The notes under the pieces were generated by a model, which was given only the letters and a program-made list of their open reading frames with translations, did not search any database and was not told the DNA's origin. Of a stretch of DNA of 64,000 bases, positions 1-64,000 are shown in pieces; positions within the stretch are counted from its first letter, which is position 1, and the number at the start of each line of letters is the position of its first letter. The DNA lies in NCBI GenBank assembly GCA_006384855.1, contig VCJN01002159.1, positions 44,566 through 108,565 on the forward strand, written 5' to 3'. This DNA comes from Tetraselmis striata (taxonomy: Eukaryota; Chlorophyta; Chlorodendrophyceae; Chlorodendrales; Chlorodendraceae). Both the position numbers and the translations under genes were made by a program.

Positions 1-417
1 ATCGACTTCGCGAGGACGAAAAAAAATTACGCGAGCAGAAGTGCGTGAGCGCGTGGCGCGCGCCATGACATCCTGGGCGGAGCAGCGCGCGTTTCCACGC
101 GCCGGCCGGCCTTCCCTCTGACGGAGAGGCGCACGATGCACGCTCACTTCCACTCCGCACGGCGCGCGCGTCTACTCTCAACTCCGATGCTGACGCTGCA
201 GACCATGACGATGCTGTCGACGCCGTTGCGTATGCCGGCGGCGCGCTTGCAGCAAGCGACGAAAGGCCACGAATTGTCCAACGAGTTCATTATCACTGCT
301 GCTGCTGGTATCGCGATATACGCCACCTGCACGTGAAAGCCTTCCGTGGACTCTCGCGCCAAACCCACTCAGTCGGTGGGGTGTGGTGTCAGCTGTCAGC
401 CGCCGACAGCCAGCGCG
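1..417. other. Region upstream of BPG2, no gene seen
   Basis: This stretch is GC-rich, and its short open frames on both strands overlap one another without any recognisable motif. It presumably holds the promoter and 5' untranslated region of the GTPase gene that starts at 418. No clear TATA element or other known site was seen. Confidence 0.4.
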
Positions 418-2169
418 ATGCTGAAAGCGTCGGCGAACTGCTGGCGGCAGCTGGCGGCGTCCGCCCTGCCCGCTAGTCGGCCGCCCCCGACGGCGCGGCC
501 GCTGCGCAGCTGCCAGTGCCTGCTCACCCCGCCGCAAGCGAACCTATTTGCGCAGGTGGGACCGGGCTCGACTCGGGCGCTGTCGCGCTCGCGGCTGTGG
601 GCCAGTGTGGAGGGCCGGGGCGGGCCGCCGTCGTCTGCCTCGCCAACCGCTGCGGCAGTAGGGGAAGGCGGCTCGCCGCCGCCCACCCCGCCGGAGTTCT
701 GCTCGGGATGTGGCGTCAGGCTTCAGGATAGCGAGCCCGAGCGGGTGGGCTTCTACCAGGCAAGCACAGCCTCTTGACTGGGAGATACCACGGGTGACTG
801 GGCGATGCTGTGCGCCTTCCGTGGAGGAGGAGAGTACGCCCGCACAGAGAGGGAAAGAGTGCCAGTAGGCAGCCACGGGGGGTGCACCCAGGTACATACA
901 TAGGCTTGGCGCTATACCCTGGCATGCATGTGCATCATTTCCCTCTCGTGAAGAAAACCAGTAAGTGCTAGAGTATACCCAGGGCAGGGGAGCATAAACA
1001 TTCACTGGCGACGTTGATGGATGCCGTTGATCAGAGTGGGCCTGATGGCTGGTGCGGCAAGTGGGGGGGGGGGGGGGGGGGGGGGGGGGGGTCCTATACA
1101 TGGCCCTAATCGCAGTGGGTGGTTTGCCACCGACAGCTGCCGAAAGGATGGGGCACGGGGCCGCCAAAGCTGCCGCCGGCGCTGGACTTCACGGAAGACG
1201 ACGAGTCGGAGGTGATGTCGCCCAATGACGAGCCTGCTGCTGCAGCTGAGGACAGCGAGGAGGAGTGGACCACCATGAAGCTGGACGACTTTGACCTGGC
1301 GGTGGAGGACTGGCTGGTGCGGAGTGCTTCTCCCTATCCCCGTCCCCTCACAGCGCGTTGCACAAGCTCGAATCGATGGAAGGTGGGAGGGGGGAGGAGG
1401 GGCAGTCAGCGGAAGTTATGGGTCGGAATGTGGGCTGCCAAACTAAATAAGCCGAGCAGCCAGCGGAGCTGCACCGCAGGATACCAGCGGGGTAAGCTGG
1501 GCTGCGTTCGGAGGCTGAGGCCAGGCAGGTTCCGGGATGGCGCCGTGCCCTCAGTAGCACATGCGGGTTTGGAATGGACATGTGATGGCGTCTCTCGTTG
1601 CGGGTGGCAGGAGGAGTACGAGAGCAAGTCCGGGAAGAAGAAGAAGAGGAGCAAGGAGGTGGAGGAGGTGAAGGTGGACGTGTCCGGGTGGGGAGGGCAG
1701 GACGAGGAGGGCGAGGGGGGCGGCGGCGCGCCTCCGCCGCTGTTCTGCGCGCGCTGCTACTCGCTGACGCACTACGGGCGCGTGAAGAGCGAGGCGGCGG
1801 AGAGCCGGCTGCCCGACTTCGACATCGGCAAGAAGATCGGCGCCAAGATCAACCTGCGTCGCTTCCGCCGCTCAGGTGTGCGCTGCGCCGGGCGCCACAC
1901 CGCCTCGGCCGGCGTCTCCGCATCCACACCATCCGCACCCTCAGTCTGCGTCCCAGCAGCTGCCCATCCGTGTGCTGGCGTGGTAATAAGAACACTGCGA
2001 ATCAGAACCTACCGTGCCTATTTTATGTCAAATTGAGATGATGTTTTGGCAAATGTTCCCCTGCTTCACACACACACACACACACACACACGCGCGCGCG
2101 CGTGCACACACATTTATAGGGACATCCGCTATACTCCGCGATCGTCTTGTCTGCATTTGACGTCTGATA

Positions 2170-2206
<37 letters not shown>

Positions 2207-5200
2207 ACACGCACACTTATCGGTGCGACGCCTACACGTGCACATGAATAACTCATCAAATTGATAATACATATACATATATTTCTCTGTATAATATGTA
2301 TCCATGTACATATGTATGTGTATAGACATACATATACAAGTAAATTTAAATGCATACGTAAATGTAATATGTGTGTGTATATATATATATATACATATGT
2401 ATATCTTTAGTATCATTTTATATGCGTGTGTGTGCTCTGGTGATTGCGCGCCATGTTGGTCCGCTGCTCAAACCCAAACAGCACCCAGCAGTAGCCGCAG
2501 TGAGCCCTCTCATCCCACCATGGCCCGGCTAGCATTTCCCAGAGCGCCCCGCTCGCTTGCCTTATTACGCCAATCCCCCCCTGTACGCAACAAAGCCGGC
2601 GCGCGCCGTTCACTTTACATCCGGCCCTCAGATGTGCGCGAGCGCACCTGAGCGGGGACCATGGCTGTGCGCCCTTTCCCTCCTGTTGCAGTTGTGCTGG
2701 CGGTGGTGGACGTGGCGGACTTTGATGGCTCGCTGCCCCGAGCGGCGCTCAAGGCGCTCCTGCCGCGCGACCACGAGACGGGCGGCCTACGCACCCCGAG
2801 CGATGTGGACCTCGTCATCGCTGTCAACAAGGCACCCGCCCCCCCCCCCCCCCCCCCTCCTTGTGGGCCCCGCTCTGGAGCGGATTCACCGTAACGCCTG
2901 CGGTCTCTCACACTGCCTGCCCCGAATCGCTCCAACATCCCGCATCGCCCCGCAGTGCGGGATCAGTGCAGTGCAGCGCATCAGCGGGCCCGCTGCAGCA
3001 AGTTGTTTGCTGACCCCGACCCGGATCTGCTGCGCGGTCAGGTGGATTTGCTGCCCGCGGAGGCGACGGCCACGCGCCTGGACCAGTGGGTGCGCCGCCA
3101 CTGCAAGCAGGCCGGCATCCCCAAGCCGCGCGCGGTGCACCTTGTGAGCTCCACCCAGTCCAAGGGTGTCTCGGGTGCGCCGGGCTGCCCTGCCCGACCC
3201 CCGCACATCTGCAGGACGTGCCCAAGCGCCCCGGGGGAGGGGCTGGAAGGGGGGGGGGGGGGGGAGAGCCGGCGCTGGGCAGTGGAGGACTACCCGCTCC
3301 CCCCCTACCCTCCCTGCTACCCCCCTCCCCCCTTGGGCCCGGCTTCTCCTGCGCCACGTGGGGAATGCGCCGCCTGACACGTATCGCCCGTGGCAGGCCT
3401 CCTCAAAGACCTGGGCGAGCTGGTGGGTAGCCGCGGCGACGTGTGGGTGGTCGGCGCGCAGAACTCCGGGAAGAGCAGCCTCATCAACGCGCTGCGCGTG
3501 GCGCGCAAGGTGAGAGGGAGGGAGAGAGAGCTTGCCCATCCGACTGGCGGAGCCTAGCAGGACCCCGCGTCCGGGCTTGGCATCACCCGCACCGAGTCCC
3601 CCGCCCGGTCTTGCTGCCCCCCCGCCCCTCTCCGTAACTCAGCTCAAACTCGACTTGAAGTGCAGCTCACTGACTCCATGAGAGCCGCGCCCTGTACCGT
3701 GGCGCGTCTTGGATTCGCCAACAGTCATTGTTTGGGGATTCCTGCCTCAAGGCCCGCCATCCTTGGCATTAAACATGTTTATATCGCTGCACCGCCATAT
3801 ACATAATTGATACCTTCTGCTCTCTATCGAGTTCTATGAAGTTCTTTCAACTGGGTTTGATTCCATTGACACCAGTCTGAGGGCTGTACATTCCAGCATC
3901 CGCCATTACAATGAAAAAGACAAGGTTTCGACCCAGCCATGCGGCCAAAGAATGATGCCATGTGCAAAGCAAATCCCCCAATTGAATCTCCGACCCATGT
4001 ATTTCCCGATGCCGAAACATACTACGGTCCACGAAAGTCCCCCCCCCCCCCCCCCAAAAAAAAAAAAAACGCCCCCCATGGCTCCCACCCCCTTCCCAAT
4101 GCCAAAACATACTACGGTCCACGAATGTCCCCCCCCTCCCCACCCCCCCCCCCCCCCCCCACGGCCCCCACTCTCTTCCCAATGCTTAAGCATACTACGG
4201 TCCACGAAAGTCCCCCCCCCCCCCACCCCACGTCCCCACTCTCTTCCGAATGCCAAAACATACTACGGTCCACGAAACCCCCCCCCCCCCCCCCCCCCGC
4301 CCCCCACGGCTCCCACCCCTTCCCAATGCCAAAACATACTACGGTCCACGAAAGTCCCCCCCCCCCCCCCCCCCCCCACCCCACGTCCCCCACTCTCTTC
4401 CCAATGCCAAAACATACTACGGTCCACGAAACCCCCCCCCCCCCCCCCCGCCCCCCACGGCTCCCACCCCCTTCCCAATGCCAAAACATACTACGGTCCA
4501 CGAAAGCTTCCCCTTTTCCATCCCCATCAACACCGCCACAAGCGTGGCATGCATGGCGGAAAATGCTGCCCAGCCCTCTGCACTGTTGTCGGCCTGCTGA
4601 CCCGCTGCCGCGGCCTGCGATGCGCGATCCCGCACAGAAAGCCGAGGGAGCGCGCGGGAAGGTGGACCCGAAGAAGCTGCTGACGATCGCCGCGCTGCCT
4701 GGCACCACCCTGGGCATGATCCCCGTCAACGGCATCATGCCTGCCGGGGCGCAGATGTTTGACACGCCCGGCGTGCCGCACCCCTTCCAGCTCACCTCCA
4801 TCCTCACAGGGGCCGAGGTGCGCCCCCTTCCCTCCCAAGCCCACAACCTTACCAGACGGCCCACCCCCGCCCTGTCGCCAGCAGCCCGTCGCATAGATAC
4901 TGGACCGAAACTTTTACATATTCGCAGCATCGAGTCCTGAGGTTTGTACGTTGTTCATGGTGTACTCTGATCAAGAGCAAGGCGAATGTATAGCTCCCCC
5001 CCCCCTTTATCTAAGGCTCCGTATCGATGCATTTACTAGGTTACAACATGGCAATGCACGGCGAACGCACAGGTCGTGCGGCGGCGGTGTGTCTTGAAGT
5101 TGTTGAGTATGCGCTGCGACCGCAGGCGAGCCTGCTGCTGGCCAAGCGCAGGATGAATCCGCGCACCTACCGCGCCGGCGCCGGCTCCACCATCATGCTG

Positions 5201-8200
5201 GGGCGGCGTCGCCCGCATCGACATCCTGGAGGTGCCCCCCCCCCACCCCCCCCCCCCGTTTTGCAACCCACCGCCACCCTCCACCGGCTTGCGACACCCT
5301 GTGGAGCCAGGCTGCTGCATGCTTCCCTGCGCCGCTTGCTGTGCCTGCATGCCTGGACACCCCAGCACCACGCGGGCGCCAGCAACCATCACGCGCACGA
5401 TTGCCCGGTAGAACTTCTTCAGCCCTTGCGGCCGACAGACCAGGCCCGGCTACACACCGGGGCAGTAGGAGTGCTGCAAACACACTTTATCTTCCCACAT
5501 AATCGGCAGCTACTGCCCTTCCCCCCCCTTTCCCTTCCCCCACCACCTCGCCCTCACCATCCCGCCCTCCCCCTCTCCTCCCGTGCGCAAGAAGTGGAGC
5601 TATGACTTACCCAAATGTTATCACAATACAGCACGGAATTGTTGACGCAATGTGACGACGCGGTCCATTTTGGGCACCGGCGAACACCGTCCATTGGTTC
5701 AGTACCGGTAGGCTACAATGACACGCTGGGGGGCTATGTACCCGATGTGACAGCTCGGCATGCGGCTGCACGCAAGCTACGCCGGCGCCGCCTGACTTGA
5801 CGGCGCTGCTGTCGCGCCGTCACAGTCGCCGGGGGCCACGCTCTACCTCACCATCTGGGCCAGCGACGAGCTGTCCACCCACCTGGGCCGCACCGAGGGC
5901 GCGGGGGCGCTGTGGGGCAAGCACGCAGGTGCGCGCGCCCCCCCCCCCCCCCCCCCCCCCCCTTCTGCCCTGCTGTCCCTGTCGCCATGCGGTGCGACAG
6001 AGGATGGCGTAGTGCCGGCTCCCGTAACGCAACGCCCCGTCCGCTACCAAAATCCCCCCCCCCCCCCCCCCCCCCCCAAAACACACACACACACACACAC
6101 ACAAACACACAGGCGACATGCTTGTTCCGCCAACGGACCGGGAGCGCGTGGAAGCAATTGGCCGCCTGGAGCCGCACGAGGTCCGATCCCTCCCAGACCT
6201 CCCTCCGGGTTGACATTGGCTGGTTTGGTGGGAGGCTGCCGGGCACTGACACCCTGCACGTGGATGAGCACAATTGGCACCCATTGCTTTTGCGGCCCTC
6301 CCCTTGGCTTCCCAGCTGAGCTCCTGATGCTTTGGGCAGCTTCCTGGTGCTATTTGCCGGGAGGTTGTTCACGTTTTCTGTGGCGTTTGTTGCTAGCGTG
6401 TGACCTGAAGTGATACACACACTGGGCGGCCAGGGATCAGCTGCAAGTGGCCCTGCGACTGTGGTTATCGAACACTGACCACGGGCGCCGGCGCACGTAT
6501 AGGGCCCCTTATGTGCCGCAAATAGGAAATCCTCGGAAGATTCGCGATATTTCCGCTATACTTTCGTCCTTATTTGAACTCTGGCAGCTTCGGCCGGCCC
6601 TCATACTTACCACCGCGCCGGCGCCAATGCCCAGCATGAGCGCCGTACAAGTAACGTAAAGTTCGCCCGGGACGTCGTCGGCCGAAGTCGCCCCAGCACT
6701 TGACCTATGGGGCTAAGTGCAGTCGTAGGTCTGGCATAGCCCTTCGACCATTGCCCCATTCAAACCCCGAAAGGCTAATGCATTAACCGGGTAAACCCGG
6801 GACACGCCGGGACGATATTGCCGAGATACAGTGACCAGGAATCGATCGCGGGGCCTCTCGCGTGAGCACCGTACCCGCTCCGTGTCGCGCGGCCCTCGCA
6901 ATGCGTCGCTGACATTCCGTACGCCATCCTTCTTTAGAGTTCGATACCGATACGACATCACAGTTGCAACGGGATTGTTCCTACTCGGCGCTGCAAGTCG
7001 TCGGGATGCGTCTCGTGCAGGACCCGAGCAATGCCTGTCGTGCGGATGGCAGTAGCGAACCGGGGCAGTATCCCCTCCCCCCCCCCCCCCCCCGCCTTCC
7101 CCCCGCACCGCAATCCGTAACCAGGCGGTAGGTCGCGATTATGCTATCGCTTTCGATATTAACCCCCCCCCCCCCCCCCCCCCCCTTGAGAGGAAAATCC
7201 CATTTTTCCTTGAAAAGCATCAGAATACACCACGAATGTCACACGGATCTTCCTACTATTTATTGCAAAACAATTCCTGGATTTATTTCGAGCCGTGAAC
7301 CCAATCGTACATTGTGGCCCTGCTGAGTGTATTGGGGGCCGAAAAGAACGGTTGTTACTCATTAACCAGAAACACCCCCTTTCCTTTATATTTACAAGAA
7401 GGTTTCCGTCTCTTGTCTTGTCTTTGCTATGCTGAAACAAATAGACCGTTTTCTTATCATTTCTACAGTTGTATATTAGCCTCTTGATAAACCTATAAGT
7501 CAAATTTTACAAAAGGTGTTAAGGTCACCATTAGTGTCCAGCCAGACATACGTTTCGGGGCGCACTGACGTGAGCCCGCGGCGGGCGTGTGCCCTCAGGT
7601 GGCCGTCGCAGGCGACAGCTGGACAAAGTCCAGCGGCGACATTGCGATCGCGGGCCTCGGCTGGGTGTCGGCGGGGCTGCAGGGGCGGGCGGTGTTCCGC
7701 GTGTGGGTCCCCCAGGGCGTCGCCGTCACGACGCACGAGGTGCGGCAATGGCAGTGTTGGCACCGCCCCCCCTCCTTCCCCCCATCGCCTTCGCCTTGCG
7801 ATGCCGCGTGCAGCGGAGCGGGCATGTGACGGCCTGCAGACTATCTATCACCCGCCGCTGCTGTCACATGCGCAGCTGTGGTGCCTCCTCCTCGCGTAAT
7901 TTGACGCGATGTCAACCAACACACCTGGAGACGGGCAGGGAGGCGGAGAGGGAGAGAGGGGGGGGGGGGGGGGGGATAGGTTTAGGGTTTACTATGCGCG
8001 TGCTTAAACCACCTCCAGCGCCGTGCTGTACAGCCGCGCGCTCGCTCATACCGCAGTATATGAGGGGCGTCACTGCATACGTCAAACTTAGCGGCTTGGC
8101 GGCGCGGCGGCTGTAAGGATTCAAGTGCGGATCCTTTCACACATTCAAGTTTCTTGCTCGGGACGTTAAAGTGTGAATAACAGTCACAGTGGCGCCCGCA

Positions 8201-8675
8201 TCCCTTTGCCCCAAAGGGAGGTCGGTTGCAGGCCCGCGATCGCATGCTTTCTCGTTTGTTGCGACTCTACATACGCCGGCTGCGGAGCAGCTGGTCGTCG
8301 ATGCACCGCCCCCCCTCCCTGCGGGCGCTACATAAACATCCCGTGGTTGCATGCATGCGTATAGTAAGTTACATTGTTACACCTGACAGCGTGTCGTTTG
8401 ACGGCGCAACTCCAGTCATGATTTCCCCGCGGCCACGTCCCGCACCTATGGGAGGGTGCGATTCCACGCCCATGCTGCCGACACTAAATGCTCTGTCGCC
8501 ACACCTGACGCCCTCCTGCCCCCCCTCCTCCCCCCCTCCCGCCGGCTGCTGCCCTTCCACCACCGGGCAGTCGCTGCTGAAGCAGTACGCCAAGACGTTC
8601 TGCAAGCCGGGATTCACCCTTGCGGTGGGCGGCGGCACTGGCAAGAAGAAGGGCGGCGGGAAGCGTGGCAAGTGA
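418..8675 (+). CDS. BPG2: Chloroplast circularly permuted GTPase, BPG2/YqeH type (12 exons)
   Basis: Exons: 418-759, 1137-1316, 1611-1875, 2692-2831, 3042-3165, 3397-3509, 4638-4817, 5126-5231, 5826-5928, 6113-6180, 7599-7739, 8571-8675 (about 621 codons). The order of parts is that of a circularly permuted GTPase. There is a Ser/Ala/Arg-rich N-terminus resembling a plastid transit peptide, then two Cys pairs (CSGCG and CARC). G4 (NK|VD) follows, then G1 (GAQNSGKSS), G2 (PGTT), G3 (DTPG) and a C-terminal domain ending in a Lys/Gly-rich tail. The family acts in plastid rRNA processing and ribosome assembly. ATG 418 is the first Met in frame. Introns 1 and 4 appear to begin with GC. Exon 8 carries one extra base in a G run at 5200-5203: it is 106 nt where the flanking phases require 105. 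Repairing that run restores the family pattern, so this is either a sequencing error or a recent lesion. Confidence 0.88.
1063..1091 (+). repeat. Poly-G tract (29 nt) in BPG2 intron 1
   Basis: This is an uninterrupted run of G about 45 bases before the exon 2 acceptor. It is one of the few long runs in this gene with G rather than C on the sense strand; others lie near 3250 and 7960. Confidence 0.9.
2067..2215. repeat. Two (CA)n microsatellites in BPG2 intron 3
   Basis: CA dinucleotide runs lie at 2067-2091 and 2171-2215, with a short CG run after the first. The next 200 bases, to about 2420, are rich in TA and TACA steps. Confidence 0.9.
4005..4506 (+). repeat. Intronic minisatellite, seven units with poly-C spacers
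   Basis: A core of about 28 bases containing CATACTACGGTCCACGAA is repeated seven times, with cores starting near 4007, 4099, 4182, 4249, 4325, 4408 and 4478. The spacers, 67 to 92 bases from core to core, hold poly-C runs followed by a short CACGGCTCCCACC-like segment. The array lies in BPG2 intron 6 (3510-4637). The cores are nearly identical while the C runs vary in length. Confidence 0.9.
6054..6112 (+). repeat. Poly-C then (CA)n before the exon 10 acceptor of BPG2
   Basis: About 24 C residues are followed by AAA and a CA run that ends in the acceptor AG at 6112. The tract stands where a polypyrimidine tract would be expected. Confidence 0.8.
6650..6905 (-). mobile_element. tRNA-derived SINE, diverged copy
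   Basis: The 3' body matches the SINE copies at 11.7, 32.3, 47.9 and 52.8 kb (CCCGGGACNTCGGCCGAAG, GTAGGTCTGGCATAGCCC, GTAAACCCGGGACACGCC). The tRNA-like head at the high-coordinate end still holds a B-box-like GATCGATTCC on the minus strand but is otherwise eroded. The copy lies antisense within BPG2 intron 10. No target-site duplication was recognised, so it is probably an old insertion. Confidence 0.75.
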
Positions 8676-9234
8676 GCCGCCCCGCGGCGTGGCGCAATAT
8701 CAATGGCTGCGACTGCTCGGCAGGCCTCCTTCCACGGTGGCCGACCGTCGACGCCGCTCGTGCGCATCACCATTCGCAGCAGCCGTGTGGTGGCTGATGC
8801 ATCTGCAGGCCGGGATCTTAAGAAATGACGCCAAATGGATTCCCTCTGCGAGGAGGGCAGCGGTACCACAGCACCCGCATCCCAATGACCACCGCGGGGA
8901 CGAATCGGTGCCGCCTGCTGAGCCCGCACGTACATATCCCGCCCCACCTTGCGCCTCCAATGCACCTATGTACTCCAAAATAGGGAGACGCCTAGAAGAT
9001 GTCGCGTGTCCTGCTAGTCAGCTCCATCATCAGCTCCAAACGGAGGTGCCACCTGTCACATGATATGGAAACGTCTTGATAAATATGGTCGTAATAAATG
9101 GCGACGATGTCAGCTCGTGCGAAGGTGCTCAGACAGATACGCGCACACGATTCCCTTGTCAATCCGTGGGGGTCTTTGGATGATATCGTACGTATCGATA
9201 CTGCATCATGTACCAGCAACGCTGTGATCAATCG

Positions 9235-9325
9235 AAATAACCATGTACTAGCGCGTAGGTGGCAGAAACTGTCAATGGCGGTGCCTGCCCTGCCCGTGTT
9301 TTGCCACCCTTCTAGCGTTTTCTAA
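9235..9325 (+). repeat. Dispersed repeat R1, copy 1
   Basis: About 90 bases match 14735-14825 with several substitutions. Shared blocks include TAGGTGGCAGAA, GTGCCTGCCCTG and GTTTTGCCACCC. Identity stops abruptly at the downstream side. Confidence 0.75.
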
Positions 9326-9354
9326 TTATGTTCTGCTGCTACTGTCCGTAGTCG

Positions 9355-9560
9355 TAATCGTGTACGCGCAGCAGTACGTAATCTCCTCGTCGTGCATCGG
9401 CCCGCATTCATGTATTGCTATCTATCCAAAACGATATATGCAACATTTTCCAGGAAAAAATGGGCAATACCCAATCGAAGAATGTCCTTAGCGCTGTCCG
9501 AGATGAATTCGTATTACGACTGAGATGTATCCGTCAGTTTTCTTAAGCCAAATGAGCAAG
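9355..9560 (+). repeat. Dispersed repeat R2, copy 1
   Basis: This segment matches 15640-15870 in the same orientation. Shared blocks include AAATGGGCA, CTGTCCGA and AAGATGTATC-like steps ending in GTCAG followed by a T-rich stretch. No coding capacity was seen. Confidence 0.7.
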
Positions 9561-9824
9561 ATGTGTCATATTCTTTTCTATTTCTTATTGCCTCACCTGC
9601 ATCCTAATATATACCGGCGAGTCCGGTTCTCTGTCCGTGGTGTATAGTTGCAACTCCGTGTGAATAAATCTACGAGTACCCCGATTTACTATACGGGTGT
9701 AATACTACGCGACGATACTACGACACGGCGGGTACCCGCCCACAGCAGCCGAAAATAGTAACAGTCCAGACATGATGCATATCGGTACCAAGAATCCGGA
9801 TAGTATAGTACAGATAGTCCCACA

Positions 9825-9900
9825 GTCGCTAATTATCCATATGCAGTCATTTTTGGGTATAACAATCGCTAATTATCCATATGCAGTTATTTTTCCGGGT
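9825..9900 (+). repeat. Short tandem duplication
   Basis: The block TCGCTAATTATCCATATGCA followed by GTNATTTTT occurs twice, about 41 bases apart, with one difference. Confidence 0.85.
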
Positions 9901-10839
9901 AGTTCGAGCGTCAAAATAGAAAATCCCCTAATTGGAAATTTAAATATTTGCTGGGGGTTTTATTCTTTCGTTATTATTATTATCACATTATTACATTTAC
10001 GTTAGCGTTTAAACAAAATAAAAATGATCGAACCATGGAGTTCGTTGAACAATTGCAACATGTAGCAGCGCTATTTCGCAGTCTCGAAATATTGAAGCTA
10101 TTCGTCTCCGCCGATGACTCTATTTCCAACATTAAACTTGACAAGTGACGTTCATTCACCCGCGAAAATGACTACTTTTGTGCTTGGAAGTTGCAACGGG
10201 CTCAAGACCCGCCACGTGTATACAGTCGTCGATTCTTGCCTGCTCCAAAATGTCATTGTCAGACCGACGGTGGCCGCACCATAGTCTTTATCGAAAAAAC
10301 GAAACGACAATACATGACGAAGTATATCACGACGACTGTTAACTACGATACGAGTTTGTGATGTGTGTGTGGCCGCCCGGGTGAGGGGCGGTATTATGGT
10401 TAAATTCTTAAGTGATTCACTAAAAACAATAGCATAATTAGAACATTTGTAGGGATAACGCGCAAGCACGAAATGCATACGTGTACAAGACGCATCATAT
10501 ACTCTATTACAATCGCATCATTGCGTTTTTTGGTCAATGACATATACAATAATGCGCAGCGCTGTGATGCTGCCAGTGGTACACTGCAGCATGAGCACAG
10601 CATACATCATGTACAGGTAGTCCAATTCTTGCACATTCAAGGATGACACAGCCAGAATCGCAAGTACAGTTTGCATGTAGTGCCACTCAATCGTTGCAGC
10701 AGCAAGCGCAATGCGCACGTGAGTGCGAATACCCGTGGATAATGGAGGCAGCAAAGAGGTTGCTGAAAATGTATGTAAACCATCAAACACAATGATACAG
10801 CAACACATCAGTCAAAAATCCTTGTATGTAGGTATAAGT

Positions 10840-11045
10840 GACTATTTCGAATTTTTGAAATATGTTACAACCAAATCATTTTCCGGCTTGACAAGCTGTC
10901 TTTACCCAGCATCAGTGAAGGGCCCGTCCCTGACTTGCCCGCAAAGGGTCTGCTGATTAAAGCTCGTAGGGAGGGGAATCCTGTAGGCCACGTGGCTATG
11001 TTGCAATACAGGTACTAATTTTGCATCTGTGGTACATCAAGTGAC
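10840..11045 (+). repeat. Dispersed repeat R3, copy 1
   Basis: This segment matches 13515-13720 in the same orientation. Shared blocks include TTGACAAGCTGTC, CTATGTTGCA and AATTTTGCATC. It ends near the HYDEF 3' end. Confidence 0.7.
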
Positions 11046-11207
11046 TAAAAATACATCCCAGGGCGCTCCATGCACCGACGAGCTCACTGCCTCCAGGTTG
11101 TACACAACTAAAGTAAGGCGCTGTGCTGCCGCCATTGGGTGTCGATAAGCTTGCGATACATCCTGCCTCTTCGGCGCACCCCACACGGCGGCTGCGCTGC
11201 GGAGGGC

Positions 11208-14200
11208 TCAGAGGTTCCATGGCTCGATGGCGCGCGCCAGCGCCTGCTTCGACTGCATGTAGGAGAGGAAGAGGCCGTAGTTGATGACCGGCACGCCGGC
11301 CTCCTTCATGTCCATCAGCCGCGCGCGCATCTTCTGGCGGTCGATCATGCAGGCGCCGCAGTGGATGGCCAGCTTGAAGCGGCCCAGGCCCGCGCCGGCG
11401 CCCTCCTGCACCTCGGGGTACTCGCGCCCGAAGGCGTGCTCCACCACGGGGCCGCGCCCGCCCGTGAGGCGCGCCAGCGCCTGCGGGATCTGCACCATGC
11501 CGATGTCGTTGCACTGGTCGGTGATGCGGTTGTGGTTGCACGCCTCGGCCACCAGCACCGCATCGCCCTGCGGCGCAACAGACGGCCACCACAAAGCAGT
11601 GAGCACCAGGGAGGCCGGCAGTATTTTCGCATGGCGCAAGCGGACGGGCGGCCGGGATATTCCCACGTATACTTAGTATCGTACTCGCGCACTCCCTTAA
11701 TGGTAAAAGTAAAGAAAATTTCGCCCCGGGACATCGGCCGAAGCCGCCCCACCACTTGACCTCGTGCGCCAACTGCACTCGTAGGTCTGGGATAGCCCGT
11801 ACACCATTGCCCCATTCGAAACCCCAAGGGCTAATGCATCAACCGGGTAAACCCGGGACACGCCGGGACAATATTGCCGAAATACATCGGCCAGGAATCG
11901 AACCCGGGTCTCTCGCATACGAGACGACCGCTCTACCGAGCGGACAAGGGATGTCCCTTTCTGGTAAAAGTAAAAGTAAAGTTCGCCCCGGGACATCGGC
12001 CGAAGCCGCCCCAGCACTTGACCTCGTGCGCCAACTGCAGTCGTAGGTCTGGCATAGCCCATAGACCATTGCCTCATTCGAACCCCTTTCTGGTATGCAC
12101 CAACATCACGTATAGTGCGCGTAGGCCTGGAAAGATGTGAAGGGGCGACGCGGCGGGGACGAACTCCGAAGGGCGGACATCGCCATCACTTGCGCACTTC
12201 GTACACAGCTAAAACCCTAAAACCCTAAAAATGAGAAGGCATCACGCGCCGCGGCACAGCAAAAGGAGAAGCGTTGTTGCAATAAATATTGTATGGGAAG
12301 GCGGAAATGCACCTGACTGAATAGTCATAATGAATTGTAATCTAAGAATAAAGCGCAATGAAATGTCAGTAGTGAGAATATTTCGGATTTGATGGGAAAA
12401 TAACTACCCGAATATGGACTATGTTGATGTGAGGTGAATATATCAGATGTTGTAACCTTACAAGATGGAGATAGTAAATGTGGCGCTTTCCCAAGCCGCC
12501 GCTGCTGATGGCGATGACACCAGGAGTCCCAGGTATGTCTTGCGAGAGAGGGAGGGAGGGAGGGAGGGAGACCTGACATGGAGCTGATTAAAGGTGGTTG
12601 GAGGGCATCACGCCCTCCTAGTTGGGTAAACAGCGAAGCCCTTCTCGAACGTGAGAAAGGGCGGGCCTCGCGGGTAAGCGACGACATGTCGGCGCCCGTA
12701 ACTATCACGAGTCCGCCAGGTGGGCCCGGAGTCCCATGGACTTCATCCACGGGCTACCGTGTGTTGCGCCCGAGGGTGAAGTGCCCGCAGCTACGTGTCA
12801 CAAAGGTTACTCTCTATCTTTTCGCTCTAGATATGTTGCGAAGTGTGCACCCGGCGCCATCATCGCATATAAATAAGAATAACGGCGCCGCGGCATCTCA
12901 TAGCGGATTGATCTCATCTCATAGCGGATTGATAGGCAATATTGCCTATCAATCCGGGAGCTCAAGCAGCGGGCTCCAAAGCGTCCGTCCCCAAGGCGTG
13001 CATACCTCCTTCAGCGTCTCCAGCGCTGCCACGCCGTCCACAAACGTCTGCAGCTGCCCGCCGCTCATCCGGTTGACCATCGCAATGCTGAAAGTTGTGA
13101 AGGGCACCAGCGGGGCGCCGTCGGGGGACAGCGTCCACGGGTGCAGGATGTCCACCGCCTGGCGGGCGCCGCCGGGATGATGCCGCACCGGGTCGGCCAT
13201 GAGTTGGGGCTCAGCCGCAAAGCGCGGCGCCTATTCTGGGACGAATCTCGCGCTCTCCGTGTCGCGAAATAGCGAGACTAGTACTTTGTGCAGTCTGTCG
13301 CAGTCGATGCAATGTACTTGTACTGCAAACTGCATGTACTGCCTTGCCCCGTGTACTGTTGTCGGCCGGCAATTCATCGTTTCTCCAACGCTTTTCATAA
13401 AAGTAACGCATATACTAAAGATTATTCCGGCCTGGCGGCACCAATAAACTGGCGGACCACTGGCAAAACCTTTGCGGCGTCTGCAACTGCGACCATGCGG
13501 CCTTTCAACGACGAATCGTTTGAAATTTGAAATTTGTTACACCTAAATCAAGTTTTTGCCTTGACAAGCTGTCCTTACGCCGCGGCAGGGAAGGCCCGCC
13601 TTGTCCACCCCGCACAGGGTCCGGTAATTATAGGGCGCACGGCGTGGCCTCTGGTGGGCAACGCGACTATGTTGCAGTACATGTACGAATTTTGCATCGG
13701 TGGCGGTGCAGTACCTGTACACTACGCGCGATAAGTCATGCGGGGGTTTACGCGCGCACGCGGTCGGGGGCGCCAACCTGTACGCGCTAGCCCGACCGCA
13801 GAAACCCGGTCGAATCGTTACATATGTCGCGCTGGGCAGCATCCACTCAGTTTTACCACTACCCGTACGAGCATAACGAAACTGCGTCCGGCGAAAATAA
13901 TTAAAAAAACATCATCTGCTGGCCCGGTGAAGTGGGTGTTGTCACGGTAGGTAGTGCGGAAGGAAGAGGGGGCGGGTTTCCAGGTATGATCGGCCCCGGA
14001 AGGAGCCCCTCCCATCCTAATATGATTGATAGTACCCAAACACCATCGTAATATGTTTGAAAGTACACAAACAACCCACAAGTCAGTATGTTATGCAGTA
14101 CATCTGGCGATGAAATCCGGGAGACTCTCGAAAACCGGATGGAAAAATAAAAATGGCATCATGAAAGATGATAGCGGCTCTAGAGCTTCATTGTGAGCCG

Positions 14201-17200
14201 ATGTTTGCCTATTGATTTGTTTTATGAAATTTGATGGGCTGCGGCGGTACAACACCAGCAGTGCGCCGAGGACTCACACACGCCCACGACGCTCAGTAAT
14301 ATAAATGGGCTCGTCCGTACAGGCACAGGGAGAGGCACCGTGATGCCGGACGGCAAAGCGAACCGTACGCCGACGGCCCCTCTCCATATTCCGCTGGCGC
14401 GCCCACCTGGGAGTCTGTGACGATGATCTTGGGGCCGTCGTGCTCGAGCACGGGGCGCAGAGCGCGCATGAAGCGGCGCCGCTCGGCGGCCACCTCGGCG
14501 GGGTCGGCGCTGCGCGCCATGTTGAGGTTCATGCGGTATGCCACGGTGGTCGCAAAGTGGCGGATGGCCTCCTCCTGCACCAGCGCCTGCGCCGCACGAG
14601 CGCGCCAGCAAGAAACGAGCAGGCAAAGTCAGCCAGCTGACATCAGACGGGGCAATGGCGGCCTATGTTTCCCCGTTTTTTACGCGGCCGGGGCGCTATA
14701 CACCTGTGTGCATCGCAGGTCGGCCAACCCTGCTATATAGTAGCGCGTGTAGGTGGCAGAAGCTTGGAATGGTGGTAGTGCCTGCCCTGGCCATGTTTTG
14801 CCACCCTCCTAGCGTTTTCCAATGATAATACCTCCAGAGTATTATAATTTGTTTCTTACATCAGTGCTTCAACATATGCGCACTACAAACCGAACTAAAA
14901 GCAAGTATGAAACGTTGCCAGTAAAAGAGAGACGTAAGACTTTTATAGAGCAGAGAGACTATCTAAAGAGAGACCACTATAATTCTCCTGCTATTATCCA
15001 GCGAAGCGTCGATTTTTCGGCGGTGAGCTTTATTGCCGTACGGGTACCCGCATAGTGAAGCGGATCGGGCCCATAGGTGCGTGACTAAAGCGCTTATCTA
15101 CTGGCATTACTACTCAGTGCTATAATCCACCCACCCACCCGCCCGCCCACGGTCCTTAATTACACAGCCGCCCGATTACGATCTCACGGTTGGGAGGCTA
15201 TGAGTACTGGTACTCGCTACTCGCTGCTGGTAATGGAAAAAACTCTGGTACTTCAAAGCGCTGGCAATGCGAACGCTCGCTGCTGGTACTGGTACTCGCT
15301 ACTCGCTGTTGGTACTGCTGGTACTGGATACATAATAATACAGTTGCTTAAGCTCTGTCATAACGAACTGAGCATTATGCGATGGTGATATAATTCACAT
15401 CGTTCTAAGGGCAGTCGCTAGTGCCGGCAAGGATTGTATCACCTGCTGCTGATGATTAGTTGATTACGGCTGAGTATTTATTACTGGAACGGGTGGAGAC
15501 TAATCCTTACAGTTCTCGCGTACTTGTGCCAGGATCAGAATGTCCGATCGCAATGAGATACGATATATGCGACATAAAATTGCAAATAATCCGGTATACC
15601 TCGCCATCGTACCTACCACTAGTGGTACTAAACTACTAACTAAGAACGCGTAGTAATCGTTTACGTTATCTCATCGTCGGCTTCGTCGCACACCGGTCCC
15701 CATTCCTGTATGTATTGCTGTATATTTTCAAAACATGCGCGTGAATGTTTGCACCTGAATAAATGTTTGCACCTGAATAAATGGGCAGTACTCTGGGCTG
15801 TCCGAAGGGCTGTCCGAAATCGATTCGCAATACGACTAAGATGTATCTGTCAGATTTCTTTCAAGAAAAGGCATAAATTATGAAGAAATTCCCCTACCTC
15901 TCTTGTTGGGTTGAGCGGAGGAAAAGGAGAGCCGCGTCCGAAATCGCCTGGAATACGCGAGAATCGATACCGGTAACAATACGGTTTTATCACGGATTTT
16001 TAGGCGTCCGTCCTCCGTCCGTCCGTCCTCCTGTGCTGCGTCTTCGCGTATGAACCGTCATACGTTCGATCTGTGCTCGTTTGATTTCTAGGCACACCTC
16101 CGAAGACGGCAAGATTCTGAATGGATGCGCGTGTATTCTAGCTCAGGCACGTCATGTATTCGTCTAAAACGCCAAAATAACGCGGTACCGCAGCGCGTTT
16201 TTATTGCTGAATCAGCATTCGAGGCTATTCAGCGACTATTCCTTACCTACACGGTAGTCCAAGTATGGTGCTGTAAAAAGGGGTCGCCGCGGTGCGGGGG
16301 CAGTCCGCCGACCCGGGGCCCGGCGTCCGTCGACGGACGGGCGACGGTCGAGCGGCGGCGTCCGGCGTCCGGTGCCGGTACAGGCGGCGGGCGTGGCGAT
16401 TCGCGGCGTGCCCGCCCCGTAGACCTGACGACCGGCCCGACCTGCGCGGCCTCGTGCGGGATGCGGGCCGCCTGTAGGCGGCTTGTACTGTATTGCTGAT
16501 CTTGCAGTGCTGTTTTTTTTTTTTGGGTAGTACAACTTTTAGCGGTGGGTTGGGTACCGGCCTTTTTGTAATGCACACCAGTAGTCAGCGGCCCGCTTTT
16601 ACGCGGCTTGCAGATTTAATCTGTTTTACAAAATAAATTAATACGTCTCTTTTGAAAAATAAATTACTGACAAATCTATCTAACGCTAAAAGCATTATTA
16701 CCCGGAAACAACAGTATTACAGGATCAACACTACTGTTCAAGCCGGCTAAAAGCGGCCCGTATCCCGCACGGCCGCACCACGCTCAACCCAAGAGGTAGG
16801 GGCACCTCCACAAATCCCCGGCGCGAAGCGCCGCTTAGTTTCATATTCATATTTCTAATTTTCACCCTTGCATCCGCGAATAATATGCTATAGTTAGTAA
16901 GGCCCATGTTAAACCCCACACCAACGCCGCGCCTATAAATATAGGTCGTGGGGCTCGTCAAGGACTACACGGGGTGCCGCTGTGATTTCGGAAGCCATAG
17001 TTCTAACTAAAAAGGCAAAACTATGGAGGGAAAACGCATTGATTTGTTCCTACCCGAATACATTAACAAATCCATCCGCCTGCAAGACCCCCGAAAACGG
17101 GTGATAATTTGAGGTTGCACGCTGTCCCCATATAGAAACATCCCCTACGGCATTGTCTGCCGTTTCGTCCAGATTGGACCCCTGACAGGTCGGGCAGGTC

Positions 17201-20200
17201 CTCAGGTCCGCAGTGTCGTGATATATCCTCTTTGGCGTTCGCACAGGTAAGACAGGTGGGCTGATGGGGGCAACACTGCTGCTCCGCAGGAACCGGATTG
17301 GTAGCATGACCCTGAGCGGCCCGCAGCGGTGACTACCGGCGCACTGCCGGCCGGCTGGCTACCCTTCCCGCACCGCAGCTGCCACGACCCAGACAGGGCA
17401 TGGAGGGGTACGGCGTTGGGGGTCCGGCTCCGGTGGGCCGGGGCCTTGCCTGGGGGCGCAGCAGCCGCATACTCGGCGTCTCCGCGTCCATGGGGATGTT
17501 GAGGAACACCATGGCCCGGTCCGACAGGAACTGCGGCGGGAGGCTGGGCACGCCCGCGGCGCCGCGCTTCGCCTTGAGGATCTCCTCCTGCAGGAAGCCC
17601 GTGATCTGCGCCACCCGGATCGGCCACCGGCCGCCATCTGAGCTCCCCCACGAATCGCAAGCCGCCCTCCCCCACTGCGCCACGCTCCCGTCCCTTACCC
17701 AGAAAGGACCGCCCCCATCCGTGGAGCATGCAGGCGCGTGGCAGGAGGCGCGCGTATAAGAGAGGCCCCCATTGTGAAGCATGGACACACCTTGTCAGGT
17801 TTGCGTACACATAATCTCGCGCATATCATGAGAGACAATGGGCTGATAGTCACAATGTGCCGTTGCGCACCGTGCGATTATAACCACAATGTGGCGGAAG
17901 GCTTACTTATTTTGGATAACGGACAATCCAGCCATTGGGTGGGATCCAGCGTGAGCATCAACACGTTTGATGAATGCGGGAGGCCACAGGAGCCCGCGTC
18001 ATAAAAGGCATTTGTGCGGATGTGCCACCGGATGTTATAGTTCTGTGGGAATACAACAGCTACTCGTAGGTATGACTAATTTAGTACGTGACAACCGTAA
18101 TCGACACAACGCAGGAGGAATGCTTACGTGGTTATGCCTGTAATGTCACCTCTTCCGCACAAGACGCACGGGCAGGCAGGCAACCGCCACCAGGCAGACA
18201 GGAAAAGCTGGGGGGGGGGGGGGGGGGGGTACCCACCGCGCTGCAGCCGGCCTCAGTGGCCAGGTCCGCCTGAAGCGCAATGATGTCCTCGGTGGGCGAG
18301 ACAGCGGCCTTCGCGGCCGCCGCCAGCGCCTCGCTGCCCCGCCCGCCGCGCGCGTTGACGACCAGGAGCGGCATGCTGCCGTACTTGCGCGCCATGGCCA
18401 CCAGGTCGGACTCCCAGGCGAGCGACCCCTCGCCCGCAGCCGCGACCGCGGCGGCGTCCACCACGACCACGCTCACGTCCGTCTCCTTCAACGCCGCCAG
18501 CGTCTTGCGCGCCTGTCGCCATGCCAGAGGCAGAGGAGGGGCCGCGCATCAGATGGCAGGGCCTATGCGTAGGTCAGCTCAACCCCCCCCCCCCCCCCCT
18601 CATTGATTTGCCAGATGAGATGAGTATCGCGCTCATGATGCCAGCAGCCCGATGCCGCCTGCCGCTGCAGACGTGTTGCATAAGCACGGCGCCCTAGGAG
18701 TTACCAGGGCGAGTGAGTTACCAAGCGAGTTACCAATCGACTAGGCGATTGTTAAGTCACCCCACAATAACCGAGAAGCCTAAACCCTACAACCCGTCAG
18801 ACAGCCGTCTCAATAATGTCGCAGCATCCATGGAGTAGCACCTCCGTTCCGCATCGTTGCGGGGGCAGGCCGGCGCAAGCAGCCCCATGTCCAGCCAGGG
18901 AAAGGTGCGCCGAGTGCCCCGTTTCGAGCATGGCACAGCGGGCGGCCGCGGTGGCGTGGGTCACGGGAGGCGTGGGGCCTGACCTTCTTGGAGCCAAGCT
19001 CCCCGGCTTCGTTGATGCCCGCGGTGTCAAAGATCTTCACGGGCCCGATTTCGTGCAGCTCCATGAGCGCAATCTGCACGACAGCGGGCGCCCCGCTCAC
19101 TCCGGCGGCAGTCACCTCGTCTCTGGGAGGGCGCAGCGCGCGCCGCGGGGCCCTTGCGAGACGCTGACAACTCCTTTTGATTTCATGCATTGGTCGATCT
19201 CAAACAGCGTGACGCTGCATGCCGGGAAAAGCGTGGTTTTCACCGCTGCGCCCGCCTTTCAAGGCGGCACTACTTTGACTCGGTGCACAACTGTATTTAG
19301 CCTCAGTGTGTACCGAGAGTTTTTGGTCCATCCTTCTCTCGTGCCATACCGGCACGGTCAACTAGTTCCCGACTGATTTCGAATTCGTTAGAGTCTGTCA
19401 AAAGCTCGCCACAGTGACTCGTGCTCGTTGCAGTGTGTACCAAGAGAGGCTTGTTCAGACACCGGTCTCCAGCTGTGCCCCGCAAGCTGCGTACATGGTA
19501 TTCACACGGGGTGTGGGTGATACTAGGGCTGACGTTTATGGCTACGATGCTGCTGAAACCCTGGAAACTTAATCTCGAGGTCGAATCAATCCCTAGACGC
19601 CTCATGGGCAGCTACTTTGCGAGCGCAAGGCGCGGACGCGATGCCGAATTTTTGTGGAAAGTGTACGTGGACACATGGTCCAATAATATTGCGGTGCTGC
19701 TACTGGATGCAGTGCAACCCTACGTTTCCAAAACCCTAGATCACGCCGGTGCCAGGAGTGCGGTGGAGCTAGCATACCTTGGTGTCCGCGGTTGTGCCCG
19801 GCGTGGAGTCCACGATGCTGGTCTCCTGGCGGGTCAACGCGTTGACGAGGGTGGACTTGCCGGCGTTCATGCAGCCAAAGACGCCGATGTTGGTGCGCGG
19901 CACGTCCGAGCCCTTGGAGGGCCCCGCCGGGGGCGGCCCGGCCTCCGGCAGTGCTGAGGCCGCGGCGGCACGGTGGGCGCTGCGCCGCTGCTCTCCCCCG
20001 GTGGCGGGCGTCCGGCCTGCCAGGGGGGCCGCCGCAAAACCTGGCGGCGCACCGCACCGGACGGCCCTCAGCCTAGTGCTCTTATTCATGTGCGTTGCGA
20101 GGACACGGCCCAGGGCCAAGCGTGGAATGAATATACTCCGACACGGCGCAGAGGGATACACAGGCGCCGCGCATGTGCGTTCAGTGCTCGAAATATACAC

Positions 20201-20506
20201 GAAATCCCCGGACGGCAGCGGTTGTGTTCCTACTCGAATGTACAGCGCGATGCGTCAATGCGCTACTCAACACGCAACCTCAGTGCCACAGAAGACATGG
20301 GCAATTCAAAGGGGAGCGGCAACAATGGCGCTCGCCGGTAATCAGGATAGCCGAGCACTTCCCCGCGGGCTCAGAGCGGATGAGTCAGAGTATTCATAGC
20401 GGTGGCACTAATGTCCATTTGCGCAGACAATACCAGGTCAATAATGGCAACTCCTTCTCCTGGCATAACGCCGTGACAATGGCCGATGGATGCCACCCTG
20501 ACAAGC

Positions 20507-20569
<63 letters not shown>

Positions 20570-23524
20570 CTCGTGTGCGTGCCAATCGTCGACGGGCCCC
20601 GGAGCCAGCACCAGCAAAGTGTGGACATCAGAGCAAAAAGGAGGCGGGGGGGGGAGCTCACTGTGCGCCACCGGGTTCCGGTAGTGCGGCGGGTCCGCCC
20701 AGGCGCCGTCCGTCTGCAGGGTCTTCCCTACGGACGCGATGCGCATCTTGAGGCACGAGGCGCAGCCGTCGGCGGTGTGGCTCACGCAGGGCTTGCCGGG
20801 GTAGAGCTGATAGTTGGCTCGCTCCTCCGTGGGCGTCATGATGGGCATCACCACGTTGGCGCCCCGCGCCAGCGCCAGCTCGCGGCCCAGCGGGTTGATG
20901 GCCTGCAGGAGGGCGGGAAACATCAACAGGCGCGCACACCCAGGCTTGTTCCACGATGGCATGTGTCCCAGGCGGACGCAAGCGCCTACCCTTAACGCCT
21001 CTGAGCCATGAGTACGTGGTCCGACCTCCAAAGGCAAACAGTGCAGCAATACCAGCACCAGAGGAAAGGGGGAGAGGGGGGGGGGGGGGACTGACCTGCA
21101 GGGCTGTGGTGGCGGCGATGTTGATGTTGCCCATGGTGATGCGAGCCAGCGCATTCATGGTGGTCGTGAGCTCCATCATCTCCTCCAGGTACGGCTGCAG
21201 CGCGGGAAGATCCGGGTGCCTCCGGTGGAAGTCGTCCGCCACCCAGGTGTTGGGCTCTGGGATGTATGGCCCCATGCCTTTGCAGCCGTATCAGCCACAA
21301 ACCACAAGGAATCAGTGCCCAGCTGGAATCGCTCGCTTGCACCTGCCCAGCACGTGGCACGTGTGGTACATTGTCTGGCACTGCCAGGCCTCCAGCGCCG
21401 GAAGCTGGAGCCGGTCATTCAATTGCGGCGTGCGTACCTATCATGTCGGCGCCAATTTCTCGGAAGAAGCAGAGGTCGCTTGCGAGATCGGACATGGTTT
21501 GCCCCGGGAGGCCAATCATGACACCTGTGAGGGAAAGGCATGACAACGCCATGAGTGCTGCCAAGCCAAATCAAACTGAGCGCATAGTTACAACTTGCTG
21601 AGAGGACTCTTGGGAAGAGTGCCATCCTGGGCCGGGCTGGGGGGAGGGGGGGGGGGGGGGGGGGGGGGGTGCCTGTTCCCAGCTGCAGCCCGGCGGCCTT
21701 GATGTCTTGCAGGCAGCGCAGCCGCTGCTCGAAGGTCTGCGCGGGCGGGTGGATGCGGGTGAAGAGGTCCGGGTTGGAGGACTCGATGCGGAGGAGGTAG
21801 CGCGCAGCGCCCGACTCGCGCAGCTCCTGCAGCCTCGGCAGCGAGAGCTCGCCGATGGAGAGCGCAACGCAGAGGCCCACATCTGCCGTCTCCACTGGCA
21901 CAACCTTGCACATCTGGCTCTATAGAATGGGGAAATTGCACAGACACATCGGTGCAAGCCCATTAAGTATGATGGTGCTCCTATCTTCACAGCATTGCCT
22001 AAAGTAATGACTATAAGCGGTGTAAACTTGAGACTGAGTGCAGAAGCTTCCAACTGGTGTGGCGTGATGGAATTACTGGAGGCTGTGGCCATTGCCGGTC
22101 TGCATCATCCGGATTGCATGTAGTAAGATATGTGAATGAGTGCAATTGTGATGTCTAAGGTGTCACCCATTTCGCATACTCTAGGTGGGATATAGGGTAT
22201 TGGCCTCCATTATGTGTGTCGTCAAATCATGGAAGAGCGCATAAGACGATGTAACACTAAGTGGGTACAGTAATAAGGCCGCACCGGCGGAACGCCTGGC
22301 AATCTGCCGGTGGCAGACAGCTCCGAAGCGATGGTTTCCTCTCGAATGCGCCGCACAACCCGATTGACAAACCTCAGGCGCTGTGGTGTTCGGAGCTCGC
22401 CCGACTGCAGCATGATGGTGCCCATCTTGTGGGCAAAGGCCGAGTGCGCCACCTTCAGAATTTCGTCCTCGCTCATCATATACCTTTGCACCACCAATTG
22501 TTATAATAAATTAAATGATTCCGGTCCGAGAGTGCAGATTGGCTGGAGGCTGAGGCCACGGTGATCTGTGGCTTTGATATGCATAATGCATGATGGCAGC
22601 CCCATACCTTTTAATCCCGGGTTGGTACTTGCGGATGCCACAGTAGCCGCAATCATTTTGGCAGACGTTGGAAAACTCGACAATGCCTGAGTGTCGGGTT
22701 GCAGATACAAGCGATAAATTGAGCATGTTACGCAAGCGATTGCGGGGCACAGCGACTCGTGCTACCCGTGAACGTGGGCGAGACGGCGACGATAGTAGGC
22801 CGCCACTGTCGAGTAAATTGCGCTGAAGCGAAGCAGGGAGTCGTCTATACATTGATATTGATACAAGGAGCACTAAGTAAGGATCTCTATAGACAACGAC
22901 ATTTTGTGCGTCGGTGGTATGTCGACTAGGCGACGGGCAGAAGCATGTATCGACTCAGCAGGGAAACTGCACGGGGTAGCTCGGGGGAAGAGGGGGTATG
23001 ACTTGACGTGCTGACAGCAGTAGCAACAATACCCGCTGAGTGCACAGGATCAGCGTCACGGGCTTATTGCCGCGATATGCCTTACCTCGCTGGAACACTT
23101 TATCCCCGAAAAATCGGGTGGACACGCTCTCGGCATGCATATACAGGGCAGAGCGCAATAGATGGCCGTCGTCGACGTTTATGTTTCCGGTCCCGACGGG
23201 ATGGGCGGTTTCCAGGGTAGCGGCCAGCTGCGACGCCGTCAGGTCCGATAGCACCTGCCCCGGCAAAACCGGCGCCCCCCAGTGCGAGGTGAGCACGGCG
23301 GCTGCCTCTTCCGGGATGAGAGTGTCTTTCGCGGCTAACATCTGATTCACGCGGCGCGTATGCGCCGCGTCAAAGGTGGGCATCTCGCCATCGGTGGAGT
23401 GGCTGCGGAGGCTAGCGGCCGAGCGAAGCGCGGGCCCCGCAAGCCGGGCGCTTGCCGCCACCAGCGCCGGGCGTAGCAGTGAAGTCAGTAGGCTGCTGCC
23501 GACACGAGTGATGAGCGCTTCCAT
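11208..23524 (-). CDS. HYDEF: Fused HydE-HydF [FeFe]-hydrogenase maturase (14 exons)
   Basis: Exons, 5' to 3': 23524-23086, 22686-22608, 22483-22294, 21904-21673, 21524-21438, 21277-21096, 20902-20662, 20040-19778, 19073-18984, 18512-18237, 17605-17450, 14586-14407, 13158-13006, 11567-11208. All phases agree, giving about 975 aa. The N-terminus is a basic, Ala/Ser-rich presequence suggesting organelle import. The HydE half has the radical-SAM motif CQNDCGYC and MIGLPGQT. A linker of about 45 residues leads to the HydF GTPase: Walker [22 protein letters not shown]. The NKxD box is replaced by VVNARG. The C-terminal HydF domain keeps EACNHNRI and HCGACMID, the iron-sulfur ligand region. HydE processes the H-cluster precursor and HydF assembles and delivers the 2Fe unit to HydA. 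Introns 4 and 11 begin with GC. The gene is divergent from HYDG. The fusion is as I recall from Chlamydomonas, but with a shorter linker. Confidence 0.95.
11697..11954 (-). mobile_element. tRNA-derived SINE, near full length (HYDEF intron 13)
   Basis: On the minus strand the element starts with a tRNA-like head: ACATCCCTTGTCCGCTCGG, then GTAGAGCGG (A-box region), then a B box GGTTCGATTCC. A body of about 180 bases follows and ends in a CTTTACTTTTAC tail. It lies sense within the HYDEF transcript, in intron 13. Only a weak 6-base flanking match (TCCCTT) was seen. Confidence 0.85.
11955..12095 (-). mobile_element. 5'-truncated SINE with 12-bp target-site duplication
   Basis: Only the 3' body and the repeated TTTTAC tail are present. 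The 12-mer CCCTTTCTGGTA flanks the element on both sides (11955-11966 and 12084-12095), as expected for L1-mediated insertion. It sits directly beside the longer SINE at 11697-11954. Confidence 0.85.
12211..12230. repeat. Interstitial telomere-like units
   Basis: Two and a half CCCTAAAA units occur here, in HYDEF intron 13. The unit is the Chlamydomonas-type telomere repeat TTTTAGGG read on the other strand. Confidence 0.7.
12926..12955. repeat. Perfect 30-bp palindrome in HYDEF intron 13
   Basis: GGATTGATAGGCAAT is followed immediately by its exact reverse complement. The left arm overlaps a tandem pair of CTCATAGCGGATTGAT. It lies about 50 bases inside the intron from the exon 13 donor. 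Confidence 0.85.
13515..13720 (+). repeat. Dispersed repeat R3, copy 2
   Basis: Homologous to 10840-11045 in the same orientation. It lies in HYDEF intron 12. Confidence 0.7.
14735..14825 (+). repeat. Dispersed repeat R1, copy 2
   Basis: Homologous to 9235-9325. It lies in HYDEF intron 11. Confidence 0.75.
14855..14945 (+). repeat. Dispersed repeat R4, copy 1
   Basis: It matches 48817-48905 in the same orientation, with shared blocks TTACATCAG, ATATGCGCACTACAAAC and GTTGCCAG followed by AAAAGAGAGAC. Both copies could encode a short peptide beginning MRTTNRT, but no family was recognised. It lies in HYDEF intron 11. Confidence 0.75.
15200..15335 (+). repeat. Degenerate (GGTACT / CTCGCTACTCGCTG) short tandem array
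   Basis: The words TGGTACTGGTACTCGCTACT and TACTCGCTGCTGGTACTGG recur imperfectly. Shorter versions of the GGTACTGGTAC word are scattered elsewhere, for example near 24230, 44150 and 45972. Confidence 0.7.
15640..15870 (+). repeat. Dispersed repeat R2, copy 2
   Basis: Homologous to 9355-9560. This copy has a local duplication of GTTTGCACCTGAATAAAT. It lies in HYDEF intron 11. Confidence 0.7.
16300..16580 (+). mobile_element. 3' end of the hairpin-tailed retroelement, copy C
   Basis: GTGCGGGATGCGGGCCGCC, a hairpin around GGGCCGCCTGTAGGCGGC, and then a tail containing ACTTTTAGCGGTGG and CCTTTTTGTAAT match the right end of copy A at 25985-26100. Only the last part of the element remains. It lies antisense in HYDEF intron 11. 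Confidence 0.7.
16590..16790 (-). mobile_element. 3' end of the hairpin-tailed retroelement, copy D (inverted)
   Basis: The minus strand reads GTGCGGGATACGGGCCGC, then TTTTAGCCGGC and a diverged tail. It faces copy C tail to tail, with only a few bases between them. Confidence 0.6.
18210..18231 (-). repeat. Poly-C (sense) just inside HYDEF intron 10
   Basis: On the sense (minus) strand the donor GTGGGTA runs directly into about 22 C residues. Confidence 0.8.
20511..20572. repeat. (CT)n microsatellite in HYDEF intron 7
   Basis: About 28 CT units are followed by a short degenerate end. Confidence 0.95.
21646..21672 (-). repeat. Poly-C (sense) at the GC donor of HYDEF intron 4
   Basis: The sense strand reads exon, then GCACC and a C run of more than 20. 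The exon side encodes LGTG. The next exon continues VMIGLPGQT, which fixes the boundary. Confidence 0.8.
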
Positions 23525-24136
23525 GCCCTGCACCTTCTCGTCCTGGTATTAGCAGTCCTAACAGACAGCAGCTGGCTGTTTCGCTGCACGTTAAATGGAG
23601 ATGCCGTCACGGGCCGTGATGATGCAGCCAGCAGGATTCTCGGCTTGTTGGAGTATCGGAGCCCACTGATCTTCTCAGAGCGCCGTCTGATCAGTCACTG
23701 TACAGCGAACGATGTCCCCACTTAAGCCAGTGGGGGTTTCAGCGCTGTATGGATCCCCGTCGTTGCTGCAAAGACAGTTTTTTTTTTCGCAGTTGCCCTT
23801 TGCTGTGAAGTTATTGGCGACGGAAGTGGGTGACGTGGTGTGGCGGAGGCTTCGGACAAACGTTTTATATAGCGATGGGTACGACCTTTTCATCTGCGTA
23901 TATATGGAAGGCGGATCGTTCAGGCGGTCGCATCTTCGTTCGCCAATGGACCGATCGTACAGGTGACAGTGTGACACCGGCGCCAGCCCGTCAGCAGCGG
24001 CAACAAAGTAGGCCGCTAAGGAGTAAGGATTCTTAGTAGGCGGCCCGGGTGACTGGACGCGACGTCATCTACTCGATTCATCGGTGTTAATTATTATTTA
24101 TTATGCCAGTAGATAGTAATAGGCTGCGGTACGTGT

Positions 24137-24229
24137 ATCTCTACACTGGTGTGAATTACAAAAAGGGCAGTAACAAATCCACCTACTGCTAAAAGTACTA
24201 CTAGAAAATCAACACATCTCTACACTGGT
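24137..24229 (-). mobile_element. 65-bp solo retroelement tail with 14-bp direct repeats
   Basis: ATCTCTACACTGGT occurs at 24137-24150 and 24216-24229. Between them lie 65 bases matching the 3' tail of the hairpin-tailed retroelement (on the minus strand GTGTTGATTTTCTAGTAG to TTTTTGTAATTCAC). This looks like an extremely 5'-truncated insertion with its target-site duplication. Confidence 0.75.
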
Positions 24230-24667
24230 ACCAGTACCCATTTGCGGAAGCCGGATGTAATTACTCACATGAGCTGGCTGCAGAGGGCGATATCAGGAAA
24301 TCGCCAGAAGCCGGATATATACTGGCGTGCGACATTATTGCAATCCCGCCGAGTACGGGTGTTGGTAGCGATTTGGCGACGAATTGCGGAGTTTAATACA
24401 ATTAATGCCGGATTAACATTTATGTAAATACATGTATAAAAAGATACACATTTTTAATATGAGTATTCCTAACAGTTTAGTTCCCGGTACAGCAGCAGTT
24501 TAACATTAATGATTTGTCCCTACCGCCACGGTAGTGTCCAATGAATGATATCCGGCCCGTGATGTCGGCACTTCAGGTGTGTCGATGACTGCGACGAGGG
24601 GCCCCTGCTTGGCGGGATGGCGGCACTGAAGAGCGCGTGCCGCTCGTACCACTATTCGCTATTGGGT

Positions 24668-26100
24668 ACTCGTTTGGATTACAAGAAGGGCAGTAAAAAA
24701 TCCACTGCTAAAAGTAGAAATAAAAAATCAACACAAGTAAGCCGCCTAAAAGCGGCCCGCATCCACTATTGGGTACTAGTACTTACTGAAATATTCTCGA
24801 CGTGGGGTCGGCTAGCTACGACGCGGCGGTGCGCAAGGCGTGGGGCCGCCTTCAGGCGGCTACTGCTGGCCATCTCAACGCCGCGGATGCCCGCGCGATC
24901 GATGGAGTGGGAGGTTATGTCGGGCTCACAAAAGGAGCTGACAAGATTTATATACCATGCCAACAACTCTCGGCTTCATAATGAGGTGGCCACTTTCCCT
25001 GTCACATGTAGGGAACGGATTTTGTTCGGCCAAATTCACGCGGCGTCGGGTATGTGGACAGTGGCCATCCCCACCGCGCGGACGGTCATGACTCCACAAG
25101 ACGAGCTGCGGGAGGTAGCTGCCGGGTACTTCTTTCTGCCTAGCCCTTGCATGGCCGGCTGTCCCCGGTGGTTGGAAGCCAGATCATTTTGCCCTCGGCA
25201 GAACGAGCACAACCCCGTCACTGTCGACCTCTATGGCGACGCGCTCATGAATCTACCTTCCGGAACCTGGAGATGCTCACTGGTGTGTACAACACGATGC
25301 TATCGCATACGCTTTCCGTGATCCATGTGTTCACGACCTAGGTATCGTTGTACGCCGAGAGGTGGATGACTTTTTCCAACATGCAGTGCATCTTGGCAAC
25401 ACCGTACCCAACAATGAAGTCAAGGGCCTATTGCCGGACGCAAAGCTCTCCCTCCCGGCGTTCAATATCGTGACCGGGAGCTATGATCCCCGGAGCTTGA
25501 AGCCCACGGCGGTAGAGTTCAAGACTATGCGGTACGGGGTCAAGTACATTGCGGTGCCCCGGGCCATGGCTATGGATTGGTTTATCGCTATATGTTGGGC
25601 GACATATACTACGGGGGTTGGTGGTGCGGGATGATGCGGCGTGGCACAGCATGGATCCGGGACAGAAGGGCCCTCTTCGAGACATCATGGACACACGGCC
25701 TTTGGGACAGTGTGCGAGGCGAGCTTGGGGGTGCGCCGCATTGTGCGCGATGCCGCATGCTGGGCCGCGGATCAAGGTGCCCTCTCATCGCGGGTCACTC
25801 GATGCGCACCTATTTAACTCGCCAGGATGCTTAACTCGCAAGAGATATCCTCGGGGTCATGAGCTTGGTGGCTGCTCGAGAGCGTGCTCGTTGCCTGATC
25901 ACACGACGCAGATTCGTCGGTCGTCCGCCATTCCGTTGCCGAAGCTGCACAGCGTCCGTGGATCACCATCGCACGCTCATGCACGCGTGCCCGGACTCGT
26001 GCGGGATGCGGGCCGCTTTTAGGCGGCTTGCTGTGTGGATATTTTACTACTGCTTTTAGCGGTGGATTAGTTACTGGCCTTTTCATAAATCACACCACTC
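24668..26100 (+). mobile_element. Non-LTR retroelement C-terminal fragment, copy A
   Basis: The plus strand encodes, over several frames, the same protein segments as copy B at 44.1-46.0 kb. These include CRERI, AASGMWTVAIPTARTVMTP, REVAAGYFFLP, NPVTVDLYGDAL and DFKTMRYG-VKY. The D-x-K in the last, after PDAKLSLPAF, suggests a PD-(D/E)XK-like nuclease C-terminal domain downstream of a lost reverse transcriptase; that assignment is inference. The right end carries the hairpin GCCGCTTTTAGGCGGC and tail. The left end (24668-24775) carries the same tail and hairpin inverted, so the fragment is bounded by inverted tails. Several frameshifts are present. It lies in the HYDEF/HYDG spacer. Confidence 0.65.
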
Positions 26101-27861
26101 CTGGCGCGTGCGACTCGTACCGGCGCTACTGGTACCGCGATCTGCGCCGCGATCCGGCATTGCTATGGGTACGGCGTGTAATACGGGAATATTACGCGTA
26201 CGTTTAGTTATCCGCCGCGTTCCGTACCACATTTTCTACCGCCACACGTGTCTTCGAATGCGAAATACGAGTACCGCCGGTACCTGTACGACCCCCCCTC
26301 CGCCTGCTGCGCCGGTTAATAATTAGTCGCTATTTTTTTAAACTAAATCGCCGCCGCGTCATTTCCTCGTCATGCTGCCAGCACAGTTTCATGGCTCACA
26401 CGCGTAGCCATGACGTAGGACAATGTAGCGGGCTTTAGGGACATATCGGCGCCAGCAGTGAGTATAATGATGATGCGTTATAGCTCGAGCGAAAAGGCTA
26501 GATATTTCTTATTTCATAAAAAATCCAAATTCATCAGAAGCTTTCGACGAATCTGGACGTGCGCGCTACTGTATGCCAGAACATCCGGCGAAAGGGTTAA
26601 GAGTAGCGTAGCCTAAAATCAATCGCTCTGAGGCGACGCAACTGCGCGATGTCGACGACGCATAGCGGCACAGCCAAAAAAAGGTGACGTGTATTTAAAA
26701 TCCTTACAGCATAAAACACCGCAACTCCGTCATGTATTTTGTGATTGATCGCTCGGTCTGTCCGTAGTCAGTGCTGCAACATCAGATGGTGTATTCGCTA
26801 ACAACAGTAGTACTACCGCCCCTTCCACATAGATTGGAACTGATATAATATTAATGCTAGCTGTGATGATCTTTTGTGATGTATCTCACCGCCACGATAC
26901 CTGCTACGGGCACCATACTACGGGCACCATATGGATTTTGTCCCTCCATTAGAACGACCACGTAGGATATGCGCATATGTTTAAGCATTGATGTGAGCAA
27001 AAAGGTGAAAGACGCGGGATACTGATGGACAGATGGAGTCCGATGAGAGTCCCATTCTGTCGAGAAATATCATCCCCGCGGCGAATGTACCGAATCGCTT
27101 ATACTACGACGGCCAGCACCTACACTCGGAGTGCGTGGGGTAGGTTGCCTAACTGCCCAACAGATAGGTAGTCGCTACATCAATAGGGTGCTACGACGCT
27201 CATCACTCGTAGCGTGATATGATATATCATCGTTTCATGTAGCGACTAAAACATTAAATATGTGTGTCACGATCCAGCCTGGCGGACAGATTACTTAAGC
27301 ATCGTCGCGGATATAAACCATCGTTTATTTAACACGATGATTAACCGGCAGATGCCCTAAGAGCGCGCCCCGGCCCATATGTTTTTATCCCACGATTGAC
27401 GACTGCTACTCCGTGCCGTTGGTACTCGCACAGCAAGTGATTAGATACGGCGGGCGACGCGCGCGTTTATATAACAAGCAGTCGAGCTACATACGGGCGT
27501 CACTCGAGTTTCAGACGACACGCCTCACAGTGGCGACAAGTTCCAAACAAACCGCCCGATAGAGAGAAGCCACCGAGGATCAGATTGCCTTGTCTCTTCA
27601 CTTCGCCGTACACCAGTGCACAGGCGTGACAACACATCACACCGACAGGTTTACAACGAAGAGCATAGAAAGTACGTTTGCCCTGCTTAACTGCGTAGTG
27701 GGCGTATCCCGCTGAATACCTGTGGCGCTTCAAGCGGGCCTGCGCGAATCGTTCTTCCCAGAGGGTCGACTTTAACTGCGGTAATCTTCTTCCCCCTCAT
27801 CACTTCGTTGATTAGCGTAGAGCAGTGCCGCCAACCTCGATTTTAGCAATTGTTCGTCGCG

Positions 27862-30800
27862 ATGGCGCTGTGCGCCGGGGCGCTTTCGACGGTCCTTCGC
27901 TCCGCCGCAGCGCCGCTTGCTGTCGGCGCGTTGCGTGTACTGGGCGGCTGCGGCGCTCGCAGCATGGCGCTATGGAGTAAGGAGCTCGAGAAAGGGCAGA
28001 CGTACAAAAGCGCGGACGACATCATCCAGCACGACGTCATTGAGCGCGAGCTTGAGGCCACCAAGTCGTCAGCGAAAGACCCGCGAGCAGTGGGCGCCAT
28101 CCTCGAAGCCGCGCGCGAACGTTCCTTCCTTACCGGCTACAACCCAGGTACTGCAACGAATCAGGCCAGTGCGTCAAAGTGGCTGCTGCGGGCAGTAGTA
28201 TCATAAACCATCACGGGCCGGCACTCGCGTCAGTTTTGTTGTGTAGCGACTACAAGGATTAGTCGACGCTGCCCGCGTATGTCACTACCCGGTAGATAGT
28301 AGTGATAGATTATGTGCACTGATACTGCTGCCTGCTGGTATGGTTCAATGCAGTCGCTGCTTATTGTATGGTCGACCCAGCACCTAGCCGCTCAGCAACC
28401 TCCTCTGTGAGTATTATCGTGCATCGGCTGCGATTTTTCTCTCTGAATTCGATCGCAGCTGCAAGCGTACGGCGAGGTGGTTAGATCGCTGGATGTGCTG
28501 GTGTAAAAACTAAAAAGTACAGAGCGTGAATAACTCAACTCTGCAGTGTCCTCACGCTGCTTGAGACGCATTATACTGAAATACACGGCAGCGCCATGTT
28601 CGTGGAGTAAACGCCGTATACCTTCATATACTCTTCCACTGTTTACCCCAAAATCATCGTGATGCGTTTATAATGCAAGATGACAGGCGATGTGTGAAGC
28701 CTCATTGCGGCTGCTGGTCATCTCCCTGCTTGTATGTCACCAGCTGGCGGCGGCTCGGAGTACGTTCAAGGCCTCACATACAAGGAGTGCGCGACGCTTC
28801 TCAACGTGGATGTGGCCAACTCCCCTCTGATGGAGCAGATCTACGAGACTGCGTACAACATCAAGGAGCGCATCTACGGCAACCGCATCGTGCTCTTTGC
28901 GCCGCTCTACATCGCCAACCACTGCGTCAACAATTGCGCCTACTGCGCCTTCCGGGCGGACAACAAAAATATTGCGGTACGCGGCCGCTTTGGTGGCCAT
29001 TATGCTTTCTGTTGGACCATGCATTGTGCCTCTGCTGCCATGCTGCTTGTCCCCAGGAACGAACATGGCATGTCAACCATTTTTTACGTCTGTTGTGGTC
29101 AGTCATGTCAATAGTAGAATATGGGACCATTACCACCAGCCTACAACACGCTGCTTCCAGTCAATGCCTTGAGGTCCGGTCAGTAGACAATACGTACAGC
29201 AATGTTGGCAAACATGACTCCCCCTCATCCGATGGCATCAGACAGGCAGCCTGAATGCTGACGCTGCGCTGCCCTCCACCAATGCAGCGCTCAATCTTGA
29301 CGGATCAGCAGCTGCGCGAGGAGGTTGTCGCCCTCGAGAAGCAGGGCCACCGCAGGCTGCTCGTCCTCACCGGCGAGCACCCCAAGTACACCTTCGATCA
29401 GTTCCTCAACGTACTGCCCTCTCCTCCACCCCGCCGCGCGTGCACATTCGCTTCAGCGTGACCAAAGCCCTGGGCACCGTCCCTCCCACAGCTCCGACCC
29501 CCTTGGCTGAGTCCATCTGCCCGCTGCTTGCGCTCGCCAGGCCCTCAAGATCATCGCGGAGACTCGCTCCGAGCCGTGCGGACAGATCCGCCGGTGCAAC
29601 GTGGAAATCCCGTCACTGTCATTGTCCGACATGAAGCGTCTCAAGGCCACCAATGTGGTGAGCCTACGCTTCCCCTCCCCCTCGTCGACCTCTGTTTCAC
29701 CAGAAACGCCACGGCTGAGGTTGCTGTGTGATATACGTGGCCGCAAGTGCGCGTGCACACATTCCGCGTGGCAGCTCCCAGCTCTGCCATGTGCGTCAAC
29801 TGCATTATTGTTATATACCGGGTCATCCCCGTATGCGACCAAGAGCAGCAGACACCTAAGACCATCAAAGCGTTGCCGGGATTACGCTCCGCTCTGATTG
29901 TTCGGTGGTACAACCCAGGTGGGCACCTACACCCTCTTCCAGGAGACCTACCACCGCCCCACGTTCGCCGAGATGCACATCAGCGGCCCCAAGTCCAAGT
30001 ACAATAACCGCCTGCTGACGCACGACCGCGCCATGCGAGCGGGTCTGGACGACGTGGGCATCGGCACCCTGTTTGGGCTGTACGACTACAAGTACGAGGT
30101 CATGGCCATGCTCATGCACGCCAACCACCTGGAGGCCGAGTACGGCGCCGGGCCACACACCATCAGCGTCCCGCGCATGCGCGCCGCGGAGGGCAGCGAC
30201 ATCTCCGTGGCCCCACCCTACGAGGTGGACGACCCCAACTTCAAGGTGCGCCCTCCCCTGATGCTTTTTGCATCAATGTGGTCCTGTATTGGTCCTGTAT
30301 TCACGGGATTGGTCATGTATACCCGCACAATGTGCGAATCAGCTGGTCCTGTATTCACGTCGATTCCATTGTGCTGACCTGGACGCTCCCCCGTGTTGGC
30401 TGGCTGTGCTGCAGAAACTGGTGGCCATCCTGCGCATTGCGGTGCCCTACACTGGCATGATCCTGAGCACGCGCGAGTCGCCCGAGATGCGTCGGGAGCT
30501 GCTAAAGGTGGGCATGAGCCAGATGAGCGCGGGCAGCCGCACGGACGTCGGCGCCTACCACCGCCAGGACAGCACGGAGACGCGCGAGAACCTCGGCAAC
30601 ATGGCAGGGCAGTTCAGCTTGCTGGACGAGCGCCCGGTCAACCAGGTGGTGCTGGACCTGATGGAGCAGGGCTACGTGCCCTCCTGGTGCACGGCCTGCT
30701 ACCGCAAGGGGCGCACCGGCGAGCACTTCATGAAGATTGCCAAGGCCGGCAACATCCACAACTTCTGCCACCCCAACAGCCTGCTCACACTGCAGGAGTA

Positions 30801-30954
30801 CCTGAACGACTACGGCACCCCCGCGGAGAAGGCCGCCGGGCAGAAGCTGATCAAGGACGAGTCGGAGCGCGGCTTCATGAGCGACCAGGCCGTCAAGCTC
30901 ATGAACCGCAAGATGAAGAAGGTCAACGCGGGCGAGCATGATGTCTACATCTGA
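27862..30954 (+). CDS. HYDG: [FeFe]-hydrogenase maturase HydG (6 exons)
   Basis: Exons: 27862-28147, 28744-28976, 29288-29410, 29541-29657, 29919-30245, 30415-30954. All phases agree, giving about 541 aa. HydG is a radical-SAM tyrosine lyase that cleaves tyrosine to give the CO and CN ligands of the H-cluster, made as an Fe(CO)2(CN)-cysteine synthon. The radical-SAM motif CVNNCAYC lies in exon 2 after ERIYGNRIVLFAPLYIANH. The C-terminal auxiliary-cluster motif CTAC, with a third Cys about 22 residues later (FCHP), lies in exon 6. The N-terminus is Ala/Arg-rich and resembles an organellar presequence. ATG 27862 is the first Met in frame. The gene is divergent from HYDEF, which fits co-regulation under anoxia, although no element was identified. 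The last exon is unusually long (180 codons). Confidence 0.95.
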
Positions 30955-31377
30955 GCAAGCCCCCAGCTCCCTGCGGGTCGGTTGGCCAGCACGCCGGAGG
31001 ATACCCTGGCGCGCTCCCAACCATCGCGCGCCGTGTAGTGTTGTGTTCACTTCGTCTTCCCAAGGTGTCCGCGCTGTGTGTATTAGTAGCGCCAATTTTG
31101 TCATCACCTATCACAGTACCGCCTGTCTGGGCAGCCAGCAATTCACCGCACGCAGTTGCTTGTATTGGCCAGAGTAAGCCCCAATGCTGCCCTACCGCTG
31201 TTGGCGTGTAGTGCTCCACTCTGAAGCATAGGGCAGTGCATTCAGCTTGGTGTTGGATGAGCAGACATTCCTGTGAGGATTTCTTCTGCTTAACCTTCTG
31301 GGCCGGCGGAGGCTCCGCGCCTGGGGTGCATGGCCTAGACTTTAAAACAATGTCACCTAGGTCGCAATCAAAAATCA

Positions 31378-31382
31378 TTACA
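31378..31382 (-). terminator. TGTAA polyadenylation signal of the membrane-protein gene
   Basis: TGTAA on the minus strand, about 125 bases downstream of the stop at 31505. This is the signal used widely in green algae. Confidence 0.55.
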
Positions 31383-31504
31383 TGTGTGGGGGGTGCCCTC
31401 TGTGGCGGTCGTATTATGTCCAGCTGAATACGGCGCGCGCATTGATGTGGACAGAAAGCCTTGCTCGCACACATCCAGAGTATCTACCATACTTTAGGCT
31501 CGAT

Positions 31505-34500
31505 TTAGTTGCCATCGGTATCGTCCAGCGACGAGTCGGACGGCAACATCAGGCAGATTCCCGGCACCAATAGCACCGTGCCCAGGATCAGGCAGATGTA
31601 GCCGAGCGTAGGTCCCACGGACTGCGGATGGGGAGGGGAGCAGCACACTCACAACGCGCTGGTACAGTCCTCCCTGCCCAGCGGGGAGCTTGGTGGTATG
31701 CATGAGAGGTTCCCCAAAGGAAGCGCCAGGGGATGCAGGTCATCCATCGCCAATATGCGCTGTTAGGTGCTGCAATGAGGGCACCCCGCCCGCGCACCTG
31801 CTGGCCGTGCTTCTGCATCAGGACAGGCCCGAGGAAGAGCGGGTCGAGGTCGCTGTGCACATTGATCTGCGAGGTGGCCAGCAGCTGCTTCGGCACGACC
31901 CCCGCCGCAGGTTGCGGGGCGGTCGGCGGGCGCAGCGACTTGTACTGCAGAGCCGTCCTGCGGGTGGCAACGGACGGCATCAGCGTGGCGCAGCCGTGAG
32001 GTTCTGCTCGCAGCGCACTCGCAGCCGTGCCAGCTGACGCTAGCGAAATGCGTGCGCGCCATGCACCTGCGTGCAAGGGACCCGGCAGCGGCTGCCCCTG
32101 GGTACCTCGAGGTGTGGGGTCCGCAGCCTGCCGTTCCCAGGTCGCCGGCGAGGATCCACTTGTCGGAAATCGGGTCGCGTTTCACCTTGAATCGGGGACG
32201 CCCAGGCACACTGACAGCTCAGCAAGGCCGGGGCGGGGGATGGGCGCGGCAACGATAACCAGCGGCTCCAGGCGGCGCCAAGGGCTCAATGCGCCACTAC
32301 TGGTACCGCCGAAAGAATGCAACGTGCGAGCACAGGCCTCGTTGTCTGTCCGCTTGGTATAGCAGTGGTCTCCAACTCAGGAGGTCCCCGGATCGATTCC
32401 CGGCTTGGTCATTTCCGGGCAATGTCGCCCGGACCCGTGTCCCGGGTTTATACCCGGTTGACACATTACCCCTTCGGGCGGGTTCGAGTGAGGCAATGGG
32501 CTTATGGCTATGCGATACCTACGACTGCAGTCAGCGCACGAGGTCAAGTGCTGGGGCGGCTGCGGCCGATGACCCGGGGCGAACTTTACTGTTGCGACGA
32601 GAAAAGTGGCAATAATGCCGCACAGTTCATTGGGTTTGGGAGTCGCCAAAATACGACCTATACTTGTTTCGCAGCATGGTTTTTGACCTAAAACCATAAC
32701 CCTATACCCTAAAATACTGAGTTGTGTGGCACCACTGACTCCCCGATTCCGTCACCGGTTTATTCATGATTTACTCTATTGTATTTGTCTGCGAGGGAGT
32801 CCAAAACAATAAGATCCAGCTGACGCAAGTGTGGTTACGGTGTCTGTGACGCCCGGGGACGCGGTCTGCCCAGCCTGCCGCTGTGAAGGCGGGCACAGGC
32901 AAAGGTGTACCGTACCGCCCACTCACCCGTATGCAGATACGGTGCAGGACGTCCACCAGCAGGCACGCCTTCTTGGCCGTGACGATGCCGTGCATCCGGT
33001 GCTTGCAGGTCTTCCAGTTGGCGGTGGGCCTCAGCTGCGCGCGGCAGCAGGAGGGGCACCGGGGGCGCACATCGATGGGGTGTGAAGAGGGGGGGGGGGG
33101 GGGGGGAGATGGGAGGGGGGGGTGCCTCCAGGGCATCGAACAAGCGCTGGGCAGGAAGCGGATAGAAAGTCATCAAAAGCAGTGACACGGCGGATACAAA
33201 GAGCAAACTTGCTTGAGCTGACATGAGACACCACTGTGTTGCAGTTCCATCTCGGCTGAAATGGAGAAGGTGGGATGCTTTTGGCAAACCAGGCTAAAAG
33301 GAGTGCTGAGGGGGGGGGGGGGGGGGGGGGGGACAGCGCCAGTGCTCCGTGCGTGGCCACCCGGGCAGCCTACCACTGATCTGACGAGAGGGTGTGCCCC
33401 CAGAGGAATGACATCGTCGGGGCCAGCGCTACGCGCGATCAGCGCCAACTCCACGGTGTTGTTTATCAGGCTGGGCGCTGCCGCTGCCGCGGTAGCCACA
33501 GCCGCAGCGGACCACCCGACGCGGCCACGGGCTGACAGCTGGGGCACATCCCTGCCGCGCCGCACCGCCGGCATTCAGCGTGCGCGAGCCCAGCACTCCT
33601 TCACGCAGCAAACTACGCTCCCGGGCCGTCGCAGCCATAAGCAACACGACATGCGGGATGTGCCGTACCCCGTGACGTTGCCGCCAGTGAGGTCAGCGGG
33701 TTGCGCCTCTGTGAGCGTCTGCATCTCGCCCGCAGAGAGTATGTGCGTGTAGAAATCCTGCAGCTGGAATGCCACACTGCTGTGCGGTGCTAGGGCGTGG
33801 CTGCTCGAGCGCGCCGCCTGGGGAATCCGCGACACCGGTGGCTCCGTCATTTCCAGAGGCATGGCCGCTCGGAGGGGGATTTCCGCAGGGGCAGGCGGTG
33901 CCGGGGGCTCACCGTGACGTTCTGAGTCAGCTCCACCTCTGTGCCGTTGAATCTGCGGGGTTCCCGTGCAGAGGGCGGAATGGTATCACCACGTGGACGG
34001 GCAGTGGCATGCGCGGCACTGGCAGGCTGCGGGAGTGTCATGGGGGAAGCAGGAGGGGCGCCTACCTCATCAGCCATCGTGTCTGCAAGAAGCGGGGACG
34101 CTCCCGTGCCTCCCACAGCGTCAGCCCTGCCGTTTGCGATCACCCGGTCGGTCGCGGTGATGCGCGAATGGCTCGTGCAGGGCGCGCTTCGATGGGGCGC
34201 AGCCGCCATTCAGTGGCAGAAGGGACGAGGAGGTGGGTGGCGCACCTTGATTGTACGCCTGCGTCATCTCCCTCTGGCCGCTGGATCCGCCGGAGCTGTA
34301 CACCAGGTACGCGCCAGCAAGCAGCAGGCAGGTAGCTAGGAGGAGGTAGCGTCGCCCCACCCAGTCGCTACTCTGCGCCCGCGCCGCCACCAACGCAGGC
34401 TGAAATTAATGCTTTGAGGGGCATTCAACGTCCCGGTTAATGGCCGCACAGCGCAGGACCCAAAGTGCCTTGTAGAGCTTTTGCTAATGACGTGGGGCGG

Positions 34501-34747
34501 AATCGGCGGGACGGAAATAAGACAAGGGGGGGGGGGGGGGGGGGGGGGACGTAGGATATGTACAGTCTGACGCTGTGCCAGTGTTATGAAGCAGAGGGAG
34601 CGGGATCGTAGCACTCACATAGCTGCTGTCGCCGCTAGATGAAGAGGGTTGCACACCTCGCCCAGCGATCCAGTCCTTCAACCTTTGCTCGTCACTGCTG
34701 CTGCGAGCTTCCCCCCGTGAGTTGTATGGGCTACCATATCGGCGCAT
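31505..34747 (-). CDS. Unrecognised two-pass membrane protein, multi-exon
   Basis: Supported exons, 5' to 3': 34747-34619, 34399-34246, 33952-33913, 33757-33669, 33470-33374, 33034-32927, 32185-32106, 31957-31798, 31621-31505. Phases agree from the third exon to the stop. The join between exons 2 and 3 is off by one base, so a small exon may be missing. The protein has a hydrophilic N-terminus and a first membrane segment (RRYLLLATCLLLAGAYLVY). A large middle region follows with possible N-glycosylation sites (NGT, NVT, NNT) and Cys residues (TCKHRMHG, KKACLLVD, AGCGP). A second membrane segment (LGYICLILGTVLLVPGICLML) precedes a short acidic tail. This suggests a protein of the secretory pathway with a lumenal middle domain. 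I do not recognise the family. A TGTAA signal follows. Intron 6 contains a SINE. Confidence 0.6.
32345..32600 (+). mobile_element. tRNA-derived SINE with a different head
   Basis: The body from CCCGGGTTTATACCCGG through CGATACCTACGACTGCAGTC to CCCGGGGCGAACTTTACT matches the other copies. The head, however, reads GTCCGCTTGGTATAGCAGTG, then CTCCAACTCAGGAG and B box GATCGATTCCC, which is unlike the CTCGTATGCGAG anticodon arm of the others. It lies antisense in intron 6 of the membrane-protein gene. No clear target-site duplication was seen. Confidence 0.75.
32688..32716. repeat. Degenerate telomere-like units
   Basis: Irregular CTAAAACC, ATAACCC, TATACCC and TAAAA words lie about 90 bases past the SINE end. 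This array is weaker than the one at 12211. Confidence 0.4.
34505..34548 (-). repeat. Poly-C (sense) in intron 1 of the membrane-protein gene
   Basis: A run of about 22 G on the plus strand (34527-34548) reads as C on the sense strand. It lies about 70 bases after the exon 1 donor. Confidence 0.7.
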
Positions 34748-36167
34748 CGCCGCAGCGAAGCTGAGCCACGCGATATAGTAGCGAGAGCGCGCTGCCAAGC
34801 CACGCTGGTTGCACTTTCAGAGCTGCCGTCAGGATAGTAGTCCGGTTACGACCCGTTTCTGCGTTCACTGTCGGTAGCTTGCGCCAGTGAGAGACGGCAC
34901 GTGATTGCGCTGTGTCGGGGGTCACGGCTCGGGCGAGCGGGGGGCGTAGTCCTATGGGTGGGCGTGTCCGGGCCAGCCGTGCAAGGATATAACGCTGTGA
35001 TGCACCCGGGCGGTACGAGTATGTGGCGGACTGGGAAAGGGCTGGTAGTTTGGTAGAAAAACTCCGTGTAGGCGGCTACACAGTGCCCCTGCAGCAGGTG
35101 ACGCTGCCCATTCCACTATGGTGGCCAGTGCATGGCTTCAGCAGTCGTCGTGGGATGGCTCATCCCGCCAGATATAATAATAGACGGCCTTATTTTTCAT
35201 TTTTTAACCACAGGGACCATCCCAATATAGATGATTAGCAATAAATGATTTGATAGATAAATGATTAACTATTCATTGTCCACCATCAAGGAGGTCGTAC
35301 AGTGACTTCTGCCCCTATAATATAACTGCTGCTACCGCCTGTCGTAGTACACACAGTTTTTTTTTTAATTCCGATCATATTGAAGGTGGCGCAGGTTTAC
35401 GACTACAAGAAACGAATACTGGACGAATATAAACGTGACTATAATAAGACCTATTCGTCTAGCCCAAAGCCCGAACTCAAAAATCCGGCCATGTCACGCC
35501 CACGGCCCATCATCTGAGGGCGCCCTCCCGAGAAAGTGTCACTTCAGCATCAGTCGGCACCACCAGAGCCGTCGCTTTCAGTACTACAGGTACCAGGATG
35601 GTCAGCGTTTATAGTGTTTCGGTTAGTATTCGTTTTCCCACCCGCCTGTGCGGTACCCACAGGGTAACGACCAAATCCAAAGTATATCATCACAGTCTTC
35701 CGGTACCTAAAATATTGCTCGAATTTTAAATAGGATTGCTGTGCATCGGCAGCAGGGCTAAAAGTACAGCATAGCTGTGCACCAAGTGTTTCGATGATTC
35801 CATGTATGTCAGTATGTATGCGTATCCCTACCTGTACTGCTTGTAGCTATGGGTTGACTTAGAATTAGGCAGAGCCATCCAGAAGAGAGGATGGGCAGGG
35901 CCAGGCAAGGATGTGCACGCCATACGAACAGGTGTGAAGTGCGACTGATGAAAGACAGCCATCGATACGCTGGACTAGCTTGCACGCAAAATGCACCAGA
36001 TATGGGTGCAGCTCTTCGTCATGTACTTGTCTACAGACAGCATATCAGCATGCCATCTGCGGCCGCATACACGGAAATCCCGGAGTCGTTTGTGTCTACC
36101 TTGACAAGATACAGGTACATCTCCCATTTCTAGCGTCTCTCTGCCTCTCCACTGCTACCCCCCGCAT
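34748..36167. other. Intergenic region, no gene seen
   Basis: It holds the promoter of the membrane-protein gene on one side and the end of the sorting nexin gene on the other. It is AT-richer than the exons. No coding segment, RNA gene or strong repeat was recognised. Confidence 0.5.
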
Positions 36168-36172
36168 TTACA
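36168..36172 (-). terminator. TGTAA polyadenylation signal of the sorting nexin gene
   Basis: TGTAA on the minus strand, 76 bases downstream of the stop codon at 36248. Confidence 0.6.
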
Positions 36173-36247
36173 AGTGCATGACGGCCAGTCATGGATGTCA
36201 ACATGTCTGGCAGCAGTGTGCGCAATCCAGTCATACGCTGCAGCGCA

Positions 36248-39629
<3,382 letters not shown>

Positions 39630-40380
39630 GCGTTCTTCTGGGGAATGTGCGTGTTCAGGGAAAAGCGGCTCCGCAGCCTCGGTGATAGCGCCCTTGCGCC
39701 GATCCGGTGCCTGCTCGGCAGCTGCAGGAGGTGGAAGCAGGCGTGAATGGCAGATCTCGGCGCTGCTACTTGCAGGTAACAGGAGGAGAAGCGGCACGCC
39801 CCCAGAGCGTAGCGCCACGGAGGGAGTACAGTGTCACAGGAAACTGACGAACGCTGACGAGCAGTGGCTACTGCAGCGTTGCGAGCGACCGCGGTTACGA
39901 TCAACACGGGGTACTGGACGGTGGAGTGGCCGCTGGGGCTCCGCCTGTCTGGGCCAGGGCCTGGGCGGGTGCTGATGGTACGGCACCGGTACCAGCCAGT
40001 GCTCTTTTTGGTTACAGGGAGAGCGTCAAGAGAATGCGCGGAAAGTACTGGGGAAGGAAAAAGCCTATACGTTCATTAGCAGAAAACCTTTAATTAAGCA
40101 GTACCAGCCAGTCGTCGCGACTATACCGTATTACTACCGCTAGCAGTCTGTCGCACGCGCTCGCGACGACGTCTACGAGTCTCGGTGACGGGTACGGGTA
40201 GCCCCCCAAAAAAAACCAAGTGACCCGTCATTTTTTCCCGCCCCCGGGACAGGACTGGCACCAGTGAAACCCTTGCAGCGTCTCTACGACGGCCGTTTAG
40301 GCAGCAATCCAGTTACGGAAAGCCCTGGGTGGGCGACGCTCCGTTATAGTCATCAAGCAAATTGCCGAAGCATTTCGCAA
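39630..40380. other. Upstream of SNX and edge of the LINE, no gene seen
   Basis: This should contain the SNX promoter. An A-rich stretch (40207-40216) and a block shared with 46033-46070 (ACTGGCANAGTGAAACCC, then TTGCAGCGTCTCT) lie near 40250. That block may belong to the 3' untranslated end of the LINE. Confidence 0.45.
40250..40288 (-). repeat. Shared block beside LINE copy 1
   Basis: GTGAAACCCTTGCAGCGTCT and its flanks match 46033-46070. Each copy lies on the 3' side of a LINE copy in the same orientation. Confidence 0.6.
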
Positions 40381-40477
40381 GACTAATTGAAGTCCAGTGA
40401 CGGAATTTCCAACACTGTTGGATCACCGTCTAAAACACTGCCATAAAAATCCCGGCACTGACCACGAAAGGTCCGCC

Positions 40478-43400
40478 CTACCCGTTTGGGCGTCGGCCCA
40501 TTCGAGTAATGCGAGTTGGGGCAAGCCCCAACCCGCGGAGCAAAGCATTTCGGGAGTGCGATACATGTGCAACAAAAAAGGCAATGTGAGGGAGGGCCCG
40601 ACGCCATAGCTGGAAAAATTTCCCATTCCCAGTAAAATCCATGGCGCCGTGAAGGGAGGGGGGGACCCCGCGCAAAATAAAGGCAGTTAAGTCCTCAGGC
40701 GTTGACGCACTAACCTGACTACTAATAAAATCCATGAACTCCGGAACTAACAACCCAAAATTATGACGGTGATACCCCCACCGCGGGCACTCCACCAACA
40801 TATGTTCGATAGTCTCAGATTCACCTCCGCCACATGCAGGGCAGTGTTCAAGGAACCGCTCGGGCATGGCATGAATCCGGGCCAATCGGCGGGCAGTGGG
40901 AAATACTCGGGTGCGTAATTGTATCATAATGTGCAACCCGGCCACAACCCCCGCGGGGACACCCACACCGTACTGTGGCAACGGGTTTGACGCATAGGAC
41001 GCCTGGACATATATACCCCAGGTGTTATTGCGTGCTAACGATACCGACGATTCGTAACGCGCCCACACCGATGCCTTTACTAGTTTAGCGGCATCGCGCG
41101 CGGCTAGTGACCTCCACTCAAGTGGAAGGTGCGCCCCCTCAGCTAGCCCTACGTTCGCCCTAGCTAGTCGATCTAACCACCGCACAGTCCCCGACGTCCA
41201 CGTGTTAAAGTGCGCCCGACTTGGCTGATCTACTAAATGGGTTATACATGTATTCAAGTCGGATGCTTTAAGGAACGCCCGAGCCCGTGCCGCAGCGGCC
41301 GTAGCCTCTATGGGCGCAATATCCAATTCCCGCATCATCGGTGCAGTGGCTACCCCAGGGGAGTTTTTACCTACCCCAATGAGGCAACGCAAGCACTGAT
41401 TGAGTACAGTTTGTAATTTATTTGCGCCGCTAGTTCTATCCATGCCCCATACTTCACACCCATAAGTTAAAACCGGCAGTACACAGGTTTTAAAAACCGA
41501 CAAACGCACATTAATAGGAATTATGTCCCGTCCACCGACTAATACCGAATCGAGCGCCTCAATAGCGCGCTTACCCTTCTTAACCCGGTCGTCTACTATG
41601 TGTTGCATATCTAAATCCGACTTAATGACCGTACCCAAGTACCTATATTCATTTACAACCGGTACCCGTTCCCCCCCAAGCTGCCATCGGGCAGCTTGTT
41701 CGCGTAACGCGGTCTCGTCGGAATATCGGCCTAACGCCATCACCCAACACTTAAGTACCCCAAACCCCATAAAATGATCCTCCGCCCACTGCGAGAAGTG
41801 GGCGAACATGGCATGCAGGTTATCGAACGAGCCTGTGATACCAACAGCGTCGTCCGCGTATAACTGACATGGCACCCTTATTAGTGGTTGCCTTGCCGCT
41901 AATGTGTCAGTGCACCCTGGTACATCACATCCTAGATGTTCTACCCCATCGAATATATCGTTAATAAATATGTTAAATAGGATGGGGGAAGCGGGGCATC
42001 CCTGTCGGAGGCCACGCTCTATGGGTATGGGGTCTGATAGTGTTCCCGGGGCCACCCCTGTCTTGACCCGTACCATACTATCCCTGTATAAAGTTTTAAT
42101 GAAGGTAAGCATTTGACCCGAAACTCCTATGGCTTGTAGTTTTAGGATCATGAGGTACGGTGTCATATGCCTTCCTAAAGTCAATAAAACCCGCGTACGT
42201 GGGTAGACCTGCCGCTTGGCGACGACCCGCGATATCGAACAAGCTGGCGACTTGCATGGGGCCCTCCTCATTCCGCATAAAACCCGCTTGCCAACGGCGG
42301 ATTATCCCTTTAGCTTGGCAGACGTCTTGCAAGCGTTGGGTAATATTACGGTCATAAGGAGTTTCATAGCGGCACCCATAATCGAAATACCCCTATAATT
42401 GTCCATAACGGTCGCGTCGCCTTTCTTGGGCACCGATACTATGGCCGAGCTACGCCACTGCTGGGGGATATAGTTCTTAGTCCATATCCCGTTAATTAAG
42501 GCCAGCAATGCCTTGCCAAAATGGCTATTCGGGGCGTATATCGCCAATTTTAAAGCCTCTGCAGTGATCCCATCCTGCCCCTGGGCCTTATTATTTTTTA
42601 AACGCCTAAGAGCCTTGACTAGTTCCTCCCATGTTATATGCCCATTAATCCCGTTTAGTGCGGGGGCAATGGGTGGGGATGTACCGTGTCGGTGTTCCCA
42701 CGCCGCACGGTATATCGCAACCCGTTGTGCTAGGGGGTGGGGGTCACGCAGCAGCTCCCGATAGTGCCGCGCCCAGCACGCATTGATTTCGCCCGGCTCG
42801 GTATGAAGGACCCCCGATACCGGATCGCGTACTGGCTGGCCGTTCGCGCCCTCGAATGAACCCTGCCCCTTACGGAGAGAGCGCGCCCACTTCCAGAACT
42901 CCCGTCTCCCACCACCCTTCTTAAAATCCTGAACCGCTTTTAGCACGGCTCGCTCCCTCTGGCGGCGGCGGTTATTACGTACTAGTGTCCGGACCCTATG
43001 CCGTGCAACAACATAATGTGCCGACGCTAGAGCGGCATCCCGAGGGCCCCTAGTCCCCCGGCACGCCATAAAGGCCATGCGCCGACGATTAATCGCACCT
43101 AGGATAGACCGTTGGAGCGGCGGCCCTAGGCCACGACGCCTGGGCTTGGTAACAGCCCCTACCCCACGCGCCGCCGACCATATTGCCTGGATAAAGTGGT
43201 CGGCGCCGGTGTCTAGGGATCCCCCCCCTCCCGAGGGCCCGCCGTCTACAGGTGGGTCATCTAGAGGGGTGAGCACCGCCAACGGATTAGCGGTGACAAA
43301 ATCGTGGAACGGCTTGGGCCATTCAGAGGGAGAGTCACCGTGGGCCGGTTTGGGAATGGACCTTGCAGACATGCGTTCATGCAGGGGAGGTGGACAGGCA

Positions 43401-44103
43401 TCCTCACGGATGGCGCCCATGGGGAAAGAAGACAGGACAGGGAAGTGATCGGAGGTGTCCCAAGAGTAGTCCACCCATGCCGAGGGCGAGAGAGGGGGGG
43501 GAGGGCCTATGGTGGGAGGCCATGCGATGAAGTGGTCGAGAACGCGGCAGCTGCCCCTCCGGCAAGTACCCCGTTCGCGCGCCGATGCATCCCGCGGCCA
43601 CATGGGCTTACCGCCGAGAAGGCACCGCCAACGCCTGAGTAGAGCCGTCAACTCCCTTTCATCCATGTTCCAATCCCCCCCCACCACGATCATATCCCTC
43701 GGATAATTCGTATGAAGCCGCGCCAACTCTTCGCGCAGGCGGTCCCGATACGGTTCCCCCTGTGAGCCGGTGGGCAAATAGGCCGAGATAAATATAGTGG
43801 CCGCGGAGTCGCTGCAACCTCCCCCCACCCGGACACAGGTCCAACATGGGTGGGGCGCGCCGACTGCCCGCGCCCGGTACGGCGACCGGACTAACACACA
43901 ACACCCACATTCCGATGCAACGCGGTCCCCGAACGAATAGTAGTCCGAGTACCCATTAAAACGCACTCGCATATCGGTCGCCCTAACCGTGGTCTCCTGA
44001 ATGAGCAGAACATCTACAGATCGCTCGATCAGCAACGCGCCAACATCCTCCACCTTAGAAGACAACCCATTCACATTCCCGTCATATCCACTAGCGCTAC
44101 AAG
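40478..44103 (-). mobile_element. L1-like LINE, ORF2 nearly complete (copy 1)
   Basis: The minus strand encodes an APE-type endonuclease (NGLSSKVEDVGALL, QETT, GGDWNMDERE, SDHFPVL). A reverse transcriptase follows (NNKAQGQDGITAEALK, FIDFRKAYDTVPHD, RQGCPASPILFNIFINDIF, YADDAVG, YRYLGTV) and then a C-terminal Cys/His motif (CPACGGGESETIEHMLVECP). These lie in frames 44074-42302, 42332-42096 and 42271-40478, so two frameshifts are present, near 42340 and 42150. At the second, copy 1 lacks about seven bases that copy 2 retains. No ORF1 was seen. The 5' end stops beside the tail of copy B at about 44103, so this is a 5'-truncated, probably inactive copy. The L1-like clade assignment is by motif. 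Confidence 0.85.
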
Positions 44104-44109
44104 TTTTTC

Positions 44110-45960
44110 TCGCCCCTGCGATGACAGGACTATGAGTACCGGTACTGGTGTGGATTACAAAAAGGACGGTAACGAATCCAATGCTACTGGTACTACTCGT
44201 GTGAATTACAAAAAAGGCAGTAACAAATCCACCTACTGCTAAAAGTAGTACTAGAAAATCAACACATTAAGCCGCCTAAAAGCGGCCCGCATCCCGCATG
44301 AGGCGGGATGGATGAGTGATGCGCACACAGTTCAGAGTCCGGGCCACGCGTGCACGTGTGTGAGTGGGTGATCCTCGGACGTGCTGTGCAGCTTCAGCAA
44401 CGGGATGGCAGACGAATCTGCGCGGTGTGATGAGGCAGCGAGGCTCTCGAGCAGCCACCAAGCTCAGGACCCTGAGGAAATCTCTTGCAAGGCCTCCTGG
44501 TGAGCCCGGGTGTTGCACCGAGTGCCCCGCGATGAGAGGGCACCCCGATCCGCAGCCAAGCATGCGATGCCGCGCACTGTGCGGCGCACCCCCTTGCTCA
44601 CCTCACCTACCGTGCCGAAGACCATGCCCGTGTACTCCGACATGTCCAGGATGTCTCGAAGGGGACCCTTCTAACCGCGCTCCGTGTTGTGCCACGCCGC
44701 ATCCCGCGCTGCCAACCCCCGTTGTATGTCGCCCAACAGGGAGCGCTCAAACCGATCCACAGCTGTGGCCCGGGGCACTGCTGTATATTTGACCCCGTAC
44801 CGCATAGTCTTGAAGTCCAGCAGCGTGGACTTCAAGCTCCCGGGATCTTCGCTCCCAGTCTCGACGTTGAACGCCGGAAGGGAGAGCTCTGCGTCCGGCA
44901 TTAGGTCCTTGAGTTCATCCCTGGGTACGGTGTTGCCTAGAGGCACTGCCTGCTGGAACAAGTCATCCACCTCCCGCCGTACCGCGATACCTAGGTCGTG
45001 AACACAGTGATCGCGGAAGGCATATGCGATAGCGTCGTGTTGTACACGACAGTGAGCGTCTCCATGCGCCGGGAGATTTATGAGCGCGTCGCCGTATAGG
45101 TCAACAGTGACGGGGTTGTGATCCGTCGAGGGCAGAATGATCTGGCTCCCAACCACCGGGGCCAATCACGGGCTAGGCAGAAAGAAGTACCCGGCAGCGA
45201 CCTCCCGCGGCTCATGCGGAGTCATAACCGTCCGCGCGGTGGGGATGGCCACTGTCCACATGCCTGACGCCGCGTCGATCGGGTTGAACAAGATCCGTTC
45301 CCTACATGTGGCAGGGAGAGCGCACACCTCATTTTGAAGCCGAGAGTTGTTGGCATGATCTAGAAATGCCGTCAGTTCCTTTTGCGAGCCCGACGCAGCC
45401 TCCACTTCCCGCTCCATCACGCGCGCATCTGCGTCGCCGAGATGGCCAGCTGTAGCAGCAGTAGCCCCACGCCTCTCGCATCTCCGCGGCGTAGCTGTCC
45501 GACCCATGAGTATCGTTGAGGAAGTGGTCATACCGGCGGGCGGAAGAAGTTGCGTTGAAGCTGCCTCGGCCAAGTACGGACCCGAGCTGTGGATCAAAGA
45601 AACCAGGGGTGGGGGTGTTGGTGCCGGAGTTCCTAGTCAGGAACCTTGGGAGGATGCATGGCATTCATGCAGCCGATAAAGGCGGCATCACGAACGGTAG
45701 CCATGCGGCGGATGCCAGCTCCCTTCAACCGAGTGGGGAGGTGAAGCATGCTGCGGGCTCTGGCTACTGCATCCTCGCTCAAGGTAGCCACCTCCGCTGC
45801 CATGGGGTCGGGGTCGTGCAAAAGCTCCGCCAGGAAATCGGTGACCACCGGATTGGTGTCGGTGCCGTACGCGGAGGGATCAAAGAAAACCCCTAGCACC
45901 CGCTCGACCGCCGCGAGGACGGTGGCATCCACCGCCTCCGCAAAGGCCTCCACCTCGGAC
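44110..45960 (-). mobile_element. Non-LTR retroelement C-terminal fragment, copy B
   Basis: The minus strand from about 45960 downward encodes LHLPTRLKGAGIRRMATV, a segment typical of the region after the reverse transcriptase thumb. Then come SGSQKELTAFLDHANNSR, SGMWTVAIPTARTVMTP, HDAIAYAFRDHCVHDLGI, PDAELSLPAF and LLDFKTMRYGVKY, ending with the hairpin and tail at 44150-44300. The tail unit GTGTGAATTACAAAAA (or GTGTGGATTAC) occurs twice. Copy A at 24.7-26.1 kb is the other member. The PD-(D/E)XK-like reading of PDAEL and DFK is inference. Frameshifts are present and the reverse transcriptase core is missing. Confidence 0.65.
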
Positions 45961-46032
45961 GGAAGACAATTGGTACTGGTACGGGTAGACGGGCGGGGCC
46001 GGTGGGCGACGCACGATTTTTAAAGCCTCCAG

Positions 46033-46070
46033 GACACGACTGGCAAGAGTGAAACCCTTGCAGCGTCTCT
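46033..46070 (-). repeat. Shared block beside LINE copy 2
   Basis: Matches 40250-40288; see that entry. Confidence 0.6.
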
Positions 46071-46409
46071 AGTGCCTCGGGCGAAAATGTATATATACAA
46101 CAAGAAGTATGGGCCCAATACTATGGGCAAAACTGGCGTCAGGGGAGGTCCCCCGAGTGCCAAATAGTATACATAAGTTGACCTGGGCCCGCTGGAGTCC
46201 GCATATGGGCCGGCACAAGGCGGCCCCCTACACCCACCCACCTCTCGAGATCAACAGCCGTGTAGCCGCCCGTCGAGGGCCATTTGAACCCGCTGCCCTC
46301 GGCAGAGTACGCCAACAGAGGGCCTTGAAGTTTGGTAACGCCGTCGAGTCGCTCGGTCGTCAGCAACAACAGTAATAGGAATTATTACAGTCAGACAGAC
46401 AGACACACG

Positions 46410-47658
46410 CACAGCAATAGGAATTATGTCCCGTCCACAGACTAATACCGAATCGAGCGCCTCAATTGCGCGTTTACCCTTCTTAACCCGGTCGTCTACT
46501 ATGTGATGTATACCGCCTAAATCCGGTTAATAACCGTACCCAAATACCTATATTCAGTTACAACTGCCCCCCCCCCCCCCCCCAAGCTGCAATTGGGCAG
46601 CTTGTTTGCGTAGCGCGGTCTCGTCGGAATGTCGGCCTAACGCCATCATCCCGCACTTTAGTATCCCAAACCCCATGAAGTCGTTCTCCGCCCATTGCGA
46701 GAAGTGCAGGGCGAACATGGCATGATGCATGTTATCAAACGAGCATGTGATACCAATAGCGTCGTCCGTGTATATCTGACCTGGCACACGTATTAGTAGT
46801 GGTTGCCTTGCCGCTAATGTGTCGGTGCATCATGATGCACCACATCCTAGATGTTCTAACCCATCGAATACATCGTTAATATAAATGTAAAATATGATGG
46901 CGGAAGCGGGGCACTCCTATCGGAGGCCACATCACTGCATGGGTACGGGGTCTGATAGTGTTTCCGGGGCCGCCCCTGTCTTAACCCGTACCATATTATC
47001 CATGTACAGAGTTTTTATGAGGGTAAGCACATGACCCGTGACTCCTATGGCTTGTAGTTTTAGGAATAAAAGCTCATGAGGTACGGTGTCAGATGCCTTC
47101 CTTAAGTCAATAAATCCCGCGTACATGGGTGGACCTAACGCTTGGCTACGGGCCGCGATATCAAACATGCTGGCGACTTGCATGGGGCCCTCCGCATAAA
47201 CTCGCTTGCCAACGGCGGATTATCCCTTTAGCTTGGCAGACGTCTTGCAAGCGTTGGGTAATATTACGGTCATAAGGAGTTTCATAGCGGCACCCATAAT
47301 TGAAATACCCCTATAATAGTCCATAATGGCCGAGTCGCCCTGTTGGGCACCGATACTATGGCCGAGCTACGCCATTACTGGGGGTATAGTTCTTAGTCCA
47401 TATCCCGTTAATTAAGGCCAGCAATGCTTTGCGAAGATGGCTATTCATGGCGCATATCGCCATTTAAAGCCTCCGCAGTAATCCCATTCTGCCCATGGAC
47501 TTTTTTTTAAACGTCTAAGAGCCTTGACTAGTTCCTCCCATGCTATATGCCCACATTAATTCCTTTTTTGTGCGGGGGCAATGGGGGTGACGTACCATGG
47601 CGGTGTTCCCACGCCGCACGGTATATCGCAACCCGTTGTGCTAGGGGGTTGGGGTCAC
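46410..47658 (-). mobile_element. LINE fragment, copy 2 of the L1-like family
   Basis: Matches positions 41510-42745 of copy 1, covering the reverse transcriptase palm (YTDDAIGITCSFDN, FIDLRKASDTVPHE). It is truncated at both ends and has many small indels. Over the palm entry it keeps an open frame (LRKASDTVPHELLFLKLQAI) where copy 1 is frameshifted. A C run at 46567-46583 has expanded inside it. Confidence 0.8.
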
Positions 47659-47883
47659 GGTAAAAATCCGAATCGTGCTATATATTGGACGGACCGACAT
47701 CGTACGAGCACAGGTATTAACGGATTAAAAATAGTATACTCGTACATCCTACTGAAATGGTACCAGTACGGGTATGAACTACGGGAAATTACTTTGCTAT
47801 ACAATTAATTTGCTGTACCAATAAAGTATTGGTGACATCAAAAATGATGAAAGTCAGGCAACGCAGATAGGCAGACAGACAAC
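47659..47883. other. Short AT-rich spacer in the element island
   Basis: No gene or clear repeat was recognised between the LINE fragment and the SINE. Confidence 0.4.
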
Positions 47884-48165
47884 CCCGCTTTCAAGGTACA
47901 TCCCTTGTCCGCTCGGTTGAGCGGTTGTCTCGTATGCGAGGGACCCAGGTTCGATTCCTGGCCGATGTATTTCGCTCGGCAATATCGGCCCGGCGTGCCC
48001 CGGGTTTACCTGGTTGATGCGTTAGCCCTTGGGGGTTCGAATGAGGCAATGGTCTACGGGCTATGCCAGACCTACGAGTGCAGTTGCTTGGCGGATGAGG
48101 TCAAGTGCTAGGCCGGCTTCGGCCGATGTCCCGGGCGGACTTTACTTTACTTTACTCCCGCTTTC
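47884..48165 (+). mobile_element. tRNA-derived SINE with 9-bp target-site duplication
   Basis: The head reads ACATCCCTTGTCCGCTCGGT, TGAGCGG, CTCGTATGCGAG and B box GGTTCGATTCC. The body ends in three TTTAC units (ACTTTACTTTACTTTAC). CCCGCTTTC flanks both ends (47884-47892 and 48157-48165). This copy gives the clearest view of the family, about 265 bases long. Confidence 0.9.
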
Positions 48166-48369
48166 GATTTCGTTAATAAATCACTACATGTCACTACATG
48201 TACATGTCACTAAATCACTACATATCAGCACCTGATATTATCCCCAAAATTCCACGCGGGTCGACATGGTGCGTTTCATGTTTGGCCGCTCCGGATTCAA
48301 GTACTCATTAGAATAGGTCGCACCGGTGTCGAATTTGGGCGCTCAACATACCGGTAAAGGGATAGGGCG

Positions 48370-48815
48370 GAGAATGTGAGGAGATACTCTCACGATATAT
48401 ATACGATACACTCTCGCTCGCAGTGTGTTAATATCCACGGATCCTCCGCGCTTTTGATAGGGCGTGGCTATCAAGAGCTACCTCCTGACATTAAAGCGCG
48501 GAGTCCGCGGATCGGAATCCCGGTGTGGGTCGGTTTGCGGATGTCACGCATTACATACGATATGATATGACCAACTAACAGTGTCATATCATACGGTGGC
48601 CAACTAGCAGTGCCAACCGCTACACCTACCTTTCTGGGGGATGGAATGTGAGGAGATATTCTCACGATATATAAGGATAAAATATAAGGATTACAGTGAT
48701 TAATATAAGGATTAAGGATTTGTACAATACACTCTCGCAGTGTGTCATCCACGGATCCTCCGCGCTTTTGATAGTGCGCAGCTATATATCAAAAGCTACC
48801 TCCTAACGGTTCTTT
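48370..48815 (+). repeat. Direct duplication of about 120-165 bp
   Basis: The segments 48370-48495 and 48648-48808 share GAATGTGAGGAGATA, TCTCACGATATATA, ACACTCTCGC, CAGTGTGT, ATCCACGGATCCTCCGCGCT, TTTGATAG and AGCTACCTCCT. The second copy has a small insertion of repeated ATAAGGATTA-like words. No coding capacity was seen. Confidence 0.8.
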
Positions 48816-48816
48816 T

Positions 48817-48905
48817 TTACATCAGGGGCTTTAGCATATGCGCACTACAAACAGAACGAATAATAACTATGAAAGGTTGCCAGCAAAAGAGAGACATAAG
48901 CCTGA
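48817..48905 (+). repeat. Dispersed repeat R4, copy 2
   Basis: Matches 14855-14945. It adjoins the 3' side of the decayed reverse transcriptase element. Confidence 0.75.
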
Positions 48906-51900
48906 AACCAAGGTCGAGCAGGAGGCCAGGGATCCAAGCACCAAGGAAGAACCAATGGAACCACGAAGTCGCCAAGCTGCCAGGAATCAAAGAGACCACC
49001 GCCCCGGGGTAGGCCGTCAGCCGCGGCGAGGACTCTTGCAGCCAATGACCGGGTCATAGCAACACAGGCCGACAAACGACGCGACGCAACCCCGCCAAGA
49101 ACGTTGTCTGCATGTGCCATGTTGATGAGCAAGGAGAAACGGCGGCGCCACGCAGACAAGAGCTTGCCGATTTTTTGGCCAGTGTGTGTGTGACTAGCTT
49201 TTGCGAGCTCCACGAAGAAGGCCTCAGCGTGCGGGGCCAGCGAGCCGAACTCGGAAACGGCAAAAGGAACAAAGCGAAGCATGCCGGCGGCGTTTCGGAC
49301 ACCCTCGGCATACTTCTGGATTATGCAGCCCGCAATGCAGTCGTTGAAACCGAGCTTGACACGCCGAGGATAGGGGCAATGGTAGGTGGTATCGACAGCA
49401 ACCGTGTTCCACCGATACCACCATACCCAAAAAGCCCAACATCGGCCGGCCGGCCGTCGCTGCCCTTCGGAAGAGAAACAAGCACCGACGTGTTCGTGAG
49501 GATCTGGACACCCACGCCCAGGGCGGACTGCACTTCGTGGCAAACGTCGGAAAGGCCATGTGCCGCCCACTCGTGTGCGGCGTGATTGGAATCGCCCCCA
49601 GAGCAACGTGCCACGGGATCAGCGTACGCGACCGCCCAAGCTGGAGTGAATATCCACGCCAACTTCCTCAAAACGGGCCAGCGTACCTTGTACCGAGAAG
49701 GAGCAAAAAGCACAAGGGCAAGGCTCGCCAAGGGAGGGGATAGGAGCCGCCGGAAGGCCAAATGGGTGGCAAGCGGCAACGCGGAACATGGAATCGTAGT
49801 ACTCAAGAGAACGCTCACGGACTTCACCAAGGCGACCCTCACTTGGAGGATCAGTCACTAGGAACGCTGTCGCAGCGCGTAAGAGGCGGCCCCGGAAGAG
49901 GTTACTGTCTGGGCCGCTTGTAGGTATACGCGCAGCAAGCTTTGCGAAGCGGACCGTGTGAATGCGGTGGCTTAGGGTTTCCTGGACTTTCCGCATGGAG
50001 GGCAAGGGGAAGTCCGAGTAATGCGGGATAGCTTGGTCGGCCGCGGAGCGCATCGCAAACGCCGGCTCAGCCCCATCGATCGGCCGAGCAACCGGCCCGG
50101 GCAACGTGAGACTTTAGGGTAGTGGCCAACGGCCCCGCTAGATCCTCGAGCACCGCGTCTCCACACTATGAGCATGAGCAGCGCGAAGCTCGACAACCCA
50201 CATCGGCGCCGACACGTTGGCGCCGGCATCAGGCTCGAACGATGGGGTGGCCAAAGCCTGGTGAATCGAGGACGCCCCAACAAGGTAGAGGATATGAGGG
50301 CTGGATAACCCTGACGTGTCGGAAAGGAACGCGCCGGCGTCGCTCAGGGTGGCATGTCGAGCACGGAGGAAAGTCACAGCTTGGCAAACCACAAGGGCGG
50401 CAACGCCGATGTGGGAGGCATCTGCGATAATAACCACATTAACGCCGATGCCGAGGCCCCCAAATTGGACCGGGAGGGACAGCTGCTTGCGCATGGAGGG
50501 TGTAGCCAAGAGGTCGGGGCTAACACCCCAAATGCCGGCGAGCGTTGAAAACGCGGCCGCGTCTGCATCATCAAGGAAGGACGTAATAGTGTCGCCATAC
50601 CCCTCAGAGCGACACAAGCCCCGAGGCGTGGAGCGGAGGTGGTGGCCGAAACGACGGCCGCAAACTTGCAGCAAACAAGTAGGAGTGTGGGAGTGGAAAT
50701 GATCGGCCAAACAGATAAGCCGGGAGCCAAATTGGTGAAATCTTTCGACCGTTTTGTCCAACAGTTTCCGGGCGAAAGTGGCCGAACCCACAAGGGCACC
50801 AAGCACCTTGATTCCGGACGAGCAGGCTGCAACACCATGCAGCAAATGCCCATAAGGAAGGGCGCCGAACGGGGACGAAGAGCCAAGCTGACAATATATC
50901 TGTCATTTGCGAATTGTGACGCTTAATAACTCAACGGCGGCAAAAGCGGACGGGTCCACCCACGCACGTAGCAAGCGAAAGTCCGTCACCAGTGCCGACA
51001 AGGTTGGCGTCGTTAGAGAAGGCTGCCAACACTGAGTGACTGGGGGCAGCTGCGGCGATGCAAGCATACACTCGGGCAGCGACGGCGGCGAACAGGATGA
51101 GGCCGAGGATGCAACCCTGGCGGACCCCTCGACGGCTTGGAATCCGGAGAGAGGGACCGGGTTTGGAGCCGTCGAAAACGTACATATTGGACTCTTGACC
51201 ATAAAGCATGATCGCCGAACGCAAAAGAGGCTGCCAAACATGGTCCTCGAGTAGTGTGCGGAACGTTTCGGAGCGGTAGAAGGAATTGAACGCGTTTTCG
51301 GCGTCGAGCTGCACCAAGACGAGGGATGGATCCGAGTCTAGGAGATCGAGATCGCACAAGGAATTGAACTAAATCCACGCCACCCTTAACGCCAAAACCG
51401 AACTGGCCACGGGCGGCAAGCCATTGGGCGATGAGCTCGCCATGAGCGCGCAAGAGGACGCGCACAGCGTACCGGACGAGTACGCTGCCGATGCCAATGG
51501 GCCGAACGCACCCCTTCATGTCTCCGGCACAAAAATCCAACCCATTGCGCTCCACCGGCGTGAGCTTATCTAGGAGAACCAAGGTAGCGGGGGAAAGGAA
51601 ATGGGCGACGCCAGCCGGGACCTCCGCATTCGCAATGGCCTCAGCTATGCCACGGAGGTAGGAACGCGAGCAGAGGGCACGGAGAGCCTCAAAGCGGATG
51701 CCATCGAGGAATGGGGTCGAACCATTGCTTGGGGATGTTGGACAACACCTCGCAAACGTCCACCGAAGCCTCAGGGAAAGTGAGGCGGCCCAACGATAAC
51801 GGATCCGGGAGCGCGCAAGGAACAAGATCCGGGGTCTGGGGATGCAACCGGAGGAGCTCGTTGTGAAGCCGCGGGCCAGCGGGCGCGAGCGGGACTGAGT

Positions 51901-52675
51901 GAAGGGCGGCAGTTGCGCGGCTGTACTCGCCCACCGCAGCCAAGGCTGATGCCCGAGCAGGTTGGCATTTGGTAACCGGCGGTGGGTCCCCACAATTGGC
52001 CGACGCCCGAGCCACGTAATCATGCATGCGTACTCGCGAGGGCGAACAACGTGTCTAGGTCACCACGCTCCCAATGCGACAGACGGTTGTCGTGGTAGTC
52101 CGCCACCGGGTCGGGGGGTAAAGACCCCGGCGGGGAGTCAGCCATGGGCCGCAATATCAACCTAAAGAACAAGAGGTAGGCACTCCACGCAGCCTGGGCC
52201 GCAGCCTCAGATTGGCTCGCGTGTCCCTTGAACGAGAGAGCGTAGGTAAGGGCGGCGTCATGGTGGGGTTTGACCAGGGCAACTACGGACTTAGGGCATC
52301 CATTAGCGCAAGTAGCATACCGGAAGGACGGGAGAGTCGACTCAAAGAAATCAAGTTGCGAGGCGCCGCCGCGGGCACCGCGATCGAAACACCAGCGAGC
52401 AGCCGGGGGCATATCGCCCAATCCCGCCGCACAATGTGGCCAACCCCCGGAGCGAGGGAGAAGGACGGAAGCCGGCTGGGCTGCGCCCGCCGCACAAGAC
52501 CGAAGGTGCCGACCAAGGCTGGAAGCATGCATGGAACCACAAACCGCATCGTTGGCACGCTGACGTCAAATGCCGATCTGCGTCACGAACTGGACATCCG
52601 TCGGCCGGCCGGGCGGCTAAACAGGCCGGCGAGGAGGTCATGTGGGCCAGCAAATCATAAAGGTAATATAACATT
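48906..52675 (-). mobile_element. Decayed non-LTR retroelement with Cys/His N-terminus
   Basis: Reading down the minus strand, a Cys/His-rich N-terminus (CQRCGLWFHACF) comes first. Then follow LVLLDKLTPVERNGLDFCAG, CVRPIGIGSVLVRYAV, VQLDAENAFNSFYRSE, RRGVRQGCILGLILFA and a degenerate active-site box FSNDANLVG in place of the usual F/Y-x-D-D. Downstream are GIKVLGALVGSATFARKLLD, LSLPVQFGGLGI and a C-terminal part with GRPADVGL and VAVDTTY followed by QKYAEGV, which may be a nuclease domain. The pieces lie in several frames, so frameshifts are numerous and the element is dead. The RPIAVG-type reverse transcriptase is known from many algal and protist non-LTR elements. The clade was not assigned. 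Copies A and B may be the C-terminal part of a related family. Confidence 0.7.
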
Positions 52676-52825
52676 AAGGGAATGTACAGGTTTGCACGCG
52701 GCGATATTAATCAGTTAGTAACGGCCCACAAAGTAAAAGTATGGATTAACAATATTTTGGGTCGTAAAACATATTTTGTCCGATTTTTTGTAGAATGGAA
52801 CCCGCGCCTACCTGTACTACCGCCT

Positions 52826-53098
52826 GATAGCGACGTAAAAGTAAAGTTCGCCCCGGGACATCGGCCGAAGCCGCCCCAGCACTCGGACCTCGTGCGCCAA
52901 CTGCAGTCGTAGGTCTGGCATAGCCCATAGACCATTGCCTCATTCGAACCCCGAAGGGCTAATGCATCAACCGAGTAAACCCGGGACACGCCGGGCCGAT
53001 ATTGCCGAAATACATCGGCCAGGAATCGAACCCGGTACCTCTCGCACACGAGACGACCGCTCTACCGAGCGGACAAGGGATGTACCGATAGCGACGTA
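52826..53098 (-). mobile_element. tRNA-derived SINE with 12-bp target-site duplication
   Basis: A full-length minus-strand copy with CTCGTGTGCGAG in the anticodon-arm position, B box GGTTCGATTCC, and a CTTTACTTTTAC tail. GATAGCGACGTA flanks both ends (52826-52837 and 53087-53098). It lies about 230 bases upstream of the oxygenase start. Confidence 0.92.
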
Positions 53099-53331
53099 GC
53101 ATGCGCGATGTCGATTCGCGCGTAACGCGCGCGCGACGCTGACGCATGATGAGGCGTCGTGGCGTCCGTGCTCCCTGCCGTTGCTGCTGCGGGTGGCTGC
53201 TGGCTGGCAGCATGTGCCACCGAATGCTGGGGTCACTGAGAAATAGTAGCAGTTCGCGGCTAGTCACAGAGTCTCGCTACACCTGTAGTCGCTCGCGTGT
53301 TATCTTGACGTCCTGTCGTCCGGACCTGGCG

Positions 53332-55269
53332 ATGAACGCCAGGCTACCAGTGCTTCCTGGACATCGTGTTCGTGCCTGTCTCCGGTCGAAGAGCCTGTCC
53401 CTGGTTTCTTTTACGAGTCGGAGTATTGGCGCCGGCGCAGCACAGCAGATTGGCGGTTGTTGTACAGGCCGTGTTCAGTATCCCGGTGTGGCCAGCAGGG
53501 GAGCGTACCACGTAGGCCCTGGTGTCCGAACGCGGAGACGGCCAGTGCCGAGCCTCGCCATGCATCGCTGCTGCGACCCCTACAAGCGGCTGCGGAAGCA
53601 CCCCGATCTATTTGATGCAGAGGCTGGCCTGCGGGAGGAATGGCTTTCGCCGACACTGGTGCAGGCCTTGAAAAAGGCTCAAGCTGGTGCGGACAGGCCG
53701 TTTGACAGCATCTTAAAGGTAAGCATCACCGCAGCGACCTCCTGCCGGCGTGTGTTGCTCGCGCCCGTTGTAAGTAAGCGCCCGTTGTCCAGAGCTTGGA
53801 TAGAGCCAATAATGCGCTCGTTCAACTCAACAGGAGGAAGCCCCGCGCATATACTCGTTCGAGCTTTTTAAGCCGAACTTCTGCGAGATGTTTCTGGAGG
53901 AGCTGGACAATTACTATGCCTCCGGCTTGCCTATCCGGCGCCCGAATTCAATGAACAACTATGGCATTATTGTGAACGAGGTACGCGGCATGTGTCACCC
54001 AGAGGGTTGTTTTATGGCCATGTGTAGGCACACGCAAAGGACGTTGCTGCAGAGAATGATGAAGCGTCTCATGCCGGGTGTGGCCGCGCAGATTGGCCTC
54101 AGGGACATGATGACGCGACTGCAGCAGGACATTCTGTGGCCCATTGCACGAGTCCTGTTCCCCCGTGAAGGCTCTGAGTTCAATGATCATCACTCCTTCA
54201 TGGTGCAGTACAAGCAGGTGTGTGTGTGCCGTACCCCTGCGAGGATGAGAGTTTGGTCTGTGACACCTCCAGACGCGATGTTCCATATCTTCCGATTGGT
54301 AGGCCGGCTGGTTTGCTTGTTTCACTCGCTAATGCGCTGATGCCCGCCCATGTGCACACAGGGCCAGGACCTTGGTTTGGACATGCACACTGACGACTCG
54401 GACGTAACCTTCAATGTGTGTCTGGGAAGGTGCGCATAGTAGCAGACATCCCCCTTGGAGCTGTGCTGCATCCCCATCCATGCATCACCGGCATTGGCAG
54501 GGGATTGCGTCCACACATGGCAATATCATGAGTTGTGTTGCTGCTGCGGGCGTGCAGGAGGTTCACAGGCGCAGGCCTGACGTTCTGTGGGATGATGGGC
54601 AGCGCAACTCATAGGCAAATGGTGTATCAATACCAGCACGTTCTGGGTCGGTGCCTGGTGCACCTTGGCGCGCAACGGCATGGCGCCGATGACATTGCCA
54701 CCGGGGAACGCAATAATCTCATCATTTGGAGTAAGTGCCTCGTTCCTGCCATGGATTGTCCGCTGCATCTGTCTACGCCGGGGTGCAGTGCAGAATGTGC
54801 GGGCACTTTCGGGTACTTTATGTCACATGCCTTGTTCTAATACCAGCTCGCGGGTTGTCGCATCGATCTTCAGATCACAATTTCGCTTTCCGAGAATCCC
54901 CGGCCTACTTGCGGCGCCTCTACGAGCCAGAGGGGGGTCCTCCGGATCAGATGTGCTTGTCATACACGCATGACCGGGACTACGGGGCCTACAAGTAATC
55001 CCTGCTCTCATGAACAGTGAGCAATCACTTGCATGCTTTGTGTTGTGTTGAGCGGTCATGATAGTGGCAGTGAATAGCATCTATTCGGTTATTTACACCG
55101 TGCATGTGTGCTGATGTTTTGCCCCAAATTGTGCAGGGAGTACCCGGAAGGCAAAGAAAAGTTCAAGGAGATGTCATGGTGCCCGCCCAAAAAGTTTTGT
55201 TACGATGGTATGGATCCGATCCAGCAGCTGACAGAACAAGGAAGCAAGGACAATTCTGCCCAGAAATAG
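53332..55269 (+). CDS. 2-oxoglutarate/Fe(II) oxygenase, PKHD/OGFOD2-like (7 exons)
   Basis: Exons: 53332-53718, 53834-53980, 54092-54217, 54362-54429, 54558-54730, 54874-54994, 55137-55269. All phases agree, giving about 384 aa. The double-stranded beta-helix core shows the iron ligands HTDDSD and a distal His in QRHGAD. ERNNLIIW supplies the Arg that binds 2-oxoglutarate. Upstream are FELFKPNFCEMFLEELDNYY and RPNSMNNYG, found in plant PKHD-type hydroxylases (the At1g22950-like group) and in OGFOD2. The C-terminus has a Cys-containing tail (EMSWCPPKKFCYDGMDP). The substrate is unknown. An in-frame Met at 53560 is an alternative start; the extra N-terminus from 53332 is Arg-rich and could be a presequence. 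The splice at 54994 is the least certain. Confidence 0.82.
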
Positions 55270-56365
55270 ACAGGCAGACAGTAGGCACAGGCGCCAGGCC
55301 GTTACCGGCGTCTAACAGTCCCAGGCCAGTTGTACAAAGCTAGCTAGTCGCATCAGAGCGTAAGACAGCAGTGTGCGTAACGTAGGAATGCTCTGAAGTA
55401 GCAGACTGTTTTGGTAAGAGTGCCTCAGGGGCCACGAAATTAGCATTTGCACCACAGCCTCAAGCAGGTACCGGTTTTGCTGGAGGATGCTGTTCACCGT
55501 GCCCTGAGTACAGCGACTACGGGTAACTCGATGCATACAGGTGCAATGCTGCAATATGGATGATGATGCATCATTTGCCATGTGAGCGATGTTTTTGCGC
55601 TTGGCCACGGGCAATTGGGCAATTTTCTACATACGTCTCGGAGTTGATCCATTATTGACGCTGCTCGTGTGTTCAATTTAACAGAGGGAAAAACCTATAA
55701 CAACGAAAAATCGAGTAAAGATTTTATTAATGATTACTGGTAGATAGATTAACAATACTACTTTTTAAAATCTATCCGAGGTACGGGTACCAGGTTTTCG
55801 TAGGTTTCGAAGCCGCCACCAAGAACCGCCCGCGCTGATGACTAAACAGCGACCCCACGACCTAAGTGTAGGGTTTTGCCCTGATGCACCGCGAAAGCGC
55901 TCATTTCTGCGCGCGCGCATCATTGTGTTGTCGTCGGCATCTCGCTACTTATTAGTCGCTACAGGGTATCCCGCCCGGCACTGCACGACATCGACGCTGC
56001 GCGAACGTCACGAAGGCGCCTTTACCGATTTTTAGCCCTGTCGGCCAATCGCCCTCAAGGTACGCGCCGCCGCCACCGTGGCGACTATTCCGTTCCGCAC
56101 AGGCTGGCGCCGCCGCACCAACGACTGGCTACACACAGGCACTTCAACCTGCAACATCCACTGCAGCTATTGATATCGCCCTACATACGACTTGCCTGAG
56201 AACACTTCCACTCTCGGGTGCTACCAATCCTCACCGGACGGGCTGGTCCGGCATCCCTTTGCTTCATCGAGTCCTCATCGAAAGACGTGGACCAGGCGGC
56301 AATGCAGCTGGCCAGCATGAAAGCGCTGGGAAGGATAGCCCCACGAACAGGGCTGTCCATATGCA
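55270..56365. other. Intergenic region, no gene seen
   Basis: Lies between the oxygenase and lysyl-tRNA synthetase genes, both on the plus strand. No repeat or RNA gene was recognised. An alternative upstream Met for the synthetase at 56302 would encode an Arg/Ala-rich leader, but it is out of phase with the next exon by the splice used here. Confidence 0.5.
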
Positions 56366-60041
<3,676 letters not shown>

Positions 60042-62590
60042 GAGGGAGAGGTGTGTAGAATTCCTTTGTTTTCTCATTCTCTGGTAATCTGCATCCCTAC
60101 TAAATGTGCACCATCTTGTAACAAAGGCTGTGTGCTGCAACTGGGTTTCGAATCCTGAACCGTGTCCGTTCATCCAGGCCTTGGGTGCTGCCACCTGGCA
60201 AGAGGATACATAATTTTTGAGCGACATGTCTGTGATGTGATCTTACATTCCTACTTACGATTGCCTGCTGCATACAAGTTGGACGCATAGAGTCTAGTTG
60301 AGAACACTCGCCAAATGTGCAGCCAGCCTAGAGGTTTGGCGGATATATAATGTATTGCGCAGCATAATATATATATGGCACACTGAATTTGCCGTGCGCG
60401 TGTCTACTTTGAATAAGATCCGAAGGAGCATCAGACGCAACCCCGAAATCCCATTGTTTCTACGTCGTGTAATTATGCCACATATTACAGGAACTCCATC
60501 CCATTCCCCAGAATTCCTGTTTATGTACTTAGACAGACCACCGTCCGTGATACTTTTTTTTATTGGACGTGCTGTGTAGTGACTAATGCAAGTGTTGAGT
60601 GTATCAATGGAATGTAAGTAAGATGGATACTAATCGAGATATATAGGCACCAAAAGTAATGCCTTACCGCTAGCCTAGCCTTGCCGATGATATAGGCGTC
60701 AAAAGTAATGAACTGGTGGGTCTTAATCAGTGCGCAGGCTGCACGCCACATATGTCGCCAAACCGGTTGCTGCGTTGTGGGCATATATCCTCATCTTCCC
60801 TCGAGCTAGCAGCCCCTAGTAATCGCACAATGAATGCGATAGCGTATGGTGGACATATGCGCATTTATTTACATCTAGCATTGGTGAAATGCTACATCTT
60901 GCCACATGTAAATGCGTTACATCGCATGTACGCGGTGTACATCTAGAGTTATTTAGAGTTACTTCTATGCTGTACTCTGAGAACATGCGGACTTGTGTTG
61001 CCGCTATCTTGCGTCGCGAGCCCATGGCCGCGCTTGGCGTACGCGCTTGAAAAATCAGCGATACCCGCTCGCTAGGGCGAGCCGGAAAAACAGAAATAAT
61101 TGCCGGTCAGCAATGAAATGCGCAAAAATCGCAATAGAAGCGCGCAATAGATAAGGTTACAGTGCGGATGTAAACGGTGTACGATACTCAGTCGCACTCG
61201 CACCCGCGCCCGCGCCCGCCAAGTCCGCGCACCGTAGTTCGCGCATCGGGCCCGCCTCACTGTAAGGAAATATGCCCACTGCTAGAATCGAACCAGTGAA
61301 CCTCGTACGGGTCTGCTCGCGTACGGAGTGCGCTGCTTTAACGCTCAGGTCGCAGCCCGAAAGTAACAATGGTGTTGTACCCAGTTGAGCTGAAAAAAAC
61401 CCCATGCATTACTTTTGACGCATGAAGTGGGATGAGTGTTATTGCACTTTTTGGCAAACTTTTAGCTTTGGGTGCGCGCCACCTGCATCATGATGACATA
61501 TATCGTGCTACAGGGATGTATTTGGTATGCTCACCTCTTGCGCGATCGCTCAGAAGTAGCCGCATGGTGATTTATGGAGCCGATCGATGACGCCCCAAAG
61601 AACTGCGCTTAATGTCAGCATTTCTATTATTGAACACTGAAATGGGCGGGCCCGAAATCCTAGAATTCCGTGGTAAACATACTATACATTGTATGTTTAT
61701 CACTGCATTTGTCGTGGGCACAAGTGCATGATGTAGCATTTACTTATCCACAAAGATATGTATGTCACTAAAAACGCCGAATTTTCTGCCGACACCCTCG
61801 GAAGTTCCGATGCATATGCACGCCCATCGGGCTCTTCAGAGCATAAGGCTCCCGCAGCTCCACAGGCCGGCACTTTTCTCTCTCCATCCCCGTGTTAGGG
61901 TGACGTCTAGCGACTACCCTAGTACCACCACAAAACCTGCGACGCCGATATCATGGTCAAGTACATGTACTCGTACAGTCGTGCTGCTATGCCGATATTT
62001 CATACGTATTATTACTGGTACGGCCACGACTAGGCGTGTGAGGAAAGGTGCGCGTGGTGGAGAAGGTGAGTGCTATTCCACTGGGTGATGGTGTATGATG
62101 GTCTGATTACAGGCCGACACGCGCCGTGCCTGATATATCAGGCGACGCGATGTGGCCGACAGGGCGCGGGCGCAGCCCGTCATCTGACGGGCGCGCGCTA
62201 CGCGCCTAATGTGCTATGATGATTAGGGCTAGTGAGGGTATAGGATATATCCTCACATTCCACCCCGCTCTGATGAATCTGAGTCATCGGATTCACTGTG
62301 GAAACCTTTGCGGGTGGCTCGCCTTGGCAGCAATGTATGCTGGCGAGGTCGAGATATGTTTGAAACGTTCAGTCAGCATAAAATGCTGCATGGGCGGTGA
62401 ATACCGCATCGTTTCATAGGGCATCCAATCATCTCCGGTTGCCGGGAAATTGTGAAACCTTACTTTAAACAGCAAGGTTTTGCCCTTTGCATATAGTCTG
62501 GGATATAGTGCCAACTTACAGTCTGCGGCGTCCGCGAAAATTTATGGTCATGCGTTGTGTCAGTTTTCCGCCACAGAAAACGGTATGATT
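60042..62590. other. Intergenic region, no gene seen
   Basis: No coding exon, confident RNA gene or strong repeat was recognised. Short inverted words near 62120-62190 (CTGATATATCAG and AGCCCGTCATCTGACGGGC) could form hairpins. The region is more AT-rich than the gene bodies. Confidence 0.5.
60117..60121 (+). terminator. TGTAA polyadenylation signal of KARS
   Basis: TGTAA on the plus strand, 76 bases downstream of the stop codon at 60041. Confidence 0.6.
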
Positions 62591-62592
62591 AA

Positions 62593-64000
62593 TCACAATG
62601 ACGCATTGCGCCTGTGTAGAGTGTCTGTGTGAATCTTGGCAGTTTCCATAGTGGAAGCGCAAAGATGTCGCGTCGGCAGCTGTAGTTGTATTTTGTAGGC
62701 CTGAGGACTCACCTGCTCGATGGCCTCACATGGTCCTACATATCGTTGTTTAAGTTTGGAACACTTATGTCCACGTATGATCATATCATATCATATCATA
62801 TCATATCATGTCATATCATGTCATATCATGTCATATCATGTCATATCATGTCATATCATATCATATCATATCATATCATATCATATCATATCATATCATA
62901 TCATATCATATCATATCATATCATATCATATCATATCATATCATATCATATCATATCATATCATATCATATCATATCATATCATATCTATCATATCATAT
63001 CATAATCATATCATATCATATCATATCATATCATATCATATCATATCATATCATATCATATCATATCATATCATATCATATCATATCATATCATATCATA
63101 TCATATCATATCATATCATATCATATCATATCATCATTATTCTATCACCGATCTGAAAAGTTATTGGCTGCTTACTGTTCTTATGATAGCAATGTCTTTG
63201 ACATTCTTTGGTTATTATAATAGTTTCATGCACCAGATTGTGTATATCCTGTGTTTTCGACAGAATGTCTATGGTAGTCTCTCTCACTCCAGTTTTGGGG
63301 TTTACAATATCCATTGGCAACCGAGGATGGAAGCCATATATTGCCTGGAATGGAGTAGATTTTGTTGTTGACGATTCTGTGTTATTGTAGTTAAACTCAG
63401 CGAGGGACAGGTAGTTCACCCAGTCCTCCTGGTTATTGTAGCAGAAAGGTCGCAGCAACTGCTCAATTATTTTGTTCAATATTTCAGTCTGTCCGTCAGT
63501 CTGCGGATGATAGGCACTACTGAGGTTTAATGTTGTACCAAGCTGTTTGAACAGTTCTTGGAAATATGATGATGTATATTTTGTGTCTCGGTCTCCTACC
63601 ATGCAGGTACTGAGAACGTGGAGTCTGTATATTTTTTTGATATACAATGGTGCCAGTTCAGGAGTCGTGATGGCTTTCTGGCAAGGTATAAAGTGAGCCT
63701 GCTTTGTGAACAAGTCCTCAAAAGTGGCAATACAGTAATAACCATCCACTGATGGTAAATTTGTGATAAAGTCAAGACTGAGATATTCCCATGGTACAGT
63801 TGGTGTTGGCAGTGGCTGTAAAGCCGCTGCTGAAGCCTGTGTGTGCTGTTTTGTCAGCTTACAGACTTTACAGTTTCGGATATACGTTTTAATGTTTTGG
63901 TGCATGTGCAGCCAGCAAAATTTTCTTTTGATCAATTTCCCAGTTTTGAAGAATACCGTTATGGCCAGCCGTCTTAATATCATGATGTTCTTTTGATGAT
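62593..64000 (-). mobile_element. Ty3/Gypsy-type LTR retrotransposon fossil (partial)
   Basis: The minus strand shows the integrase part of a Ty3/Gypsy element: a zinc-binding segment (CKVCKLTKQH), the catalytic core (WEYLSLDFITNLP, SAYHPQTDGQTE) and the C-terminal module (RYVGPCEAIEQVSPQAYKI). The element continues past the right edge of the window, so protease, reverse transcriptase and the long terminal repeats are not visible. It looks broken, with at least one interruption. Its age cannot be judged without the terminal repeats. Confidence 0.85.
62780..63134. repeat. Pentanucleotide (TCATA)n microsatellite, about 355 bp
   Basis: Nearly pure TCATA units, with a TGTCATATCA ten-base variant block near 62809-62855 and small slips near 62986-63010. 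It lies inside the footprint of the Ty3/Gypsy-type fossil. Confidence 0.95.

Follow-up and report, generated by a model that had tools for sequence, protein, structure and literature searches.

The window, which is the whole analyzed stretch of 64,000 nucleotides (C1749:44566-108565 in a 224.1-Mb draft assembly of 2903 contigs), very probably carries a green-algal type of [FeFe]-hydrogenase maturase pair, intact and still maintained, in which a HydE-HydF fusion (HYDEF) and HydG (HYDG) would be transcribed divergently. Counting for this assignment are stop-free gene models, family and structure matches, iron-sulfur motifs, a second copy of the cluster on contig C399, pieces of PFO in the assembly, and the parallel with Volvox in the available text of PMC4416025. 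Counting against it are the absence of HYDA among the matches found in the assembly, a HydF score under the family cut-off, the missing NKxD motif, a diverged exon 1, and a P value of 0.195 for the HydE part of exons 2 to 7. The intact and maintained state of both genes makes a working H-cluster pathway the likeliest reason for their retention. In the established chemistry of these families, HydG converts tyrosine to an Fe-CO-CN unit, HydE processes this unit, and HydF binds the [2Fe] subcluster and hands it on to apo-HydA. The HYDG protein, the HydE half, and the HydF half would act in the same sequence here, delivering to apo-HydA. Both proteins are presumably made, with a hydrogenase as their client, and the client HYDA most likely lies in an assembly gap or was missed by detection, or was lost recently.

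HYDEF occupied positions 11208 to 23524 of the minus strand and HYDG positions 27862 to 30954 of the plus strand, so that the two genes were arranged head to head. The spliced model of HYDEF contained 14 coding exons (23524-23086, 22686-22608, 22483-22285, 21913-21673, 21524-21438, 21277-21096, and 20902-20662 for exons 1 to 7 and 20040-19778, 19073-18984, 18512-18237, 17605-17450, 14586-14407, 13158-13006, and 11567-11208 for exons 8 to 14), with a coding length of 2946 nt including the stop codon, no internal stops, and a product of 981 aa. The spliced model of HYDG contained six coding exons (27862-28147, 28744-28976, 29288-29410, 29541-29657, 29919-30245, and 30415-30954), with a coding length of 1626 nt including the stop codon, no internal stops, and a product of 541 aa. 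The preliminary description had proposed a fusion of 14 exons and about 975 aa facing an intact HydG gene of 6 exons and about 541 aa, and the rebuilt models reproduced the exon counts, the full open frames, the head-to-head layout, and the coordinates, with 981 aa for the fusion.

Sixteen of the 18 introns of the two genes were bounded by GT-AG. GC donors, which the preliminary description had left unmentioned, were placed at HYDEF intron 4 (AG/GCACCC, after 21673) and intron 11 (AG/GCAAGG, after 17450), and at exon 4 no GT was present within about 60 nt of the point where the homology ends. Intron 4 entered a long poly-C run soon after its GC donor. Two junctions were soft: the HYDEF exon 3/4 junction, which lies inside a stretch absent from bacterial HydE, and the donor of HYDG exon 4, where an alternative GT three bases upstream would give 540 aa and close a one-residue gap against the structure 4wcx.

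Family assignment and the HydE-HydF fusion

The HydE half (exons 1 to 7; 20662 to 23524, minus strand) was assigned from TIGR03956, T. maritima HydE-type structures, and motifs. It scored 260.2 bits against the NCBIfam cut-off of 254.6, and it carried the radical-SAM CX3CX2C motif as CQNDCGYC at residue 155 in a HydE-type core and a second cysteine motif, CX7CX2C, at residue 448. The HydF half (exons 8 to 14; 11208 to 20040, minus strand) was assigned from TIGR03918, the structures 3qq5, 5lad, and 5kh0, and motifs. It matched profile positions 6 to 385 of 392 with 263.9 bits (E 2.1e-78), under the NCBIfam cut-off of 325.55, which is a naming threshold for prokaryote proteins and does not denote a biochemical feature. 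The P-loop GCMNAGKS was found at residue 545, DTAG at 593, and the cluster-binding CxH...HCxxC motif (CNH ... HCGAC), aligned to 3qq5, from 872. At residue 660, the G4 motif NKxD was replaced by NARG in both copies of the cluster, at a place where 3qq5 has NKID. This replacement weakens the claim of a GTPase, and the homology to HydF thus stands on the other features. HydG scored 492.1 bits against the TIGR03955 cut-off of 312.15 (NCBIfam), with CX3CX2C at residue 156 and a C-terminal CX2CX22C motif at 454. The closest solved structures for the respective parts were HydE, HydF, and HydG, with near-full-length matches. Judged from these scores and structures, the three family matches are not due to chance. 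The earlier statement that all iron-sulfur and nucleotide-binding motifs that could be checked are present held for the iron-sulfur motifs, the P-loop, and DTAG and failed for G4. The first 40 residues of HYDEF and HYDG contained 4 to 5 basic residues, 9 to 10 alanines, and at most one acidic residue. This composition appears to fit the mitochondrial targeting that the available text of PMC12924338 reports as generally predicted, outside Reinhardtinia, for core chlorophytes, which typically have one maturase set.

The two halves of HYDEF were separated by intron 7 (20041 to 20661, minus strand), which had a phase-1 donor, a phase-1 acceptor, and a GA microsatellite. HydE and HydF lay in one open frame across this intron with no stop, both in the window and on C399, and a single transcript presumably joins the two across intron 7. 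Alternatively, HYDF could be a separate gene starting from the ATG at 20089, with HYDE ending independently. An open frame did run from 20089 through an arginine- and alanine-rich start into the HydF domain, and a free HYDE alongside HYDEF is described for Tetraselmis in the available part of PMC3897525. However, a hypothetical free HydE would continue into a tail encoded by the GA repeat before reaching its first stop, and the donor and acceptor phases of intron 7 match. A genome search with HYDEF returned 32 rows, of which each copy accounted for 14; the other 4, at other places in the assembly, were weaker and confined to the GTPase part, and no further HYDE was found. The signal TGTAA was sought in intron 7 and was not found there; it was present 339 nt past the HYDEF stop. 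TGTAA is a weak guide here because none occurred in the 646 nt past the HYDG stop either. Free-standing HYDE and HYDF were rejected as the main reading by the need for the GA-repeat tail and by the lack of TGTAA in intron 7, the latter a weak point, and we consider two separate genes highly improbable.

The preliminary description had held that the fusion and the divergent layout of Chlamydomonas are retained here, and the divergent orientation of the Chlamydomonas genes is presumed by us. PMC4416025, in the text available, documents a HydE-HydF fusion with a neighboring HYDG in Volvox, C. reinhardtii, and Chlorella variabilis; the combination is therefore not distinctive here, and among these species the same text gives the divergent orientation for Volvox only. 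The fused HYDEF beside HYDG is an already known green-algal arrangement, to which this locus adds another example. The assignment of the locus to a green alga was made from the fusion, the gene layout, and the introns. In Volvox carteri, as in the window, the fusion lies on the minus strand and HYDG on the plus strand, head to head; in contrast, that species has both HYDA1 and HYDA2 within 60 kb (Table 2 of PMC4416025), whereas none was detected in the window by tblastn or elsewhere in the assembly. C. reinhardtii and Chlorella variabilis, compared by their published descriptions, likewise have a fused HYDEF with HYDG close by, but they have HYDA genes (PMC4416025, PMC3897525, as excerpted). 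Tetraselmis GSL1 resembles the present locus, with an HYDEF of 997 aa, an HYDG of 541 aa, and an intron at the fusion junction, but its transcriptome also held a free HYDE and one HYDA (PMC3897525, in the sections available), neither of which was found here. Bacterial HydE, HydF, and HydG (PDB 3ciw, 3qq5, and 4wcx) share the domain order within each protein and the iron-sulfur motifs, whereas they are separate proteins, and HydF of 3qq5 has NKID in place of NARG.

A second copy of the cluster

Contig C399 bore the same cluster in inverted orientation, largely collinear with positions 1 to 37538 of the window (37.5 kb, up to the end of C399). The contig is 54.5 kb long, and its first 40 kb was used for the comparison. 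Exon lengths were equal in all 20 exons (14 of 14 for HYDEF and 6 of 6 for HYDG), the splice dinucleotides were kept at 18 of 18 introns including both GC donors, and each frame had a single terminal stop. Between the copies, the coding exons showed no indels and 62 substitutions in 4572 nt, and the introns showed 88 indels and 321 substitutions in 9338 aligned nt (of 10838). The dN/dS ratios between the copies were 0.30 for HYDEF and 0.08 for HYDG; neutral simulations gave as few amino acid changes in a fraction of 0.0002 for HYDEF and in 0 of 5000 runs for HYDG. Both genes look maintained, with signs of purifying selection in their sequences. A pseudogene was ruled out by the equal exon lengths, the kept splice sites, the absence of coding indels, and the dN/dS ratios.

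The differences were unevenly distributed along HYDEF. Exon 1 (23086-23524) differed at 30 of 439 nt between the copies and each of the other 13 exons at 0 to 3 nt, with a dS of 0.145 for exon 1 versus 0.016 for the other exons. From this pattern, the two ends of HYDEF seem to have had different histories. When the HydE part of exons 2 to 7 was taken alone, neutrality was not rejected (P = 0.195). The C399 copy may be an allele or a duplication; NAR1 and PFO each had one locus, whereas the maturase cluster was assembled twice. For the annotation of HYDEF in other algae, the two intact copies provide splice models that check each other and include two GC-AG introns.

Search for the presumed client hydrogenase

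HYDA was not found in the 224-Mb draft assembly by searches with PF02906, TIGR02512, and CrHydA1 or, among the matches read, by three H-cluster motif scans. PF02906 at E 0.001 returned one locus, on C541, which had ASACPGC at P1 instead of the TSCCPxW of HYDA, DCLACSGC near the N terminus, DCLACSGCITTAE, and MACPSGCLNGGGQ at P3. We take these features (DCLACSGC, DCLACSGCITTAE, and MACPSGCLNGGGQ) to be those of NAR1, and the locus, lacking TSCCPxW and reading as NAR1, was rejected as HYDA. TIGR02512, searched at E up to 10, produced 14 rows that all stayed below the cut-off; 5 lay on C541 and 9 outside it. The best of all these rows was on C2001 (E 2.0e-11, profile positions 2 to 88), and the nine rows outside C541 matched only profile positions 2 to 88 or 331 to 371. 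Presumably, these nine are the ferredoxin-type domains of apparent formate dehydrogenase subunits, other bacterial oxidoreductases, an NDUFS8-like subunit of complex I, and PFO, together with one unrelated frame; on reading, the C2001 row and the eight others were accordingly rejected as HYDA. The CrHydA1 genome search at E up to 10 gave five rows, two on C541 (E 0.008 and 0.009) and three elsewhere (E of at least 0.35) that were low-complexity or unrelated on reading. In the window and the first 40 kb of C399, tblastn with CrHydA1 showed no relic of HYDA (best E 0.12).

The exact motif scans gave 41 matches for P1, 37 for P2, and 4 for P3, against 9, 4, and 0 for the reversed-pattern controls. 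The six P1 matches with a serine codon were read in context and were unrelated. Thirty-five of the P2 matches were one repeated 27-mer, and reading one instance of it together with both remaining matches showed all three to be unrelated. Of the P3 matches, one was NAR1 and three were unrelated. Motifs split by introns are missed by such scans, and the genome profile search scores the best candidates only and ignores introns. The identical 27-mer, ATGCCTTGTACCGAGAAGGAGCAAGAA, occurred in 35 places (C32 and 34 other contigs) and may represent a nearly identical repeat family spread through the genome.

The performance of the searches and the quality of the assembly were gauged with other proteins. 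A bacterial HydG profile recovered 4 of the 6 exons of HYDG per copy, although one of these did not score better than E 0.02. PFO, the usual supplier of reduced ferredoxin, was found in 9 profile pieces along C684:22058-28986, which covered positions 1 to 1150 of 1167 with gaps and contained no stops. A proteasome profile gave 37 pieces at about 15 loci, with like-scoring pairs grouped by eye, and 14 subunits are expected. Three of these groups matched without interruption and may be of bacterial origin, so a fair figure is 12 to 15, which is a rough sign of completeness from one family alone. Contigs from associated bacteria are probably part of the assembly, because C2001, C28, C2280, and C1869 had long uninterrupted frames that we take to resemble bacterial oxidoreductases, formate dehydrogenase subunits among them.

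The preliminary description had named a search of the rest of the assembly for HYDA as a check and had supposed that the lineage can probably mature an [FeFe]-hydrogenase; the search yielded NAR1 as the sole H-cluster-type protein detected, and the supposition is plausible but unconfirmed, since no HYDA turned up in this draft. We rank first, at roughly even odds, a HYDA that is present but unassembled or unrecognized, for example, because its region was collapsed or because introns interrupt its motif codons. The maintained maturases and the PFO pieces point this way, as do the limits of a genome search that ignores introns and scores only the best candidates, and maturase sets are described alongside hydA genes in core chlorophytes in the available text of PMC12924338. 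On the other side, the same kind of search did catch NAR1 in short pieces with 32% and 52% identity to CrHydA1, the bacterial profile recovered HYDG exons, and the maturase cluster itself was assembled twice.

A recent real loss comes next and is a possible but clearly less probable reading, in which HYDA was lost from the lineage and HYDEF and HYDG are on their way out, the loss being too recent for damage to show. It is favored by NAR1 being the only protein of its type detected, the other profile rows being other proteins or low complexity, by the lack of HYDA among the 6, 3, and 4 matches read for P1, P2, and P3, and by the success of like searches with the HYDG exons and PFO. However, both copies of both genes were intact with signs of purifying selection, and the assembly is a draft of 2903 contigs whose completeness was judged roughly. 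It is most unlikely that HYDA is truly gone and that selection retains HYDEF and HYDG for another client, which would give the H-cluster maturases a role beyond [FeFe]-hydrogenase in a eukaryote. Other clients have been proposed for bacterial HydE, HydF, and HydG in equol clusters, which also hold a hydrogenase subunit gene (PMC8898433, in the part available), and no report of maturases without a hydrogenase in a green alga was found among the literature titles and the opening lines of abstracts. The unfound HYDA is an open lead rather than a result. Its possible significance lies in the mismatch between maintained maturases with PFO and no detectable HYDA. If this mismatch survives a better assembly, it would offer a natural test of the role of radical-SAM maturases without a hydrogenase or, alternatively, a view of the dismantling of an H2 pathway.

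Intergenic region and flanking repeats

The intergenic region between HYDEF and HYDG (23525 to 27861) spanned 4337 bp between the start codons and held repeats, whereas about 0.4 kb separates the annotated genes of Volvox carteri according to the available text of PMC4416025. The two copies of the cluster contained different repeats in this region, and about 0.4 kb beside each gene aligned with C399. An inverted-repeat search identified a repeat of about 1.3 kb at 24736 to 26032 with 29-nt terminal inverted repeats (97% complementary). This repeat was 80% identical over 1218 columns to positions 45505-44335 of the window, and a further relative was located at 11575-12350 of C399. In the flanks, the domain scan took in 18 of the 36 frames that were 170 aa or longer. 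A LINE-like element at 40481 to 44266 on the minus strand consisted of two long, neighboring open frames with a reverse transcriptase and an endonuclease domain (Pfam RVT_1 and Exo_endo_phos). Another open frame on the minus strand, at 63129 to 63998, was retroelement-like; it contained the zinc-binding domain of an integrase, and its match to the integrase core was below threshold.
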